A stretch of 64,000 nucleotides of DNA from Leucobacter chromiireducens (GTDB lineage: Bacteria > Actinomycetota > Actinomycetes > Actinomycetales > Microbacteriaceae), in NCBI RefSeq assembly GCF_003917135.1, contig NZ_RPDI01000004.1:1-64000 (forward strand), in the 5' to 3' direction. Both the position numbers and the translations under genes were made by a program. The notes under the pieces were generated by a model. It saw only the letters and a list, made by a program, of their open reading frames with translations. It had not been told where the DNA came from and did no database searches. Below are positions 1-64,000 of this stretch, one piece after another. The first letter of the stretch is position 1. Each line of letters starts with the position of its first letter.

Positions 1-1131
1 GAGCGGATCGCGAGCGGTCTCGTGGAGCGGATCGGCGATCCGCTTGGACGGGTGAAGCACCGCGCCGGCGACGCTGCCTTCGAGGAGGAACTCCCGATCC
101 CGGATCACACCGCCGGCTTCGCGCAGATGGAGCGGGCCTTCGCGCGCACCGGTGAGCCGCTTGCCGGCTCCGCGCTCGACGCGGTGGGCCACCGCGTCGT
201 GCAGGGCGGCAACGACTTCTTCGCCCCCACCGTCATCGACGATCGGGTGGCCGCGCGCATCCTGGAGCTCGGCGTGCTCGCCCCGCTCCACAACCCGGCG
301 CACCACCAGGCGATCGTCGCGGCGCGCGCAACATTCCCCGATGTGCCGCACGTCGCGGTGTTCGATACGGCGTTCCACCAGACCATGCCGGCTGCGGCAT
401 ATACCTACGCGATCGACCGCGAGGTGGCCGCGGCGCACGGCATCCGCCGCTACGGCTTCCACGGCACCTCCCACCAGTACGTGTCGGCGCGCGCCGCACG
501 ATTCCTCGAACGCCCACTCGACGAGCTCTCCCAGATCGTGCTCCACCTCGGCAACGGCGCCTCCATGTGCGCGATCGACCGGGGCCGCTCGGTCGACACC
601 TCGATGGGGCTCACCCCGCTCGAGGGGCTGGTCATGGGAACGCGCTCGGGAGATTTGGATCCGTCCATCCTGTTCCACCTCAACCGCGAGGCCGAGTACG
701 ACGTCGACGCGCTCGACCGGCTCCTCAACTCGCGCTCGGGCCTGCGCGGCCTCGCCGGCACCAGCGACTTCCGCGACGTGCGCGCCGCTGCCGACGCCGG
801 CGACGCGGACGCCCAGCTCGCGATCGACGTCACCACGCACCGGATCCGGCACTACCTCGGGGCGTACCTCGCCACCCTCGGCGGCGCCGACGTGATCTCG
901 TTCACGGCGGGCGTCGGGGAGAACAACGCGGCGCTCCGCGCTGACGTGTGCGCGGGGCTCGAGTGGTTCGGGATCAGGATCGATCCCGCGCTGAATGCCG
1001 CCGCGTCCGGCACGTCCGAGCCGCGCCGCATCAGCACGCCGGACTCGCGGGTCGCGATTCTCGTGGTGCCCACCGACGAGGAGGCGGAGATCGCGCGCCA
1101 GACGTGGGGGCTGGTGAGCGCGGCGGGCTGA
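1..1131 (+). CDS. ackA: acetate kinase, 5' truncated by window edge
   Basis: Acetate kinase transfers phosphate between acetyl phosphate and acetate, making ATP in the Pta-AckA pathway in the cytoplasm. The frame is open from base 1 (ERIASGLVERIG), so about 30-40 N-terminal residues, including the first phosphate-binding motif, lie outside the window. The signature GFHGTSH, the phosphate loop GNGASMCAI, the MGTRSGDLDP segment and the late FTAGVGENN motif are all present and in family order. The gene stops at TGA 1129-1131, just before dnaX. The assignment is secure; only the start is unseen. Confidence 0.95.
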   Translation, partial: ERIASGLVERIGDPLGRVKHRAGDAAFEEELPIPDHTAGFAQMERAFARTGEPLAGSALDAVGHRVVQGGNDFFAPTVIDDRVAARILELGVLAPLHNPAHHQAIVAARATFPDVPHVAVFDTAFHQTMPAAAYTYAIDREVAAAHGIRRYGFHGTSHQYVSARAARFLERPLDELSQIVLHLGNGASMCAIDRGRSVDTSMGLTPLEGLVMGTRSGDLDPSILFHLNREAEYDVDALDRLLNSRSGLRGLAGTSDFRDVRAAADAGDADAQLAIDVTTHRIRHYLGAYLATLGGADVISFTAGVGENNAALRADVCAGLEWFGIRIDPALNAAASGTSEPRRISTPDSRVAILVVPTDEEAEIARQTWGLVSAAG

Positions 1132-1162
1132 GCCCGCACGGGTGAATGTCGGTGGGCGCGGG

Positions 1163-1168
1163 TAGCAT
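1163..1168 (+). promoter_or_regulatory. candidate -10 box for leaderless dnaX
   Basis: TAGCAT sits seven bases before the GTG at 1176 and there is no convincing ribosome binding site. In actinobacteria this spacing usually means that transcription starts on the first base of the start codon. This is inferred from spacing only. Confidence 0.4.
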
Positions 1169-1175
1169 TGAGATT

Positions 1176-4061
1176 GTGGTTGCCGCACTCTATCGCCGTT
1201 ACCGGCCCGAAGCCTTCGCCGAGATGATCGGACAGTCCCAGGTGACTGATCCGCTCATGACCGCGCTCCGCAGCGGGCGCATTGGTCACGCCTATTTGTT
1301 CAGCGGCCCGCGCGGCTGCGGCAAGACCACCTCGGCGCGCATCCTCGCGCGCTGCCTCAACTGCGCCGAGGGCCCGACGGACACCCCGTGCGGGACCTGC
1401 CCGAGCTGCGTCGAGCTCAGCCGGGACGGCGGGGGATCGCTCGACGTTGTTGAAATCGACGCCGCGAGCCACGGCGGTGTCGACGATGCGCGCGAGCTGC
1501 GCGAACGCGCGGTGTTCGCCCCGGCCCGCGACCGCTTCAAGATCTTCATCATCGACGAGGCGCACATGGTGACGCCCGGCGGCTTCAACGCGCTGCTCAA
1601 GATCGTTGAGGAGCCGCCGCCGCACGTGAAGTTCGTCTTCGCGACCACGGAGCCGGACAAGGTGATCGGCACGATCCGCTCGCGCACCCACCACTACCCG
1701 TTCCGGCTCATCGCGCCCGCCACGCTGATCGACTACGTGCAGTCCCTGTGCGACAGCGAGGGCGTGCAGGTCGAGCCAGGCGTGCTGCCGCTCGTGGTGC
1801 GTGCGGGCGGGGGATCCGTGCGCGACACGCTCTCCATCCTCGACCAGCTGATCGCCGGTTCCGAGACGGCGCTCGTCACCGCTGAGCGGGCGGCCGGCCT
1901 TCTCGGCTTCACGCACACCGAGCTCCTCGACGACGTCGTGAGCGCGTTCGGTGCGCACGATCCGGCCGCGGCGTTCCAGGCGACCGACCGAGTGGTGCAG
2001 ACCGGGCAGGATCCGCGCCGCTTCGTGGAGGACCTGCTGGAGCGCCTGCGCGACCTCATCGTGGTGAGCGCCACCACGGTCGACGGTGCAGCCGCCGTGT
2101 TCCGCGGGGTGCCGCAGGACCAGCTCACCCGCATGTTCGAGCAGGCGCAGCGCTTCGCGCCAGGCGAGCTCTCGCGCACCGCCGACGTGGTGGCCGCGGC
2201 ACTCGATTCCATGGCAGGCGCGACCGCGCCCCGCCTGCAGCTCGAGCTTATGGTGGCACGCGTGCTCGTGCAGGCCGCCGGTGCGCCCGCGGCGCAGGTG
2301 CAGGCAGCGCAGGTGCCGGCAGCGCAGGCTCCGGTGGCCGCAGGAGCTGCCCAGGCTGCCGCGCCAGTGCAGCCACCCGCGCAGCCGCCCGCGCCCCCCG
2401 TGAACCCGCTGTCCGCGGTGGCCGCGGCGCGGAGCGCGGCTGCGGCACCCGCAGCGCCGACTCCGGCAGCCGCTGCGCCGACTCCGGCAGCCGCGGCGCC
2501 GACTCCGGCAGCTGTTGCGCCGGCCGCCTCGTCCGGTCAGGGGTCCGATCCCAGCGCGCCGAACGCTGCACAGACCGCGGCGTCGATTCGCGAGTTCCTG
2601 CGCGAGGACACGGCTGGAACGTCGGCTGCGCCGGCTCCCGCAGCGGCGGAGGCCGCGGCCGCGCCCGATGCGGCGCCGAGCGCTGAACCGGCTCCCGCGT
2701 CGGACTCTGCGCCTGCGTCTGCGCCGGTGCCCGAGCCCGCGCCCGGTGCGGTGCAGGACACCGCGCCGCACCCCAACGCGGGTGCCGCGTCCTTCGGTCG
2801 ACCGATCTCCGACGTGCTGAGCGCAGCGCAGATCGAGAGCATCGGCAGCGAGCCCACGACGCCGGCACCGAAGCCGCCGCAGGCCGCGCCAGCGCCTGAG
2901 CAGGCCGCGCCGGTCGCGGCGCAGCAAGGGAATGAGCCGAACGCCGAGCTCCCCGAGGGTGCCCGCGCAGACAGCAGCGGGGAAGCTCCCGGTTTCGACG
3001 ACCTCGTCGAGCTGTGGCCGGAGCTGCTCGAGGAGATCCTAGAGGCCGACCGTGACGCGTGGAGCGCGGTCTCCCCGGTCGTTCCCGTCGCGCTCGACGG
3101 AGATGTTCTCACCGTTGGGCTCGCCTCCGAGTCGGACCTCGCCGCGTTCAAGTCGGCCGGCGCAGGCCCGCTGCGCGAAACGATTCTCTCCGCCGTCGGC
3201 ATCAGCGTGAAGTACAAGCCGACCCGAGTCGCCCAGGGCAGCGGCCCGGCCGCGCAGAACACGGCGCGCGAACCGCAGGCCGACAGTGACGCAGAGGAGC
3301 CTCATCGAGCGGGATCTCCCGCACCCCAACCGCACGCCGCAACGCCTGACGCGCACGACCCGGTCGCTCGGGCCGCCGCACGCCTGAACGGGCTCGGTCC
3401 CGCGCTGGCCGCCCCTGCCTGGGCCGGCCCCATTCCCGAGGCCCCCGAGACTGCCGCCGCGCCGGCCGCACCCGCAGAGGCTGCTGCTCCGGCTGCACCC
3501 GCAGAGGCCTCCGTACCAGCCGGAGCAGCTGCGTCCGGAGCCCCCGAACCTCCCGGCGCCCCGGCGGCAGCCGAGCCGCAGGCCGCGGCCCCAGCACCAA
3601 CGGAGGAAGCCACAGCGCCAGCTGAGCCCGCCGCGGCACCCGCGGAGCCGGCAGCGTCAGCGGAGCCGGCAGCAACCGTGGCACCGGCGCCGGCAGCTCC
3701 GACCACCGGCCCAGCCGGCGCGGAGCCGCAGCCCAGCGCAACGATCCCGAGCGACCCCTACGCGGGCGGCGATCCCTACGACGACGCCGATGCTGCGCCG
3801 AGCGACGAGTACGAGGACGCATACGGCGATCCGTACGGTCGATCCGCGAACTCCGCCGCGCCTGCGGTCGACGCGCCCCAGCAGCCGAGCGTTGCGGCCC
3901 CGCCCCAGCCGTCGGTGCCCGAGGCATTGCCGCAGGGCGGCGCAGCACCAGCGGGTGAGGAACGGCGATCCGCGCCAGCGTTCACGCGCTACGGCGAGGC
4001 AGTGGTGCGCGAGGTGCTGGGCGCGCGCTTCGTCGAAGAACGCCCGCTCCCCGGCCAGTAA
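1176..4061 (+). CDS. dnaX: DNA polymerase III subunit gamma/tau
   Basis: This is the clamp-loader ATPase of the replicase. I chose GTG 1176 because the family N-terminus (VAALYRRYRPEAF) begins there; an ATG 30 bases upstream would add unrelated residues. Seen in order: Walker A GPRGCGKTTS, a zinc module with four cysteines (CLNC then CGTCPSC), Walker B FIIDEAH and sensor FATTEPDK. From about residue 370 the protein becomes very Ala/Pro-rich, interrupted near residue 607 by a folded segment (FDDLVELWPELLEEILEADR) that probably corresponds to the tau C-terminal domain. The length of 961 residues is at the long end for the family because of these linkers. recR follows 76 bases downstream. Confidence 0.95.
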   Translation: MVAALYRRYRPEAFAEMIGQSQVTDPLMTALRSGRIGHAYLFSGPRGCGKTTSARILARCLNCAEGPTDTPCGTCPSCVELSRDGGGSLDVVEIDAASHGGVDDARELRERAVFAPARDRFKIFIIDEAHMVTPGGFNALLKIVEEPPPHVKFVFATTEPDKVIGTIRSRTHHYPFRLIAPATLIDYVQSLCDSEGVQVEPGVLPLVVRAGGGSVRDTLSILDQLIAGSETALVTAERAAGLLGFTHTELLDDVVSAFGAHDPAAAFQATDRVVQTGQDPRRFVEDLLERLRDLIVVSATTVDGAAAVFRGVPQDQLTRMFEQAQRFAPGELSRTADVVAAALDSMAGATAPRLQLELMVARVLVQAAGAPAAQVQAAQVPAAQAPVAAGAAQAAAPVQPPAQPPAPPVNPLSAVAAARSAAAAPAAPTPAAAAPTPAAAAPTPAAVAPAASSGQGSDPSAPNAAQTAASIREFLREDTAGTSAAPAPAAAEAAAAPDAAPSAEPAPASDSAPASAPVPEPAPGAVQDTAPHPNAGAASFGRPISDVLSAAQIESIGSEPTTPAPKPPQAAPAPEQAAPVAAQQGNEPNAELPEGARADSSGEAPGFDDLVELWPELLEEILEADRDAWSAVSPVVPVALDGDVLTVGLASESDLAAFKSAGAGPLRETILSAVGISVKYKPTRVAQGSGPAAQNTAREPQADSDAEEPHRAGSPAPQPHAATPDAHDPVARAAARLNGLGPALAAPAWAGPIPEAPETAAAPAAPAEAAAPAAPAEASVPAGAAASGAPEPPGAPAAAEPQAAAPAPTEEATAPAEPAAAPAEPAASAEPAATVAPAPAAPTTGPAGAEPQPSATIPSDPYAGGDPYDDADAAPSDEYEDAYGDPYGRSANSAAPAVDAPQQPSVAAPPQPSVPEALPQGGAAPAGEERRSAPAFTRYGEAVVREVLGARFVEERPLPGQ

Positions 4062-4137
4062 CGCCCTACACTGAAGCGCGGCGCACACCGCGCAGCACAC
4101 ACGAACACCCGCGCCGCACACCGAGGAGGTACGCACC

Positions 4138-4734
4138 GTGTACGACGGAATCGTCCAAGACCTGATCGACGAGTTCGGTCGCCTCCCCGGCATCGGCCCG
4201 AAGTCGGCGCAGCGCATCGCCTTCCACATTCTGCAGACCCAGCACTTCGATGTGACCCGCCTCGCCGAGCTCCTCACCGAGGTTCGCGAGAAGGTGCGCT
4301 TCTGCGCGGTGTGCGGCAACATCACCGAGCAGGAGGAATGCTCGATCTGCCGGGATCCGCGCCGCGACCACACCCTCATCTGCGTGGTCGAGGAGCCGAA
4401 GGACGTGGTCGCGATCGAGCGCACCCGCCAGTTCCGCGGCGTGTACCACGTGCTCGGCGGCGCGATCAGCCCGATCGACGGGATCGGGCCCGACGACCTC
4501 GCGATTCCCGCGCTCATGCGTCGGGTCGGGGACGCCGAGATCCGTGAGGTCATCATCGCGACCGACCCCAACCTGGAGGGTGAGGCGACGGCGGCGTACC
4601 TCTCACGCCTCCTCACGAGCATTGAAGTGCCGGTGTCCCGCCTCGCATCAGGGCTTCCGGTCGGCGGCGACCTCGAGTTCGCCGACGAAGTGACCCTCGG
4701 CCGCGCGTTCGAGGGCCGCCGCCGCGTCGAGTAG
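4138..4734 (+). CDS. recR: recombination mediator protein RecR
   Basis: RecR works with RecO to load RecA on single-stranded gaps. The 198-residue protein has the N-terminal helix-hairpin-helix ([17 protein letters not shown]), a four-cysteine zinc finger (CAVC then CSIC) and the Toprim segment starting ICVVEEPKD. The GTG start at 4138 follows a strong AGGAGGT ribosome binding site. It lies directly after dnaX, a conserved pairing; the usual small ybaB/ebfC gene between them is not present here. Confidence 0.95.
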
Positions 4735-4943
4735 CGCCCGCCCCGCCCCTCCCGTGAGTCCCGCGCGCTTTGAGGCCCCGGCGCCAGGCCCCCCAACCTT
4801 CGGAGAAATCGAGAAAAGCGGTGCGAACGCACGAAATAGCTCCGAGGAAACCAATTTCTCCGGCTGGAATGGGGTGCGAGCCAGTCAGACATACGCTTCG
4901 CGATAGACTGGACTCTCGCGTTCGCATTTGAGGAGGAACCCGC

Positions 4944-6221
4944 GTGGCATTGATCGTGCAGAAGTTCGGGGGCTCGTCGGTTGCCGATGCGGAGAGCATC
5001 AAGCGCGTCGCGAAGCGGATTGTCGATACCCGCCGCGCTGGCAACGACGTGGTCGTCGCGGTCAGCGCCATGGGTGACACCACTGATGAGCTGCTCGATC
5101 TCGCCGCAGAGTGCACCCCGATCCCCGCGCCCCGTGAGCTGGACATGCTGCTCACCGCAGGCGAGCGCATCTCCATGGCGCTCCTCGCGATGACCATTAA
5201 GGGCATGGGCCTTGAGGCGCTCTCCTTCACGGGCAGCCAAGCTGGCATGATCACCACGGCGGAGCACGGCTCCGCGAAGATCGTGGACGTCACCCCCGGC
5301 CGCGTGCGCGAGGCGCTTGATCAGGGCGCGGTCGCCATCGTCGCGGGCTTCCAGGGATTCAGCCGCACCTCGCGCGACATCACCACCCTCGGCCGCGGCG
5401 GCTCGGATACGACCGCCGTCGCGCTCGCGGCAGCACTCGGCGCCGACATGTGCGAGATCTACACCGACGTTGATGGCGTGTTCACCACCGATCCGCGCGT
5501 GGTGTCGAAGGCCCGCAAGATCGACGCGATCACGGCCGAGGAGATGCTCGAGCTCGCCGCGTCCGGCGCAAAGGTGCTCCATCTCCGCGCCGTCGAGTAC
5601 GCGCGCCGCCACGGTGTCGCACTGCACGTCCGCTCCTCGTTCAGCAACGAGACGGGCACCATCGTCTACGACCCCGCCAAGGGGCATCCGAAGGGAGAAC
5701 AGGTGGAAGAGCCGGTCATCACTGGTATCGCAGCCGAGAAGGACGAGGCGAAGGTCACGGTCGGTGGCGTTCCCGACGTCCCAGGCAAGGCTGCGCAGAT
5801 TTTCGAGATCGTCGCGAAGACGAACGCGAACATCGACATGATCGTGCAGAACGTCTCGGCGGCTGACACGAACCGCACGGACATCTCCTTCACCGTTCCG
5901 GTGGGCGACGGCCGCCGCGTGATCGAGGCGCTGGAGGCCGAGCGTGAGTCGCTCGAGTTCGAGAACCTGCAGTACGACGACCAGATTGCCAAGGTCGCCG
6001 TGGTGGGCGCCGGCATGCGCACGAGCACCGGCGTGTCCGCGCAGCTCTTCCGCACGTTGTTCGAGGCGGGCATCAACATTGAGATGATCTCCACCTCCGA
6101 GATCCGGATCTCCGTCGTCACCCGCGCAGACCTGATGGATCAGGCCGTGCGCGTTCTCCACACCGCGTTCGGGCTTGACGCCGATACCGACGCGACGGTC
6201 TACGCCGGCACCGGCCGCTAG
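4944..6221 (+). CDS. lysC: aspartate kinase (with internal beta-subunit start)
   Basis: Aspartate kinase phosphorylates aspartate, the first step to lysine, threonine and methionine. The protein has 425 residues, opens with the KFGGSSV substrate motif and ends with two ACT domains (from about residue 255) that bind the feedback inhibitors. GTG 4944 follows an AGGAGG site. A possible -10 box TAGACT lies at 4904-4909. The asd gene for the next pathway step follows after 33 bases, so the two probably form one operon, as in corynebacteria. The region between recR and lysC shows no other gene. Confidence 0.95.
5692..5705 (+). promoter_or_regulatory. internal RBS and GTG start for LysC beta subunit
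   Basis: The sequence AAGGGAGAACAG precedes an in-frame GTG at 5703 reading [20 protein letters not shown]. In Corynebacterium and Bacillus, lysC is translated a second time from this place to give the ACT-only beta subunit of an alpha2-beta2 enzyme. The start residues match the known corynebacterial beta start closely. The in-frame product would be 172 residues, ending at 6221. Confidence 0.6.
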
Positions 6222-7316
<1,095 letters not shown>

Positions 7317-7326
7317 TTCGGCCGCA

Positions 7327-7379
7327 CGCACACGCCTGGGGGGCGGGACTCACTGAGTCCCGCCCCCCAGGCGTGTGCG
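7327..7379. terminator. strong inverted repeat after asd
   Basis: A perfect 24-bp stem (7327-7350 with 7356-7379) closes a five-base loop CACTG. It lies between the converging asd and metallophosphoesterase genes and could end transcription from both sides. There is no clear T-run on the + strand. Confidence 0.75.
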
Positions 7380-7420
7380 GTGGTGCTGACGACGTCGGCG
7401 ACCACGCGGCAACCGCACGC

Positions 7421-7473
7421 GATTCCGCGAAACCAAGCCCACTGCGCAGGATCGGGCTTGGTTTCGCCGAATC
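7421..7473. terminator. second hairpin between convergent genes
   Basis: A 14-bp stem (GCGAAACCAAGCCC, 7427-7440, with 7454-7467) is extended by five more pairs around one C/C mismatch. It encloses 13 bases. It probably serves the minus-strand operon ending at 7528. Confidence 0.65.
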
Positions 7474-7527
7474 ACTGAGGGAAGAGAACGTGGCCACCAC
7501 CGCGCCCGCCGAAAGCGCGCGACAACG

Positions 7528-8448
7528 CTACGCGGCGGCCTCCAGCGTCAGCAGCGACGCCTCCGGGCGGCAGGCGAAGCGCACCGGCGCGTAGATCGAG
7601 TTGCCGAGACCCGCGCTCACGTTGAGGAAGGCTGCGCGGTGCGCGTCGTGCCAGACGCTGAGCCCCCGCGCCTGCGCGGGCGGCAGGTCGCAGTTTGAGG
7701 TCATCGCGCCGACGCCGGGGACGCGCACCTGGCCGCCGTGGGTGTGCCCGGCGAGGATGAGCGCCGTTTCGTCCCGCAGCAGCTCGCCCAGCGCCTCCTG
7801 GTAGGGCGCGTGCACGACGCCGAGCCGCACGATCTCGCCGGACGCTTCCGGCAGGGCGGCGTGCGCCTCGCGCATCGCGGCGACGTCGTCGTAACGAATG
7901 TGGGGATCGTTGAGCCCGAGCAGCTCGAGCGTTGTGCCCTGCACCTCGAACCGCGCGGCGGTGTTGTTGAGGTCGATCGCCCCGATGCCGCTGAGGCCAG
8001 CGGTGAGCGCGGCGTTGTCGATGTCCGGCACGCGCGTGCTCAGACGGCTGGGCTCGAGCAGGTACTTGACCGGGTTCTTGAACCGCGGCCCGTAGTAGTC
8101 GTTCGAGCCGTGCACGAAGACGGTCGGCGCCTGCTCCGCGAGCGGGCGCAGCGCGTGGATGAGCGCGTGGCGCGCCTCCAGGTGCCCCATCAGGTCACCG
8201 GTCAGCACGACGAGATCCGGGCGGAGCTCGACGAGGGAGCGCACCCAGTCGATCTTCCGGTTCTGCCACGGGGCGAGGTGCAGGTCCGACAGCTGGAGGA
8301 TCCGGATCGGGGAGGCACCCGTGGGCAGGATCGGCAGCGTGTGCCGGCGCACGGTGAAGAGCTGACGCTCAATCACCGTTGCCCACAGGGTCACCCCGGC
8401 TGCGGCCGCTCCGAGAGCGACCGCAGCCGGCCGGACGGTGCCTGCCAT
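7528..8448 (-). CDS. membrane-anchored metallophosphoesterase
   Basis: This is a calcineurin-type phosphoesterase of 306 residues, with all metal-binding blocks in order: LQLSDLHLAP (DxH), VLTGDLMGH (GD), VHGSNDYYG (GND) and ILAGHTHGGQ (GHTH). A hydrophobic N-terminus (residues 7-25) is probably a membrane anchor. The start is five bases after the stop of the penicillin-binding protein gene, so the two are co-transcribed, a common pairing in actinobacteria. The natural substrate is unknown. Confidence 0.88.
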   Translation of the reverse strand: MAGTVRPAAVALGAAAAGVTLWATVIERQLFTVRRHTLPILPTGASPIRILQLSDLHLAPWQNRKIDWVRSLVELRPDLVVLTGDLMGHLEARHALIHALRPLAEQAPTVFVHGSNDYYGPRFKNPVKYLLEPSRLSTRVPDIDNAALTAGLSGIGAIDLNNTAARFEVQGTTLELLGLNDPHIRYDDVAAMREAHAALPEASGEIVRLGVVHAPYQEALGELLRDETALILAGHTHGGQVRVPGVGAMTSNCDLPPAQARGLSVWHDAHRAAFLNVSAGLGNSIYAPVRFACRPEASLLTLEAAA

Positions 8449-8453
8449 CCGCG

Positions 8454-11078
8454 CTAGTTCTTTGCCTTGCAGGACAGGGTGAGCGTGACTTTGCCGCTCG
8501 TCTTCGCGTCCGAGCCGCCGTCGGGGCTCACGGAGACCACCTTGTCCTTCTTCGGGTCGGGCTTCCCGCCATCCTCACAGGTGAAGTCGACGTTGCCGAA
8601 GCCGGCGCTCGAGAGCGCGGACTTCGCGTCGTCGCCGCTCTTGCCGCCGAGGTCGCCGGGCACCTTTGCGGCCTCGCCGTTGCTGCGGTAGACGGTCACG
8701 CCGGAGCCGAGACCCACCTGCTCGCCCGCCGCCGGGCTGGAGGAAGCCGCGAGGCCCTTGCCAGCGGAGGAGTCGACCTCGCCGCCGTCGACCACGTTGA
8801 AGCCGAGCTGCGTGAGCATGCCAACCGCCTCGTCGAAGGACTTGCCCTTGACGTCGGGCACCTGCACCATGGTCTGCTGGATCGCGGTGGCCGAGGGCTC
8901 GGGGAACGGATCGCCGCCGTAGCGCGCGTCGGCGGCGTTCATGATCTGCGGCCAGATGTACTGGTCGGCGTACATCAGGTCGCCGAACGGCTGCGTCGAG
9001 ACGCGGCCCCAGGTGCCGTCGGCAAACTGGATCGGTCCGGCGTTGCCCACCCAGGTGGCGGTCGCGACCTTGCTGCTCGCGCCGACGGTCCAGTTGTCGA
9101 CGATGTCGTCGGTGGTGCCGGTCTTCGCGAGGTGCGGGACGCCGCTGGCAGACCGCGCGTGCTTCGCGAGACCGTTCTCCACGGTGTACTGGAGCGCGTA
9201 TGCCACGCCGGCAGCGACCTCTGGGGAGAGCGCCTCGGAGCACTTGCTCTTCGTGAAGGGCACCTGCTCGCCGTCGGGGCCGGTGATCGAATCGATCGGC
9301 ACCGGCGTGCAGACGGTGCCGTTGCCGGAGAACGCGCCGTACGCCGCAGCCATCGTGATAGGCGCCATCTCGTCGATGCCGCCGTAGACGTTCGAGGGCA
9401 CCATGCTGAGCTCGGTGGTGCCGTACGTCGGCAGGTCCTCGTTCGTCTGCGGAGCGGCGCGGTGCAGACCGAGCTTTTTCGCGGTGTCGAACGTGCCGCA
9501 GAGGTCCATCTTCTGCTGCATCGAGACGAGGCCGCCGTTGACCGACTGCGCGATCGCGGTCAGAACAGACTGGTTGCCGCGCGTGAAGTTGTTGTCGTTC
9601 TGGAACGTGAACGAGCCGAAGCCGTACACGCCATCCGGCATGCAGGACGCCTGGATCGAGTTCTCCTGCACGGTTCGCGCGTTCACGTTGACGATGTCTC
9701 GTACCGAGTGCCCGGTCTGGATCCACTGCGCGAGCGTCACCGGCTTGAACGTCGATCCCACCTGGAACCCGCTCGAGCCACCGTACTCGTAGTCGGTGTT
9801 GTAGTTGATCGCGGTGTAGTCCTTGTTCTTCTCCAGGACGTTCGGGTCGTTGCTGAACGGCCGATTCTGCACCATGGAGAGCACGCGTCCGGTGTTCACC
9901 TCGACGCTGCTCGACGCCGAACCGACGTTGATGCCCTCCATCTGGGCGGGCACGGTCGCGTGCGTGGCGTCGACACCAGCGCGCTGCATGTCCAGATCGA
10001 TCGTGGTGTGGATCTGGTAGCCACCGCGGCTGAAGTTGAACTCGCGCTCCTCAGGCGAATCGCCGAAGTTGGGATCCTGCTTGATGTAGCGCTGCACGTA
10101 GTCGCAGAAATGGCCGAGCCCGTAATTCTGCTCCGCAACGACGCAGCCGGCCACGCGCGGCGTGATCTTCGGCTCCACCTCGGTCGCGACGGCCTCATCA
10201 TACTGGGCCTGCGTGATCTTGCCGTGCTTCAGCATGCTGCCAAGGATCTTGTCGCGCCGTTCCTTGTTCGCGGGGATGTTCTCGGGCACGTCGATCTGCA
10301 GGTGGCCGGGGTTGTTCACGATAGCGACGAGGCTGGCGGCCTGCGCGAGGGTGACGTCCTTGGCCGAGGTGCCGTAGTAGTAATGCGCTGCCGACTCGAT
10401 GCCGTAGATCGTGCGGCCGTACAGTGCGATGTTCAGGTAGCCGAGCAAGATCTCGTCCTTCGGGAACTTCTTCTCGATGCTGATCGCGAGCTTCATCTCC
10501 TTGAGCTTGCGATCCATGTCCTGCTTCATCGCCTCCTTGTAGGCGGCGTCCTGCTCCTTCTTATCAGGGATCGCGAGCGCGTCCTGAATGAGCACGTTGC
10601 GTACATACTGCATCGTGATTGTCGAGGCGCCCGAGAGGTTCTGGCCGGCAGCGTTCTGCAGCACGGCGCGGCCCGTCGCCAGGACGTCGACGCCGCCGTG
10701 CGTGTAGAAGCGCGGATCCTCCTCCGCGACCGCGGCGTCCTTCACGAACTGCGAGATCTCGTCCCAGGCGACGGTCTCACGATCCTGGTCGTAGAACTCC
10801 GCGAGCATATGGTCCTTGCCGGCTGCGTCCTTCGCCCACAGCGTCGAGGGCTCGGCGAGGCGACCCGGATCGAGGTGCGCGGGAAGGCGATCAAAGATCT
10901 CGATCGCGGAGTTGGCCGCGGTGCCGCTCAGTGCGACCACCGGGGTGACGGCTGCGGTGACGAGCACTCCGGCGATCGCGCTCATCGCGACGGCGCCAAG
11001 AATGCCTCCGAGGGCTCCGCCCGCACTGCGCGGCTTCATGGAGCGCACGCGCGAGGACTGGGGTGTCTGTCGGGTCAT
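8454..11078 (-). CDS. bifunctional penicillin-binding protein with two PASTA domains
   Basis: This class A penicillin-binding protein polymerises and cross-links peptidoglycan outside the membrane. The 874 residues include a short cytoplasmic stretch and one membrane helix (about 20-45), a GT51 transglycosylase (EDPRFYTHGG and GASTITMQYVRN), a transpeptidase with SxxK in VGSTFKPVT, SVNGG as SxN and KTGTTDDIVDNW as KTG, then two C-terminal PASTA repeats (VPDVKGKSFDEA and VPGDLGGKSGDDA). I start at ATG 11078 (MTRQTPQSSR); the longer frame upstream is not protein-like and overlaps the divergent gene. It heads an operon with the metallophosphoesterase. Confidence 0.92.
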   Translation of the reverse strand: MTRQTPQSSRVRSMKPRSAGGALGGILGAVAMSAIAGVLVTAAVTPVVALSGTAANSAIEIFDRLPAHLDPGRLAEPSTLWAKDAAGKDHMLAEFYDQDRETVAWDEISQFVKDAAVAEEDPRFYTHGGVDVLATGRAVLQNAAGQNLSGASTITMQYVRNVLIQDALAIPDKKEQDAAYKEAMKQDMDRKLKEMKLAISIEKKFPKDEILLGYLNIALYGRTIYGIESAAHYYYGTSAKDVTLAQAASLVAIVNNPGHLQIDVPENIPANKERRDKILGSMLKHGKITQAQYDEAVATEVEPKITPRVAGCVVAEQNYGLGHFCDYVQRYIKQDPNFGDSPEEREFNFSRGGYQIHTTIDLDMQRAGVDATHATVPAQMEGINVGSASSSVEVNTGRVLSMVQNRPFSNDPNVLEKNKDYTAINYNTDYEYGGSSGFQVGSTFKPVTLAQWIQTGHSVRDIVNVNARTVQENSIQASCMPDGVYGFGSFTFQNDNNFTRGNQSVLTAIAQSVNGGLVSMQQKMDLCGTFDTAKKLGLHRAAPQTNEDLPTYGTTELSMVPSNVYGGIDEMAPITMAAAYGAFSGNGTVCTPVPIDSITGPDGEQVPFTKSKCSEALSPEVAAGVAYALQYTVENGLAKHARSASGVPHLAKTGTTDDIVDNWTVGASSKVATATWVGNAGPIQFADGTWGRVSTQPFGDLMYADQYIWPQIMNAADARYGGDPFPEPSATAIQQTMVQVPDVKGKSFDEAVGMLTQLGFNVVDGGEVDSSAGKGLAASSSPAAGEQVGLGSGVTVYRSNGEAAKVPGDLGGKSGDDAKSALSSAGFGNVDFTCEDGGKPDPKKDKVVSVSPDGGSDAKTSGKVTLTLSCKAKN

Positions 11079-11193
11079 AAGATGTAAGCGTATGCGACGT
11101 AGCTGAAAATCCGCGAACGAGATGGCGTTCGCGATCGGCGCGCGCATCACCGATCCGGACCCGATCCGGCCGCTTTCCGAGGGAGATCCGAAC

Positions 11194-11364
11194 GTGAGTG
11201 ACGTGACCGAAACGACGCAGTGGGAGTACTTCGTGACTCCGCTGCTGCTGCACAACGAGGCCCAGATCCTCAACAACTGGGGCGGACAGGGCTGGGAACT
11301 TGTCCAGATCATTGAGGGACCAGCTGGCGGCAACGTCGCATATCTGAAGAGGAAGAAGGCCTAG
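11194..11364 (+). CDS. DUF4177-like small protein
   Basis: This 56-residue protein has the pattern WEYFVTPLLLHNEAQILNNWGGQGWELVQI followed by a basic end, as in DUF4177 and related small proteins of actinobacteria. Its function is unknown. GTG 11194 follows a GAGGGAG site; an upstream ATG in the same frame would add 24 residues without family support. The RidA-like gene begins four bases after its stop. Confidence 0.75.
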   Translation: MSDVTETTQWEYFVTPLLLHNEAQILNNWGGQGWELVQIIEGPAGGNVAYLKRKKA

Positions 11365-11368
11365 CACT

Positions 11369-11845
11369 ATGTCGTCTGTCATTGAAGATCGCCTGAGCGA
11401 ACTCGGATTCGAGATCCCCGAGGTGGCCGCAGCGGTCGCCGCATATGTCCCCGCGCTGCGCGACGGGAACTACGTCTACACGGCCGGCCAGCTGCCGTTC
11501 GTGAACGGTGCACTGCCCGAGACCGGCAAGGTGGGCGTCGGCGAGGGGCTGGTGTCCCCCGAGCGCGCTGAGGAGCTCGCGCAGCTGTGTGCGCTCAACG
11601 CGCTCGCCGCGGTGCGCGGCGTGGTCGGCTCGCTCGACCGGATCTCGCAGGTGGTGAAGGTCACGGCGTTTGTCGCCTCGGATCCCGCGTTCACCGGGCA
11701 GCCGGCCGTCGCGAACGGTGCCTCTGTGTTCCTCGGCCGCGTGTTTGGTGACCTGGGCATTCACGTGCGCTCCGCCGTCGGCGTCGCCGTGCTGCCGCTC
11801 GACGCCCCAGTGGAGATCGAGTTCGTCTTCAAGATCGAGGACTAG
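11369..11845 (+). CDS. RidA (YjgF/UK114) family protein
   Basis: RidA-type proteins hydrolyse reactive enamine or imine intermediates, though this subgroup is little studied. The 158-residue sequence has the family core (AYVPALRDGNYVYTAGQLPF, then SLDRISQVVKVTAFV and the C-terminal RSAVGVAVLPLDAPVEIEFVF). It is longer than the classical enzyme of about 130 residues and belongs to the subgroup that begins with a longer helix. It is the second gene of a small operon with the DUF4177-like gene. Confidence 0.88.
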   Translation: MSSVIEDRLSELGFEIPEVAAAVAAYVPALRDGNYVYTAGQLPFVNGALPETGKVGVGEGLVSPERAEELAQLCALNALAAVRGVVGSLDRISQVVKVTAFVASDPAFTGQPAVANGASVFLGRVFGDLGIHVRSAVGVAVLPLDAPVEIEFVFKIED

Positions 11846-11914
11846 TTCGACGGGGGCGCGCCATGAGCTCTGCGCGCTGCGCCTGAGCCCTGCGCCCGCG
11901 CCCCCAAATCACAC

Positions 11915-11974
11915 GGAGAAATCAGAAATCTCGGGGCCGATCACTGGATCGGCCCCGAGATTTCTGATTTCTCC
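11915..11974. terminator. perfect 28-bp stem between ridA-like gene and acs
   Basis: Two 28-base arms (11915-11942 and 11947-11974) pair without mismatch around the loop ACTG. The element lies between converging genes and probably stops transcription in both directions. Confidence 0.8.
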
Positions 11975-12015
11975 GCTTGAAGTGGTGCCCGGGCCACAGC
12001 CCGGGCACCCGCGCG

Positions 12016-14007
12016 CTACTTCGCGCCGCGCTCGGAGCGCACGCGCGCCGAGATCGTCTGCATCACAGCCGTGTCGGCGAGCGTCGTGGTATCGCCCACC
12101 TCGCGGCCTTCTGCCGCGTCCTTCAGTAGGCGTCGCATGATCTTGCCGGATCGGGTCTTCGGCAGCTCGTTCACGATGAACACCTGACGCGGCCGCGCGA
12201 TCGCGCCGATCTGAGCGGCAACGTGCTTCTTCAGCTCGACCTCGGCCTCCTCGGGGTCGAGGATCGTCTGCTGCGACTTCAGGATCACGAAGGCCACAAC
12301 GGCCTGCCCGGTCGTCTCGTCGTCCGCACCGACCACCGCCGATTCGGCAACCGCGTGGTGCTCGACGAGCGCCGACTCGATCTCCGCGGTCGACAGCCGG
12401 TGCCCGGACACGTTCATGACATCGTCAACGCGGCCGAGCAGCCAGATGTCGCCGTCCTCGTCGAGGCGAGCGCCGTCGCCGGCGAAGTACTGATTGTCGA
12501 ACTTCGACCAGTACGTGTCGACGAACCGCTGGGGATCGCCCCAGATGCCGCGCACCATTGACGGCCAAGGGCGGCGGATGACCAGTAGTCCACCCTGCCC
12601 GTTCTTGACAGGTTCGCCAGCCTCGTTGAGCACGGCGGCCGAGATTCCGGGGAGCGGGGTTTGCGCGCTACCGGGCTTCAGGCTCGTGATGCCGGGCAGC
12701 GGTGAGATCATCAGTGCACCCGTCTCCGTCTGCCACCAGGTATCGACGATGGGGGCCTTCCCGCCGCCGATGACCTCGTGGTACCAACGCCAGGCTTCGG
12801 GGTTGATCGGTTCGCCGACCGAGCCGAGCAGGCGAATGCTCGAGAGATCGTACTGCTCAGGAACCTGACGGCCCACCTTCATGCAGGCGCGGATGGCGGT
12901 CGGCGCCGTGTAGAAGATCGTCACGCCGTACTTCTGGATGATTGACCACCAGCGACCCCAGTCTGGCGTCTCCGGGGTTCCCTCGTAGATGACCTGCGTC
13001 GCACCATTGGCGAGCGGGCCGTAGACGACGTAGCTGTGGCCGGTGATCCACCCGATGTCGGCGGTGCACCAGTACACGTCGCTCTCCGGCTTGAGGTCGA
13101 ACACGTTCCGGTGCGTGGTGCTCGCCTGCGTGAGGTAGCCGCCCGAGGTATGCAGGATCCCCTTCGGCTTGCCGGTGGTGCCGGACGTGTAGAGGATGAA
13201 CAGGGGGTTCTCTGCTGGGAAGCCCTGTGGGGTGTGCTCACCGTCGAACGCGGTGATCTCCTCATGCCACCACAGGTCGCGGCCAGGCTCCATCACGACC
13301 TCATTGTTGGTGCGCTGCACCACGAGCACCTTCTGCACGGTGCTGCCGCCGCCATGCAGGGCGAGCGCATCGTCAACGGTGGGCTTGAGTGCGGAGGCGC
13401 GGCCCTTGCGGTACCCGCCGTCTGCGGTGATGACGAGTTCGGCTTCCGCGTCGTCGATGCGCGCGCGCAGGCTGTCGGCGCTGAAACCGCCGAACACGAC
13501 AGAGTGGGCCGCGCCGAGGCGCACGATGGCGAGCATCGCAATGATCGTCTCGGGAATCATTGGCATGTAGATGGCGACGCGATCACCGGCCTGCACACCG
13601 AGGCTCGTGAGCATGTTTGCCGCGCGCTTCACCTCGTTGGTGAGCTCTGCGTAACTGAGGCTTCGGGTGTCGCCCGGTTCGCCCTCGAAGTGGATCGCGA
13701 TCCGATCGCCGAGACCGGCCGCGACGTGACGATCGAGGCAGTTCTCCGCGACGTTGAGCTCGCCATCAGCGAACCACTTCGCGAACGGCGGGTTTGTCCA
13801 GTCGAGGATCTCGGTGAACGGCTTAGTCCAGCGCAGCTGTTCGGCCTGCTCAGCCCAGTACGCCTCGGGATCCTGGGCGGCTCGCCAGTAGACCGAGGAA
13901 TCTGAGAGGTTGGCCTGCGCTGCAAACGCTGGGCTGGGTGGGAACGTTTCGGTCCCATCGGCATTCTGCAGTGGGTGGCTTTCGATAGTGCCGTGCTGAT
14001 CAGTCAT
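12016..14007 (-). CDS. acs: acetyl-CoA synthetase
   Basis: Acs makes acetyl-CoA from acetate, ATP and CoA. The 663-residue protein contains the adenylate motif YTSGTTGKPKGILHT, DTWWQTETGA, the hinge region GRVDDVMNVSGHRLST and the C-terminal PKTRSGKIMRR whose lysine is the usual acetylation switch. ATG 14007 (MTDQHGT) follows an AGGG site; the open frame continues upstream but is out of family and overlaps tadA. Divergent from the Tad locus, the arrangement seen in many actinobacteria. Confidence 0.95.
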   Translation of the reverse strand: MTDQHGTIESHPLQNADGTETFPPSPAFAAQANLSDSSVYWRAAQDPEAYWAEQAEQLRWTKPFTEILDWTNPPFAKWFADGELNVAENCLDRHVAAGLGDRIAIHFEGEPGDTRSLSYAELTNEVKRAANMLTSLGVQAGDRVAIYMPMIPETIIAMLAIVRLGAAHSVVFGGFSADSLRARIDDAEAELVITADGGYRKGRASALKPTVDDALALHGGGSTVQKVLVVQRTNNEVVMEPGRDLWWHEEITAFDGEHTPQGFPAENPLFILYTSGTTGKPKGILHTSGGYLTQASTTHRNVFDLKPESDVYWCTADIGWITGHSYVVYGPLANGATQVIYEGTPETPDWGRWWSIIQKYGVTIFYTAPTAIRACMKVGRQVPEQYDLSSIRLLGSVGEPINPEAWRWYHEVIGGGKAPIVDTWWQTETGALMISPLPGITSLKPGSAQTPLPGISAAVLNEAGEPVKNGQGGLLVIRRPWPSMVRGIWGDPQRFVDTYWSKFDNQYFAGDGARLDEDGDIWLLGRVDDVMNVSGHRLSTAEIESALVEHHAVAESAVVGADDETTGQAVVAFVILKSQQTILDPEEAEVELKKHVAAQIGAIARPRQVFIVNELPKTRSGKIMRRLLKDAAEGREVGDTTTLADTAVMQTISARVRSERGAK

Positions 14008-14200
14008 GGACGCCCTTATCCGTGTCGTGTGTGAAGCCGTCCCGTGCGGTGCACGCACGCAGGGGACGCTGAATGCTTCCTCAGGGTATACCCCCGTGAC
14101 ACCCTCGCCCACACCCGGAAGGAGGGATCCAAAACGGCCGAACAATCCACATTCTGGGGTGCGCCGCCGCGACCGCGCAATTCCAGCGTTGACTGGCAGT

Positions 14201-15358
14201 ATGACCCACTTTCCTCTCGCCAGGCACAGCGGAGAATTCCCGCCGCAGCGTGCTGGTCCGCCGGCCGCTGCGGCCGCGATGCTCGCACGTTCCGTGGCCG
14301 CGGCCGCCTCGATCGCCGGGGCAGCTTCCTCTCGGGCTCCGTGGGTGGAGGAGCCGTTGGGGCCGCGCACGGCCCGGCTCGCGCTCTCGGCGCGGCGGGC
14401 GTTGGGCGGGTTGCTCCCGCTCCTCGACCGACCACGGCTCCGGGATCTCCTGGTGCAGGTGGTGGACGGAGTGGGGACCCTGTGGCTGGACGAGGGGGCC
14501 GGGCCGCGCGCCGTTCCAGGATGGCAGGCGGCGCCGGCAGCCGTGCATCGCCTCGCGATCTCCCTGATTGCAGCGGGCGGGCGCCAACTGGATGAACTCC
14601 GCCCATCCGCCGACGTGCGGCTCGGCGATGGGATCCGGGTGCACGCGGTGATCCCGCCGATCGCGGTTGCGGGTGCCGCAGTCTCCATCCGAGTGCCGAG
14701 GATCGCTCGGCCCGAGTATGCGGAGCTCGTGCGCGGCGGAATCTGCGATGGCGCCACCGATCAGGTCTTGCGTCACGCGGTGCGGCAGCGTCAGAACATC
14801 CTGCTCACCGGGGCGACCGGCAGCGGCAAGACGACGCTGCTCGCGGCGCTGCTCGATCTGGTGGGGCCCGAAGAGCGCATCATCACGATTGAGGATCTCG
14901 CAGAGTTGCGGCTTCAGCACCCTCACGTGGTCTCGCTCGAATCCCGGCCGGAGAGCGCGGAGGGAGTGGGAAGAGTGTCGCTCGCGGCGCTGCTCAGAGA
15001 GGCACTGCGTATGCGCCCGGATCGAATCGTGCTCGGTGAGTGCCGTGGTGCCGAGCTCGCCACGCTCCTCGCCGCACTCAACACCGGGCACGATGGGGGC
15101 GCTGGGACGCTGCACGCGAGCAGCATCGCCGAGGTCCCCGCACGGCTCGAAGCGCTCGGGGCACTCGCCGGGCTGTCCGCCGAGGCGCTGGCGCGACAGG
15201 TTGTCGCGGCGATTGATCTGGTGGTGCATCTCGCGCGGGATCGGGGAGTCCCCCGTGTCGTGGGCGTCGCCCGCCTGGCGATCGGCGCGGGCGGCACGCT
15301 TGCGGTCCGTGGGCTCGACACACGGGGTGAACGGGGGCGCCGTGCGCGAGCGGCGTGA
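14201..15358 (+). CDS. tadA: Tad pilus secretion ATPase TadA/CpaF
   Basis: TadA is the cytoplasmic hexameric ATPase that drives assembly of Flp-type pili. The 385-residue protein has Walker A GATGSGKTTLLAALL, the Asp box ITIEDLAELRL and the Walker B/His box stretch MRPDRIVLGECRG followed by GGAGTLHASS. ATG 14201 is the first start that does not overlap acs; it lacks a clear ribosome binding site, so a later start is possible. It leads the locus tadA, tadB/C-like, DUF4244, TadE-like, which is now split by the mobile element. Confidence 0.9.
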   Translation: MTHFPLARHSGEFPPQRAGPPAAAAAMLARSVAAAASIAGAASSRAPWVEEPLGPRTARLALSARRALGGLLPLLDRPRLRDLLVQVVDGVGTLWLDEGAGPRAVPGWQAAPAAVHRLAISLIAAGGRQLDELRPSADVRLGDGIRVHAVIPPIAVAGAAVSIRVPRIARPEYAELVRGGICDGATDQVLRHAVRQRQNILLTGATGSGKTTLLAALLDLVGPEERIITIEDLAELRLQHPHVVSLESRPESAEGVGRVSLAALLREALRMRPDRIVLGECRGAELATLLAALNTGHDGGAGTLHASSIAEVPARLEALGALAGLSAEALARQVVAAIDLVVHLARDRGVPRVVGVARLAIGAGGTLAVRGLDTRGERGRRARAA

Positions 15359-16322
15359 CCCGGCCGTCGAGACCAGTGTTGTTGCCGCGCTGGGAGCACG
15401 GGCCGCAGCACTGTTGCGCGGGGGTGTCCCCGCGGCGGCGCTGTGGCGCACGCTCGCGGCGGAGGGTCGGAAGACTCGTGGCGATCCGTCTGGCAGCGTG
15501 CTGGGCCCGCGTACTCGCGGCCCAGCGATCGCGGCGGGCGTCGCCGTCGCAGCCGCAGACATCGCGCGCGCCGTGGACGACGGCACGGGAGTCGCCGCGG
15601 CACTCGCTGCTCGGCCGCGCGCCCCGTGGCGCGTGCTCGCGGCTGCCTGGCTGCTCAGCGAACGCAGCGGGGCACCTCTGGCGCCCGTGCTGGAGCGCGT
15701 CGCCGAAGCCTGCCGCGAGCTCGCGAAGATTGCGGAGCGGCGCGCCGTGCTGCACGCCGGGCCGCGCGCCACCGTGCGCCTGGTGCTCGCGCTCCCGGCC
15801 CTCGCGAGTGGAATGGGTGCACTGCTCGGGTTCAACCCGATCGCCGTGCTGATGAGCGGGCCGGGCATCGGGCTCCTCATCGTGGGGATCGCGCTCATGT
15901 GCACCGGCGTGATGTGGACCCGTGCGCTTCAGCGCCGCGCCGAGCGCGATGACGCGGTGACCGGGCTCGAGTGCGAGCTGCTGTGGGTCGCACTCGGAGG
16001 AGGTACTGCGCCCGCGCTCGCGCGGCTGCGCACCGCCGACGCGGTCGACGAGGTCGGAGCGGAGTGGATCCCGCTTGATCGGTTCTGCCGGGACGAACTG
16101 CTCGACACCGTTGTCGCGAGCGCCGAAGACACCGGAGCGGCGCTCGGACCATTGCTGCTCACGGAGGGTCGCGCGGCACGCGAGCGCGCCGCCGCGGAGC
16201 TCGAACGGGGCGCCGAGCGATTTGGGGTGCAGATCCTGCTTCCCCTCGGGCTCTGCGTGCTCCCTGCGTTCATTGCGATCGGTGTGGCACCGGTGATTCT
16301 CGCGATGCTCGCTGGCGTGTAG
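15342..16322 (+). CDS. TadB/TadC-like type II secretion F-domain membrane protein
   Basis: Tad inner-membrane platform proteins recruit the ATPase and pilin. This frame gives 326 residues with hydrophobic segments near LVLALPALASGMGALLG, GPGIGLLIVGIALMCTGVM and, at the C-terminus, ILLPLGLCVLPAFIAIGVAP, typical of the GspF-like fold. GTG 15342 has a G-rich stretch eight bases upstream and overlaps the end of tadA by 17 bases; GTG 15327 is an alternative. Only one such gene is present here, where many loci have separate tadB and tadC. Confidence 0.8.
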   Translation: MRERRDPAVETSVVAALGARAAALLRGGVPAAALWRTLAAEGRKTRGDPSGSVLGPRTRGPAIAAGVAVAAADIARAVDDGTGVAAALAARPRAPWRVLAAAWLLSERSGAPLAPVLERVAEACRELAKIAERRAVLHAGPRATVRLVLALPALASGMGALLGFNPIAVLMSGPGIGLLIVGIALMCTGVMWTRALQRRAERDDAVTGLECELLWVALGGGTAPALARLRTADAVDEVGAEWIPLDRFCRDELLDTVVASAEDTGAALGPLLLTEGRAARERAAAELERGAERFGVQILLPLGLCVLPAFIAIGVAPVILAMLAGV

Positions 16323-16493
16323 CCGGCGCGAGGAGACGCTCGCGGGAGGGAGCTCTCTCGTCCACAGCTTGCGCGCTCGCCGCAGTGCGAGGCACTTCTC
16401 CACACCTGGCGCACTCGAGCACTCCTGCTGCGCCGCATCCCGCAAGCTTGTCGAACCGGCACCCGCCGGGCCGTGCGAGAGAGAGGACGACCC

Positions 16494-16934
16494 ATGAACC
16501 CCAGACTTCACCTGGTCCCCACCCCTGCCACCGGCGGCGCGGAACGGGAAGCTCCCGCGCACCGTGGCAGCGTTGCGCACGTCTCCCCGAGAGGCGTCGC
16601 CACCCCTGGCGCGCGCGCACGGAGCGCACACCCGGCGTACGCGGCGGCGCGCCAGCAGCCTGCGCGGGGCAGCCATCCGGTTCGTGGCGCACGGAGCGGG
16701 CTGCGCGTGCTCCCCGACGAGCCAGACCGCGTGGCCACCGCGCCCGCTGCGGACATCGCCCAGGAGCGAGTCGAGCGACGCGCGGTGACTGGCAGCCCGG
16801 GGCGAGTCAGCGCCGGAGCTCCAGCCAGGAGGGGAGGACACCTCCTGCGCACGGTGCGGCGGTTCGGGAACGAAGAGCGCGGGGCGGTCACGGCGGAATA
16901 TGCGATTGTCCTCCTCGCCGTTGTTGAGCGCTAA
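16494..16934 (+). pseudogene. DUF4244 pilus gene, 5' part, cut by element insertion
   Basis: The end of this frame, RRFGNEERGAVTAEYAIV then LLAVVER, is the start of a DUF4244 protein, a small single-helix component of actinobacterial Tad loci. After base 16920 the sequence belongs to the inserted element and a stop follows at 16932. The missing half (AVAFAGLLVAIM and onward) lies at 49361-49465. ATG 16494 has a good GAGAGAGGA site but gives an unusually long, Ala/Arg-rich N-terminus; GTG 16854 would give a product of normal family size. Confidence 0.85.
16917..16920 (+). other. attL core (GCCG)
   Basis: This is the left crossover site. Replacing everything from here to the matching GCCG at 49361-49364 rejoins codons ATT GTC CTC CTC GCC GCG GTG GCC TTC, which restores the DUF4244 reading frame exactly. 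The central CC is the likely crossover dinucleotide. Confidence 0.8.
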
Positions 16935-17219
16935 AAGCATATTCGAAATCTGGGCAGCAAGCGCTGCGATTTGACATGATTCAAAATGGCGACTAGGCTC
17001 ATGAACAAGTCAGATGATGAGCCCAGCGAAAGCCGGGTGAATCGGCCGGAGCTCCCTCCCAAGCCGGATGACGATTCAGGGCACGCGCGGGAGAGAGCGT
17101 GCCGGCGGCAGCGATGCCGCCCGGTCGGTGCCACGGAGCCGGCTGCATAAGATCGCCGCAGACAATGGTTGTCGGGCTGGGCGCCGATAGGCCTGGTAGC
17201 GATCTCGTCCTAGCGGGAC
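16921..17219 (+). promoter_or_regulatory. left-end leader region with sigma-70-like promoter
   Basis: No convincing gene lies in the bases between attL and 17245. TTGACA (16971-16976), a 17-base spacer and TAGGCT (16994-16999) make a good promoter reading into the element, towards the excisionase-like and primase genes. A roughly 240-base untranslated leader would follow. Confidence 0.55.
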
Positions 17220-17242
17220 GGGGTCTACTACTAGGAGACCCC
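17220..17242 (+). promoter_or_regulatory. hairpin covering the ribosome binding site of the excisionase-like gene
   Basis: GGGGTCT (17220-17226) pairs with AGACCCC (17236-17242), closing a nine-base loop. The AGGAG ribosome binding site (17233-17237) is partly in the loop and partly in the stem, three bases before the ATG region. Folding would limit translation. Confidence 0.45.
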
Positions 17243-17244
17243 AA

Positions 17245-17592
17245 ATGTCGTCCACGGCAAGGACCACCCGACCGAACCTCGACACCCCGCAGTACCTCTC
17301 CCTCTACGAAGCGGAAGCGGCCGGCTACGGCGCGTACTCGACCCTCCGCAGCTGGATCGCCGCGGGCAGGCTCCCAGCCGTCCGCACCGGCCGGAGGATC
17401 AAGATCCGACTGGAGGACCTGGAAGCCTTCGCGAGCCCGGCAGTCGTCCACCACAGCGAGGCAAAGCCTGCACCCGAGACCGAGCTCAACTTCGCGATCG
17501 CACGCATCGTCGCGAACGCGCCGCGGCTGACCGAGCGCCAGCGCGAGCAGCTCGCCTCGATCCTCGGCGGGAACGAGGCAGCCCATGCCTGA
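17245..17592 (+). CDS. excisionase-like helix-turn-helix protein
   Basis: The 115-residue protein has a MerR/Xis-type helix-turn-helix (residues 17-62: YLSLYEAEAAGYGAYSTLRS, then AAGRLPAVRTGRRIKIRLED), in the style of excisionase-family DNA-binding proteins. It is the first gene inside the left end and overlaps the primase gene by eight bases. It may direct excision with the integrase 30 kb away, or regulate the replication genes beside it; the sequence cannot decide between these. Confidence 0.7.
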   Translation: MSSTARTTRPNLDTPQYLSLYEAEAAGYGAYSTLRSWIAAGRLPAVRTGRRIKIRLEDLEAFASPAVVHHSEAKPAPETELNFAIARIVANAPRLTERQREQLASILGGNEAAHA

Positions 17593-20044
17593 GACGACCC
17601 CGCAGCGTGCACCCGAGACGGGCGGTCCGCCCGAAAGAGAAAGCCGCCCCACGGCTAATGGGGCGGCAGAGTTCGGTGCTGAAGCTTTGAACTACTCCCA
17701 GCCTAACGCTAATGAGAACGATTCGCAACACGAGAAGCGAGCCTCATCAGGGACTGCCTTCGGTAAGAAGCCCGTCACCTCTCCGCAGAAGAAGCTGAGC
17801 TCCGCAGTGCCCGCCTTCGAGCGCAAGGTGCTCACGGACCAGCCCGTCACGCGCTACAGCGCCATGGCGACCGCAGCCGAGATCGAGGCGGATGTCGAGC
17901 AGCGCGCTGCCCAGACGTGGCAGCAGGGCGACTTCGGCTTCGCGAGCCCCGCTGATAGGGCGCAGGAGTTGAAGCGACTCAAGAAGAAGGCCGTCGACGC
18001 TCACAACACGGGCGCACCGCCGAGCCAGGGCAAGCTCGCCCTGCAGCCGCAGGGAGGCCCGGTGCCCGAGCTGCGCTACTTCGAGGTGACGCAGAAGATG
18101 CTCGACCAGGGCCGCTTCATCATGCAGCGAGGGTCGAAGGTCGTCCCTGGTGGCACCGAGTGGCCTGTCCTCCCAGGGAGCTGGTCGGCAGAGGTGCGCA
18201 TCGCGTGGGCGACCGCGAGCTTTCTGGCTGGATTCGTCCCCGAGGAGTACGAGAGCAAGGCGCTGGCCGGCGCGAAGCTGATCGAGCGCACCAAGGAAGC
18301 GCTCATGACGCGCATGTTCGTGCCGGACGACACGACGAAGAAGATGATCGTCGAATACGTCGATGGCGCACCGCCGAAGGGCCGTCTCGTGCCCGGCCAG
18401 ATCGTCGAGCTCATGTACAGGTTCGCGCGGATCAAGCGCATCGCGCTCGCTGGGCTGAGCGCGGACGAGGACGAGGACCTGCTCGCGGTGTACGTCGAGG
18501 AGGGCGCCGACGCAGGCATCTACGTCGAGGACATGTCGGCCTTGGCCAACCTCGCCCACGAGATCTCTCCTGACCTGAGCCAGCAGGGCATGAGCAAGCT
18601 GCTCGGTTCCGGGAAGTCGCGCGGCATCGTCTGGAATGCGGCAGGCGGCAAGCACCGCGTGGAGCGCACTCTGGACCGTGGCCGCTCGGTGGCGTGCGCG
18701 AACGGAGTCTTCGACACCGTGACGAAGACTCTGCGTGACTTCGACCCTGAGCGCGACGTGCTGATGTCGAAGCTCTCGACGAACTGCCCGCTGAGCAAGC
18801 CCGAGGAACCGGTTCGGATGCTGTCTGATGGCACCGTATGGACGTTCGACGAATGGCTGCTGGACGTCTTCCACCCTGAGCTGCCCGATGCGCAAGAGGT
18901 GGTGGCCTTCATCTGGCAGGTCATCGCCGCGGTGCTGCGTCCTGGGCTGCCGCTCGGTCGGGCCGTCTTCTTCTACTCGGAGAGCGGAAACAGCGGGAAA
19001 GGCACTCTTCTCGAGCTCATGATGAACCTCATCGGCGAGGGGTCGAACGGATACACGTCGATACCGTTGGACGAGTGGGGCGGCGATGGCAATGACTTCA
19101 AGCTCGAGCCGCTGCTGCGCGCGAACGCGGTGCTGGTCGACGAGAACGACGTCGGCGAGTACCTGCCGAAGCTCGGCCGCCTGAAGAACGCCATCACGGG
19201 CGATCGCCTCGCGATCAACAGGAAGCACAAGCCTGTCGTGACGGTTCGCTTCCAGGGGTCGATCGTGCAGTGCATGAACGGCATCGCGAAGACCAGGGAC
19301 AAGACCGATTCGCTCTATCGGCGATTCATCTGGTTGCTGTTCCCCAAGAACTTCGAGGGCAAGGAGTTCAAGGAGATCAAGCAGCTCTTTCTCAAAGATC
19401 CCGAGGTGCTGAGCTACGTCGTGTGGCACGCGCTGCACACGCCCTTCGGCGGAGCGCCCGACTCGCCCGAGTTCGACGTGCCGATGAGCTGTCGCACGCT
19501 CCTCGAGGAGGTCAAGGTCGACAATGACACGGTGCGGCAGTTCTGGGAGGAATACGCCGACAAGTTCGTGTGGGACGTGCTGCCGAACAGCTTCCTGTAC
19601 GGCGCTTTCAAGGGCAGTGAGTACTACGGCCAGACCAATCTCGGCTCCCGCGAGTTCTCGAAGAGGCTGAAGGGCATCGTCCAGGAAGAGGCGAAGCGCG
19701 GCGGCCACTGGGATGCGCCGAAGGACCCGGTTTGGGTCGGCAATCGCATGGACGATCCCGAGCCCTTGATCCGGACCCTCGACTTGACAGCGTGGATGAA
19801 CACCGGTGCCCGTGGGAGCAACGATTGGCGCAAGGTCTGCTCACCAGTGCCGCCGGCCACCGCGCGAGGCCTCGTGAGGATCGTGCCCCGCACTGCTTGT
19901 ACCGCCGGCACTCCTGGCGACGAGGAGGACGTGGCCCCGGTTCGCGAGGCGAGCGTCGACGACCTCGAAGCTCTGGCTGCCAGGGGCTTCAACATCGTCG
20001 ACTCGACGGACGACGCTGCGGACGCAGCAGCAGAGAGGAGCTGA
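17585..20044 (+). CDS. P4-type primase-helicase (D5/SF3 family)
   Basis: Proteins of this family unwind and prime at a plasmid or phage origin. The 819 residues have a polar N-terminus, a D5-like middle and an SF3 helicase core: Walker A ESGNSGKGTLLELM near residue 467, Walker B AVLVDENDVG near 515 and motif C-like GSIVQCMNG near 560. Residues about 645-680 (VRQFWEEYADKFVWDVLPNS then FLYGAFKG) are echoed in the gene at 20547. ATG 17585 overlaps the previous gene. The primase/helicase suggests that the excised element replicates. I do not see a clear N-terminal primase zinc finger. Confidence 0.85.
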   Translation: MPETTPQRAPETGGPPERESRPTANGAAEFGAEALNYSQPNANENDSQHEKRASSGTAFGKKPVTSPQKKLSSAVPAFERKVLTDQPVTRYSAMATAAEIEADVEQRAAQTWQQGDFGFASPADRAQELKRLKKKAVDAHNTGAPPSQGKLALQPQGGPVPELRYFEVTQKMLDQGRFIMQRGSKVVPGGTEWPVLPGSWSAEVRIAWATASFLAGFVPEEYESKALAGAKLIERTKEALMTRMFVPDDTTKKMIVEYVDGAPPKGRLVPGQIVELMYRFARIKRIALAGLSADEDEDLLAVYVEEGADAGIYVEDMSALANLAHEISPDLSQQGMSKLLGSGKSRGIVWNAAGGKHRVERTLDRGRSVACANGVFDTVTKTLRDFDPERDVLMSKLSTNCPLSKPEEPVRMLSDGTVWTFDEWLLDVFHPELPDAQEVVAFIWQVIAAVLRPGLPLGRAVFFYSESGNSGKGTLLELMMNLIGEGSNGYTSIPLDEWGGDGNDFKLEPLLRANAVLVDENDVGEYLPKLGRLKNAITGDRLAINRKHKPVVTVRFQGSIVQCMNGIAKTRDKTDSLYRRFIWLLFPKNFEGKEFKEIKQLFLKDPEVLSYVVWHALHTPFGGAPDSPEFDVPMSCRTLLEEVKVDNDTVRQFWEEYADKFVWDVLPNSFLYGAFKGSEYYGQTNLGSREFSKRLKGIVQEEAKRGGHWDAPKDPVWVGNRMDDPEPLIRTLDLTAWMNTGARGSNDWRKVCSPVPPATARGLVRIVPRTACTAGTPGDEEDVAPVREASVDDLEALAARGFNIVDSTDDAADAAAERS

Positions 20045-20046
20045 CC

Positions 20047-20550
20047 ATGGCGAAGAACGTGAGCACCCGTGTGGCTAACGCGAGGGCTGCAGCGGAGAAG
20101 GCGAAGCGCGAGCTCGCAGCGATCGAGCGCGAAGAGCGCGAAGCCCTGCTGGCCGAGAAGCGTGCTGCCAAGGCCCTGCAGGCCCGCAGCGGACTGGCGG
20201 AGGAGGTCTACGCGATCCTCGGCATCGAGCCCGAGCCGCCCCGCGCGCAGACCCGCGTGGTCAAGAAGGACGGCGCGGGCATCGAGCAGACCGTGCAGGT
20301 CGACCGAGATCCTCGCGAGAAGCTGCGCGCCGAGTGGGCGCTGGAGGCGCTGCACCTGATGAGCGAGCAGATCGGCGAGAAGGGCATGGAGTTCGTCCAC
20401 GCGACGATCGAGCGCAGGCGCCGGAGCGCCCGCGACGCCGACGACGCGGCCCGTGCAGCGAAGGCTCGGGCTGCTGCGCCTGTCGCAGCACCGGCACACG
20501 ACGGCGTGCCCGATCCCCATGACGATGCGCGATGGAGCGCCGAGTCATGA
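20047..20550 (+). CDS. unknown protein, coiled-coil N-terminus
   Basis: I do not recognise this 167-residue protein. Its first 55 residues are Ala/Glu/Lys/Arg-rich and should form a coiled coil (ARAAAEKAKRELAAIEREER); a middle part contains AEEVYAILGIEPEP and an Arg-rich helix near residue 125. The ATG at 20047 lies two bases after the primase stop with GAGGAG upstream, and its stop overlaps the next start (ATGA), so it belongs to the replication operon. Confidence 0.7.
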   Translation: MAKNVSTRVANARAAAEKAKRELAAIEREEREALLAEKRAAKALQARSGLAEEVYAILGIEPEPPRAQTRVVKKDGAGIEQTVQVDRDPREKLRAEWALEALHLMSEQIGEKGMEFVHATIERRRRSARDADDAARAAKARAAAPVAAPAHDGVPDPHDDARWSAES

Positions 20551-21245
20551 ACGAGATTTCCCGAGGAGACGCGTCGCGGCTCCACGAGCAGGCGCCCGAG
20601 AGGGCGAAGGACACGGCGGCCGATGGGCCGCACTACATGAAGGAGGTGCCAGAGATGGGCATCGAAGGGCAGAAGAGAACCGCTCTCGAGATGGTTCGCA
20701 TGATCGTTAGCGACATCGAGAACGGTGTTGATGCTATCGAGTCCAAGCGGCAGCTCTTGGCGTCAGTGCGCGACCGGCACGGCATGGCGCACAGTGCTGT
20801 GCGCCGCTTTTGGCTGGCTACCCGAGAGCGCTACGCCTGGGACCTCCTGCCGCCGGCGTTCATGTACTCGCTCTTCAGGAAGTGGGGCGAGGTGGAAGCT
20901 GCGCATCCCAATGAGTTGCGTCTGCAGTCGGCGGATGAGTGGGAGCGCGCACAGATTCGGCGTGGCGTGCTTACGCGGGACGGCTATCGCTATCGCTTTG
21001 CGCTCGAGCTCGCAGATCTCATCCGTGAGCTCGATGATGGGGTCTGGGACGTCGACTCGCTCTGGCTCGGTGAGCGCGTAGGCGATCGCATGTCCGTGCA
21101 TGAGCAGAGTGCTGAACATGCCGGCCACTTCTGGACGAAGCCCATCGACCCGGCCAAGCGCGACAAGGGCGCTGTGTTCCGTGTTGGTAGTACCGGTGAG
21201 GGCGCCGCTGCTCCTGTCGAGAATGGGCTCGTACCGAGCGAGTAG
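20547..21245 (+). CDS. stand-alone protein resembling the primase C-terminal domain
   Basis: The 232-residue protein contains VRRFWLATRERYAWDLLPPA followed by FMYSLFRKW, which lines up with VRQFWEEYADKFVWDVLPNS and FLYGAFKG of the primase-helicase two genes upstream. No Walker motifs are present, so it has only the part that follows the helicase core. In P4-like proteins that part recognises the origin. ATG 20547 overlaps the stop of the previous gene; ATG 20532 is an alternative. The homology is my reading of a short aligned block and needs a profile search. Confidence 0.7.
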   Translation: MNEISRGDASRLHEQAPERAKDTAADGPHYMKEVPEMGIEGQKRTALEMVRMIVSDIENGVDAIESKRQLLASVRDRHGMAHSAVRRFWLATRERYAWDLLPPAFMYSLFRKWGEVEAAHPNELRLQSADEWERAQIRRGVLTRDGYRYRFALELADLIRELDDGVWDVDSLWLGERVGDRMSVHEQSAEHAGHFWTKPIDPAKRDKGAVFRVGSTGEGAAAPVENGLVPSE

Positions 21246-21258
21246 GCAGCAGGAGTTC

Positions 21259-21300
21259 CACGAAGCCCCGGGCACGCGTAAGCGCGTCCGGGGCTTCGTG
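21259..21300 (+). terminator. terminator of the replication operon
   Basis: CACGAAGCCCCGG (21259-21271) pairs perfectly with 21288-21300; the enclosed bases contain a further ACGCG/CGCGT pairing. No T-run follows. Confidence 0.7.
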
Positions 21301-21387
21301 CTGCCGAGGCCCGCTGGGAGCCGCTCCAGCAAACCCTGATGCGGGGCCGCGCCCCGTCACGTCCGCCGATCCCACCACCGGCCTGCC

Positions 21388-21457
21388 GCTGCCGCTCCGG
21401 CCGCCTCCGAGCCTGCGCTGCCGCTCCGGCCGCCTCCGAGCCTGCCGCTGCCGCTCC
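21388..21457. repeat. 29-30-bp tandem repeat, about 2.4 copies
   Basis: GCTGCCGCTCCGGCCGCCTC begins at 21388 and 21417 and a partial copy at 21447. The same word recurs once inside the relaxase gene near 25686, and shorter forms (GCTGCCGCTCC) occur at 21500, 21590, 22699 and 22790. Its role is unknown. Confidence 0.7.
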
Positions 21458-21497
21458 AGGCTCTCCGGGCCGCAGAGGTCATCGCAGCGACGGGCGT

Positions 21498-21605
21498 GCG
21501 CTGCCGCTCCCGCCCGGGTCCCGCAGCACCGAGCACCTCCCTCCGCTACCGCTGCGGTCGTCGCCCGGCAGGTCGTCGTGCTCGCCTGCGCTGCCGCTCC
21601 GGCTC
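21498..21605. repeat. 108-bp direct repeat, left copy
   Basis: This segment matches 22697-22805 with few changes (shared words GCGCTGCCGCTCC, GCACCGAGCACCTCCCTCCG, CGCTGCGGTCG and CGCCTGCGCTGCCGCTCCGG). The two copies flank the phased word arrays and lie in the same orientation. Confidence 0.75.
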
Positions 21606-21633
21606 GGCGCCCGTATCGCCACGCTGAGGGCTC

Positions 21634-22168
21634 GAAATCGCTTCAAAAAGCGTGCCGGAGAAATGCCAGACTCTGCCACGATTCGACCATCGCCTGCGGA
21701 TGCTGTGTCACTTTCTTGGCAAAGTCTGGCATTTTCGTGGCTTCGGACTCTCATTCGGCGGGTGCTCGAGAGGGCCTGGCCGCGAAGGCGTGCCACGATC
21801 CTGCCAAGGTCTGCCAGAGAAATGCCATGATGCGGCAGAGTGCTGCCAAACCCTTTTCGGGCCATGCCGCAGAAGTGCCAGACTCTGCCTCAGAAATGCC
21901 ACGATCTGCCAGAGAACTGCCAAACCCTTCTCGGGCTGCGGGCCGAGGTGCGACGAAAATGCCATAATCTGCCACGATTCGACCACGAAGTGGCAGAGAA
22001 GTGCCAGACCTTCTTCAGACTGCGCCACGATTCTGACGACGATTGCCACGATCCTGCCAAAGCCTGCCGAGGAAATGCCACGATCTGCCAGAGAGCTGCC
22101 AAACTCCGCGGCACCGGGCACCCTCTCGGCGGCCTCCGCGGTGCCGGTCGCGGCGCCTCCAAAGGCCT
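21634..22168. repeat. phased TGCCA array (block A), candidate origin or centromere
   Basis: About 19 copies of TGCCA on the + strand and three TGGCA copies lie at 10- or 11-base steps, for example at 22044, 22055, (22065), 22076, 22086 and 22097, or 21876, (21886), 21897, 21907 and 21918. This is close to one word per helical turn. Runs of words are separated by short CCC-TTTTC-GGG type hairpins. Long reading frames here are an effect of the repeats and look nothing like proteins. It follows the primase operon and precedes the transfer genes. Confidence 0.8.
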
Positions 22169-22690
22169 GAGATCGCCTCGGAATGCGGGACAGAGAACGG
22201 ACAAGAATCGCCACGATTCGGACATCGCCTTCGAGTAGCCTGTCCGTTTTCTGGCCATATCTGTCCGTTCTCTGTCCTCGGACCCTCATTCGGCGGCTGA
22301 TCGAGAGGGTCTGGCCGCCGAGTGCGGACAGAGAACGCCCAGAGAACGCCACGATTCGGACAGGAAGCGGACACAGAACGGACAGGCCCTTTTCGGGTCG
22401 GGACAAGAACCGGACAGAGATGGCCACGATTCGGACAGAGAACGCCCACGAAGCGGACACGCTCATTTCGGCCGGGACAAGAATCGGACAGAAAAGGCCA
22501 CAAATCGCCCACAAACCGGACAGATAACGGACAGGCCTTTTCCTGGCTGCGCCATGATTCGGACAGCAGCGGCCACAGAACGGGCAGAGAGCGGACAAGA
22601 ATCGCCACAGAACGGACAGGAAGCGGACAGGCTCCGCGGCACCGCGCACCCTCTCCGCGGTTTCCGCGATGCCGGTCGCGGCGCCTCCAT
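22169..22690. repeat. phased GGACA array (block B), collinear with block A
   Basis: This block aligns with block A at an offset of 535-537 bases (for example CATTCGGCGG at 21752 and 22287). At matching places the word is mostly GGACA (about 18 forward, three TGTCC inverted), with GGCCA, GCCCA or CGCCA between. The inverted cluster 22241, 22252, 22262, 22273 falls exactly on 21706, 21717, 21727, 21738. Block ends share a 55-60-base GC-rich tail (22085-22160 and 22630-22690). Confidence 0.8.
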
Positions 22691-22696
22691 CGGGCT

Positions 22697-22805
22697 GCGC
22701 TGCCGCTCCTGCCCGTCGACCGGAGCACCGAGCACCTCCCTCCGCTGCCGCTGCGGTCGCTGCTCGGCCGGGTGCAGCAGTCGCCTGCGCTGCCGCTCCG
22801 GCTCC
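22697..22805. repeat. 108-bp direct repeat, right copy
   Basis: This is the second copy of 21498-21605, in the same orientation, directly after the GGACA array. Together the copies bracket both arrays. Confidence 0.75.
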
Positions 22806-23291
22806 CCGCTCGAGGACGGCCATGTGCTGCGAACCTCGGGTCATCGGAACTGCGCTGCGCCTGCATTCTTTTCACCACGCTCAGCGCTCTGGTCCTGGCC
22901 TGCTGCTTGCGGCACCGAGACCAGGCGCGGAGCTCATCTCAGGGGCGAGTGCTCGCAGAGCCCTCGCACGGAGCAGTCGTGTTCTACCTCTCAGAGGAGT
23001 GCGACTGCTGCAAGGCCGCAACGACGCATCGCGTCGATACGGGCGCGCAGTGCTACGAGGGGCTCACCACGGGCAGCGCGCGTGATGAGCACGGAGGCCT
23101 CAACGCAGCGAGTCGAGCGGACCACGGTCCGCGAAGGCTCGTCGCGTCACGTCGCGGGGCACGGATGCGCACCAGCATCCGGCCCCGTGGCGTGCGATCC
23201 GTGGTGAGCGGCAGCGAGCCACGGGTCGGGAGCTGAGCCGCGGCAGCGGCGAGGGCGACAGCGGGTCCAGGGCGGCAGCCCGGCAAGTAGC
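22806..23291. other. non-coding stretch with one clear hairpin
   Basis: I see no supported gene here; the open frames are not protein-like and lack starts with ribosome sites. A hairpin at 23156-23186 (CGGATGC pairing with GCATCCG, extended by GGGG/CCCC) stands out. It lies before the candidate oriT. Confidence 0.5.
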
Positions 23292-23425
23292 TTGCGATGG
23301 ACTACCGAAAGCGGAGCTTTTGTGTAGTACATCGTAAAGTACTTGCCTCATTAGGGCCCTACCTCTAAAATGGGTACTGACGGGGTCTCCAGAGGCTCCA
23401 AATCGCGATGTTCCGCGGTTTGGAG
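23292..23425 (+). other. candidate oriT
   Basis: Two inverted repeats lie just upstream of mobC. The first pairs TTGCGATGGACTAC (23292-23305) with 23324-23337 at 12 of 14 positions and holds a smaller AAAGC/GCTTT hairpin in its loop. The second pairs CTCCAAATCGCG (23396-23407) with CGCGGTTTGGAG (23414-23425), one mismatch, six-base loop. Palindrome TAGGGCCCTA lies between. Position and structure fit a relaxase target; the nick site cannot be named from sequence alone. Confidence 0.5.
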
Positions 23426-23478
23426 AGGGAGGCCACGGCAGTGCCCAGGTAGGGGCCTGATGAAGGGGTGGAGGAGAC

Positions 23479-24141
23479 GTGGACGCGATCGGATCGGACG
23501 AGGCGCAGCCGAGTGCGTCCGAGCACGGGCACGGCACCGGAGCCCCTGGGCGTGCGGAGCGTGAGGAGCTTGCCGCGAAGCGGAAGCGGATCACGCGCAG
23601 CCGCCCGAAGCGCTTCGGCACGAAGCGTAATGTCCGCTTCTCGGCTTCCGAGGAAGCGGCGGTGGAGGCAGCGCGATCGGAGATCGCGAGGGCGAAGGGC
23701 GTCGACGCGTCGAAGGTCAGTTTCAGCGAGGGGCTCCGTCTCCTGCTGAAGCTGGACGAAGGCGAGGCGGCGAGCACCGTGAACATCGCGCTCGGCGTGC
23801 ACCGTCGGACAGCCAGCGACGAGCGGATGACCGACGAGGCGCGCGATGCGTTCCTCGCGATGAATGACGAGCTCACGGTGTGCCGCAGGCAGCTCGTCGG
23901 GATGGGCGCGAACCTCAATCAGATCGCGAAGGCGCTGAACAGGATCGCAGTGCAGGGAGGCAGTCTCGACGCGGAGGCCCAGGCGGCTGTCTCGCTCCTG
24001 CCGGAGGCGCTCGTGCAGGTCGCGGCGATGCAGGACAACCTGGAGGCGATCGAGACCAAGGCGTTCCTCGCGATCTACGGCGGCGAGGACGGCATGGACC
24101 AGGCTGCGGCAGGCGCTGCCGACGGGAGGAGCGCATCGTGA
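23479..24141 (+). CDS. mobC: MobC-like relaxosome protein
   Basis: MobC proteins bind oriT and help the relaxase open the strands. This 220-residue protein has a basic N-terminal third (KRKRITRSRPKRFGTKRN, ribbon-helix-helix-like VRFSASEEAAVEAARSE) and the family signature RRQLVGMGANLNQIAKALN near residue 140. GTG 23479 has a strong GGAGGAG site. The relaxase follows after 179 bases. Confidence 0.85.
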   Translation: MDAIGSDEAQPSASEHGHGTGAPGRAEREELAAKRKRITRSRPKRFGTKRNVRFSASEEAAVEAARSEIARAKGVDASKVSFSEGLRLLLKLDEGEAASTVNIALGVHRRTASDERMTDEARDAFLAMNDELTVCRRQLVGMGANLNQIAKALNRIAVQGGSLDAEAQAAVSLLPEALVQVAAMQDNLEAIETKAFLAIYGGEDGMDQAAAGAADGRSAS

Positions 24142-24194
24142 CGGCATCAGAGGAGTGCAGCGCGCTCTAGGAATCGTGGCTCAGCGGCGCGGAT

Positions 24195-24220
24195 GGTTAG
24201 GAAAACCCACCCTCCTAACC
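24195..24220 (+). other. hairpin between mobC and relaxase genes
   Basis: GGTTAGGA (24195-24202) pairs with TCCTAACC (24213-24220) around ten bases, followed by TTTCTCC. A second small hairpin (GGGAG-TTTT-CTCCC, 24284-24297) lies near the relaxase start. It could be a weak terminator or a protein site that sets relaxase level. Confidence 0.4.
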
Positions 24221-24320
24221 TTTCTCCGAGCAGAGCCGCCGGGCTCAGAACATTTCATAAAAGGTCAGCAGCGAGGTTATCGAGGGAGTTTTCTCCCCTT
24301 GGCGGAGGAAGGAGGGCACC

Positions 24321-26225
24321 GTGGTCAACATCAGGTGGTCCCCGACGTACTTCTCGCGTGCCCTGAACACGTACCTGCTGAACCTCAAGGAGGGCCAGCA
24401 GGACGGCGACAGGTACGTCGTCGCCGAGGGCGTGAACGGCATCATGCCGCGGTTCGTCGAGCAGCAGTTCCGCGACGTCCGCAAGAAGTGGGGCAAGAAC
24501 CGCACGGTCAGGCGCCTCTGGAAGAGGACCGGCACCGAGACGTGGCAGGGTGAGTATGTCCACGCCTACCACGGCATCATCTCGTTCGGCCAGGACGAGC
24601 TCGATCCGGACGACCCTGAGGCGTGGGACACCGCGCTGAGGATCGCCCGCGCAACCGTCGAGGAAGTCTTCCCGACGCGGCAGGCGATGCTCGTGCTGCA
24701 GAACGACGGCGCCGGGGGCTGCTTGCACGTCCACCTCGCGGTGAACAGCGTGGACGAGAAGACGGGGCGCTCCATCGACTCAGGGCTGACGACGCACTCG
24801 TACCGCAAGAAGCTCGCCGACGGCTCCTACGAGCTCGCAGGCATGGCGCTGCGGTTCAACGAGATCCTCGAGCGAGAGGGCTTCCAGCAGCGGGCTGATC
24901 TCGTCGAGATGATGGCCGATGCGCAGGAGCGGGTCAGGGCAGGCGGCAGCGCGAAGCTGCGGGCCAAGGACCGCCGCGAGGTCAGCGAGCAGCGAGCCGC
25001 CGAGAAGCACGAGGACTGGCTCATCGACCGCGAGCAGGCCGAGGCGCAGGGCATCGCATTCAGCCAGCCCGAGCCGTTCAGCGTCGCGGTGCTGAAGCAG
25101 CGCGTGCGGAAGTCGATGAACGACCCCCGCAGCATCGACTTCGACACGTTCGTCGAGGTCGCCCGGGATCACCGCGTCGACGTGGAGCTCAGGCCAGGCA
25201 CACGAGGGCTCGCGTACGTGATGCTCGACGAGGCCGGCCAGCCCGTCGCAGAGGGCACGAGGGCGCGCCGCCGCGCCTCGACGCTCGGCTCCGACTACAT
25301 GCTCGACGCGGTCGAGGCTCACTGCGCCGAGAACGATGCGCTGAGTGCGCAGGCCCAGGCGCAGCAGGACGCAGTGGAGGCGGATCGCGCCGCGCGCGAC
25401 AAGGCGATGCGCGAGGGGTGGGCGGCAGAGGCCAGAGCGCTGCGGGCGGAGCGTGACGAGCGCGCCGCTGAGCGCGAGGCACGGGCGGCGGCGGCTGCCG
25501 AGGCGGAGCAGCAGGCCCGCGAGGAGGTCGAGCGCAAGGCGCAGCGCCTCGTAGACGAGGAAGCGAATGCGCAGGCTGAGGCTCTCGTGGATGCCGAGCG
25601 CAAAAACCGCTCCGAGCAGGCGTCTGCCGCTGCCGCTCCAGACGCCGGTGCCGCTGACGGCACTGCCGCGAGCCATGCGCCCTCCGCTGCCGCTCCGGCC
25701 GCCTCGGCACAGCAGACAGCCCGATCGAGGCTGCGCGACGCCGTCTCGAAGAGCGAGCAGAGGCAGGCGGTCATCACGGCGTTCGCGGCGTTCGAGGAGC
25801 GTGCGCTAGAGGCTCTGCGCGAGGGCCGGCGCATCGACGACGGCGATGTCCCGAAGGGCATCGGCGCGGGCTTCCTCAAGGCATTCGGCGAGCAGATGTT
25901 CCCCGAGATTCGCGCGCAGATGGAGCTCCGCGAGGCGAAGAAGCAGCTCGGCAGGAGTGCGTTCGAGGACGCGAAGGCGCTGCACGAGCGGCTCCAGGGC
26001 GTGCTCGGCCCCGGCGAGCGCGAGGACCTCGAGAGTCGGAACAGGGGGCTGCGGAAGACTGCAGCGCGGCTCCGGGCGGAGATCGCGGCGGGCGTCTACG
26101 AGGACACCACGCAGGAGGTCGACTCCCAGGACGAGGATCTGCTCGATGCCAGTGCGCGGCTCGAGATGGAGAGGACCGAGGCGGCTGAGAAGGTTGAGGA
26201 GGGCGGATCGCTGGTCGAGGACTGA
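24321..26225 (+). CDS. relaxase / mobilization nuclease
   Basis: The relaxase nicks oriT and leads the strand during conjugation. The 634-residue protein carries the histidine motif CLHVHLAVN (residues about 134-142) that binds the metal, and tyrosines at residues 10 and 19 that could be the nicking residue. From about residue 350 it is a long Ala/Glu/Arg-rich coiled coil, with an Ala-rich linker near 440-470. GTG 24321 follows a GGAGG-type site. The MOB family cannot be fixed by eye; P-type is my guess. A terminator follows at 26266. Confidence 0.88.
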   Translation: MVNIRWSPTYFSRALNTYLLNLKEGQQDGDRYVVAEGVNGIMPRFVEQQFRDVRKKWGKNRTVRRLWKRTGTETWQGEYVHAYHGIISFGQDELDPDDPEAWDTALRIARATVEEVFPTRQAMLVLQNDGAGGCLHVHLAVNSVDEKTGRSIDSGLTTHSYRKKLADGSYELAGMALRFNEILEREGFQQRADLVEMMADAQERVRAGGSAKLRAKDRREVSEQRAAEKHEDWLIDREQAEAQGIAFSQPEPFSVAVLKQRVRKSMNDPRSIDFDTFVEVARDHRVDVELRPGTRGLAYVMLDEAGQPVAEGTRARRRASTLGSDYMLDAVEAHCAENDALSAQAQAQQDAVEADRAARDKAMREGWAAEARALRAERDERAAEREARAAAAAEAEQQAREEVERKAQRLVDEEANAQAEALVDAERKNRSEQASAAAAPDAGAADGTAASHAPSAAAPAASAQQTARSRLRDAVSKSEQRQAVITAFAAFEERALEALREGRRIDDGDVPKGIGAGFLKAFGEQMFPEIRAQMELREAKKQLGRSAFEDAKALHERLQGVLGPGEREDLESRNRGLRKTAARLRAEIAAGVYEDTTQEVDSQDEDLLDASARLEMERTEAAEKVEEGGSLVED

Positions 26226-26265
26226 GCAGGCTCGCCTTCTCGGCTCTGGGCTGCTCCCGAAGGAG

Positions 26266-26310
26266 CGAGCCCCGCCACGACAGGTCTTCACCGGGTCGTG
26301 ACGGGGCTCG
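26266..26310. terminator. bidirectional terminator after relaxase gene
   Basis: CGAGCCCCG-C-CACGAC pairs with GTCGTG-A-CGGGGCTCG around a 13-base loop. It lies between the relaxase gene and the converging minus-strand operon. Confidence 0.75.
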
Positions 26311-26329
26311 CGGGTCTGGCCTCCGGGGG

Positions 26330-27511
26330 TCAGTAGCAGATCTCCGGGCCCGAGGAGTCGGCCCTGTAGCAGGTGCCTGGTGGAGGCGGATTGCTGCTGC
26401 CTCCGCCTCCGCCGCTGCCGTAGTCGATGAAGCCGCCGTCTCCACCGCCGCCGGAGCCATTCCCGCCTCCGCCGCCACCGGAGTAACCGCCGCCGCCGTT
26501 CCAGCCGGATCCGTCGCCCCAGCCGCCGCCGTATGCGGGCTGCTGCGCTGAAGCTGCCTCGGCCTCGGCAGCCGCGACTGCCGCCGCTTCCTCTGCAGCG
26601 ACCGCATCAGCGTGGGCCCGCTGGAGGGCATTGGCCTGCGCGACGTAGTCTGACAGGGCCGCGAGGAGCTCCTGGGCATCGAGCAGGGCCTGCTCGTCGG
26701 GCTCCGTGGTGTGCGGCGCCGCGAACGGGGCCTCCGCGTCGGCTGCGCCGCCCTTGATTGCCGCCTGGAGCCCTTCCAGCGCCTCGTCGAACGCCTTGGC
26801 GTCCGCATTGCTGCGGTCGGCCTTCCAAGCGGGAGCGAGCTCCACGGCGCTCTCTGCGGCCTCGAGTAGCTGAGGCGCCGATGCGATGAGCACAGCGTCG
26901 AAGGCGTCGTGGCGCGCCTCGACGCCTTCGAGCTGCGCGGTCAGCCCGTCGAGCCGTTCCTGCGCTGCACCGATGGCAGCGTCGACCTCGGCGCGGGCCT
27001 CGGAGCCGGTGCTCGCGCCCTCGTCGGAAAACGGGAACCGGCTGGTGGCCTCCGCCGGGGCGAATGCTGCGGCGTCGGTCTCCTCGTCGTCCAGCAGCTC
27101 CTGCACGGCCTCGCTGGCCTCGATCTCGTCGACGGTGGGCGCTGCTGCGTCATCGGCAGCCAGTGCCTCGATGGCCTTGGCGAGGGGCGCGAGGCCTGCC
27201 TTGGCGTCTGCGCTGACGACTCCGTCATCAGCTGCAGCGACGAGCGCTGCCTGGCTGGCTGCGCTGCCCTCCTCGGCGGTGGCGAGCCGCCACGCGGCGA
27301 CGTAGCCGTGCTGGGCGAGCGGAAGCTGCGCCTCGGCGAGCGCTGCGCTGTCGAGCAGCTCGGCGTGCCGCGCCGCAGCGTCGTCGTACGCGCGTACGTT
27401 GGCGGCATTGATGCCGTACGCGGTGCCTGCGCCTGCGAGCGCGAGGGCGGCGACGCCTGCGACGATGCCGATGGACAGGCGCTTCCTGCGCTTCGGGGTC
27501 GTGGTGTCCAT
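26330..27511 (-). CDS. unknown membrane-anchored protein with Gly-rich tail
   Basis: I do not recognise a family. The 393-residue protein has a basic N-terminus and one helix (about residues 13-33, IGIVAGVAALALAGAGTAYG), a long Ala/Glu-rich helical extracellular part, then a Gly/Ser/Asn-rich tail ending PPPPGTCYR and EICY with two cysteines that may form a disulfide. It is third in a minus-strand operon (29269 to 26330) with a lipoprotein and a two-helix membrane protein. Confidence 0.75.
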   Translation of the reverse strand: MDTTTPKRRKRLSIGIVAGVAALALAGAGTAYGINAANVRAYDDAAARHAELLDSAALAEAQLPLAQHGYVAAWRLATAEEGSAASQAALVAAADDGVVSADAKAGLAPLAKAIEALAADDAAAPTVDEIEASEAVQELLDDEETDAAAFAPAEATSRFPFSDEGASTGSEARAEVDAAIGAAQERLDGLTAQLEGVEARHDAFDAVLIASAPQLLEAAESAVELAPAWKADRSNADAKAFDEALEGLQAAIKGGAADAEAPFAAPHTTEPDEQALLDAQELLAALSDYVAQANALQRAHADAVAAEEAAAVAAAEAEAASAQQPAYGGGWGDGSGWNGGGGYSGGGGGGNGSGGGGDGGFIDYGSGGGGGSSNPPPPGTCYRADSSGPEICY

Positions 27512-27539
27512 GACGGGTGCGGGACCGGGCGCGCAGCGC

Positions 27540-28469
27540 CTAGTCGGCGATCCAGTCGCCGTTGGTGTCGGTCTCGTAGTCTCGGATCTCGGCGTCGAAG
27601 ATGTAGATGTCGCCGTTCTTGGTCGAAGTCATGTAGGCGGTGGCGAAGGGGTTGCGATCGTCGTCGCTGGTCCGGATGTGGAACCAGGCGCTCTCGTAGG
27701 AGCTCGCGTCGAGCGGGTCGGAGGCGCAGTCCCAGACCATCGTCAGGGTCTCGAGGCTCGGCGAGTAGTATTCGCCTCGCTCGGGATCGCTGCCGTCGAG
27801 CTCCTCGATCGGCTTCGCGTCGGCGCCGAACGCGTTCTGGCCGTCGGTGCGGCCCTGCTGCTCGGACTGCGTTGCCTTCTCAGGGGCGAAGTGCTCCTCG
27901 AACACGCGGTCGTACTGATCCGCCATCAGCATGTCAACCGCCTGGTCGAGCTCGTCGCTGGACGGGCCCTGCGTCTTCAGGTACTCCCGCACCTGGCCTT
28001 CGGCGATGCTGCGCAGCTCGTCCGGGTCGTCCTCGCCCTCCGGCATCTCGATGCCTTCGATGTAGGCGGCTTGGAGCGCGTCGTAGGCCTGCTCAGCGGC
28101 CATCCTGGCGATCTCCCCGTCGTCCGCTACGTCGGGGCCCGCGAGGGCTCCTGTCCCCTGGGGGAAGTCGTACGCGATGTCCACGGCGCACATGCTCGCC
28201 GAGTCGAGCTCGCGAGCGGTCGCGCTGACCGGGACTGCGGTGAGGTTCTCGAGCTCCGGCGCGATGGCGACGAGCTCGTCGGGGAGGACGAACTCGATGG
28301 CCTGCGCGGGGCCGTGGCTCGCGCGCGACCAGTCGAAGGTCTCGTCGAGTGCGGGGTTGCTGCCAGTGCCGCCAGGGCCGGCTGCGTCTCCGCCGCCGGA
28401 ACAGGCGGCCAGCGAGGCTGCGAGGGCGAGCGCTGCGGCGGCAGCGAGGGCGGTTCTCATGTGCTTCAT
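27540..28469 (-). CDS. unknown lipoprotein
   Basis: This is a predicted lipoprotein of 309 residues: signal peptide and lipobox LAASLAAC with the lipidated cysteine at residue 23, then Gly/Ser linker. The mature part is acidic, contains a repeated helical region (residues about 115-185) and a C-terminal beta-like part (NPFATAYMTSTKNGDIYIFD). ATG 28469 follows AGGAG by 11 bases; ATG 28460 is possible. No family is recognised. It sits between two membrane-associated genes on the same strand. Confidence 0.75.
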   Translation of the reverse strand: MKHMRTALAAAAALALAASLAACSGGGDAAGPGGTGSNPALDETFDWSRASHGPAQAIEFVLPDELVAIAPELENLTAVPVSATARELDSASMCAVDIAYDFPQGTGALAGPDVADDGEIARMAAEQAYDALQAAYIEGIEMPEGEDDPDELRSIAEGQVREYLKTQGPSSDELDQAVDMLMADQYDRVFEEHFAPEKATQSEQQGRTDGQNAFGADAKPIEELDGSDPERGEYYSPSLETLTMVWDCASDPLDASSYESAWFHIRTSDDDRNPFATAYMTSTKNGDIYIFDAEIRDYETDTNGDWIAD

Positions 28470-28531
28470 TGGGTAGGGGACTCCTGTTCTCAAGTGTCGG
28501 ACGGGTCAGGGAATGCTGGTTGCGGGCACGG

Positions 28532-29269
28532 CTACCTGTGGCGCACGTTCACGTTCACGGGCCTGTTCAGCGCTGCTCGGGTGGCTGCTCCCTCGGCGCG
28601 GATGGTCTCCGCCGTGAAGCCCTGCATCGTGGCGTTGATGATGCCGTTCGTCTGCGCGACCCTCGTGGCGCGCTGCTGCTCCGCGAGCTGGGAGGCGGCC
28701 ATGTTCTCCATCCGCTGCCGGTGCAGGTCGGTCTCGTAGACGTTCAGCGTGCTCTCGAGCGTCGAGGCGCGGTGGTCGTGGACGATGTGCCAGCACGCGC
28801 CGACATCGGCCGAGTTGAGGTACTTCTGCGGGAACCATCCCCTGAAGTTCGCCTGGTACTCCTGGCGGGTCTGAGCGAGTTGCACCTCGATCTGCTGGAT
28901 CTCAGGCGCGACCTCGGCGGCGATCTCGTTCGCGATCTGCTGGTTCCTGGCCTCGCGCTTGGCGTTCTCCTTCGCGACGATCTTCCTGTTGCCGAGCCAG
29001 ACGAGCAGGAAGGCGCCGCCGACGGTGAACGGCGGTGTCATGAGGAACCAGAGGTCGCTCGTCAATGCTGCGATGAAGATCGTGACCGCCAGTATCGCGA
29101 AGAACGCCAGCACGCCCATGCCGAAGCCCCAGCGCTTCTTGTGAGGCACGTAGCGGTGCTGGTGCCTGGCCCAGACCGCATCGCGGTGCTGCTGGAGCCC
29201 GTCGAACCGCGTGAGGACGTCGTAGAGATGGTTCAGCCGCTGTTCGAGCTGGGTTCGAGCATCGGTCAT
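28532..29269 (-). CDS. unknown protein with two membrane helices
   Basis: The 245-residue protein has a short helical N-terminus, two adjacent membrane helices (GMGVLAFFAILAVTIFIAAL and FTVGGAFLLVWLGN) and a long cytoplasmic coiled-coil C-terminus. I chose ATG 29269 because AGGAG lies nine bases upstream; ATG 29275 is too close to it. It is first gene of the three-gene minus-strand operon, divergent from a small regulator whose operator lies between them. Function is unknown. Confidence 0.75.
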   Translation of the reverse strand: MTDARTQLEQRLNHLYDVLTRFDGLQQHRDAVWARHQHRYVPHKKRWGFGMGVLAFFAILAVTIFIAALTSDLWFLMTPPFTVGGAFLLVWLGNRKIVAKENAKREARNQQIANEIAAEVAPEIQQIEVQLAQTRQEYQANFRGWFPQKYLNSADVGACWHIVHDHRASTLESTLNVYETDLHRQRMENMAASQLAEQQRATRVAQTNGIINATMQGFTAETIRAEGAATRAALNRPVNVNVRHR

Positions 29270-29358
29270 GGTCATCGGCTCCTGTGGGGACTTCGCCGCC
29301 TGGACGGACAGCATTCGCAGACTCGCGCGGAACAGTGCGCGACGCGTCCAACCCTACA

Positions 29359-29408
29359 GGATGCCATAGCATCCGGGTCGCTATAATCACCTGGTCACGA
29401 TAGCATCC
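29359..29408 (+). promoter_or_regulatory. promoter and operator between divergent genes
   Basis: GGATGC-CATA-GCATCC (29359-29374) is a perfect inverted repeat. TATAAT follows at 29382-29387, so the repeat covers the -35 region. Another GCATCC half-site lies at 29403-29408, downstream of the expected start. The neighbouring helix-turn-helix protein is the obvious candidate to bind here. Confidence 0.6.
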
Positions 29409-29426
29409 TGGCGCGACGCTTGATGC

Positions 29427-29714
29427 GTGGGGGAATTAGAGCTCAGGAGGCAGTTCGGTGCTGCACTTCGTCAGTACCGCGCCGACGAGCGGATCACTCA
29501 GGAGGAGCTCGCACGGCGGCTTAGTCTGTCGCCCCGGTACGCCGCAGGCCTGGAGAGGGGTGAGCACAACCTGTCGCTCGACTCGATCGACGGGGTGGCC
29601 GAGAAGCTGGGCCTCGCGTTCAGGCTCGAGGCGCGGGCTCGGAGCAGTGTTCCCATCATCGAGCCGAGGCCGGACGCACCGGCGGCACGCGAGTCGAAGC
29701 AGCCCGACCACTAG
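29427..29714 (+). CDS. XRE-type helix-turn-helix regulator
   Basis: This 95-residue protein is almost entirely one Cro/CI-type domain (LRRQFGAALRQYRADERITQ, EELARRLSLSPRYAAGLERG) with a short polar tail. GTG 29427 has no clear ribosome site. It is divergent from the 28532-29269 membrane gene and next to a palindromic operator, so it probably represses itself and that operon. Confidence 0.75.
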   Translation: MGELELRRQFGAALRQYRADERITQEELARRLSLSPRYAAGLERGEHNLSLDSIDGVAEKLGLAFRLEARARSSVPIIEPRPDAPAARESKQPDH

Positions 29715-29817
29715 TGCCGAATGGGGGCTTGCGGCCTTGCAAGTAACGGAAGCCTAACGATATGCCCATTTCTCAGGGAAATTGAGGCGTTCTTGCGGAT
29801 TTTTAACATTTTTAGGT

Positions 29818-30020
29818 ACTAGACTTTAGCTCCGCTCGCGCGAACTCATTATCATTCGTTCCGCTACTTGCGCGCATCCGAGGGGCATGCTTGCTGGAGG
29901 CGGCCCCTACCGGGATCCACCTCAGCTGCCCGTTGCACGGCCAGCCGGTTTGGGTGTGAAGGCAGTTTCAGAGCCGAGGATGCAAGCAATCCTTCTCAGG
30001 AGCGGAGCTAAATGTCTAGT
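29818..30020. repeat. 203-bp segment bounded by 20-bp inverted repeats
   Basis: ACTAGACTTTAGCTCCGCTC (29818-29837) is matched in reverse by 30000-30020 with one extra base. Inside, TGCTTGC (near 29889) pairs with GCAAGCA (near 29982). It could be a structured RNA or a MITE remnant; no target duplication is visible. No protein-coding gene is seen in 29715-30350. Confidence 0.5.
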
Positions 30021-30350
30021 CGTCCTCCATCGTGGAGGCTCGTCGCCGGCGTCGCCATCGGGATTCTAGGAGAGTCCTTCGGGGCGCGCGAGCGAGCCGT
30101 GTTAGGGCAGGCTCGTGGCCGGGCTTTCAGCCCGTCCGAGAAGGCGGGTGCAAGAAGCACCTGATCGGAGCACTTCGGCTCCTCCCTTACGGAGCGAAGC
30201 TGCGACGACCTGACTCGTGGCGATCGGCTGTCCCAGCCGGATCGCATCCGAGGAGGGCAGAGCTGAGCTCAGCGATGGCAGCGACTTCCTGTCGCTGCCG
30301 AGAGTGCACTTGTGAGAAGTACTCATACCAGAAATCTCCAAGGAGCAACC
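30021..30350. other. leader with several hairpins, no gene seen
   Basis: Short stems occur, such as GGCAGCGAC/GTCGCTGCC near 30287-30299 and GGAGC/GCTCC near 30166-30182. The stretch ends with the ribosome binding site of the 30351 gene. It may be an untranslated leader or carry a small RNA. Confidence 0.35.
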
Positions 30351-30677
30351 ATGCAGAACATCGACCCGAAGAACATGATCAACAGCCAGGCCGAGCTCAA
30401 GATCGAGCTGGCGAGACTGCCGAAGGAAACCGTCGGGACGGTCAAGCAGGCCAAACGGGCGGCCAGGGCCGCGCTCCGCATCTCGAACGCGACGGCGGAG
30501 CGGGCCGCGCGACTCCAGTACTCGGACTCGGCCTCGCCGAAGGAGTTCGCAGCGGCGCTCGACGAGATGGAGACGACGTTCAGCGCGTTCCTCGATGCGG
30601 AGCTCAACCTCACCGCGCTCCTTCTGAAGGAGGGCCGGCCGCTCGAGGGCAGGTCGCTGATCGAAGTGGTCGCGTAG
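30351..30677 (+). CDS. unknown small helical protein
   Basis: The 108-residue protein starts at ATG 30351 behind a clear AGGAGC site. It is predicted all-helical (LKIELARLPKETVGTVKQAK, then a second helix rich in Ala and Glu) and has no recognised domain. It is a single-gene unit closed by a strong terminator. Confidence 0.7.
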   Translation: MQNIDPKNMINSQAELKIELARLPKETVGTVKQAKRAARAALRISNATAERAARLQYSDSASPKEFAAALDEMETTFSAFLDAELNLTALLLKEGRPLEGRSLIEVVA

Positions 30678-30691
30678 AGCCAGAGACACTA

Positions 30692-30746
30692 GAACCCCGT
30701 TCCCGAGAGCCGCACTGCGGCGTCTCCGGGAACGGGGTTCTTTTTT
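30692..30746 (+). terminator. Rho-independent terminator
   Basis: GAACCCCGTTCCCG (30692-30705) pairs perfectly with 30727-30740, an inner stem lies in the loop, and six T follow directly. It separates the 30351 gene from the converging restriction operon. Confidence 0.9.
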
Positions 30747-30776
30747 CGCGCGCGCGAGGCTATGCAATACGCCTGG

Positions 30777-30992
30777 TCACTCCTTGGTATGGAGCCCGAT
30801 CTCGAGACCGAGGGCATCCACGACCTTGGCAAGAGTACCTGTCTTGACCTGGGTGCCCTGCTCGATGCGGATGATGCTCAGCCGTGATGTCTCGGCAGAC
30901 GCGGCCAGCTCCAGCTGAGTCAGGCCGCGTTCTTCTCTCGCAACGCGGACAGCCTCGCCGATCACCACGAGGTTGTGGAGATCCTCAGCCAT
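30777..30992 (-). CDS. HipB-like helix-turn-helix protein, restriction operon controller
   Basis: The 71-residue protein is a single XRE domain (GEAVRVAREERGLTQLELAA, then SAETSRLSIIRIEQGTQ). Its start overlaps the end of hsdR by eight bases, so it is made last from the hsdM-hsdS-hsdR message. Controller proteins of restriction systems look like this. The palindrome upstream of hsdM (37272-37293) is a likely target. No HipA kinase gene is present, which argues against a toxin-antitoxin pair. Confidence 0.75.
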   Translation of the reverse strand: MAEDLHNLVVIGEAVRVAREERGLTQLELAASAETSRLSIIRIEQGTQVKTGTLAKVVDALGLEIGLHTKE

Positions 30993-33900
30993 CAGAACGC
31001 TCCTCAGGCTCGGACCTCGAGTCAGCGTCCTGCGCTGCGTGATGCTGCGCGTGCAGCGAATCCGCGCTGATCTCGGCGAGCTTCTTGAGGACTTCAGGGT
31101 CGGAGATGTGCTGGCGGATCTCCTCGACCTCTTGGAAGGCCTGGAACATCGCGATTCCCACTGCAGAGTTGAAGGCCTCGGAAGTCTTCAGCTGCTCCGG
31201 CGAGTTGTGCTTGGCCATGGCCACGGCCTCGGCGTTCGAATCGAGGAAGCCCCAGTAGGTCGTGATGAAGCCCGCGATGCTTCCCCTGTCCAGGTCGGCG
31301 CCCTTCGCGCTGAACATCTCGTTCACGCGGTCGATGGCTTCTTCCAGGGGCCCGCGAGCTGCCGGAGCGGAGCCCTTGTGCTCGCCGTCGAACGTCGGGA
31401 GCTCGATCGCCTCATCGCTGCCCTCGCTGAGCGAATGATCCTCATTGATCGACGAAGGGACGAGCTGCACGCCGACGAGCTCGACGCTCTCGAGGTAGCT
31501 GTCGTCGTACTTCGCCGCGTCAAGGTGCAGGTTCCGAGAGAGCAGCGTCGCGAGGATGGCCCGGCGGTGCAGGTCGGGGTCCTGGTAGTCGACGATCTGG
31601 CTGAGGAACTGCCAGGCGTTCCGGTAGTTGATGACGTCCGAGCGGAACGCCTCGAGCTCTTCGCGGCGCGCCTTGTCCTTGTTCAGCGCGGCTTGGCGCA
31701 GGAAGCCTGCCCAGCGGTTCTTGATCGGGCCGAGCGCACGGGCGATGGCCTCGCCGCCCTTCTCGTTGATGTAGGCGTCCGCGACGTCGTTCATCTGGTC
31801 CTGGGTGTAGATGTCGGCGTTGTCGAGCCGTTCAGCGAGCGTGTAGAGCGCGTTGGGGTCGACCTCGCCGCTGACGTGCGCGTCCGAGTAGTACATCTTG
31901 AAGTCTTCTTCGATGCGCTCGGGAGCATTCTGGAAGTCGACGACCATCGGCGCCGTCTTGCCGGGATAGTTGCGGTTCAGCCGCGAGAGGGTCTGGACCG
32001 TGGCGATGCCCGATAGCACCTTGTCGACGTACATCGCCATCAGGCGGGGCTCGTCGAAGCCGGTCTGGAACTTGTTCGCGACGATGAGCACCTTGTACTC
32101 GTCCTCTTCGCGGAACGCATTCGCCGTGTCACCACGGCCGTTCAGGCTCGCTTCCGTGACGGTGCTGCCGTCCTCGGCGGTGAGAGAGCCGGAGAAGGCG
32201 ACGAGCGTTCCGAGGCCCTCGTACCCCTGTTCCTCGATGTAGGCGTTCATCTTCTGCGACCAGAGGTATGCTTCCTGCCGACCGCTGGTGACCACCATCG
32301 CGCGCGCCGAGCCGTTCAGCAGGCTCGCGACGTTGCGGCGGAAGTGCTCCACGACGACGCGGACCTTCTGGGCGATCGAGGTCGGGTGCAGGCGGGTGTA
32401 CTTGACGATGCCCGCCACTGCGCGGCCCGTCTCGACGAGGGTCTCTTCCTCTTCGCCGGTGAGCCTGTCCCTGACGTGCACGAACATGTCGTAGGTCGAG
32501 TAGTTCTCGAGCACATCGAGGATGAATCCCTCTTCGATGGCCTGGGCCATGGTGTACGTGTCGAAGGCTCGCCAGGTGCCGTCCGGCTGCTCAGTGCCGA
32601 ACAGGCGCAGGGTCTTGGCCTTCGGGGTAGCGGTGAGCGCGATGAAGGTGATGTTGCTCGCCTGCGCGATCGCCGAGTCCTTCGCCGCGAGCAGCTCGTC
32701 GGCAGTGATCTCTCCGCTGCCGTCGTCGGCATCGTCGACTTCGACGTCGGCGAGCAGCTCCTTGAGCTGGCGTGCAGTGGAGCCCGTCTGCGACGAGTGC
32801 GCCTCATCGGCGACCACGGCCCAGTTGCGTCCGCGCAGCTCGTCGGTGTCCTCGATGAGCTTCATCACCTCGGGGAAGGTCTGCAGGGTGCAGGTGACGA
32901 TGTGATCGCCCTCGAGCAGCGCCTTCTTGAGCTGCGGCGACTTCGCACCGGACTTCTCTCCCACGGAGACGACGAGGCCCGCGCTCGACTGCACGAGGTT
33001 CATGTCATCGCGGATGTTCTCGTCGAGCACGGTCCGGTCCGTGACCACGATGACAGAGTCGAACGTGGACTGCGACTTCGTGTCCATGTGGCGGATGAGG
33101 CGGTGACTGAGCCACGCGATCGTCTTGGTCTTCCCGGAGCCTGCCGAGTGCCAGATGAGGTAGCGCCCACCCGGGCCCTTCGCTTCGACGTCCTGGATGA
33201 CCCGCTCGACTGCACGGAGCTGGTGGAAGCGGGGGAAGATCAGGCGGCCATCGCCCTTCTTTCCCGTCTTCTTCGCCGGCTCGAACAGTGCGAAGTCCTT
33301 GAGGATCCGCATGAACGTCGGGCGCGCGAGGATCTCGCGCCACAGGTAGTCGGTGCTCGAACCGGTGTCCGAGGGAGGGTTGCCCTCGTGCCCGTCGTCG
33401 CCCTGGTTGAAGGGCAGGAACACGGTGTCCTCGCCTTCGAGCTTCGACGCCATGTAGACGAGGTCGTTCGACACGGCGAAGTGCACGAGCGCACGGCCAG
33501 GAGCGAGCAGCGGACGGGTCCTGCCCGGTACGCGGTCGTTCCGGTACTGGCGGATGGCGTGCTGTACCGTCTGCGTGTTGTCGGTCTTGAGCTCCATCGT
33601 GACCACCGGGATGCCGTTGGCCGTGAGGACGACGTCGATGCTCTCGTTCGTAGCAGTGTCGAACCGCACCTGTCGCAGCACGCGGAGCCTGACGGCGTCG
33701 GCCTGCTCGATGACCTCGGTGAGATTGGGGTTCGCCGGCGGGAAGGCCATGAGCGGCCCGAACTTCGCGGCGGGACGTCCGACCTGCGCATAGGTGAAGC
33801 CGCTGCGCAGCACGCCGAGCAGCCCGCCGATCGGGTGACCGGTGGACTTGTTCATCGTGGTGGACTTCGAGAGCTCCTTCACGATGTGGTCGAGGAGCTT

Positions 33901-34134
33901 CTTCTCGGCGGTGGTGCGCTGCCCGTTCACCAGGTCCGCAGGAACCGCCTTCTCGTACTCGTCAGGGTACTGCGTCCGGAGCCAGTGCAGCACGTCCTTC
34001 GGCACCATCGCGAGTGCAGCGTCCCAGCCCGCGGCGGCGGTGCTGCCCTCGTCCTCGTAGGTCCAGCCGCGGTTTGAGAGCTCCTCGCAGAGGTTGTCCT
34101 CGAACTCGCGTTCCATGAGCTGTGCGTGACTCAT
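30985..34134 (-). CDS. hsdR: type I restriction enzyme R subunit
   Basis: HsdR translocates DNA and cuts it far from the recognition site. The 1049-residue protein has the N-terminal nuclease motif (SIDVVLTANG then VVTMELKTDNTQ, near residues 165-185), Walker A HSAGSGKTKT near 330, the DEAH box VVADEAHSSQ near 440, FIALTATPK and the motif VI-like QTLSRLNRNYPGK. Its ATG overlaps the hsdS stop (ATGA). All key motifs are present and the frame is intact, so the enzyme should be active. Confidence 0.95.
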   Translation of the reverse strand: MSHAQLMEREFEDNLCEELSNRGWTYEDEGSTAAAGWDAALAMVPKDVLHWLRTQYPDEYEKAVPADLVNGQRTTAEKKLLDHIVKELSKSTTMNKSTGHPIGGLLGVLRSGFTYAQVGRPAAKFGPLMAFPPANPNLTEVIEQADAVRLRVLRQVRFDTATNESIDVVLTANGIPVVTMELKTDNTQTVQHAIRQYRNDRVPGRTRPLLAPGRALVHFAVSNDLVYMASKLEGEDTVFLPFNQGDDGHEGNPPSDTGSSTDYLWREILARPTFMRILKDFALFEPAKKTGKKGDGRLIFPRFHQLRAVERVIQDVEAKGPGGRYLIWHSAGSGKTKTIAWLSHRLIRHMDTKSQSTFDSVIVVTDRTVLDENIRDDMNLVQSSAGLVVSVGEKSGAKSPQLKKALLEGDHIVTCTLQTFPEVMKLIEDTDELRGRNWAVVADEAHSSQTGSTARQLKELLADVEVDDADDGSGEITADELLAAKDSAIAQASNITFIALTATPKAKTLRLFGTEQPDGTWRAFDTYTMAQAIEEGFILDVLENYSTYDMFVHVRDRLTGEEEETLVETGRAVAGIVKYTRLHPTSIAQKVRVVVEHFRRNVASLLNGSARAMVVTSGRQEAYLWSQKMNAYIEEQGYEGLGTLVAFSGSLTAEDGSTVTEASLNGRGDTANAFREEDEYKVLIVANKFQTGFDEPRLMAMYVDKVLSGIATVQTLSRLNRNYPGKTAPMVVDFQNAPERIEEDFKMYYSDAHVSGEVDPNALYTLAERLDNADIYTQDQMNDVADAYINEKGGEAIARALGPIKNRWAGFLRQAALNKDKARREELEAFRSDVINYRNAWQFLSQIVDYQDPDLHRRAILATLLSRNLHLDAAKYDDSYLESVELVGVQLVPSSINEDHSLSEGSDEAIELPTFDGEHKGSAPAARGPLEEAIDRVNEMFSAKGADLDRGSIAGFITTYWGFLDSNAEAVAMAKHNSPEQLKTSEAFNSAVGIAMFQAFQEVEEIRQHISDPEVLKKLAEISADSLHAQHHAAQDADSRSEPEERSDG

Positions 34135-35285
34135 CAGGCCACTTCCTTCCGTCCGGTCACCACGTCGGTGATGAGCGCGGCGCGGCGCTCGATGAGCAGG
34201 GATTTCAGCTCAGCGACCTTCGCTAGCATGGCGTCGAATTCGGAGCGGCTAGCATCGAGCACCGCAATGATCTTCCGCTGCTCGTTAAGCTCCGGTAGAG
34301 GAACTTTGACAGCCGCGAACCTATCCCAGGGGATGCTCTTACGATGCTCCAAAATTCCATTACCGAGATCTTGGATTCGCTGTCGCAACTCAGTGTTTGC
34401 AAAGAGATGTTTTAGGAAATTGGGTTCAATGACCGATTTGCGGGGGGTGCAGATTAGATAAACCGAACTGCAAACACCGTCAAGAGGGCTGATCCCATAT
34501 GAACCAATATAGAAATTCATACTATTAAGGACGTAGTCCCCGGTTCGAACCCTGATGCACCGAGTTAGATCAGTGGGTTTCTTATTACCGACATCCCCTT
34601 TGTCCTCATACCGAATGACACCCACGCCTTTCATTAGTGAAAGGTACTGAGCAGATTCGTCATGATTCTTCTCTTTCCGCTGCTGAACAAGCGCGTTCAT
34701 CGGTAAGACTCGTTTGTACCCGAGCGCAAGAACGCTTTCGAGCGCCGTTGGATCACCAGGTACTCCGAAGGGCAGGAGATAGGCTGCAGATTTCGCCTCC
34801 CATCGAGCTTCAAGTGTCTCAGCTAGCTCGTCCAACTTGGCGACCATCTCATCGATCTCGCCCGTCTCGCGATCGAGGTAGTCGGCGATTGCGCGTTGAC
34901 TTTCCAAGCTCAGAACCGGTGCTTTAATACGACCTAGAACCGAACTCGTCATGCTTGGAAGAGCAGTCGCGGTTGAATAAACTCCAAACGGGATTGTGGT
35001 GGCCCAATAATGAAGCCATCGACCATCTACTTGGTCGCCCAATTCCGTGTAGAACATAGTGTCAACAGTCCAGAGTTTACCGTTGACATAAAGGGGTCGG
35101 TCGATCGTCCCTTTTCTGCCAAAGAGCACCGACTCGCCCTCATAGAGGGAGGCTGAAGCCCAGCCAAATTGACCCCCGGAGCCGTAAACTGGCACATCAC
35201 CAGTTTCGTCTTCGACTTGTTTGTAGTCTTGGCCGTTTCGAAATTGAACAAGGTATTGAAGGCCAACCTCGCTCACCTTAGTCAT
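34134..35285 (-). CDS. hsdS: type I restriction specificity subunit
   Basis: HsdS chooses the DNA sequence recognised by the complex. Two target-recognition domains are each followed by a conserved helix (SLESQRAIADYLDRETGEID, and LNEQRKIIAVLDASRSEFD). The 383-residue product begins at ATG 35285, overlapping the end of hsdM. The DNA here is visibly poorer in G and C than hsdM and hsdR, usual for these exchangeable domains. The target sequence cannot be predicted. Confidence 0.92.
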   Translation of the reverse strand: MTKVSEVGLQYLVQFRNGQDYKQVEDETGDVPVYGSGGQFGWASASLYEGESVLFGRKGTIDRPLYVNGKLWTVDTMFYTELGDQVDGRWLHYWATTIPFGVYSTATALPSMTSSVLGRIKAPVLSLESQRAIADYLDRETGEIDEMVAKLDELAETLEARWEAKSAAYLLPFGVPGDPTALESVLALGYKRVLPMNALVQQRKEKNHDESAQYLSLMKGVGVIRYEDKGDVGNKKPTDLTRCIRVRTGDYVLNSMNFYIGSYGISPLDGVCSSVYLICTPRKSVIEPNFLKHLFANTELRQRIQDLGNGILEHRKSIPWDRFAAVKVPLPELNEQRKIIAVLDASRSEFDAMLAKVAELKSLLIERRAALITDVVTGRKEVA

Positions 35286-37236
35286 CGGCTTTCACCGCCT
35301 GGAACATTGCGCCGAGGTCACCCATGATGCGCTGGACATCGGCGTCGATCTCGGCGAGAGGGCGAGGCTCTTCGGGAACGTAGAAGATCCGTGTGAATGG
35401 GATCTCATTGCCAGCTTTCGCCTTCGCCTCGTCCCACTGCGCCTCGGGAGTAAACGGCAGCACCTCGCGCTGCATGTGCTCGGCGAGGCTTTCACTCATC
35501 GGCACTCGCTCAGTGATCTTCCAGTCGTTGTCCACGACGGCATTGCCTTTACGATCGAAAGCGAGTGGCGCCGAGTCGTCGAGCATTGCAGTCGCACCCA
35601 TAACAGCGTCGACGAGCCCTGTCGGCGCCTTCAGTCCAGCAGCCTTCGCAGCAGCTGGCAGTGCCTTCGGGATCTCGTTCCAGGGCGTTCCGTCCAAAGC
35701 TCGCACGATCTCTGCGTGGTCGTCGGTGAAGTCGCGGCGTTCGCTGAGAGCTGCGATCGCTTCATCAGTGCAGCGGGTTGCGAGACGCACCTGCTTGACT
35801 ACGGGGACGTCGCGGAACATGAAGTCCTGCGGTGTGAGTACCTGTGAAATCGAAGAGGGAGGGGTCTTCTCATCGCCTTCGAATAGACGGTAAGCCTCGA
35901 GCACGGGTTTGCGGTCGAGCTCTGTCATCTCGCGCCGCTTGTCACCGAGGGGCTTGCGCATCGGGGTCCAGCAACCGCTGGCATCGATGAGCTGGATCTT
36001 GCCCTTGCGCTCAGCGTCCTTGTTCGTGTCAAGGATCCAGACGTAGGTCGCGATGCTGGTGCCGTAGAACATCTGCGTCGGCAGCGCGATGATCGCGTCG
36101 ATGAGGTCCTCATCGAAGAGCCACTGACGGATTGCATTCGGGCCCTTGTCGCTGTTGAACAGAGGCGAGGCGTTCGAGACGACCGCGGCACGTCCGCCGT
36201 GACCGTTCTTGCCGGCGGGGCTGAGCTTCGAGGCGCAGTGCGCGAGGAACAGCATCTGCCCGTCGGACTTGCTTGGCAGACCATGGCTAAAGCGAGTACC
36301 GGGCTCCTGAGCCTGTTCGATGATTAGCTTTTGATCCTCTGACCAATCCATTCCAAACGGAGGGTTGGATAGCACGTAGTCGAAGTACTGGCCTTCGTAC
36401 TCGTCGTGGAGGAGGGTGTTGCCTTTGCGGATCGCATCGGGGCGCCCGCCCTGGATCAACAGGTCGGCCTTGCCGAGCGCGTAGGCCGAAGGCATGAGCT
36501 CCTGGCCGAACAGCGTGACCTTGATATCGGGGTTCATGTCACGCAGAGCCTGCTGCGCGACGAGCAGCATACCGCCGGAGCCAGCGGTCGGATCGTAGAT
36601 CGAGCGGAGCGCGCTGCTGCCCGCGAGCGAGTCCTCATCGGCGGCGAAGAGCACGTCGACCATGAGCTTGATCGCATCACGCGGGGTGTAGAAGGCGCCC
36701 GCCGCCTTGCCCTTCTTGTCGAAGGCGCGGTACATGACGTCCTCGAAGATCTCGCCCATCGCGGTGTTGCTGATCTGGTTCGATCCGAGGGGCAGGGTGG
36801 AGAAGTGCCGCACGACCGCGTGCAGGCGGTTGGCCTCGGCGAGGGTCTTCACGAGCCGGGGCATGTCGAACGAGGTCCAGATATCGGCGATGTTGTGTGA
36901 GAAGCCGGAGAGGTAGCTCTCGACAGACTTGTCGACGTTGTCGTCGACCGAGGCTATGGCCTTCAGGTCGAGCGGCGACACGTTGTAGAAGGTCAGGCCA
37001 AACTTCTGCTTCACAGCTATGTCGATGAGGTGCGGCGGCATCTCGCCGAGCGATTCGACGTAGGCGGCGACCTCGGCCTTCGTGTCGGCGAGCAGGCACT
37101 CGAGGCGACGGAGGACCGTGAATGGAAGGATGTAGTCGCCGTACTCCTGCGGCTCGACGACATTGCGCAAGAACTTGTCTGCGGTATCCCATACGATCCG
37201 TGAAGTGACCGATGATGCGGTCGATGCCTCTGCCAC
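35278..37236 (-). CDS. hsdM: type I restriction modification methyltransferase subunit
   Basis: HsdM methylates adenine N6 at the target. The 652-residue protein has the SAM motif DPTAGSGGMLL (near residue 215) and the catalytic NPPF in LSNPPFGMDW (near 290), after the N-terminal helical domain (ADKFLRNVVEPQEYGDYILP). I start at GTG 37236, which has AAGGAGAG upstream; the longer frame lacks family similarity. It is the first gene of hsdM-hsdS-hsdR-controller, with the operator palindrome about 35 bases upstream. Confidence 0.94.
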   Translation of the reverse strand: MAEASTASSVTSRIVWDTADKFLRNVVEPQEYGDYILPFTVLRRLECLLADTKAEVAAYVESLGEMPPHLIDIAVKQKFGLTFYNVSPLDLKAIASVDDNVDKSVESYLSGFSHNIADIWTSFDMPRLVKTLAEANRLHAVVRHFSTLPLGSNQISNTAMGEIFEDVMYRAFDKKGKAAGAFYTPRDAIKLMVDVLFAADEDSLAGSSALRSIYDPTAGSGGMLLVAQQALRDMNPDIKVTLFGQELMPSAYALGKADLLIQGGRPDAIRKGNTLLHDEYEGQYFDYVLSNPPFGMDWSEDQKLIIEQAQEPGTRFSHGLPSKSDGQMLFLAHCASKLSPAGKNGHGGRAAVVSNASPLFNSDKGPNAIRQWLFDEDLIDAIIALPTQMFYGTSIATYVWILDTNKDAERKGKIQLIDASGCWTPMRKPLGDKRREMTELDRKPVLEAYRLFEGDEKTPPSSISQVLTPQDFMFRDVPVVKQVRLATRCTDEAIAALSERRDFTDDHAEIVRALDGTPWNEIPKALPAAAKAAGLKAPTGLVDAVMGATAMLDDSAPLAFDRKGNAVVDNDWKITERVPMSESLAEHMQREVLPFTPEAQWDEAKAKAGNEIPFTRIFYVPEEPRPLAEIDADVQRIMGDLGAMFQAVKADD

Positions 37237-37271
37237 GTGCTCTCCTTGGGTTCGTGATTTCACCTCTAATG

Positions 37272-37293
37272 AATGTATCAGAACTGATACATT
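37272..37293 (-). promoter_or_regulatory. palindromic operator upstream of hsdM
   Basis: AATGTATCA-GAAC-TGATACATT is a perfect inverted repeat with nine-base arms. It lies between hsdM and the divergent gene at 37423 and is AT-rich against its surroundings. Binding by the HipB-like protein encoded at the end of the operon is inferred. Confidence 0.65.
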
Positions 37294-37422
37294 TTGTCCA
37301 GCTGGAAGGCTCTCGTTCGTCAGTAATCGCTGCACTCCAAAGCGTGTTTGCCCTGGTGAGGCCACTGGGCTCTGGCAGTATTGGAAAGCAAAGCCCGCTC
37401 ACTCAGTCAGAAAGGCGGAGCG

Positions 37423-38565
37423 TTGCCAAGCTATGGTTTCAAGCTGCTGGAGATCCAGCTGTTCAAGGGGAAGGGGCGGACGGCCCTCGACTTCGGCAAG
37501 CCAGGGAAGCTGAACTCCGGGCAGGAGTCTCCGCATTACCTCGACCTGCTGATCGACGACTTCGCACCCCCTGCGGAACAGCCCGACGAGCAGGGCTCGG
37601 CGCCGAGCCCGGATGAAGCTCCGACCACACCAGACAGCTCTCCAGTCGACAGCGCGTCCGCCGACAACGAGAGGATCGTGGAGTCGGTCTCCATCGGTTC
37701 CGACGATGTCGTCGCAGAAGACCCAGACTCCGGGGTGCCCGAGGACGAAGGCCAGAAGCAGCTGGCCGTCGTGCGGGTCAAGTCGGCTGTCCGCTTCCAG
37801 GGCGCTGTGCTCCTCGACACCGTCTACGGGATCGTGGGGGATCACTCACTCGCGGTCGATCCCAATGGGGAGCAGGAGGACAAGGATCTCACCAGGCTCG
37901 CCACGACGCGGCACTATCGTGCCCTCGTTGTCGCGCCTGCTGAAGGCAAGAATGGCCTGCTCGCGGTCGAAGTGGTCTCGAGGTCCCATGCAGGCGGTCG
38001 CCTCCCGAGCAGGCTCCACGCAGGAGCGACCGAGCACGGCTTCAAGATCCGGACCTTCGGCGCGCTTGCAGACGAGGAGTCGGTCGAGAACCTGATGAAG
38101 GACGGGCGGATCCGCGAGGTCAACCTCTTCCAGTCGTTGCCGAGCTCGGACTCGAGCAAGAGCTCCACGATTCCAGCGAAGATCACGTTTTCCATCGGTG
38201 CTGGTTCGGTCGAGGAAGAAACCCTCAAAGAGAGACTCATGCCTTGGCTCCCAACGAAGAAGAACAAGGCGAAGGCCGACGAGGACAAGCCGAAACCCGC
38301 GGAAGAAGCAGCGAGTCTTGCCTCGTATCTATGGCCAAAAATTGCCGAGACTGTCGAATTGGACGCTGCTGAGGTAGTCGTCGACGGGAAGAGCCGCAAG
38401 CGTCTCAAACCGCTTGATATGGCTACTGGATTTACATACGATTTAGGTGATGTCAGACCTGACGACGATAATTTCGTCAAGCAGGTTGCAGAAGTCGTGA
38501 ACAGCCTCGCGGAAGCCAATCAGATCAACCTCGAAGATGATTGGGCTACTAGGTCGGACGTGTAG
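37423..38565 (+). CDS. unknown cytoplasmic protein, candidate defence sensor
   Basis: I do not recognise a family. With the TTG start at 37423 (GGCGGAG upstream) the protein has 380 residues beginning LPSYGFKLLEIQLFKGKGRT; the TTG at 37381 would add 14 residues. Visible parts are a beta-rich N-terminus, an acidic Ser/Pro/Asp linker (about residues 50-100), a folded middle (VVRVKSAVRFQGAVLLDTVY) and a charged Lys/Glu stretch near 285. No membrane segments. It is divergent from hsdM and followed after 11 bases by a four-helix membrane protein. Confidence 0.75.
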   Translation: MPSYGFKLLEIQLFKGKGRTALDFGKPGKLNSGQESPHYLDLLIDDFAPPAEQPDEQGSAPSPDEAPTTPDSSPVDSASADNERIVESVSIGSDDVVAEDPDSGVPEDEGQKQLAVVRVKSAVRFQGAVLLDTVYGIVGDHSLAVDPNGEQEDKDLTRLATTRHYRALVVAPAEGKNGLLAVEVVSRSHAGGRLPSRLHAGATEHGFKIRTFGALADEESVENLMKDGRIREVNLFQSLPSSDSSKSSTIPAKITFSIGAGSVEEETLKERLMPWLPTKKNKAKADEDKPKPAEEAASLASYLWPKIAETVELDAAEVVVDGKSRKRLKPLDMATGFTYDLGDVRPDDDNFVKQVAEVVNSLAEANQINLEDDWATRSDV

Positions 38566-38576
38566 GGAGGGCGGCA

Positions 38577-39203
38577 ATGATGAAGAAGCGCAAGTTTGGA
38601 ACCCTCTCCCGCCTGAACGTCTTCGCGCTACTGAGCGATCAGTTCAAGTTCTTGACGAACGCCTCCACGGGCAGGCCGGAGATCCTCCTCCGAATCATCG
38701 TGGTCATCATCGCGCCGGCTGCATTCCTGATCTCGTACCTGCTCGGGTGGACCATGCAGACCGTCGGCGAACTCGTCGGTGCTCTTGGCCTCATGGCCGG
38801 CACGTTCATCGCCGCGTTCGCGCTCGTGTTCTCCTTGCGGATCAATCTCTCCGCCAAACCAAACAAGGTTCTGGAGCGAAAGTCTGCACGGCTGATGGAC
38901 GAGAGCGCGCTCACGCTCCTCGCGGCTGGACTCCTCGCAGGGATGGACGCGATCTGGTTGGCGGGCGTGTCAGCTGTGCTTCCAGCGGAAGGCTTCGTGG
39001 TGTCCCGGTTCGCGACTGCGGTGACGGTCGCGCTCAGCGCCCTGGTAGTGCTGTACTTCTTACTCTCGGTCAGGCGGCTGCACAAGCTCTACACCGATAC
39101 CTTCATTCCTTTCTGGCGAGTCCGCAACGTGGTCGATGCGCCGGGGCAGCCCGCCAGCGGACGGGAAGGCGCCGCTGCTGTGGACGCACGACGGAACAGC
39201 TGA
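38577..39203 (+). CDS. four-helix membrane protein, candidate defence effector
   Basis: The 208-residue protein has four clear membrane helices (IIVVIIAPAAFLISYLLGW, LVGALGLMAGTFIAAFALVF, ALTLLAAGLLAGMDAIWLAG and ATAVTVALSALVVLYFLLSV) and a basic N-terminus. No family is recognised. It follows its partner gene by 11 bases with a GGGAGGG site, and a terminator closes the pair. Small multi-helix proteins paired with a cytoplasmic partner beside a restriction operon often act as membrane-disrupting effectors, which is inference here. Confidence 0.75.
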   Translation: MMKKRKFGTLSRLNVFALLSDQFKFLTNASTGRPEILLRIIVVIIAPAAFLISYLLGWTMQTVGELVGALGLMAGTFIAAFALVFSLRINLSAKPNKVLERKSARLMDESALTLLAAGLLAGMDAIWLAGVSAVLPAEGFVVSRFATAVTVALSALVVLYFLLSVRRLHKLYTDTFIPFWRVRNVVDAPGQPASGREGAAAVDARRNS

Positions 39204-39210
39204 GAACGAA

Positions 39211-39249
39211 GACCCCGAGAGCGGCGCAGCAGCGCTCGCTCTCGGGGTC
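39211..39249 (+). terminator. terminator of the two-gene cassette
   Basis: GACCCCGAGAGCG (39211-39223) pairs with 39237-39249 around a 13-base loop. It lies between convergent units. Confidence 0.75.
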
Positions 39250-39281
39250 TCATCGCATCAACAGCGGACCAGCGTGTGCGA

Positions 39282-39620
39282 TCACCTGAGGTCCTCCACG
39301 TGCTCGGGGCACTCGATGACGCGCATGCGCTGCACGCGCGAGCCGTGCGGGGGCAGCACGATCTCCTCGACTACCTCGCAGACGCTCGCCTCGACGAGCG
39401 CAGTCGGGAGACCAGAGTGCTCACTGTAGTCGCGCACGAATACCTCTCCGGGGAACGCGACGTACCCCGAGATGGTCAGGTCGATGCTGAGCATCTCGCT
39501 GTCCCCATCGTCGAACACGATCACGAGGGCATGCTGCGTCGGGTCGTGCTGGAGCTCGCCCGTCAGGTCGATCTCGTTGAAGGAGAGCGTGACGCGCTCC
39601 CTGATCGTCCTCCAGCTCAC
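39282..39620 (-). CDS. unknown small protein, last in dprA operon
   Basis: The 112-residue protein starts at GTG 39620, overlapping the stop of the upstream gene (GTGA) with GAGAGGAAGG before it. It is beta-rich (VTLSFNEIDLTGELQHDPTQ, then ALVIVFDDGDSEMLSIDLTI) and acidic, with one cysteine pair near the C-terminus. No family is recognised. Confidence 0.65.
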   Translation of the reverse strand: MSWRTIRERVTLSFNEIDLTGELQHDPTQHALVIVFDDGDSEMLSIDLTISGYVAFPGEVFVRDYSEHSGLPTALVEASVCEVVEEIVLPPHGSRVQRMRVIECPEHVEDLR

Positions 39621-40213
39621 CGCTGCCTTCCTCTCATCTGCGCCGCGAAGGCTTCGATCACCTCTGCCCCCTCGGCGGTCTGGCCGGGGTGCTCTGCTCT
39701 CCATTCGTGGACCGGGAGTGGACGATGCTCTGGGTCATGCAGCGGGCTCGCACCGATCTCGTCGAGCGAGTGCAGCTCCGGCTGGTCCCTGCTGTCGTCC
39801 ATGAACGATGCCCAGCCGTCTGAGCCGACGACGAGCGCGTCCCGCACCGGGACGTCGCCGGCCTGGAGCACGTCGTTCAGGATCGCCGTCAGCACGCCGT
39901 GGGGACTCGCCGCGGGCTGCTCGGTGAGCAGTGACGCAGTGTCGATCACCACGACCACGGGGCCGAGGCTCCTGATCGCGAGCTCCGCGACCTGGCGGAT
40001 CCACGCTTCGAGTTCGGGGCCGGGGGTGCCCAGCTGCTCTTCGAGCCGCTCGGGCAGGTCGATGCGGGCTGCGCCCTGCGTGCGCTTGCCGTCGAACATG
40101 ACGACGAAGCAGCTCTCGGGCGCGCTCATGCCAGTGAGGCGCGGCAGAGCCGCGAGGAAGTCAGCAGAGCTGGCGGCTCGGAGGACGGTGGGAGTGGAAG
40201 ATACTGCGGTCAT
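39617..40213 (-). CDS. DUF4192-like protein
   Basis: The 198-residue protein resembles DUF4192 proteins of actinobacteria, with the pattern ADFLAALPRLTGMSAPESCF followed by VVMFDGK, and a Rossmann-like strand GPVVVVIDTASLL. Function is unknown. ATG 40213 follows GAGGAG. It is in a tight run of four genes (41498 to 39282) with dprA first, each overlapping the next by a few bases. Confidence 0.65.
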   Translation of the reverse strand: MTAVSSTPTVLRAASSADFLAALPRLTGMSAPESCFVVMFDGKRTQGAARIDLPERLEEQLGTPGPELEAWIRQVAELAIRSLGPVVVVIDTASLLTEQPAASPHGVLTAILNDVLQAGDVPVRDALVVGSDGWASFMDDSRDQPELHSLDEIGASPLHDPEHRPLPVHEWRAEHPGQTAEGAEVIEAFAAQMRGRQR

Positions 40214-40620
40214 GGCCGTGCTCCTCGGATCTTCTTGATGGTCTGCTCTGCGAGGCTCCACGCGTCGTCGGCTGCGCGCACGTCCTCCTCGCTGTAGTCG
40301 CGGGTGGTCTCCGCCTGGTGCTGGAAGTCCTCGCGGCCGCGCTGGGCGAGCTCGACGAGCGCGCTGAGCCCGGCGAGCGCGTCCTCGTCCAGGACGAGCA
40401 CCCTGTTGCCGTCGATCTCCACGACGCTGTCTTCGCTGTACGTCTCGACGCTCAGCAGATGGCTTGGGCTCCCGTCGTCTCGCTTCTTGCCGACGAGCGT
40501 GAACACAGTGCTCGACTCGTCGTCGTCGAGGTCCACGAGGCCGTAGCGGTCTGCGTGGTCAAGCGACCAGGGCTGCGGCTCCAGGCGCTCGCCGGTGTCG
40601 TACGGGGTGAGCGTGGTCAT
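40210..40620 (-). CDS. unknown acidic protein between dprA and DUF4192 genes
   Basis: The 136-residue protein starts at ATG 40620, overlapping the dprA stop (ATGA), and its own stop overlaps the DUF4192 start. It is acidic, with a beta-rich first half (YGLVDLDDDESSTVFTLVGK) and a helical end. No family is recognised; the context suggests a shared function with its neighbours. Confidence 0.65.
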   Translation of the reverse strand: MTTLTPYDTGERLEPQPWSLDHADRYGLVDLDDDESSTVFTLVGKKRDDGSPSHLLSVETYSEDSVVEIDGNRVLVLDEDALAGLSALVELAQRGREDFQHQAETTRDYSEEDVRAADDAWSLAEQTIKKIRGARP

Positions 40621-41498
40621 GATGCTGCTCCTTCTGTTCTGCTGCCGGATGCGACGAGCGCGAGCGCGTCTGCTGCGCTGGTGACGAGCCTGGCTCCGTG
40701 GTCGCGGATCAGCAGGTGGCAGCCTGCGGATGCGGCGCTGGTGACGGGTCCTGGGAGGGCTCCGACGGGCTTGCTCAGGTCTGCAGCCTCGCCGGCGGCG
40801 GCGAGGCTGCCGGAGCGGGCGCCGGCCTCGGTCACGAGCAGGGCGCCGCCGAGCGCGGCCATGAGGCGCGAGCGCATCAGGAAGCGCCACCTGGTCGGTG
40901 CCGTGCCGGGAGGCATCTCGGAGACGACCAGGCCGCTCATCGCGATGCGCTCGAGCAGCTGGGCATGGGCCGCGGGGTACGGCCTGTCGAGGCCCCCGGC
41001 GAGCACTGTGACGGTGGGCCTCCCGTTGCTGAGCGCGCTGCGGTGCACTGCCGCGTCGATGCCGTAGGCTCCGCCTGCGAGCACTGTTATCCCTTGCTCG
41101 GAGACGCCGTCGACGATCTCGGCGGTGGCGTGTGAGCCGTAGCCCGTGCAGGCGCGCGCTCCGGTGACGGCGAGGGTCGTGGTCCCGAGGAGGCCCTGGT
41201 CGCCCTTGGTCCAGAGCATCCACGGCTGCCGGTGGCCGAGCTCGGCGAGGCCCGCGGGCCAGCGGTCGTCGCCTGGCAGGAGCGGCTCGAGGCCGTGCTT
41301 GCTGGCGAGCGCGAGGACGTCGTCGATCTGCCGCTCGCTGCACTGCTGCCGCCAGCGCATGCCGGAGCCCCTTGCGCGGCGCAGCGCCTCTGCGGCTCCG
41401 TGCTCCTCGATCAACAGCGCTGCGGGCTCGCTGCCTGGCTCGGCGACCAGGCTCCAGGCGATGCGGGCGCGGAGATCGGCGGTGTTCGTGTTGGTCAT
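40617..41498 (-). CDS. dprA: DprA-like DNA-processing protein
   Basis: DprA protects incoming single-stranded DNA and loads RecA. The 293-residue protein has the Rossmann core with VTGARACTGYG (residues 111-121), GGAYGIDAAVHRSALSNGRP (from about 142) and the later EMPPGTAPTRWRFLMRSRLM and LLVTEAGARSGSL blocks. ATG 41498 follows AGAGAGGACC. It is not the chromosomal copy in its usual topA/rnh context but one carried by the element, first in a four-gene operon. A role in establishing transferred DNA is inferred. Confidence 0.88.
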   Translation of the reverse strand: MTNTNTADLRARIAWSLVAEPGSEPAALLIEEHGAAEALRRARGSGMRWRQQCSERQIDDVLALASKHGLEPLLPGDDRWPAGLAELGHRQPWMLWTKGDQGLLGTTTLAVTGARACTGYGSHATAEIVDGVSEQGITVLAGGAYGIDAAVHRSALSNGRPTVTVLAGGLDRPYPAAHAQLLERIAMSGLVVSEMPPGTAPTRWRFLMRSRLMAALGGALLVTEAGARSGSLAAAGEAADLSKPVGALPGPVTSAASAGCHLLIRDHGARLVTSAADALALVASGSRTEGAAS

Positions 41499-41698
41499 GG
41501 TGGTCCTCTCTCTTCGGTGACTGGGAGGCGGTGTGCGGTCTGCCCGGAGCCGCAGCGGAACCGGTGCCCGCAAGCCGATCCGCCTGCGGGACAGTCGCGG
41601 AGCGGAGGGCGGGCGCAGCGGAGTCTGGGGCTGAATGTCTCGTAAGAGCCGCCCGAAATAATGCCCGGAGAAGGCCCCGTAAACGGTAGGATCGAAGC

Positions 41699-42271
41699 AT
41701 GAAGATCGGATACGCGCGGGTGAGCACCGTCGAGCAGGACCTGACCGCGCAGGTCGACGCGCTGAAGGCGCTCGGCGTCGACGAGAAGCACATCCACGTC
41801 GACCCCGGGCTCACCGGCACGAACCGCGCGCGGCCAGGACTGGAGAAGGCGATGGCCGCCGTCCGGGCGGGAGACGTGCTCGTGGTGACGAAGCTCGACC
41901 GGCTGGCGCGGTCCATCCGCGACGCGCACGGCATCGCCGACGAGCTCGCCGAGAAGGGCGTGGTGCTGAGCATCGGCGCGAGCGCCTACGACCCGAACGA
42001 CCCCATGGGCAAGCTCATGTTCAACGTGCTCGCGATGATCGCCGAGTTCGAGGCTGACCTCATCAGGATGCGGACCCGCGAGGGCATGGCTGTCGCGAAG
42101 GCGAAGGGCAGGCTGCGTGGCAAGCAGCCGAAGCTGTCGAAGACGCAGGAGAAGCACCTCGTGGAGCTGTGGCGTTCCGGCGAGCACACGTCGGCGGAGC
42201 TCGCGAAGGAGTTCGGCGTGGCCCGTTCCACGGTTTACCGGGCGGTGGAGCGGGCAGGAAAGGGAGCATGA
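41699..42271 (+). CDS. small serine recombinase (resolvase/invertase type)
   Basis: This 190-residue protein is a resolvase-type recombinase: catalytic serine at residue 9 in YARVSTVEQ, DVLVVTKLDRLARS, the E-helix region and a C-terminal helix-turn-helix (TSAELAKEFGVARSTVYRAV). TAGGAT at 41687-41692 lies seven bases before the ATG, so it is probably leaderless. It could resolve dimers of the circular element or invert a segment. No paired recombination sites were found by eye. The DUF1643 gene overlaps its stop. Confidence 0.9.
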   Translation: MKIGYARVSTVEQDLTAQVDALKALGVDEKHIHVDPGLTGTNRARPGLEKAMAAVRAGDVLVVTKLDRLARSIRDAHGIADELAEKGVVLSIGASAYDPNDPMGKLMFNVLAMIAEFEADLIRMRTREGMAVAKAKGRLRGKQPKLSKTQEKHLVELWRSGEHTSAELAKEFGVARSTVYRAVERAGKGA

Positions 42272-42804
42272 TCGCTTACCCCGTAGGCCAGGAGCCCGAC
42301 TTCTGGGACCCGGACCCGGCGGATGCCGGGCACCGCTTCGCGCTCGGGCGCATCGGCGGCTGCTCTGCTGGGTCGCCGCCGCTCGTCGTGATCGGCATGA
42401 ACCCGTCGCACGCACGCGAGACGGAGTCCGACCGCACGGTGAACCACGTCATCGACGTCTCGACGCGCGAGCACTCCGGCTGGCTCATGCTGAACCTGTA
42501 CCCGGAGCGCTCGCCCAAGCCGAAGGCGCTCAGTCCGTACGACGCCGGGCTGTCCGCTGCGAACTGCGAGGCCATCGAGCACGTGCTCGGGCTGGTGGGA
42601 GTGACCGAGGTGCTCGGCGCCTGGGGCAACATGGGCGGATCGGCCACGCTGAGGCGGGCGCTGCCCGACGTTCTGGCGCTGCTCGGCCGCATGGGCGTGA
42701 GGGCGTACACGCTCGATGCGCTCCTGAAGACCGGCAACCCAGCGCACCCGCACCCGCCGGGTCGGCCGCTGCCGATGCTCGGCCCGAAGGAGTTCCTCGC
42801 ATGA
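42268..42804 (+). CDS. DUF1643 protein
   Basis: The 178-residue protein has the DUF1643 pattern: PLVVIGMNPSHARETESDRT, VNHVIDVS, WLMLNLYPERSPKP and, later, VLGAWGN. The family is common on phages and mobile elements, and its activity is unknown. It overlaps both neighbours by ATGA junctions, so it is translated together with the resolvase and the DUF6508 gene. Confidence 0.85.
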   Translation: MIAYPVGQEPDFWDPDPADAGHRFALGRIGGCSAGSPPLVVIGMNPSHARETESDRTVNHVIDVSTREHSGWLMLNLYPERSPKPKALSPYDAGLSAANCEAIEHVLGLVGVTEVLGAWGNMGGSATLRRALPDVLALLGRMGVRAYTLDALLKTGNPAHPHPPGRPLPMLGPKEFLA

Positions 42805-43217
42805 CGGACAGGACAGGAGATCAGATGGACGCGCTGCAGCGCATCGGCACCGGCATCGAGCTGCTTGAGAGCGGCTACAGCGTCGAGTGGACGCCTTCGA
42901 GGGAGACCGAGCCAGGGGTCTTCACGATGGCATATCCCAACTACGACCGTCGGCTCATGGAGGCGTTGTGGGGTGCATCGGAGCTGGTCGGGACCGATTA
43001 TGGCTACACAGACCGCGTCGCTGAGGTGCGGGACCTGGGCGTCCCGGAAATGACGCGGGAGCAGCTGTCCACGTTCCTCACCTGGGTGCAGCGCAGCGAG
43101 AGGTTCTGCGACGGCGCCATCGACGACTTCGTGAAGGACGGCAGGGTGCTCCAGGCGCTCCGGCGGGCCGTCGAGCTGGAGGGCGGCACAGAGGACCGAG
43201 CTCGACCGGCGGGCTGA
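42801..43217 (+). CDS. DUF6508-like protein
   Basis: The 138-residue protein matches the DUF6508 pattern I know: a tyrosine/proline turn (AYPNYDRRLMEALWGASEL), a YGYTDRVAEV segment and the end FLTWVQRSERFCDGAIDDFV followed by DGRVLQALRRAVEL. Function is unknown. It is third in the resolvase operon, with an ATGA overlap at its start. Confidence 0.7.
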   Translation: MTDRTGDQMDALQRIGTGIELLESGYSVEWTPSRETEPGVFTMAYPNYDRRLMEALWGASELVGTDYGYTDRVAEVRDLGVPEMTREQLSTFLTWVQRSERFCDGAIDDFVKDGRVLQALRRAVELEGGTEDRARPAG

Positions 43218-43327
43218 GGAGACGCGCTCGACTAGACCGGCGCGCCCCGGTCGCTGCCGGGCAGCTGCATCCTCGAACGGGTGCTCCCGCGTGCCGGAGC
43301 GGCGGCCGGATCCACTCGCGCTGGGTC

Positions 43328-43358
43328 ATGACACCCGTGAACCCGCTGCGCCTAGGCT
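43328..43358 (+). promoter_or_regulatory. promoter of the first Cys-rich mini-protein
   Basis: ATGACA (43328-43333), a 19-base spacer and TAGGCT (43353-43358) precede the ATG by six bases. Spacing suggests a leaderless message. The same layout occurs at 46105-46135. Confidence 0.55.
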
Positions 43359-43364
43359 CGGAGC

Positions 43365-43571
43365 ATGAGTGAGGCACCCAGGATCCGCACCTGTGCCCAG
43401 CCTGTCGCCGTGCCCGCCGGCGGGCACGGCGCATGCGGCCGCGACTGCGAGCCCGAGCCGTTCAGCACCGGCATTGGCGAGGACGGGCCAAGCGGCGGCA
43501 TCCGGATCGCGTTCGTCTGCCCGGAGCACGGCTTGCACTCCGTCGTCGATCCCTTCGAGGGGCGGCGGTAG
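43365..43571 (+). CDS. Cys-rich mini-protein, copy 1
   Basis: The 68-residue protein has cysteines in RTCAQPV, HGACGRDCEPEP and AFVCPEHGLHSVVDPFEGRR, suggesting a small zinc-binding fold. It shares its last 20 residues, with a few changes, and the CEPE motif with the protein at 46143. Both have the same promoter layout. Function is unknown. Confidence 0.65.
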   Translation: MSEAPRIRTCAQPVAVPAGGHGACGRDCEPEPFSTGIGEDGPSGGIRIAFVCPEHGLHSVVDPFEGRR

Positions 43572-43646
43572 GCGGGCGGCGGGGCTCCGCTCCCGCTGCG
43601 CCTCTCGGCGAGGCGTGCGGAACAGTCCAGACTGATCATCGGTCCC

Positions 43647-43694
43647 GGCAGTGCAGCGCAGCCCCGGCGGCGCGCCGGCGCGGCCAGCACTGCC
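43647..43694. terminator. GC-rich inverted repeat between convergent genes
   Basis: GGCAGTGC (43647-43654) pairs with GCACTGCC (43687-43694); the 32 enclosed bases are GC-rich and can fold further. It could end both the mini-protein gene and the converging 43742 gene. Confidence 0.4.
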
Positions 43695-43741
43695 CGGACA
43701 GCCAGGAAGCACCGCCTGACCAGGGGTTTCTCTGAAGCTGA

Positions 43742-44107
43742 TCAGGTACGAGAGAACGTAGACCTGCGCCGCTCGATCTCCTCGTCGTTGCTGTCGCCGT
43801 GCGCGGCGGAGGCCGCAGCAGCGTGCGCTTCGGCGATCTGCTGCTCGGTGGCCGGCAGCAGCACGGCGAGCGGGCTGTGGCTCTCGGCCGTCGGGAACAC
43901 GAGCGGGCCGTCAGGCTGCTCGCCGAACAGCTCAGCGTCGGTGTCGTAGTGGCCGAGCAGGTCGCGCTGCTCGCGGATCAGCTCCTCGGCGGCGCTGCGG
44001 AGCGCGAGGAGGTCCTGCATCCGGGCTTCGTCGTCGCTGAGCTCGGGGCAGCCGAGCCACCAGCGGAACTGCTCGGCGTGGCTCCGTGCGCTGGACTCTG
44101 CGGTCAT
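43742..44107 (-). CDS. unknown small acidic protein
   Basis: The 121-residue protein is helical and acidic (LSDDEARMQDLLALRSAAEE, LIREQRDLLGHYD). No family is recognised. Its ATG overlaps the stop of the upstream gene, and both lie on the minus strand as a pair. Confidence 0.6.
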   Translation of the reverse strand: MTAESSARSHAEQFRWWLGCPELSDDEARMQDLLALRSAAEELIREQRDLLGHYDTDAELFGEQPDGPLVFPTAESHSPLAVLLPATEQQIAEAHAAAASAAHGDSNDEEIERRRSTFSRT

Positions 44108-44421
44108 CGCGTCCTCTCATTCTCTTCGGGGAACCTCGATCGGAAGTCGTTCAGGTTGAGACGCAGCACGGCCGCGATCTCGTGGTCTGCGTAGCCCACT
44201 GCCCGGGCCTCGGCTACGCAGGCTCGGCGCACGCTGTGCACCTGCTGCTGGACGAGCACGAGGGCGCGCAGCGCATCGGGCAGGCCCGGTGCGCGCGCGA
44301 CGAGCTCTGCGAGGCTCTGGAGGTCCGCCACAGCCTCGATGCGTGCAGACATTGCTTCGAGCTGGATCGCCTCGAGAGTGCGCGCCGCCAGTGCAGGGGA
44401 CTGAGCGTAGATGCGGGTCAT
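44104..44421 (-). CDS. unknown small protein with helix-turn-helix-like end
   Basis: The 105-residue protein starts at ATG 44421 behind a strong AGGAGG site. Most is an Ala/Leu-rich helix; its end (AVGYADHEIAAVLRLNLNDF then RSRF) resembles a helix-turn-helix. It may regulate its own operon. No family is recognised. Confidence 0.65.
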   Translation of the reverse strand: MTRIYAQSPALAARTLEAIQLEAMSARIEAVADLQSLAELVARAPGLPDALRALVLVQQQVHSVRRACVAEARAVGYADHEIAAVLRLNLNDFRSRFPEENERTR

Positions 44422-44476
44422 TGTGCCTCCTGGTCCGGGCTGGTCTAGTGAATGGCGGATGGGCGAGCGCAGCCGG

Positions 44477-45388
44477 TTAGCCGAGTTCGTAGTCGCCGGG
44501 GTCGGTTCTCGGATCAGCAGGGTCCGGGTCCGCGCTCATGCCGAGCAGAAGCTCGAGCTCGGCCAGGGCTCTGCCCACGAGGAGGCGCTCCTGGTGGAGG
44601 GCGTGCGCTGCCTTAGTGGTGACGCCGCGACGCCGCGGGTCGTCGACGGCATCCCAGAACAGCTCGCCGGCGGCAGGCTCCTGCCACATGGCCGAGCTGT
44701 GCCAGAGGTCTGTTGACCACGGGCCGTGCACGGCGTGCACCGTGTGCTTGCTGGCACCATCTCCAGCACCCGTGACCGAGCTGAGGCAACGCCACTTCCG
44801 CTCGAGGCCGTCGAGCAGGTCGATGCTGCTCTCCACGATGGTCTTGAGCGACCGCGAGGTAAGCGCGATGCACACCTCGCCGCGGGCCAGCATGGGCAGC
44901 GTGAGTGCGCCGTCGAGGCTGCCTGCCAGCAGCGCGACGACGACGGGGTGATGGCTTGTCCAGCGCACCCGAGGCTGTGCTGCCCTGTCCTGCGAGAGGG
45001 ACATCACCAGCAGGCCGGAAACAGGAGCCGCAGCCGCAGCGGGCGCATCGTCGGACGCTTCTGCATCGCTGTACGGGTCAGTGCCGGCGTTCAGCACGGC
45101 GTGCAGCGGGCAGAGCTGCTGGAGCCCCGCGAGGCGCGCAGCGTCGATCGTGAGCGAGGCGAGGGCGCGCAAGCCGGTCTGCTCGATAAGGCGGTGCTGC
45201 AGCAGGTCGGGCGAAGCGAGCTGCAGCGCTCCGGCGTAGGCGGCGTCGTAGTCGGCCTGTGTGGCGAATCTGCCAGCCTCGCGGGCCAGCTCTACCGCTC
45301 GGGCAGCGTCCCAGACATCATTGGGCCAGTCATAGTCGTGGTGGTTCCACCAGTCGCCTGTGTAGTCGGGGTCGTCGGCGTAGTGCAT
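44477..45388 (-). CDS. unknown protein downstream of ardA
   Basis: The 303-residue protein begins MHYADDPDYTGDWWNHHDYD. I chose ATG 45388, which has GGAG 9 bases upstream, over ATG 45433, which would overlap ardA by 29 bases. It is mostly helical and Ala/Leu-rich, with aromatic patches and no membrane segment or known motif. It follows ardA on the minus strand after 16 bases, so it may be part of an anti-restriction unit. Confidence 0.65.
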   Translation of the reverse strand: MHYADDPDYTGDWWNHHDYDWPNDVWDAARAVELAREAGRFATQADYDAAYAGALQLASPDLLQHRLIEQTGLRALASLTIDAARLAGLQQLCPLHAVLNAGTDPYSDAEASDDAPAAAAAPVSGLLVMSLSQDRAAQPRVRWTSHHPVVVALLAGSLDGALTLPMLARGEVCIALTSRSLKTIVESSIDLLDGLERKWRCLSSVTGAGDGASKHTVHAVHGPWSTDLWHSSAMWQEPAAGELFWDAVDDPRRRGVTTKAAHALHQERLLVGRALAELELLLGMSADPDPADPRTDPGDYELG

Positions 45389-45404
45389 GGTCGGGATCTC
45401 CAAA

Positions 45405-45953
45405 TCAGTACGCAAAAATGAAGACGCCGCCATCAGGCGCGTCTTCTATTGCGTAAGAATGGGCTTCGTCGGCTGCGAAGCGGTCCCAATCGAAGTAGGA
45501 CTGTAGCACATCCGGGATGCCCTCGAACATGGCCGTGTCGTCCGCGAGCTGCTCGAGGTAGTCGCGGAAGCTCTCGTAGTGGCCGCAGTAGCGCTCCTCG
45601 AAGTCGCTCACGACGGGCAGGTCGCTGCTTCCTTGGGCAGAGTAAGAGCCTGAGCGCACCCACGCGAACAGGGCAGGGCGGAGGTGCTCGTCCGCCTCTT
45701 CGATCGTCTCCGCCCAGCGAGCAGCGTCGTGAGGGCTCATCTCGCCGCGGACGGGGATGTTTTCGTGATCCATCACCCAGAGCTCCTCGCAGCCTTCGCG
45801 GACGCGCGAGCGGCCGCCGTGGACCTCGGCGAGGCCGATCCCGTCGGCACCCGCGGCGTCGAACCACTCGCCGACGAGGCGGCCGCAGTTGTAGCAGTGC
45901 AGGCAGCCGATCCAGACGCGCGGCGTCAGGTCCTCCATAGCAGCAGCAGTCAT
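45405..45953 (-). CDS. ardA: ArdA antirestriction protein
   Basis: ArdA mimics DNA and blocks type I restriction enzymes when a mobile element enters a new host. The 182-residue protein has the family start TPRVWIGCLHCYNCGRLVGE then WFDA, the WVMDHENIPVRGEMSP segment and a very acidic C-terminal part (FEERYCGHYESFRDYLEQLA, then LQSYFDWDRFAADEAHSYAI). It lies 11 kb from a type I restriction operon on the same element. The inner cysteine pair (LHCYNCGRL) is unusual for the family as I know it. Confidence 0.85.
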   Translation of the reverse strand: MTAAAMEDLTPRVWIGCLHCYNCGRLVGEWFDAAGADGIGLAEVHGGRSRVREGCEELWVMDHENIPVRGEMSPHDAARWAETIEEADEHLRPALFAWVRSGSYSAQGSSDLPVVSDFEERYCGHYESFRDYLEQLADDTAMFEGIPDVLQSYFDWDRFAADEAHSYAIEDAPDGGVFIFAY

Positions 45954-46076
45954 GACAACCCCTTCCTTTGCGGGATGCCCCGGCCGCGGCGCAGCCAGCG
46001 GCCCAGCGAGGAGAGCTCAGGCTCTACGGAAGGAGAAGCGCGCAGCAGACTCTGCCTATTCATAAGCCCCGAATCA

Positions 46077-46092
46077 GTTGACTTTCGTCAAC
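46077..46092. promoter_or_regulatory. small palindrome between ardA and mini-protein gene
   Basis: GTTGAC-TTTC-GTCAAC is a perfect inverted repeat in the gap between the divergent ardA and 46143 genes. It may be an operator. Confidence 0.4.
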
Positions 46093-46104
46093 CACTCCCG
46101 AGGC

Positions 46105-46135
46105 TTGACAGCACTCAGTGCGCTGGGCGTAGGGT
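46105..46135 (+). promoter_or_regulatory. promoter of the second Cys-rich mini-protein
   Basis: TTGACA (46105-46110), a 19-base spacer and TAGGGT (46130-46135) lie seven bases before the ATG at 46143. The layout matches the promoter at 43328-43358. Confidence 0.6.
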
Positions 46136-46142
46136 CGTCAGC

Positions 46143-46388
46143 ATGAGCGCAGACGACGAGCACAGTGCGGTGCCCGAGTTCAGCTGGGGCGATGCGGAGA
46201 TCCCCGACGATGTGACTGTCCAATATGGCGACGGGAGCGGCAACGAGGACTACCGGACCTGCAGTACCTGCGGTGGCGACTGCGAGCCGGAGGCGGCGGG
46301 CGCAGAGGGCCTCGGTGCGCGCGTGGCGTTCGTCTGCCCGGAGCACGGGCTGCACGCGATCGTCGACCCTTTCGACGGGCGGCGATAG
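46143..46388 (+). CDS. Cys-rich mini-protein, copy 2
   Basis: The 81-residue protein carries RTCSTCGGDCEPEA and the end AFVCPEHGLHAIVDPFDGRR, which closely matches the 43365 product. The N-terminal part (about 35 residues) is acidic and specific to this copy. The cysteine and histidine pattern suggests zinc binding. The IS element follows 36 bases downstream. Confidence 0.65.
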   Translation: MSADDEHSAVPEFSWGDAEIPDDVTVQYGDGSGNEDYRTCSTCGGDCEPEAAGAEGLGARVAFVCPEHGLHAIVDPFDGRR

Positions 46389-46424
46389 GGGCCGGGAACG
46401 CTCGCGATCCATTCGAAGATATGT

Positions 46425-47209
46425 TCTGGGTATCTGCTTGAGTGAAGTATCCTCATGCCATGACCGATCCGCGGTATCCCGTGACCGGGGAGGACTACCC
46501 CCGCACGATGCAGGAACTCCAGCAATGGTTTCCAGACGATGCTGCCTGTCTGCGATACCTCGAACGACTGCGCCGGAGTGAAGGATTTTCCTGCCCGCGG
46601 TGTCGCGGCGCGGAGTATTGGGTGGCCGGCGACGGGCTCAGGATCTGCCGGTCGTGTCAGCGGCGCACCTCGGTGACCGCGGGCACAATCTTCCATCGCA
46701 CACGTTCTCCACTGCAGACATGGTTTATGGCGGCCTGGTTCATCACATCGCAAAAGAACGGGATGAGCGCCCAATCACTGCAACGCGTGCTGGGGTTCGG
46801 TCTCGTGAACTTCGCGCAGAACAATGTTGTCGCAGGCGCCACAATTCATACTGACGGGGCGCGCATGATGCGTCGCCTGGCCGACATGGGCTACACACAT
46901 GAGTATGCGACTGGGTATAACGCATCCGAACCAGAGAAAACCTTGCCGGGCGTACATCTGGTCGCGTCGCTCTTGAAGCGGTGGCTCACCGGAACACTGC
47001 ATTACGGGATCTCACCGCATCATCTGCCGTACTACCTCGACGAGTTCACGTTCCGGTTCAACCGGCGCGCCGCTGATCACCGCGGGCTCTTGTTCTACCG
47101 ACTGTTGCAGCAGGCCGTGGACGCAGACCCACACCCGCTCGATGACCTCCTCGATCCGGAGCATAATCCGAACCTGAATTGGTGAGCTTCACTCAAGCAG
47201 ATACCCAGA
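46425..47209 (+). mobile_element. internally deleted IS1595-type insertion sequence
   Basis: The 785-bp unit is bounded by perfect 23-bp terminal inverted repeats beginning TCTGGGTATCTGCTTGAG (46425-46447 and 47187-47209) and by an eight-base target duplication AGATATGT (46417-46424 and 47210-47217). The empty site would read ATTCGAA-GATATG-TTCGAAT, itself a palindrome. The clean ends show a recent insertion, although the transposase is not complete. Confidence 0.85.
46460..47185 (+). pseudogene. IS1595-type transposase with in-frame internal deletion
   Basis: The N-terminal zinc ribbon (CPRCRGAEYWVAGDGLRICR, SCQRR) and the LQRVLGFG segment run directly into NNVVAGATIHTDGARMMRRL, which in full proteins is the second catalytic aspartate region. 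About 90-100 residues of the usual ISXO2-like catalytic domain, including the first aspartate, are missing, but the frame continues to LDEFTFRFNRR and a normal end. The 241-residue product should be inactive; the copy was probably moved by a complete transposase in trans. Confidence 0.8.
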
Positions 47210-47217
47210 AGATATGT

Positions 47218-47808
47218 TCGAATAAGCGTCGCGGTGCCGGGTGCGCTGCGGCCCGCGCTTCCGGGCCCGCCTTCGGGCTCCGCCCTCGCCGCGCCTTCCG
47301 CCCGGCAGCGCTCCGGCCTGCGGCCTGCGCCTGGGGCTCCGCTCGGACATCGGCCTGCGGCCGAGTCCGGCTCGCATCAGGGCAGGCTAGGAGGGAGGCG
47401 TGCTGGGTGGGAGCGTTACGCCCATTACGTTCCTTACGTTTCGCTGATTCTTGCGTAATGGAAGAAACCCCAGGTCAGAGCTCTGAACATTACAACATTA
47501 CGGCATTACAGTTTTTCCAAAAGATTAGAAGAAGAAGAGAGTAGGGGTACTTCATCTCGTATATAGATAAAAGGTGGAACGAACTGTAATGGTAATGCGT
47601 TCACTGGAATCGTCGCGTGACCAGGGATTTATAGCATTACGGTAAAAGCCGCCGTTTTGTAAGGCGTTCCGTAATGGCCCGCTCCAGGTCGTCACGTCAC
47701 CTGGTGCGCACCCATTCGGCCCTGCCCTGTTGCGAGCGCGGACGCGGCGCAGCCGCGGGCCGCGCGCACCGGAGCGCAGCCCGGAGGGCGGAGCCTGAGC
47801 TGCGCGCG
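47218..47808. other. non-coding region before the integrase stop
   Basis: The first 200 bases are GC-rich with short inverted repeats (for example GGCCTGCGGCC near 47313). The next 260 bases are AT-rich and hold the ATTAC words listed separately. I see no gene. Confidence 0.6.
47415..47676. repeat. cluster of CATTAC(G/A) words
   Basis: CATTACG, CATTACA or their reverse CGTAATG, TGTAATG occur at 47423, 47454, 47488, 47496, 47504, 47585, 47635 and 47670, with related GTTACG at 47415 and CTTACG at 47433. Three copies from 47488 are spaced by exactly eight bases. The AT-rich island is otherwise foreign to this GC-rich element. It is likely a protein-binding cluster. Confidence 0.7.
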
Positions 47809-49326
47809 TCAGGCAGCAGGCTCCCGCCACTCGATCCCGACGGTCTCCGCCGCTCCCTCCAGCGTGGTGATGCGCCTGCCCTGGCCCGCCCTCCGGATCG
47901 CCACGGTCATCAGCGCGTCGACGACGCTCCGGCGGCGCGCCAGGGTCGCGTGCTCCCACCACGCCCGGGCATCCCCGGAGGCCACGACGTCCGCGAGGGG
48001 ATCCGCGCGGACCGCGCTCGCGATCCGGTCGATGACCGCGCGACGCTCCTCGGCGAGCTCGTCGAGGGCGGCCTCCGCGGCGGTCGCGCTCATCTTGCCC
48101 CGCGCGATGAGCGAGCCGATGCTCTCCTCCCGCTTCTCCAGCGCGATGCGCTGCGACGTGAGCAGCCCGACGTCGGGCCCCTGCTCCTTCGCCACGAGGA
48201 GGTCGCTCGCATCGGGCTGCTCGAGGCGGAGGATGCAGACCTCCTTCACGAACTCGTCGATGATGTCCCCGTTGCGCATGAAGTGCCCGTCGACGCAGCG
48301 GTACGCGTGGTAGCGCTTGGCGGGCGCCCTGCCCGAGCCGTCCACGCGGGGAGTGGGGTGGGTCTCGCCGCTGGCGGCGCGCACCGGCCTGCGGCAGCCG
48401 GGGACGGCGCAGACGGCGAGGCCGCTGAGCAGCCACCTGCGCGCCGTGCCGCTGTGCGTCGGCTTCACGCCCACGAGCCTGCCCCTGGTGGCAGCGACGG
48501 TCGCCTCGTCGATGATCGGCTCCCATGCTCCCGGCGCGCATTCCGCGAGGTCGATGCTCGAGATGTCGAAGCGGCCCGTCTCCTGCGAGGGCGGCAGCAG
48601 CGCGGCGTAGAGGGGGTTCATCAGCACGCGCCGCACGGTGCTCGCGCCCCACTGGGCCTCTGCGCGGGTGCGCCTGCCATCGGTGTTCAGGTCGCGCGCG
48701 ATCTGGCCGAGCTTGGCGCCGGCGAGGAACTCCTCGAAGATGCGCTTCACATCGGCGGCCTCGTCGTGGTCGACCCTGTACCGGGTGCCGCGCTCGTCGC
48801 GCTGGATCGCAGGGACCCACCTGTAGCCGTGCGGGGTGCGGCCTGCCGTGGGGTGGCCCAGCTTCCGTCGCTCGACGGCGTAGCGCTCGGTGCGCTGCGC
48901 CTTCTGCTTCACTTCGCGCTCAGCGAAGAGCACCAGGAACTTCAGCGAGAAGTCGTGCGTGGGGTCGTCGGTGTCGATGCTGCCGCGCACCGTGAGCACT
49001 CGCATGTCCCTCTTGGGCGGCCGCAGCTCGAGGATGTCGCCGAGGCTCCGGGTGAGGCGGTCGGTGTCGTTGACGAGCACCGCGTCGAAGGCGCCGTCGT
49101 CGAAGTCCTTCAGCATTCGGGCCCAGCCGGTCCCGGGTCCGCGCTCCTTCGAGCCGCTGGTGGCGTCGTCCTCGTACACGTGGACGATCCGCCAGCCCCG
49201 GCGCTTCGCCTCCGCCCGGCAGTCGTCGACCTGCTGCTTGATGCCCTGCTCCTCGTGCACCGACTGACGGGCGTAGACGACGACTTTCAGCTGGTCAGAA
49301 GCAGATTCTTTGCGCACGGCATCCAT
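47809..49326 (-). CDS. int: large serine integrase
   Basis: This enzyme recombines attP and attB. The 505-residue protein has the resolvase domain with the catalytic serine at residue 22 (VVVYARQSVHEE), DAVLVNDTDRLTRSLGD, a recombinase domain (RTPHGYRW then DLNTDGRRTRAEAQWGASTV), a cysteine-containing zinc ribbon (CAVPGC and YRCVDGHF) and a C-terminal coiled coil (SQRIALEKREESIGSLIARG) that controls direction. Its ATG at 49326 lies 35 bases inside attR, the usual arrangement. The frame is intact, so the element may still be mobile. Confidence 0.95.
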   Translation of the reverse strand: MDAVRKESASDQLKVVVYARQSVHEEQGIKQQVDDCRAEAKRRGWRIVHVYEDDATSGSKERGPGTGWARMLKDFDDGAFDAVLVNDTDRLTRSLGDILELRPPKRDMRVLTVRGSIDTDDPTHDFSLKFLVLFAEREVKQKAQRTERYAVERRKLGHPTAGRTPHGYRWVPAIQRDERGTRYRVDHDEAADVKRIFEEFLAGAKLGQIARDLNTDGRRTRAEAQWGASTVRRVLMNPLYAALLPPSQETGRFDISSIDLAECAPGAWEPIIDEATVAATRGRLVGVKPTHSGTARRWLLSGLAVCAVPGCRRPVRAASGETHPTPRVDGSGRAPAKRYHAYRCVDGHFMRNGDIIDEFVKEVCILRLEQPDASDLLVAKEQGPDVGLLTSQRIALEKREESIGSLIARGKMSATAAEAALDELAEERRAVIDRIASAVRADPLADVVASGDARAWWEHATLARRRSVVDALMTVAIRRAGQGRRITTLEGAAETVGIEWREPAA

Positions 49327-49360
49327 CCTAGTTCAAATATGTCATTGGAGAGCTACAGCG

Positions 49361-49364
49361 GCCG
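49361..49364 (+). other. attR core (GCCG)
   Basis: This is the right crossover site. Element sequence ends here and the chromosomal DUF4244 frame resumes. In the deduced attP, AGAGCT and AGCGCT lie symmetrically about the central CC. Confidence 0.8.
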
Positions 49365-49465
49365 CGGTGGCCTTCGCTGGGCTCCTCGTCGCCATCATGC
49401 AATCGGCCGAAATCCGCGGCATGCTCGTCGAGCTGGTCGAGAATGCACTCGGAGCTCCTGAGTAG
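49361..49465 (+). pseudogene. DUF4244 pilus gene, 3' part
   Basis: Reading GCC GCG GTG GCC from 49361 gives AAVAFAGLLVAIMQSAEIRG then MLVELVENALGAPE and a TAG at 49463. This is the rest of the membrane helix and C-terminus missing from 16494-16934. It has no start of its own and should not be translated while the element is in place. Confidence 0.85.
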
Positions 49466-49817
49466 AGTCAGCGGGCGGCTGCTTCGCGAGGAACGTGGGG
49501 CGGTCACCGCCGAGTTCGCCATCGTCCTCCCCGTCGTGGTTGCCGTCCTGGGGCTGGTGATCGGCGGCACGGTGCTCGCCGCGCACCGGATCACACTCGT
49601 GTCCCAGGCGAGCGAGCTCGCCCGCACCGAGGCGCGGGGCGACATGCGGCTTGCGCGGAGCGTCGAAGCACAGCTGTCGGACGACGTCACGGTGGAACGA
49701 GAACAGCGTGGGCCGCTGCACTGCGTTGTCCTCCGATCCGCCCCCGTTGGCGGACTGTTGCGCGCGGTCGAGGCCCGCGCCGAATCGTGCGCGGCCCTCG
49801 TGGGAGGTGCATCGTGA
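49443..49817 (+). CDS. TadE-like pilus protein
   Basis: The 124-residue protein has the prepilin-like start REERGAVTAEFAIVLPVVVA followed by VLGLVIGGTVLA, one membrane helix, and a small extracytoplasmic part. Its ATG at 49443 overlaps the DUF4244 end, and in the uninterrupted locus it would be translated with it. The element now separates it from the tadA promoter. The fused TadE-like/M23 gene overlaps its stop. Confidence 0.85.
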   Translation: MHSELLSRVSGRLLREERGAVTAEFAIVLPVVVAVLGLVIGGTVLAAHRITLVSQASELARTEARGDMRLARSVEAQLSDDVTVEREQRGPLHCVVLRSAPVGGLLRAVEARAESCAALVGGAS

Positions 49818-50596
49818 GCGCGCCAGCGGCGTTCGCGTGCGCTGCGGCCGCGCTGTGCCTCGGGCTGCCGGTGCTTGCTGCTGCAAATCACCTCGAAGCG
49901 CAGCATCGTGCCGCAGCCGTCGCGGATGCCGCCGCGCTCGCCGCAGCCGACGCGACGAGCGGCTGGGTCGCGGCGACACCCTGCGAGCTCGCCGAGGCCG
50001 TCGCGCATGCGCAGGGCGGTGGTCTCGTGCGCTGCGACGTCGAGACGGGACTCGGCGAAGCGCGCGTGGAGGTGGAGTTGGCCGCGCGGCTCGGCACGGT
50101 CACCGGGCGTGCGCGTGCTGCGCCGCCCGGGCCGCAGCGTGAGGAGGGGTCATCCGCTTGGGTCTGGCCAGCCGCGGGGCGGGGCGTCACCCAGGGCCTC
50201 CACGACGGATTCGCGATCGACCTCGATGTGCCGCTCGGCGGCGCACTGCTCGCGCCACGCGCCGGCACGGTCGTCGCGGCTGGCCCGGATGGCGGGCCGG
50301 TGCCTGCGGCGTGCCGGGCGCAGCCGGAGTGGTGGCGGGGACCCAACGTCACAGTGATCATTCGGCACGACGACGCTGGTCAGCCGCGCTACAGCTCACA
50401 CAACCATGTTGCACCGGGCTCCTCAGCCGAGCTCGGCATCGCTCCCGGGTCGCGAGTGCGCGCTGGTCAAGCGGTTGCGCGTGCGGGGATGAGCGGCTGC
50501 ACCTCCGGTCCACACAGCCACTTCACGATCGCGTCGACGCAGCGCAACGCGTACCCGGACATCAATCCGTTCGAGCTGCTGGGCGGGGGCGAGTGA
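49814..50596 (+). CDS. TadE-like N-terminus fused to M23 peptidase domain
   Basis: The N-terminal 110 residues (FACAAAALCLGLPVLAAANH, AAVADAAALAAADATSGWV) match the secretion-neighbourhood TadE-like proteins of Tad loci. The C-terminal part is an M23-type LytM domain with GLHDGFAIDLDVPLG, SSHNHVAPGS and the HSHF motif. The first metal motif has a wider spacing than the standard HxxxD form. GTG 49814 overlaps the previous stop (GTGA) with GGGAGG upstream. A cell-wall peptidase in a pilus locus could open the wall for the fibre. Confidence 0.75.
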   Translation: MSAPAAFACAAAALCLGLPVLAAANHLEAQHRAAAVADAAALAAADATSGWVAATPCELAEAVAHAQGGGLVRCDVETGLGEARVEVELAARLGTVTGRARAAPPGPQREEGSSAWVWPAAGRGVTQGLHDGFAIDLDVPLGGALLAPRAGTVVAAGPDGGPVPAACRAQPEWWRGPNVTVIIRHDDAGQPRYSSHNHVAPGSSAELGIAPGSRVRAGQAVARAGMSGCTSGPHSHFTIASTQRNAYPDINPFELLGGGE

Positions 50597-50774
50597 TCGT
50601 CGCGGCGGCAGCGCCCAGAGGAGCGGAAAGGACGTGGCCCATAATAGAGAGGAGACACCACTGACTCGAACGATGCCGAGTTCCTCGGCAACACTGTGTA
50701 TCGTTGCGGAGCAGACCCCTGAGTGTCAGTGACGGTTCCCTCCGTCCTGAACTCGAAGCAATGAAGGAGACCCC

Positions 50775-53609
50775 GTGGCGGGTACGAAGAAACTTGTGAT
50801 CGTCGAGTCGCCGACCAAGGCAAAAACGATCGGCGGCTACCTGGGCGACGACTATGAGGTCATCGCGTCGGTTGGCCATGTTCGAGACCTCGCCGAACCG
50901 TCCGAGCTCCCCGTCGAGCTGAAGAAGGGCCCGTTCGGCAAGTTCGCCGTCGACGTCGAGAACGACTTCGCACCGTACTACGTCGTCAACGACAACAAGA
51001 AGAAAACCGTCTCCGAGCTCAAGCGGGCGCTGAAGGGAGCCGACGAAGTTTGGCTCGCAACCGATGAGGACCGGGAAGGTGAGGCAATCGCCTGGCACCT
51101 CCTGGAAGTCCTCAAGCCCAAGGTTCCCGTGCGGCGAATGGTGTTCCACGAGATCACCCAGGAAGCGATCGAGCAGGCCAAGCAGAACACGCGCGACCTC
51201 GACACCGCGCTCGTCGACGCGCAGGAAACCCGCCGCATCCTTGACCGGCTCTACGGCTACGACATCTCGCCTGTACTCTGGCGTAAGGTCGCGCCGAAGC
51301 TCTCCGCCGGCCGCGTGCAGTCCGCGGCCACCCGCCTCGTCGTCGACCGCGAGCGGGAACGACAGGCGTTCCGCGCCGCGGAGTACTGGGACCTCACCGC
51401 AACGTTCCACCCGGCGGCAGACGCGCAGGACAGCACCGCGTTCGCGGCGCGACTCGTGCGCCTCGACGGGCAGCGCCTCGCCACCGGCGGCGACTTCGGC
51501 GACGACGGCACGCTCACCGAGAAGGCCGCCAAGGCTGGCGCAGTGCCGCTCGCGCAGGCTCGCGCCGAGGCGCTCGCCGCACTGATCACCGCGGACACCC
51601 CGGCGAGCGTTCGCTCGGTTGAGACCAAGCCGCACACTCGTCGCCCCGCTGCGCCGTTCACCACCTCGACGCTGCAGCAGGAAGCCTCGCGGAAGCTGCG
51701 CTACAGCTCGCGCCAGACGATGTCGTTCGCGCAGGCGCTGTATGAGAACGGCTACATCACCTATATGCGAACCGACTCGCCGACGCTCTCGAAGCAGGCG
51801 ATCCAGGCGGCGCGCACGCAGGCGGCCGAGCTCTACGGCGCGCAGACGCTGCCGGAGAAGCCGCGCGTGTACACCGGCAAGGCCAAGGGCGCGCAGGAGG
51901 CCCACGAGGCCATCCGCCCTGCGGGTGACGCGTTCCAGCGCCCCAGCGACCTCCGCGGGAAGCTGACGCAGGGAGAGTACGCGCTGTACGAGTTGATCTG
52001 GAAGCGTACCGTTGCGAGCCAGATGGCCGACGCAAAGGGCTCCACCGACACCGTGACCCTCGACGTGCAGGTCACCGAGGCGGATCGTTCAGCGCCCACC
52101 ACCGTGGAGTTCACCGCGAGCGGCACCGTCATCACGTTCCCCGGCTTCCTCCTCGCCTACGAGGAGGGCCGCGACGAGAAGCGCGGCGACACCGAGCAGA
52201 ACGTGTCGCTGCCGCAGCTCAGCTCCGGCCAGCAGCTCGCCGTCACCGAGCCCGAAGCCAAGGGACACGAGACCAGCCCGCCGCCCCGCTACACCGAGGC
52301 CAGCCTCACGAAGCGGCTCGAAGAGCTCGGCATCGGCCGCCCATCGACGTACGCCGCGATCATCAGCACGATCATGGACCGCGGCTACGTCACGAAGAAG
52401 GGGCAGGCGCTCGTCCCGAGCTGGATCGCGTTCTCCGTGGTGCGGCTCCTCGAGGAACACTTCAGCGCCCTGGTGAACTACGACTTCACCGCGGAGATGG
52501 AGAACGACCTCGACCGCATCGCCGCAGGCGAGACCGACCGCAGCAGGTGGCTCGGCGAGTTCTACTTCGGCACCGACACGCACCCCGGCCTGCGCGGCGT
52601 CGTCGACAACCTCGGTGAGATCGACGCGCGCGCGATCAACACGATCCGCATCGACGACGAGATCTCGCTGCGCAACGGCAAGTACGGCCCCTACCTCGAG
52701 GTGTTCGACGAGAAGAGCGAGGTCGGAGAGGACGGCGCGCTCAAGGCGCGCACGGTGAACATCCCGGATGGGCTCGCGCCGGACGAGCTGACCCCGGAGA
52801 AGGCGCACGAGCTCGCCGACGCTGAGCCGGCCGAGGATCGCGTTGTTGGCCTCCACCCGGAGACCGGCAAGCGCATCGTCGCGAAGAACGGCCGCTTCGG
52901 CCCGTACGTCACCGAGCTGCCCGACGAGGGCGAGGAACTCCCCAAGGGGCAGAAGCCACGCACCGCGTCCCTCTTCAAGAGTATGGACCCGGCCACCGTC
53001 GACCTTGAGACCGCCACCGCGCTGCTTGACCTGCCGCGCATCGTCGGCACCGACCCCGAGTCCGGCGCAGAGATCACCGCGCAAAACGGTCGCTATGGCG
53101 CCTACCTCAAGAAGGGTACTGACACGCGCTCGCTGCCCAGCGAGGACGCGATCTTCGCGATCGACCTCGCCGGCGCGCAGGAACTCTTCGCTCAGCCGAA
53201 GTACGGCGCCCGCAAGGCCTCGAGCGCGCTCAAGGAGTTCGACGCGGATCCTGTGAGCGGCAAGCCGGTGCGCGTCCGCGACGGCCGCTTCGGCCCGTAC
53301 GTGACCGACGGCGAGACGAATGCGACGATCCCGCGCGGCGATAGCGTCGAGGACATCACCTTCGAGCGCGCCATCGAGCTGCTCGCGATCAAGCGCGCCA
53401 AGGGCCCGGCAAAGAAGAAGACGCCAGCCAAGAAGGCGCCGGCCAAGAAGGCCGCAGCGAAGAAGACCCCCGCGAAGAAGACGGCGGCGGCGAGCGGCGA
53501 GAAGGCCGTGGACCCGGCACGGTCGGCTGCGGCGAAGAAGGCGGCTGAGACGCGCAAGGCGAACGCGGCGAAGAAGGCGGCCGAGGCCGCCGCGGCAGCG
53601 GGCGAGTGA
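50775..53609 (+). CDS. topA: DNA topoisomerase I
   Basis: TopA relaxes negative supercoils. The 944-residue protein has the Toprim start KLVIVESPTKAKTIGGYLG, the acidic triad ATDEDREGEAIAWHL, the active tyrosine in ITYMRTDSPTLS and several RFGPYV repeats in place of zinc fingers, then a Lys/Ala-rich tail of about 75 residues, typical of actinobacteria. GTG 50775 follows AAGGAG. tmk overlaps its stop. A possible -10 box (TAATAG) lies near 50643. Confidence 0.96.
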   Translation: MAGTKKLVIVESPTKAKTIGGYLGDDYEVIASVGHVRDLAEPSELPVELKKGPFGKFAVDVENDFAPYYVVNDNKKKTVSELKRALKGADEVWLATDEDREGEAIAWHLLEVLKPKVPVRRMVFHEITQEAIEQAKQNTRDLDTALVDAQETRRILDRLYGYDISPVLWRKVAPKLSAGRVQSAATRLVVDRERERQAFRAAEYWDLTATFHPAADAQDSTAFAARLVRLDGQRLATGGDFGDDGTLTEKAAKAGAVPLAQARAEALAALITADTPASVRSVETKPHTRRPAAPFTTSTLQQEASRKLRYSSRQTMSFAQALYENGYITYMRTDSPTLSKQAIQAARTQAAELYGAQTLPEKPRVYTGKAKGAQEAHEAIRPAGDAFQRPSDLRGKLTQGEYALYELIWKRTVASQMADAKGSTDTVTLDVQVTEADRSAPTTVEFTASGTVITFPGFLLAYEEGRDEKRGDTEQNVSLPQLSSGQQLAVTEPEAKGHETSPPPRYTEASLTKRLEELGIGRPSTYAAIISTIMDRGYVTKKGQALVPSWIAFSVVRLLEEHFSALVNYDFTAEMENDLDRIAAGETDRSRWLGEFYFGTDTHPGLRGVVDNLGEIDARAINTIRIDDEISLRNGKYGPYLEVFDEKSEVGEDGALKARTVNIPDGLAPDELTPEKAHELADAEPAEDRVVGLHPETGKRIVAKNGRFGPYVTELPDEGEELPKGQKPRTASLFKSMDPATVDLETATALLDLPRIVGTDPESGAEITAQNGRYGAYLKKGTDTRSLPSEDAIFAIDLAGAQELFAQPKYGARKASSALKEFDADPVSGKPVRVRDGRFGPYVTDGETNATIPRGDSVEDITFERAIELLAIKRAKGPAKKKTPAKKAPAKKAAAKKTPAKKTAAASGEKAVDPARSAAAKKAAETRKANAAKKAAEAAAAAGE

Positions 53610-54241
53610 GCGAGCCACGCGGACTGTTTGTCACCCTCGAAGGGGGTGACGGTGCCGGGAAGAGCACGCAGGCTGAACTCCTCGCGGAGTGGTTCACGGC
53701 ACGCGGCCGCGAGGTCGTGCGCACGCGCGAACCCGGCGGCACCCCGCTTGGCGCTGAGATCCGCCGATTGCTGCTCCACGGCGGCGACGAGATCGGCGCC
53801 GTCGACCCGCGCGCCGAAGCCCTGCTCTACGCGGCAGACCGCGCCCAACACATCGCCACGGTGGTGCAGCCAGCGCTCGACCGCGGCGCGGTGGTGGTAC
53901 AGGATCGATACATCGACTCCTCGCTCGCGTACCAGGGCGCCGGTCGCGTGCTCACCGTCGACGAGGTGCGCGGGATCAGCGAGTGGGCAGTGCGCGGGCT
54001 CTGGCCGCACCTCACCGTACTCCTCGACCTCCCCACGGCGGTCGCCGCCGAGCGCCGGCGCGCGCGCGGCGGGGTGAGCGATCGGCTCGAGGCGGAGGCC
54101 GAAGCCTTCCACGCTGCGGTGCGCGCGGGCTTCCTCGCACTCGCGGAAGCGGAGCCGCAGCGCTTCCTCGTGCTCGACGCCGCCGCGCCGGTCACCACGC
54201 TGCACGAGCGCATCGTTGAGCGGATCAGCTCGCTCAGCTGA
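53606..54241 (+). CDS. tmk: thymidylate kinase
   Basis: Tmk phosphorylates dTMP to dTDP. The 211-residue protein has the P-loop LEGGDGAGKSTQAELLAEWF, the RTREPGGTPLGAEIRRLLL motif and the DRYIDSSLAYQGAGR block; the lid is ARGGVSDRLE. GTG 53606 overlaps the topA stop (GTGA), so the genes are coupled. A terminator follows. The holB gene often next to it is not in the window. Confidence 0.95.
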   Translation: MSEPRGLFVTLEGGDGAGKSTQAELLAEWFTARGREVVRTREPGGTPLGAEIRRLLLHGGDEIGAVDPRAEALLYAADRAQHIATVVQPALDRGAVVVQDRYIDSSLAYQGAGRVLTVDEVRGISEWAVRGLWPHLTVLLDLPTAVAAERRRARGGVSDRLEAEAEAFHAAVRAGFLALAEAEPQRFLVLDAAAPVTTLHERIVERISSLS

Positions 54242-54269
54242 GCGTCAGCCACACCCCGCACCACCGGCA

Positions 54270-54305
54270 ACGGCCCGGACGAATCGAGAGATTCGCCCGG
54301 GCCGT
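54270..54305. terminator. terminator between tmk and mtnK
   Basis: ACGGCCCGG-A-CGAATC pairs with GATTCG-C-CCGGGCCGT around the loop GAGA. It lies between convergent genes. Confidence 0.8.
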
Positions 54306-54316
54306 CGTCGTGTGTG

Positions 54317-55534
54317 CTACTTCGCGAGGATCTCCGCGCCAACGAGGTCGGTGAACACCGAAACATCGTGCGCCTCGTCCCAGCCAGCGGCCACGGCGCG
54401 TGCCGCGGCGAGCACGGAGCGCGCGGCCGGGGCGCGCAGTGCCGGCTCAAGCGACTCGATGTCGCGCACCTTCGCCGCGCCAACGATCCTGCGGGCCATC
54501 TTTGCCGACGCGAACAGCAGCGCCTCGCGCCGGATGCGGTCCAGGCGACGCGCGGCGAACGCCGCGCCGAAGAGCCGCACCTCGTGCCACTCGGCCGCAC
54601 GCGCCGTGAACGACGCGGCGAACGCATCCCAGGTCTCCGTGACGAGGCCGAGCGCCCACGCGGCGCGCTCGTGCTCACCGAGGGCGGTGGCCCGCGCCGC
54701 GGCGAACGCGTAGTTCGCGAACAGCGCGCCGAGGTCAAACGCGATGGGCCCGTAGAACGCGAACTCCGAGTCGAAGACCTTCACCGAGTCCGCGACCGCG
54801 CCGTCCGCGCCGCGCACCATGACCGATCCCGTGTGCAGATCGCCGTGGATGAGCGCCTCGGCCTGCGTCATGAAGCGCCACTTCGCCTCGGCCATCGCTG
54901 CGGCGAACGCGGGGTCGGCGGCCAGTGCAGCAGCGTCCGCCGCATTCTCGGGGAGCACCTCGTTGCGGCCCGTGTCGAACACGGGCTCGGTGAACACGAG
55001 ATCCTCGGTGATGGTGCAGAGCTCCGGGTTCTGCGTCTCGGCGATGCGTCCCGCGACGGCGAGGCGATCCTGCCCGAGCACCGACGTTCCGACCGCGAGC
55101 GCCGCGACGTACTCGCCCAGGCGCCTCGCCACGTCCTCGTGCCGTTCCGAACGGTTCAGCGCGTCACGCCACACGGCATGATCGGAGAGGTCCTCGAGCA
55201 CGATGATGTATCGCTCGGGGTCGTACGCGATCACCTCGACGACGAGCTCGGGGGTGAGTGCGTGATGGGTGGCGAGCGAGTCGGCTTCGCGTGCGGCCCG
55301 CTCGGGGGTCATCGGCCAGCCGGCGCCCACCATGCGGACGTAGGGGAGAGCCTGCTTCAGGATGATCCCGCGCTCGTCGGCGTCGACGACGTGGAAGACC
55401 AGGTTGAGGTTGCCGTCGCCGATCTCGCGGACGGAGGCGATGCGATCCGCGTCGATGCGGTCGTGCGTCTCGGGGCGCGAACGCAGGTACGCAGCGATGT
55501 TGTCTGCGTCGAGGAACGTGTACTCGTTGGACAT
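54317..55534 (-). CDS. mtnK: 5-methylthioribose kinase
   Basis: MtnK phosphorylates methylthioribose to its 1-phosphate. The 405-residue protein has the kinase-fold motifs IGDGNLNLVFHVVD, a catalytic loop LIHGDLHTGSVMV and DSEFAFYGPIAFDLGALFAN, as in the MtnK family. ATG 55534 (MSNEYTFLDADN) follows GAAAGG. It is last in a minus-strand operon with a sugar ABC transporter and mtnA, which supports import and phosphorylation of methylthioribose or a related 5-deoxypentose. Confidence 0.9.
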   Translation of the reverse strand: MSNEYTFLDADNIAAYLRSRPETHDRIDADRIASVREIGDGNLNLVFHVVDADERGIILKQALPYVRMVGAGWPMTPERAAREADSLATHHALTPELVVEVIAYDPERYIIVLEDLSDHAVWRDALNRSERHEDVARRLGEYVAALAVGTSVLGQDRLAVAGRIAETQNPELCTITEDLVFTEPVFDTGRNEVLPENAADAAALAADPAFAAAMAEAKWRFMTQAEALIHGDLHTGSVMVRGADGAVADSVKVFDSEFAFYGPIAFDLGALFANYAFAAARATALGEHERAAWALGLVTETWDAFAASFTARAAEWHEVRLFGAAFAARRLDRIRREALLFASAKMARRIVGAAKVRDIESLEPALRAPAARSVLAAARAVAAGWDEAHDVSVFTDLVGAEILAK

Positions 55535-55582
55535 GGTGTGCCTTTCAGGGAGCCCGGGGCGGGCAAGCTCGGGAGCGGGGGA

Positions 55583-55629
55583 GGGTGCGCACGCGCGCCG
55601 GGCAGCGGTGCCCGCGCGCGTGCGCACCC
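55583..55629 (-). promoter_or_regulatory. long stem-loop between permease gene and mtnK
   Basis: GGGTGCGCACGCGCGC (55583-55598) pairs with 55614-55629; after one bulged C five further pairs close the loop GCGG. It begins directly after the permease stop. It may lower mtnK expression or protect the upstream message from degradation. Confidence 0.6.
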
Positions 55630-55630
55630 G

Positions 55631-56674
55631 CTAGGTCGCCGGAGTGTAGCGCGCCTTCTTGCGTGACAGGGTGAAGGAGAAGAGGAGCGCGATGATCACG
55701 ACCAGGCCCTTCGCGGTGTCCTGGTAGTAGTACTCGAAGCCCATCATCGTCATGCCGGTGAGCACGATCACCACGAGCACCGCGCCGAGGAGCGTACCCC
55801 AGGCGTTCGGCTTGTTGAGCCCCAGCACGGAGGTGCCGACCAGCGCGACTGCGACGGCCTCGAGCAGGCTCGACGCGCCGGCGTTCACATCGCCCTGGCC
55901 GATGCGTGCGACGAGGATGATGCCGGCGACGGACGCGAAGACGGAGGACACCACGTACGCGGCGCCCCGGTGGAAGCCCACGCGGATGCCGGAGAGGCGT
56001 GCGGCCTCGGGGTTCGCGCCGATCGCGTAGAGGATGCGGCCCCAGGAGGTCTTCGTGAGGATGAACCAGCACGCCGTGACGAGCACGAGCATCACGATCA
56101 CGGGGATCGGCACGGGGCCGACCGTGCCGCGGTCGATCAGGAGGAACGCCGGATCGAACTTGCCGGGTGCCGCGGTACCGTCGGGCATCGTCATTCCGGA
56201 GGACACCGACTGGCCCGACACGGGGATCATCTTTGCGCCCTGGATCACGAACATCATGCCCAGCGTTGCGAGCAGGTCGGGGATCTTGCAGACGACGATG
56301 AGGAACGCGTTCAGCAGCCCGACGAGCACGCCGGCGATGAGCACGAACGTGATCGCCATGCCCGCGGTGAGGTTGTAGAACACCATGGTCATGGCGGCGA
56401 GCTGCACGCTCAGGCCGGCGACGGAGCCGATGGACAGGTCCAGGCCGCCGACGATCATGCTGAACATGACCCCGAGGCCGAGGATCGCGGTCACCGAGGC
56501 GAACTTCAGCATGGAGAACATGGAGTTCGTCGTGGCGAACGCCGGTTCAGTGATCGCGAAGAAGACGAACGCGATGACGGTGACGGCGATGAAGCCGTAC
56601 TTGACGACAATGTCGCGCGCGCGGTCGGCGCCCGAGATCCGCACCGGGGCGGGAATTGCTGATGTATCGGCCAT
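55631..56674 (-). CDS. ribose-type ABC transporter permease
   Basis: The 347-residue protein has many hydrophobic segments and the family core GLDLSIGSVAGLSVQLAAM, LLATLGMMFVIQGAK and IGANPEAARLSGIRV. It forms the membrane channel for the ATPase encoded upstream. ATG 56674 lies one base after the ATPase stop. Methylthioribose or a 5-deoxyribose is the likely substrate, from its position with mtnA and mtnK. Confidence 0.9.
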   Translation of the reverse strand: MADTSAIPAPVRISGADRARDIVVKYGFIAVTVIAFVFFAITEPAFATTNSMFSMLKFASVTAILGLGVMFSMIVGGLDLSIGSVAGLSVQLAAMTMVFYNLTAGMAITFVLIAGVLVGLLNAFLIVVCKIPDLLATLGMMFVIQGAKMIPVSGQSVSSGMTMPDGTAAPGKFDPAFLLIDRGTVGPVPIPVIVMLVLVTACWFILTKTSWGRILYAIGANPEAARLSGIRVGFHRGAAYVVSSVFASVAGIILVARIGQGDVNAGASSLLEAVAVALVGTSVLGLNKPNAWGTLLGAVLVVIVLTGMTMMGFEYYYQDTAKGLVVIIALLFSFTLSRKKARYTPAT

Positions 56675-56675
56675 C

Positions 56676-58202
56676 TCAGGCCACCTCCGTCATGCTCTGG
56701 ATGATCTGTTCGTTGCTGATGTCTGCGGCGCGCGCGTCGAGTGTGATGCGTCCCTCGACCATCACGATGATCCGGTCGGCCATTTCGCGGACCTCGTCGA
56801 CGTCGCTGCAGATCATGACGACGGCCGAGCCGTCAGCGGCCTGCTCGCGTGCGCGCTGCGAGATGACGCGCCGTGCGCCGATGTCGACGCCGCGGAACGG
56901 TTCGTCGAGCAGTAGCACGCGGGGTGCGCGCTGCATCCACCGCGCAACCATGACCTTTTGCTGGTTGCCGCCGGAGAGCGCGTCGACCGACTGCTCAGGC
57001 CCGGTCGTGACGACGGAGAAGCGGTCGATCGCCGCAGCGCCCGCCGTGCGTTCCTTCCCCGGCGTGAGGACGCCGCTGCGCACGAAGTCGGTGAGGAACG
57101 GCAGGGAGAGCGTGCGCATGACCGACCAGCCGGGCAGCATGCCCTGCGCGGCCCGGTCCTCCGGCACGAGGTACACACCCTGCGAGATGGCGGCCTTCGG
57201 TGACTTCGGCGCGAACGGCCGATCCCCGAGCGACATCTCCCCGCTCGTGGACTTTCGCGCGCCGAACACGGTCTCCGCGAGCTCCGTCTTGCCCGCCCCG
57301 ATGAGGCCGATAATGCCGGTGACCTCGCCCGCGGCGATATCCAGGTCGATCGGCGCGCTCTCCGGGAACACGCGATGCCCGCGAATCGAGAGCGCGGTGC
57401 CGGTGCCGTGCAGCGCTTCGAGCTCGGCGGCGTCGGCGAGGACGCCCTCACCGAGCATGGAGCGCACGGCCGCCTGCAGGTCGAACGGCAGCTGCTGCGC
57501 GTTCACGATCCGGCCGTCGCGGAGGACCGCCAGCCGGTCGGCGAGCGCGTTGATCTCGCTCAGCCGGTGCGACACGTAGAGGATCGCGACGCCGCGATCC
57601 CGCAGCTTCGTGACGAGGGCGAACAAACGCTCGGCCTCGTTCTGCGAGAGCGTCGAGGTCGGTTCGTCGAGGATCAGCACCTGCGGCGTCGTGGACAGCG
57701 CCCGCGCGAGCAGGAGCATCTGGCAATCCGCGATCCCCAGCTCGTGCACGTCCTGGCGCAGGAACGCGTCGTCCCAGTCGAGGTCGAGGGTCGCGGCGAT
57801 CTCTCGCGCGCGCGGGAGGAGCGAGCGCAACGACGCGACCGCCGGCACCTCCTTGAGCGCGATCTCCTCGAAGAGGAGGTTCTCGGCGACGCTCAGCCCG
57901 GGCACGATCGCGTCGTCGATGCGCTGGTGCACGGTGCGCACGCCGGCGCGCGCGGCGGACATCGGGGTGTCGAAGTCGACGGGCGCGCCGTCGAGGAGCA
58001 GCTCACCAGCGGTGGGCGCGTGCACGCCGGCCAGGATCTTGATGAGTGTCGATTTGCCCGCGCCGTTCGCGCCGAGCAGGGCGGTCACGGTGCCGGGAAC
58101 GAGTTCGAGGTCGACGCCCTTCAGCACGCGGTTCGCGCCGAAGTTCTTGGTCAACCCGACGAGGCGCAGGGCGGCGGCCGGTGCGGTTTCCGTCGATTGC
58201 AT
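56676..58202 (-). CDS. sugar ABC transporter ATPase with two nucleotide-binding domains
   Basis: The 508-residue protein has two ABC domains, as in RbsA. The first has LLGANGAGKSTLIK and LILDEPTSTLS but a degenerate signature (ELGIADCQMLL); the second has GLIGAGKTELAE, LSGGNQQKVMVARW and LLLDEPFRGVD. ATG 58202 (MQSTETAP) follows AAGGAG by 11 bases. It powers uptake with the permease and lipoprotein on either side. Confidence 0.92.
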   Translation of the reverse strand: MQSTETAPAAALRLVGLTKNFGANRVLKGVDLELVPGTVTALLGANGAGKSTLIKILAGVHAPTAGELLLDGAPVDFDTPMSAARAGVRTVHQRIDDAIVPGLSVAENLLFEEIALKEVPAVASLRSLLPRAREIAATLDLDWDDAFLRQDVHELGIADCQMLLLARALSTTPQVLILDEPTSTLSQNEAERLFALVTKLRDRGVAILYVSHRLSEINALADRLAVLRDGRIVNAQQLPFDLQAAVRSMLGEGVLADAAELEALHGTGTALSIRGHRVFPESAPIDLDIAAGEVTGIIGLIGAGKTELAETVFGARKSTSGEMSLGDRPFAPKSPKAAISQGVYLVPEDRAAQGMLPGWSVMRTLSLPFLTDFVRSGVLTPGKERTAGAAAIDRFSVVTTGPEQSVDALSGGNQQKVMVARWMQRAPRVLLLDEPFRGVDIGARRVISQRAREQAADGSAVVMICSDVDEVREMADRIIVMVEGRITLDARAADISNEQIIQSMTEVA

Positions 58203-58263
58203 GGGGACAACAACTCCTTGAGGAGGCGTGGGCGCCGGGGTGACCCCGGCGCCCACGGGGAAA

Positions 58264-59361
58264 TTAGAAGGAGACGACCGGGATCCAGTCGGCGCTCGAC
58301 ACCTCGGAGATGTTGAGCGACGGCTCAGCGGCGCGGAGATCGTCCATGTTCTTGATGTCGTTCTCGCGCAGCATCTTCTGCGTCACGAGGATCGGCGGGA
58401 AGTCGACCGTGTCGGTCGTGAGCTCGCCGGCCATCTTGAGCGCGAGCGTGCGCATCACGGCAGCCCCGATCGCGTTCGGATCGGTCGCGCCCGTGGCCAC
58501 CCAGCGGCTGCCCTCGGCGGTCATGAGCTCGATGTCGGCGGTGGAGATGTCCGCGCCGTACACGAGGATGTCCTCGGTGCCCGGCACCTGGTCGAGCCCG
58601 GTCAGCGTGCCCTTCGCGAACTCGTCGTACGGCGAGTAGATCGCCTGCACGCCGGAGTTGGCCTGCACCGCAGCGGTGATCATCGGTGCGGAGTCCGTTG
58701 CGGTGGAGTTGGTGAAGTTGCCGGTCTTGAACTTCTGATCCCAGCCCTGCTTCGTGAGGTACTCCTGCCACACCGCGTCACGGCGGTCGAGCGGTGCGAT
58801 CCCGTCGTAGTTGACGTAGCCCACCTCCACGTCCGTCCCGATGTCTTCCGCCATCTGGTCGAGCACGAGCGACGCCATCAGCGCGTCAGACTGCTGAGTC
58901 TGCACTGCCTCCGGCGCGCACTGCTGGATCTCGACGTCGTAGATCGCAACAACGATTCCGGCGTCGAGCGCCTGGTTGACGCCCTCGCAGAGCGTGTCCG
59001 GCAGGCCGTGGCGGATGATGATGCCGTCGACGCCGGAGGCGATGGCCTGGTCGAGCTGGGTGGCCTGCGTCGCATTGTCGCCCTGCGCGTCGAACACGGA
59101 CAAGTCAACGCCGAGAGCGTCGGCCTGCTGACGCGTGCCGTTCAGGTACTGCTGGAAGTAGTCGCCCTGACCGGACTGCTGCACGATCGCGATCTTGACG
59201 CCCTCGGCGTCGAAGGGCGCGGGCGCCGTGCCGGTCGCCTCGGCGACCTTGCCGGAATCCGAGGAGCCCTCGGACGTCGCGGGGGCGCCCTGCGTGCAGC
59301 CGGCAAGGCCCAGGGTGAGGATGGCCGCTGCGCTGAGGGCAGCGGTGGTGATCTTACGCAT
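58264..59361 (-). CDS. sugar-binding lipoprotein of the ABC transporter
   Basis: The 365-residue protein has a signal peptide with lipobox LAGC (cysteine at residue 22) and a periplasmic-binding fold of the ribose type (VKIAIVQQSGQGDYFQQYLN, GVDGIIIRHG, DILVYGADIS). It captures the substrate outside the membrane. The first gene of the operon, mtnA, ends 44 bases upstream of it. Confidence 0.9.
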   Translation of the reverse strand: MRKITTAALSAAAILTLGLAGCTQGAPATSEGSSDSGKVAEATGTAPAPFDAEGVKIAIVQQSGQGDYFQQYLNGTRQQADALGVDLSVFDAQGDNATQATQLDQAIASGVDGIIIRHGLPDTLCEGVNQALDAGIVVAIYDVEIQQCAPEAVQTQQSDALMASLVLDQMAEDIGTDVEVGYVNYDGIAPLDRRDAVWQEYLTKQGWDQKFKTGNFTNSTATDSAPMITAAVQANSGVQAIYSPYDEFAKGTLTGLDQVPGTEDILVYGADISTADIELMTAEGSRWVATGATDPNAIGAAVMRTLALKMAGELTTDTVDFPPILVTQKMLRENDIKNMDDLRAAEPSLNISEVSSADWIPVVSF

Positions 59362-59405
59362 CGTTGCGTTCCTTTCGAATGGGTGCTGCGGGGTAATGAG
59401 TGTGG

Positions 59406-60434
59406 CTAGGCGTCGAAGAGCGGCTGCGCCGTTGCGGCAGGCTCGACGACACCGCGCTCGGTGACAATGGCGGAGATGATGTCGTGCGGGGTGACGTCGA
59501 AGGCCGGGTTGAACGCGCGCACGCCTGGCGTTGCCACGTGTACGCCGCCGAACGCGAGCACCTCGTCGTCGCCGCGCTCCTCGATCTCGATCTCGTCGCC
59601 CGTCGCCGTCGCCGCGTCGACGGTCGAGTAGGGCGCCGCGACCACGAACGGGATGCCCTTGCGCGCGCAGGCGAGGGCGAGGGCGACCGATCCCACCTTG
59701 TTGGCGGTGTCGCCGTTCGCGGTGATGCGGTCGGCGCCGATCACGGCGAAGTCAACCAGGCCGCGCAGGATCGTGCTCGACGCGGCGCCGTCGACCTCGA
59801 CGAGGTGCGGGATCCCGTCCTGGTGGAGCTCCCAGCTCGTGAGCCGCGTGCCCTGCAGCAGCGGGCGGGTCTCGTCAACGTAGACGAGCTCCAGCTTGCC
59901 GCGCTCGTGGAGCTCGTGCAGGATCCCGTACGCGGTGCCCCACGCCGTGGTCGCGAGCGCGCCGGTGTTGCAGTGCGTCACGGCGCGCAGTGGCCGGTCG
60001 CCGACGCGTGCGAGCAGCCAGTCGGCGCCGAGGCGCGAGAGCTCGCGGTTCGCCGCCTCGTCCTCCGCGGCGATCGCGTTCGCCTCGGCGAGGCAGCGGT
60101 CGAAGCCGGCGGTGCGGAACGCAGCGACGCGGTTGGCGCCCCACGCGAGGTTCACCGCGGTGGGGCGCGCCTCGGCGATCGTGGTGATCGCCGTGCTGAG
60201 CTGCTCCTCGCTCCAGTTCTCGCGCTCTGCCTGCAGGAGGGCGAGCGCGACGCCGTAGCCGCCGGCTGCGCCGAGCGCCGGGGCGCCACGCACCGCGAGG
60301 CGCTGGATGGCGTCGATGAGCAGATCGACCGTGGTCACCTCGAGGAACACTTCCTCCGAGGGGAGCCGGGTCTGATCGATCAGGCGGATGTGTGAGTCAG
60401 TTGCGGCATCAATCCACTCGATTGCGCGAACCAT
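59406..60434 (-). CDS. mtnA: methylthioribose-1-phosphate isomerase
   Basis: MtnA turns methylthioribose 1-phosphate (or 5-deoxyribose 1-phosphate) into the ribulose form. The 342-residue protein shows RGAPALGAAGGYGVALALLQ, the catalytic cysteine in HCNTGALATTAWGTA and the aspartate in FAVIGADRITANGDTANKVG. ATG 60434 is first in the minus-strand operon, downstream of the palindromic operator at 60509. Together with mtnK and the aldolase at 61479 it makes a short salvage route. Confidence 0.94.
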   Translation of the reverse strand: MVRAIEWIDAATDSHIRLIDQTRLPSEEVFLEVTTVDLLIDAIQRLAVRGAPALGAAGGYGVALALLQAERENWSEEQLSTAITTIAEARPTAVNLAWGANRVAAFRTAGFDRCLAEANAIAAEDEAANRELSRLGADWLLARVGDRPLRAVTHCNTGALATTAWGTAYGILHELHERGKLELVYVDETRPLLQGTRLTSWELHQDGIPHLVEVDGAASSTILRGLVDFAVIGADRITANGDTANKVGSVALALACARKGIPFVVAAPYSTVDAATATGDEIEIEERGDDEVLAFGGVHVATPGVRAFNPAFDVTPHDIISAIVTERGVVEPAATAQPLFDA

Positions 60435-60508
60435 GGCTATGGCGATCCTTTCGACGGCGTTGTCTGCGCACTCCGCGCGGGCTATCGCGAGAAACGTAAT
60501 TGGTTGAC

Positions 60509-60522
60509 TGACAACTTGTCAA
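60509..60522. promoter_or_regulatory. operator over the mtn operon promoter
   Basis: TGACAACTTGTCA (60509-60521) is a perfect palindrome with a central C. On the minus strand it includes TTGACA (60522-60517), which is followed after 18 bases by TACGTT, so a bound protein would block the mtnA promoter. The divergent GntR gene starts about 90 bases away. Confidence 0.6.
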
Positions 60523-60612
60523 GTGAGGTCACATATATGCGCGTGTGGCGATGACCTAGACTGGGGGGACTGGCAATCCGGGCGCGACCGCCCACGGGCA
60601 ATGGAGGCGTGC

Positions 60613-61329
60613 ATGGCAAAGCCGGGATCGAGGGTGGCGCTCGTCGCAGACGGACTGCGCGCCGCGATTCGCTCTGAGGAGTTCGTCGAGGGCGAGCGGC
60701 TTCCCACGGAGGCCCAGTTGGCGGCCCGCTTTGGCGTCTCGCGCCCGACCGTGCGCGCCGCGCTGCGGGAGCTGGAGACGGTCGCGCTCGTGCGCACGCA
60801 GCACGGCGTCGGGTCGTTCGTCGCGGAGCGCCCCGCGGTGACCGCGGGGCTGGAGCGGCTCGACTCAATCACCGAGTCGATCCGCAATACGGGGCGGGAG
60901 CCCGGCATGATCTACCGCGGCAGGGTGATCCGACCACTGCTCCCCGACGAGGCCGAGAAACTTGAGGTCTCCGGGGACGCGAGTGCGCTCGAGCTGCGCC
61001 GCACGATCCTTGCGGACGGCGAGGTGGTGGCGTACTCCTACGATCTGATGCCGATCGGCGTCTTCCCCGAGGGGGAGGATCCCGAATCGGTGCAGGGGTC
61101 GCTGTTCACGTACCTTCGCGAGGAGCGGGACCTGCACCCGCACTACGGGGTGGCAGAGGTGCACGCGGTGCAGTCGGACCGGATTGGCTGGGATGCCCCG
61201 GTGGGGAAGTCGGCGCTCTACGTGCTGCTCGATCAGGTGCACTTCGACCGCTCGGCCCGCGCGCTGCTGTACTCGCGCACGTACTTCCTCGAGGGGCGGT
61301 ACGCGTTCACCATTCGGCGCGCCGGGTGA
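60613..61329 (+). CDS. GntR-family regulator with UTRA domain
   Basis: The 238-residue protein has an N-terminal winged helix (LPTEAQLAARFGVSRPTVRA then LRELETVALVRTQHGVG) and a UTRA ligand-binding domain (ASALELRRTILADGEVVAYS through the end). I start at ATG 60613, with GGAGG five bases upstream. It is divergent from the mtn operon and upstream of the aldolase, and probably senses a sugar phosphate of this pathway. Both nearby promoters carry related palindromes. Confidence 0.88.
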   Translation: MAKPGSRVALVADGLRAAIRSEEFVEGERLPTEAQLAARFGVSRPTVRAALRELETVALVRTQHGVGSFVAERPAVTAGLERLDSITESIRNTGREPGMIYRGRVIRPLLPDEAEKLEVSGDASALELRRTILADGEVVAYSYDLMPIGVFPEGEDPESVQGSLFTYLREERDLHPHYGVAEVHAVQSDRIGWDAPVGKSALYVLLDQVHFDRSARALLYSRTYFLEGRYAFTIRRAG

Positions 61330-61356
61330 GGCTCCCGGGGCAGCAACCTTGGGGCT

Positions 61357-61391
61357 AGTTGTTTGACAACTGCCGGGCTCGGGGGAAGAAT
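61357..61391 (+). promoter_or_regulatory. operator and promoter of the aldolase gene
   Basis: AGTTGT-TTG-ACAACT (61357-61371) is a palindrome containing TTGACA (61363-61368), followed after 17 bases by AAGAAT (61386-61391). It shares TTGACAA with the operator at 60509-60522. Confidence 0.55.
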
Positions 61392-61478
61392 ATTGACGCC
61401 CCATGGCGCATCGGTGCGGCGTGAGTCGCGCGGTCGCGGCGCCGGGCACGGCTCTGTGGAAGGGATCAGGAACACCCC

Positions 61479-62111
61479 ATGTTGAATACCCAGGAGGGGT
61501 CAGCCCTCGCCCTCGAACTCTCGAGCATCGGTGCGGACGCGGTGAACCGTGGGCTCGTGCTCGCGAGCGGTGGCAACCTGTCCGCGCGGCTCGACGATGA
61601 GCACTTCATCATCACCGGCTCCGGCACGTGGCTCGATCGGCTGCGCCCGGGCGACTTCACGGTGATGCGCCTGGACGGCACCGTGGTCTCGGGGAATCCG
61701 AAGCCGTCGAGCGAGTGGAAGCTGCACCAGCGCGCGTACGAGGCGCGCGCCGACGTCAACGTCGTGATCCATCTGCATCCGCAGCACGCGGTGCTGCTCG
61801 CCTCCCTGGGGATCGACATTCGTCTCCTCACGCTCGATCACGCGTTCTACGTGAAGTCGATCGGCGTCACGCCGTTCTACCCCAACGGCTCGGACGAACT
61901 CGCGGACACCGCGGCCGCCGAGCTCGCCAGCCACGACTGCGTGGTGATGCGTCATCACGGCTGCACCGCGGTAGGCGACACGATCGAGATGACGTACCGC
62001 CGCGCGCTGAACCTGGAGGACGCGGCGAAGGCTACGGTGCTCGCGCGGCAGCTGGGGGATACCGACACGACGTTCCCCGCGGAGCACATGCCCGATCTGC
62101 ATCACGCATAG
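61479..62111 (+). CDS. class II aldolase of the DHAP-shunt type
   Basis: The 210-residue protein is a class II aldolase/adducin-fold enzyme: ASGGNLSAR, catalytic Glu79 in SSEWKLH, zinc histidines in HLHP (98 and 100) and RHHG (159-160). With mtnA and mtnK beside it, it probably splits methylthioribulose 1-phosphate (or 5-deoxyribulose 1-phosphate) to dihydroxyacetone phosphate and an aldehyde. The related dehydratase MtnB shares this fold, so that reaction cannot be excluded by eye; no mtnC, D or E genes are present, which favours the aldolase. ATG 61479 follows AAGGGATCAGG. Confidence 0.82.
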   Translation: MLNTQEGSALALELSSIGADAVNRGLVLASGGNLSARLDDEHFIITGSGTWLDRLRPGDFTVMRLDGTVVSGNPKPSSEWKLHQRAYEARADVNVVIHLHPQHAVLLASLGIDIRLLTLDHAFYVKSIGVTPFYPNGSDELADTAAAELASHDCVVMRHHGCTAVGDTIEMTYRRALNLEDAAKATVLARQLGDTDTTFPAEHMPDLHHA

Positions 62112-62189
62112 CCCGCGCATCGAGCACTCAGAACCCTGCCCCGGAGCACGCGAAAACGCCGCGTTCTTCGGGGCTTTCTGCGTCAAGAC

Positions 62190-62226
62190 TTGAACATCTG
62201 ATGAATGTAAGCATAGGCTGAATAGA
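62190..62226 (+). promoter_or_regulatory. promoter with weak iron-box-like sequence
   Basis: TTGAAC (62190-62195), 18 bases, then TAGGCT (62214-62219). The span 62208-62226 matches the DtxR/IdeR consensus at about 11 of 19 positions, centred on TAGGCT. Iron control of the genes downstream would make sense, but the match is weak. Confidence 0.35.
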
Positions 62227-62326
62227 GAGCTTGTTCGGCGGCGCGCCCGCACCGCGAACAGTGAACGCGCTGCCGCGAAGCCTCGCCGCAGCGCGTTTCC
62301 ATGTCCGTTCAACCGAAGGATTCGAC

Positions 62327-63331
62327 GTGTCATTCCGTTCCACCCGCACCACGGCGGCCGCTGCCCTCGCGCTCGGCGCCGCGCTGCTCCTCTCCGCATG
62401 CTCGACGGCCGCGCCCGCCGCGGACGCAGAGGCCGACGCCCAGGCAGCGTCCGGCACGGTGACCATCACCGACAACCACGGTGAGGTCGAGGTCCCGGTC
62501 AACCCGAAGACCGTCGTCGCACTCGACAACCATGTCTTCTCCACGCTCGATGCCTGGGGCATCGAGCTCGCCGCGGCCCCGAAGGGGATCATGGGGACGG
62601 TCTGGCCGAACTACCTCGAGGAATCGGTTGCAGACATCGGCTCGCACCGGGAGCCCAACCTCGAGACGATCGTCGCCGCGCAGCCCGACCTCATCATCGC
62701 GGGCTACCGCTTCAGTGACTCCTACGAAGAGATCGCGAAGCAGAATCCGGACGCCGCGGTCATCGATATCGCCCCGCGCGAGGGCGAGGACCTGGTGAGC
62801 GAGCTGAAGCGCGAGAGCGAGATTCTCGGCCAGATCTTCGACCGGGAGGACGAGGCAACGGAGCTGAACGAGCAGCTCGACGCCGCGATCGCGGACGCGA
62901 AGGAGGCCTACAACGGCACCGACACCGTGATGGCGGTGAACACCTCGGGTGGCAAGATCGGCTACATCGCCCCGGGCGTCGGTCGTTCGGTCGGCCCCGT
63001 GTTTGACGCGCTCGGCCTGGAGCCGGCGCTCGAGGTGGAGGGCGCAACGAGCGACCACCAGGGCGACGACATCTCCGTCGAGGCGATCGCTGCGTCGAAC
63101 CCGCAGTGGATCATTGCGCTCGACCGCGACGCCGCCTTCGCTCCGGAGGACCGCGAAGAGGGCTCGCTCCCCGCGGCTGAGCTCATCGCCGACTCGGAGG
63201 CGCTGAAGAACGTTCCCGCGGTGCAGGACGGCAACATCATCTACCTCGACGCGAACTTCTACCTCACCGAAGACATTCAGGCGTACACCGCGCTCTTCGA
63301 GGAGATCACGGACGCCTTCTCGGCGGCATGA
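62327..63331 (+). CDS. siderophore-binding lipoprotein
   Basis: The 334-residue protein has a signal peptide with lipobox LLSAC (cysteine at residue 25) and the helical-backbone binding fold of FecB/FatB-type proteins (VTITDNHGEVEVPVNPKTVV, VAAQPDLIIAGYRFSDSYEE, KIGYIAPGVGRSVG). It delivers ferric siderophore to the permease encoded next. GTG 62327 follows GAAGGA. Catecholate siderophores are usual for this subgroup, which is inference. Confidence 0.9.
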   Translation: MSFRSTRTTAAAALALGAALLLSACSTAAPAADAEADAQAASGTVTITDNHGEVEVPVNPKTVVALDNHVFSTLDAWGIELAAAPKGIMGTVWPNYLEESVADIGSHREPNLETIVAAQPDLIIAGYRFSDSYEEIAKQNPDAAVIDIAPREGEDLVSELKRESEILGQIFDREDEATELNEQLDAAIADAKEAYNGTDTVMAVNTSGGKIGYIAPGVGRSVGPVFDALGLEPALEVEGATSDHQGDDISVEAIAASNPQWIIALDRDAAFAPEDREEGSLPAAELIADSEALKNVPAVQDGNIIYLDANFYLTEDIQAYTALFEEITDAFSAA

Positions 63332-64000
63332 TCTCCGACCATCGCGCCGCGGATTCTCGCGGCCAGGGGGCGCCCGCTCGGCTGAGCGGGCGCTCTCGCG
63401 TTGCCACTGCGCCGAGCGCGGAGGAGATGACGCCGGCCCGCCGCTCCTCCCCGTGGCCGCTCATCCTCGCCGTGCTCGGTGTCCTCGCGCTCCTCGTGCT
63501 CTCCGTGTTCGTCGGGGTCTACGACCTCTCGGACGGGGAGATGGGCGCGGAGATGATCTGGATCACGCGCGTGCCCCGAACGCTCGCGCTCGTGCTCGCG
63601 GGTGCCGCAATGGCGGCGAGCGGGCTGGTGATGCAGATGCTCACGCAGAACCGTTTCGTCGACGCGACCACCTCCGGCACCACGGAGTGGGCCTCCCTCG
63701 GCCTCCTGCTCACGGCGATCATCGCCCCGGGCGTCGGGCTGCTCGGGCGCATGGCGATCGCGAGCGCGTTCGCGTTCGTCGGCGCGATGGCCTTCATGCT
63801 GATCCTGCGGCGCGTAGTCATCCGCACGACGCTCGTCGTGCCCCTCATCGGCATCATGCTGGGCGCGGTCGTTGGCGCGCTCACCACCTTCCTCGCCGTG
63901 CAGTTCAACCTGCTGCAGATGGTGGGGACATGGTTCATGGGCAGCTTCACCGGTGTGGTGCGCGGGCGATACGAGGTGCTGTGGATCGTCGCGGTCGTCA
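63328..64000 (+). CDS. FecCD-type iron-siderophore permease, 3' truncated
   Basis: The visible 224 residues include the FecCD signature RVPRTLALVLAGAAMAASGL then VMQMLTQNRFVDATTSGTTE, and at least five hydrophobic helices, close to FatD/YclN/CeuB permeases. The frame runs out of the window at 64000. ATG 63328 overlaps the previous stop (ATGA); ATG 63427 would remove a 33-residue polar leader and is equally possible. Confidence 0.88.
   Translation, partial: MISDHRAADSRGQGAPARLSGRSRVATAPSAEEMTPARRSSPWPLILAVLGVLALLVLSVFVGVYDLSDGEMGAEMIWITRVPRTLALVLAGAAMAASGLVMQMLTQNRFVDATTSGTTEWASLGLLLTAIIAPGVGLLGRMAIASAFAFVGAMAFMLILRRVVIRTTLVVPLIGIMLGAVVGALTTFLAVQFNLLQMVGTWFMGSFTGVVRGRYEVLWIVAVV
63370..63393 (+). 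promoter_or_regulatory. hairpin at the start of the permease gene
   Basis: GCGCCCGCTC pairs with GAGCGGGCGC around GGCT. It lies between the lipoprotein stop and the alternative permease start at 63427, and may reduce permease expression relative to the binding protein. Confidence 0.45.

Follow-up and report, generated by a model that had tools for sequence, protein, structure and literature searches.

Phased arrays of short repeats on which protein filaments assemble are already known. The StbA/stbDR system of plasmid R388 has two sets of five 9-bp direct repeats at 11-bp spacing that adjoin oriT, and it is required for stability and affects transfer (PMC3098194). In ParR/parC systems a ribbon-helix-helix (RHH) protein occupies direct repeats spaced 11 bp in R1 and 10 bp in pB171, and the repeat families, which differ between plasmids, those of C. 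perfringens included, set incompatibility (PMC9426499). The integrative mobilisable element SGI1 carries two parS-like sites for a partition protein (PMC10954446). In the open-licence literature, which was not queried for this exact combination by name, we found no description of paired arrays of different words on one scaffold. Such a pair is present in the window analysed here, a stretch of 64,000 nucleotides from Leucobacter chromiireducens.

The preliminary description of this DNA reported about 19 forward and three inverted copies of TGCCA in block A (21634-22168), and about 18 forward and three inverted copies of GGACA in block B (22169-22690), recurring every 10-11 bases. Our counts agree for block A and raise the forward number by one for block B: TGCCA has 19 forward copies in A and none in B, GGACA 19 in B and none in A, and each block has three inverted words (TGGCA in A, TGTCC in B). 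The helical phasing was likewise borne out, with the forward words following a period of 10.55 bp in A and 10.65 bp in B, each at a vector strength of 0.98. Neither the 19 words nor their phasing was matched by any of 1000 dinucleotide shuffles of each block (shuffle maxima 8 and 9), and the phasing of 19 words was reached by none of 20,000 random placements. Throughout the window, all same-strand pairs of TGCCA or GGACA spaced 10 or 11 bp fall inside the block of that word. When the block DNA was compared with 54 genomes of the genus, the matches listed comprised the genome itself and one of the 53 others, G785, at 88% identity; the remaining matches listed were short, and those in other genomes had E values of 3.8e-5 or weaker. 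The parts of the two blocks are as follows.

21664-22101, forward strand: phased array of block A, TGCCA, 19 forward words, period 10.55 bp (counts, shuffles, G785 alignment)
21717-21731, reverse strand: inverted words of A, TGGCA at 21717 and 21727 (word counts, alignment)
21743-21784, no strand: word-free scaffold of A, ends approximate, 88% identical to that of B (alignment)
22104-22169, no strand: tail of A, ends approximate, 85-88% identical to that of B (four-way alignment)
22188-22629, forward strand: phased array of block B, GGACA, 19 forward words, period 10.65 bp (counts, shuffles, G785 alignment)
22241-22277, reverse strand: inverted words of B, TGTCC at 22241, 22262 and 22273 (word counts, alignment)
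22278-22319, no strand: word-free scaffold of B, ends approximate (alignment)
22632-22697, no strand: tail of B, ends approximate (alignment)

Both blocks follow one plan, in which a short cluster of forward and inverted words is followed by a 42-bp word-free scaffold, a long direct run and a GC-rich tail. Identity between A and B is 85-88% in scaffold and tail (88% in the scaffold) and 51% in the spacers. The long direct runs are also where higher-order repeats sit, a 61-nt stretch present four times in A at spacings of 74, 84 and 95 bp and a 75-nt stretch present three times in B at spacings of 75 and 74 bp, and the words of one block are therefore not all independent. The slot pairs earlier given as examples (21664/22199, 21791/22326 and 21823/22358) are exact. 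The offset of 535-537 then proposed for the whole alignment describes only its first half: at the 19 TGCCA slots it is 535-536 until 21918/22454 and 526-528 afterwards, because a 10-bp stretch is missing from B. The proposed word-by-word exchange stands insofar as each block is clean for its own word, but it does not extend to every slot. A four-way alignment of A and B from the window and G785 gives 34 slot rows (one slot is split into two rows, and the TGGCA of A at 21991 is also counted in two), of which 11 carry the words of both blocks in both genomes, 9 only that of A and 7 only that of B, while 7 are mixed between the genomes. Similarly, the inverted clusters, said to coincide, do occupy corresponding positions at four slots; 21727/22262 is, however, the single slot at which A and B both have an exact inverted word, and the third TGGCA of A (21991) lies outside the cluster. 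Slots reading CGCCA, GGCCA or GCCCA are scattered among the GGACA words of B. As a description by eye, TGCCA, GGACA, the GGTCA of a related element (see below) and variants are each a single change away from GGCCA.

It had been argued that neutral drift would blur the words, and the comparison with G785 agrees that they were not so blurred, since both words change less than their spacers. Between the window and G785, 0 of 110 word bases and 34 of 327 spacer bases of A are changed (Fisher p=4.7e-5), and for B the figures are 0 of 105 and 43 of 316 (Fisher p=2.9e-6), all from the four-way alignment of this single genome pair; one B word is unaligned, within a 21-bp stretch missing in G785. With words defined from both genomes, the changed bases number 3/125 in words and 32/323 in spacers for A (p=0.006) and 5/120 and 38/301 for B (p=0.008). 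At six slots where only A has its word, B has CGCCA, GGCCA or TGGCC, identical in both genomes; these 30 bases are unchanged, as against 43 of 316 changed spacer bases (p=0.036, with the slots picked post hoc). Across the array body, 126 sites split A from B in each of the two genomes, one splits the genomes in each of the two blocks, two are crossed and 69 show other patterns. The A/B duplication is thus older than the split of the window from G785, and A and B look like old paralogues, each keeping its own word. The 66-bp tails have no block-specific, three genome-specific and 18 other sites, and these three sites suggest that the tails may have been homogenised within each genome. Multi-base gaps inside aligned arrays measure 10 and 21 bp between the window and G785, and 11, 11 and 11 bp in the TCGGT arrays of relatives described below, lengths of whole helix turns or repeat units, although single-base gaps also occur and the aligner may prefer gaps one repeat unit long.

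The arrays lie in an element whose genes run, from left to right, from an HTH_17/excisionase-family gene through a P4-family primase-helicase, a small charged protein and a 237-aa protein to the arrays, and on through MobC, a relaxase, accessory genes, type I restriction (by eye), a DprA-like gene, ArdA and IS1595 genes to a compact site of CATTAC words and a serine-recombinase-type integrase. To the left of the element is a type II secretion F-domain gene, and G785 is flanked on the same side by tad-type genes (by eye). The arrays are about 0.8 kb upstream of mobC; the oriT in this region is a candidate site.

17245-17592, forward strand: HTH_17/excisionase-family protein (Pfam HTH_17, TIGR01764; 97% identical in G785)
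17585-20044, forward strand: P4-family primase-helicase (TIGR01613, E=9.8e-35; body differs in G785)
20047-20550, forward strand: small charged protein, start inferred, possible accessory (71% identical in G785)
20532-21245, forward strand: 237-aa protein, part of which aligns with the C-terminal Pox_D5-type domain of the primases
23316-23347, forward strand: candidate oriT core upstream of mobC, proposed from by-eye likeness to the DNA ahead of mobC in G522, G787 and G103; almost unchanged in G785
23479-24141, forward strand: MobC auxiliary mobilisation protein (Pfam MobC, E=1.9e-7; 91% identical in G785)
24321-26225, forward strand: relaxase, MobA/VirD2-like (Pfam Relaxase, E=1.6e-12; 78% identical in G785)
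47423-47676, no strand: probable replication origin, nine CATTAC words in pairs that flank an 82-bp gap of 64% A+T (word layout)
47809-49326, reverse strand: serine-recombinase-type integrase (NCBIfam CcrB and others, all scoring below the family cut-offs; 99.6% identical in G785)

An ArdA-type antirestriction gene (45405-45953) coexists in the element with what appears by eye to be its own type I restriction system (30985-37365). Where the window has the 237-aa gene, G785 has an Mrr-type restriction endonuclease gene and a 437-aa gene (L058, 11124-13426).

Many relatives have a compact site in which words, paired or tripled at 6-9 bp, border one or both sides of a gap. The gap measures about 60-95 bp (166 bp in G612), more words often lie about 43 bp off, and 14 different words are used across the 15 elements compared. 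The A+T content of the gap varies from 34 to 66%, and A+T-richness is not common to all. These sites are probable primase origins with one layout and differing words, and word and primase have seemingly been exchanged together, in the window relative to G785 and in G323 and G775 relative to G790. The version in the window is the CATTAC site, probably the replication origin of the element. Its counterpart in G785 has GTGGCA words, with flanking DNA about 84% identical on both sides, and the primases of the two are 42% identical overall and about 30% in the body. Both primase body and origin site thus differ in G785, where the words of A and B are kept. The suggestion that A and B are a duplicated origin, with P4 replication as its parallel, does not survive this comparison, the CATTAC site being separate from the arrays; and the primase-helicase (17585-20044), named earlier as a possible reader, becomes a poor candidate for the same reason. 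The 237-aa protein, named alongside it, fares no better. A search of about 60 kb of G785, including the interval from primase to arrays, for a homologue gave only a 32-aa primase stretch and one chance-level match, and as both arrays are kept there the protein is rejected as a necessary reader and is a poor candidate. As a separate observation, the G785 origin word GTGGCA (L355, 8857-9452) includes TGGCA, the inverse of the block A word, and the G806 origin word GGGACA includes the block B word GGACA; with 14 origin words compared, these likenesses may be chance.

Related elements carrying arrays of other words, which the preliminary description had proposed to look for, do exist. We scored phasing at 23 loci gathered by relaxase or MobC likeness, the window among them, against a background of 8,023 windows (99.9th percentile 2.21; maximum 3.44, from a near-exact duplication in L101). 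Six loci score above every background window, namely G790 (9.9), G775 (7.6), G323 (7.4), G785 (5.6), the window (5.0) and G103 (4.3), and in each the best-scoring window is the non-coding flank of mobC-mobA. The loci are partly non-independent, since the window and G785 and likewise G323, G790 and G775 are sister sets; the six strongest arrays found thus represent three lineages, all beside mobC-mobA. The array is upstream of mobC in the window and G785, and behind the relaxase gene in the other four. Those of G323, G790 and G775 consist of TCGGT (28, 19 and 20 words, on both strands), most gaps being multiples of 11 bp, with some slips, and start 5-16 bp behind the relaxase gene, and that of G103 consists of GGTCA, GGCCA and variants, mostly at 11-bp spacing, from 18 bp behind it. 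Sixteen of the 23 mob-type loci score at most 1.71, among them G303, which has a weaker array behind its relaxase gene (autocorrelation and eye), and G129 and G787, both of which have MobC and relaxase; the MobC of G129 shares 72-73% identity with the G103 and G303 proteins. G522 (score 2.82) is not counted as a further phased array, since its signal can be traced to a 94-bp unit that is repeated five times in tandem ahead of mobC and contains two GGTCTC at a distance of 11 bp.

Relatives of the primase were found in 11 of 398 genomes of the family and 12 of 396 of the order (own included), of the relaxase in 11 of 54 genus genomes and of MobC in 7 of 398 family genomes; the MobC of G103 has relatives in 5 of 398 and 4 of 238 genomes, and that of G323 in 6 of 54. 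A search of genome contigs gave no relative of the 237-aa protein or the primase, a search of viral contigs no locus for the primase or the G323 relaxase, and a search of plasmids no 237-aa protein. Plasmids did match the primase (15 records) and the relaxases (6, 623 and 2 records), all below 60% identity, and the best of 37 plasmid records matching A/B DNA spans just 5% of the query. Among the matches listed for at least 240 viral-contig loci with GGACA or TGCCA triplets, none is to a MobC or relaxase query, while a primase match (29%) lies in L204 and an integrase match (28%) in L352. In the stretch 4353-6272 of L204 the primase relative is accompanied, about 1 kb away, by three TGTCC at 11-bp spacing (6246, 6257, 6268), perhaps an origin of the same kind as the compact sites. 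The prophage-like viral contig L214 (3177-3470) has 11 GGACA at a spacing of about 10.75 bp behind an integrase-like gene, a run apparently unrelated to A/B.

Comparison of the TCGGT arrays bears on which protein reads them. Among G323, G790 and G775, MobC is 79-100% and the relaxase 78-84% identical. The HTH_17 protein is 91% identical between G323 and G790, and that of G775 is 28-30% identical to either. G323 and G775, whose origins both use ATAGAC, have primases that are 88% identical, and the primase of G790, which has a GGTGACA origin, is 40-41% identical to these. The array therefore goes with mobC-mobA, and the primase with the origin word. This co-inheritance is suggestive of MobC as a candidate reader, but as arrays and mob genes are physically linked, their staying together is weak evidence. 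MobC is probably an RHH protein. The G323 MobC has an RHH_1 match above the cut-off (E=3.6e-5), and the RHH_1 region aligns when the two MobC groups are compared by profile (hhalign probability 52%, E=1.4e-4). Pfam gave no RHH match for the window MobC, neither of two MobC profiles found a solved RHH relative, and a single-sequence structure model was poor (pLDDT 63.8). By eye, the window MobC has an N-l-N-Q-i-a motif, a motif known from the RHH MobC proteins of MobP relaxases, and the target reported there for RA3 MobC is one imperfect palindrome (PMC4175270), unlike the asymmetric array words. A Pfam scan of 19 of the 36 listed element frames brought up no ParA, ParB, ParM, ParR or StbA family.

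Our preferred reading, to which we give a probability of roughly 0.42, is that A and B act as docking strips on which proteins assemble into cooperative filaments that would serve mobilisation, maintenance of the excised circle, or both, with MobC the leading candidate reader and the HTH_17 protein a candidate on geometry. The element would accordingly be an integrative mobilisable one, with the arrays in its mobilisation/maintenance region and not at its origin. Each helix turn would seat roughly one protomer or dimer, which would read an asymmetric five-base word, and filaments would nucleate on words that all face one side of the helix. The two arrays may bind separate proteins or separate forms of a single protein, which would amount to two reading specificities, and MobC may read at least one array. 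The complex could position or segregate the excised circle, feed a relaxosome near oriT, or do both, in the manner of StbA/stbDR beside the oriT of R388. The short inverted cluster and the long direct run would allow filaments to start in opposite directions, and turnover of words among elements could act as an incompatibility switch. This reading draws on the phasing, on words that change less than spacers, on words that are kept where primase and origin differ, and on the position of the six strongest arrays beside mobC-mobA.

Of the alternatives, the one that holds up best, though we consider it unlikely, is an excisionase/BldC-type filament, in which monomers of the HTH_17 protein (17245-17592) would line up head to tail along one or both arrays, with a single monomer in each turn, and excision would thereby be tied to transfer control, as with RdfS. 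The protein does belong to the excisionase family and is nearly unchanged in G785, and directional monomers fit asymmetric words better than symmetric dimers do. Of the known examples, BldC protects four 5-bp tracts spaced one helical turn (PMC5859096), RDF sites consist of direct repeats spaced by about a turn (PMC7498355), and RdfS forms filaments and controls both excision and transfer of an ICE (PMC11963761). The divergence of the G775 HTH_17 protein from those of G323 and G790, in spite of a TCGGT array of the same kind, speaks against it, as does the position of the gene beside the primase, about 4 kb away from the arrays.

We regard replication control as improbable. A and B would be origin or crr-like copy-control arrays read by the primase-helicase or by the 237-aa protein, which has a stretch in common with the primase C-terminal domain and is encoded directly upstream of the arrays; the array words contained in the origin words of G785 and G806 also favour this. 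However, the origin candidate of the window has CATTAC instead, the array words are kept in G785 together with a different primase body and origin site and, in the stretches searched, no comparable 237-aa protein, the TCGGT arrays do not track the primase, and the pair-gap-pair layout of the origin sites is absent from A and B.

Slightly less credible is that the arrays act as addresses which partition or relaxosome proteins from helper plasmids or ICEs recognise, one word per helper, in which case two arrays would mean that the element rides two helpers, and word turnover would track helper turnover. This would be centromere mimicry like that of SGI1, but in the form of two long arrays of words that share a scaffold. 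Least probable is a functionless satellite grown by duplicating a unit of about seven turns, its phasing a by-product of unit length, which the higher-order repeats (74-95 bp apart in A, 74-75 bp in B) would fit but which is disfavoured by words that change less than spacers in G785 and by the recurrence of arrays of other words next to mob genes.

Two homologous arrays that share a scaffold, neither containing the word of the other and both retained in a second genome, form a natural test of how the words recognised by proteins can change with geometry retained. The module exchanges seen here, of primase with origin, of HTH_17 alone and of array with mobC-mobA, let comparison narrow the reader of each site. 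If MobC or the HTH_17 protein is the reader, mobilisation would be tied to maintenance or to excision in this group of elements.

Like P4-type elements with their ori and crr, this element has a P4-family primase-helicase and a word-based origin, which lies elsewhere in the element; unlike those sites, A and B are without the origin word and are unchanged where primase and origin differ. The layout of ParMRC systems, taken alone, is reproduced by a word every 10.55-10.65 bp, but no ParR or ParM family was found with Pfam in the neighbours (20532-21245, 23479-24141 and 24321-26225), and the arrays are much longer than the ParR/parC repeats described (PMC9426499). The SGI1 sites, as reported, mimic a known helper centromere (PMC10954446), whereas plasmid matches to A/B cover very little of the query. 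RDF and BldC filaments (Apl, RdfS, BldC) use one short tract per turn, direct and directional, as A and B do, although about two to seven repeats are described for such sites (PMC7498355, PMC11963761, PMC5859096) and A and B have far more. The arrays resemble StbA/stbDR in their short direct repeats about one turn apart, and would do so in location if the oriT candidate is genuine, but in place of the one 9-bp sequence reported for R388 (PMC3098194) each array has about 20 five-base words, and the pair uses two different words.
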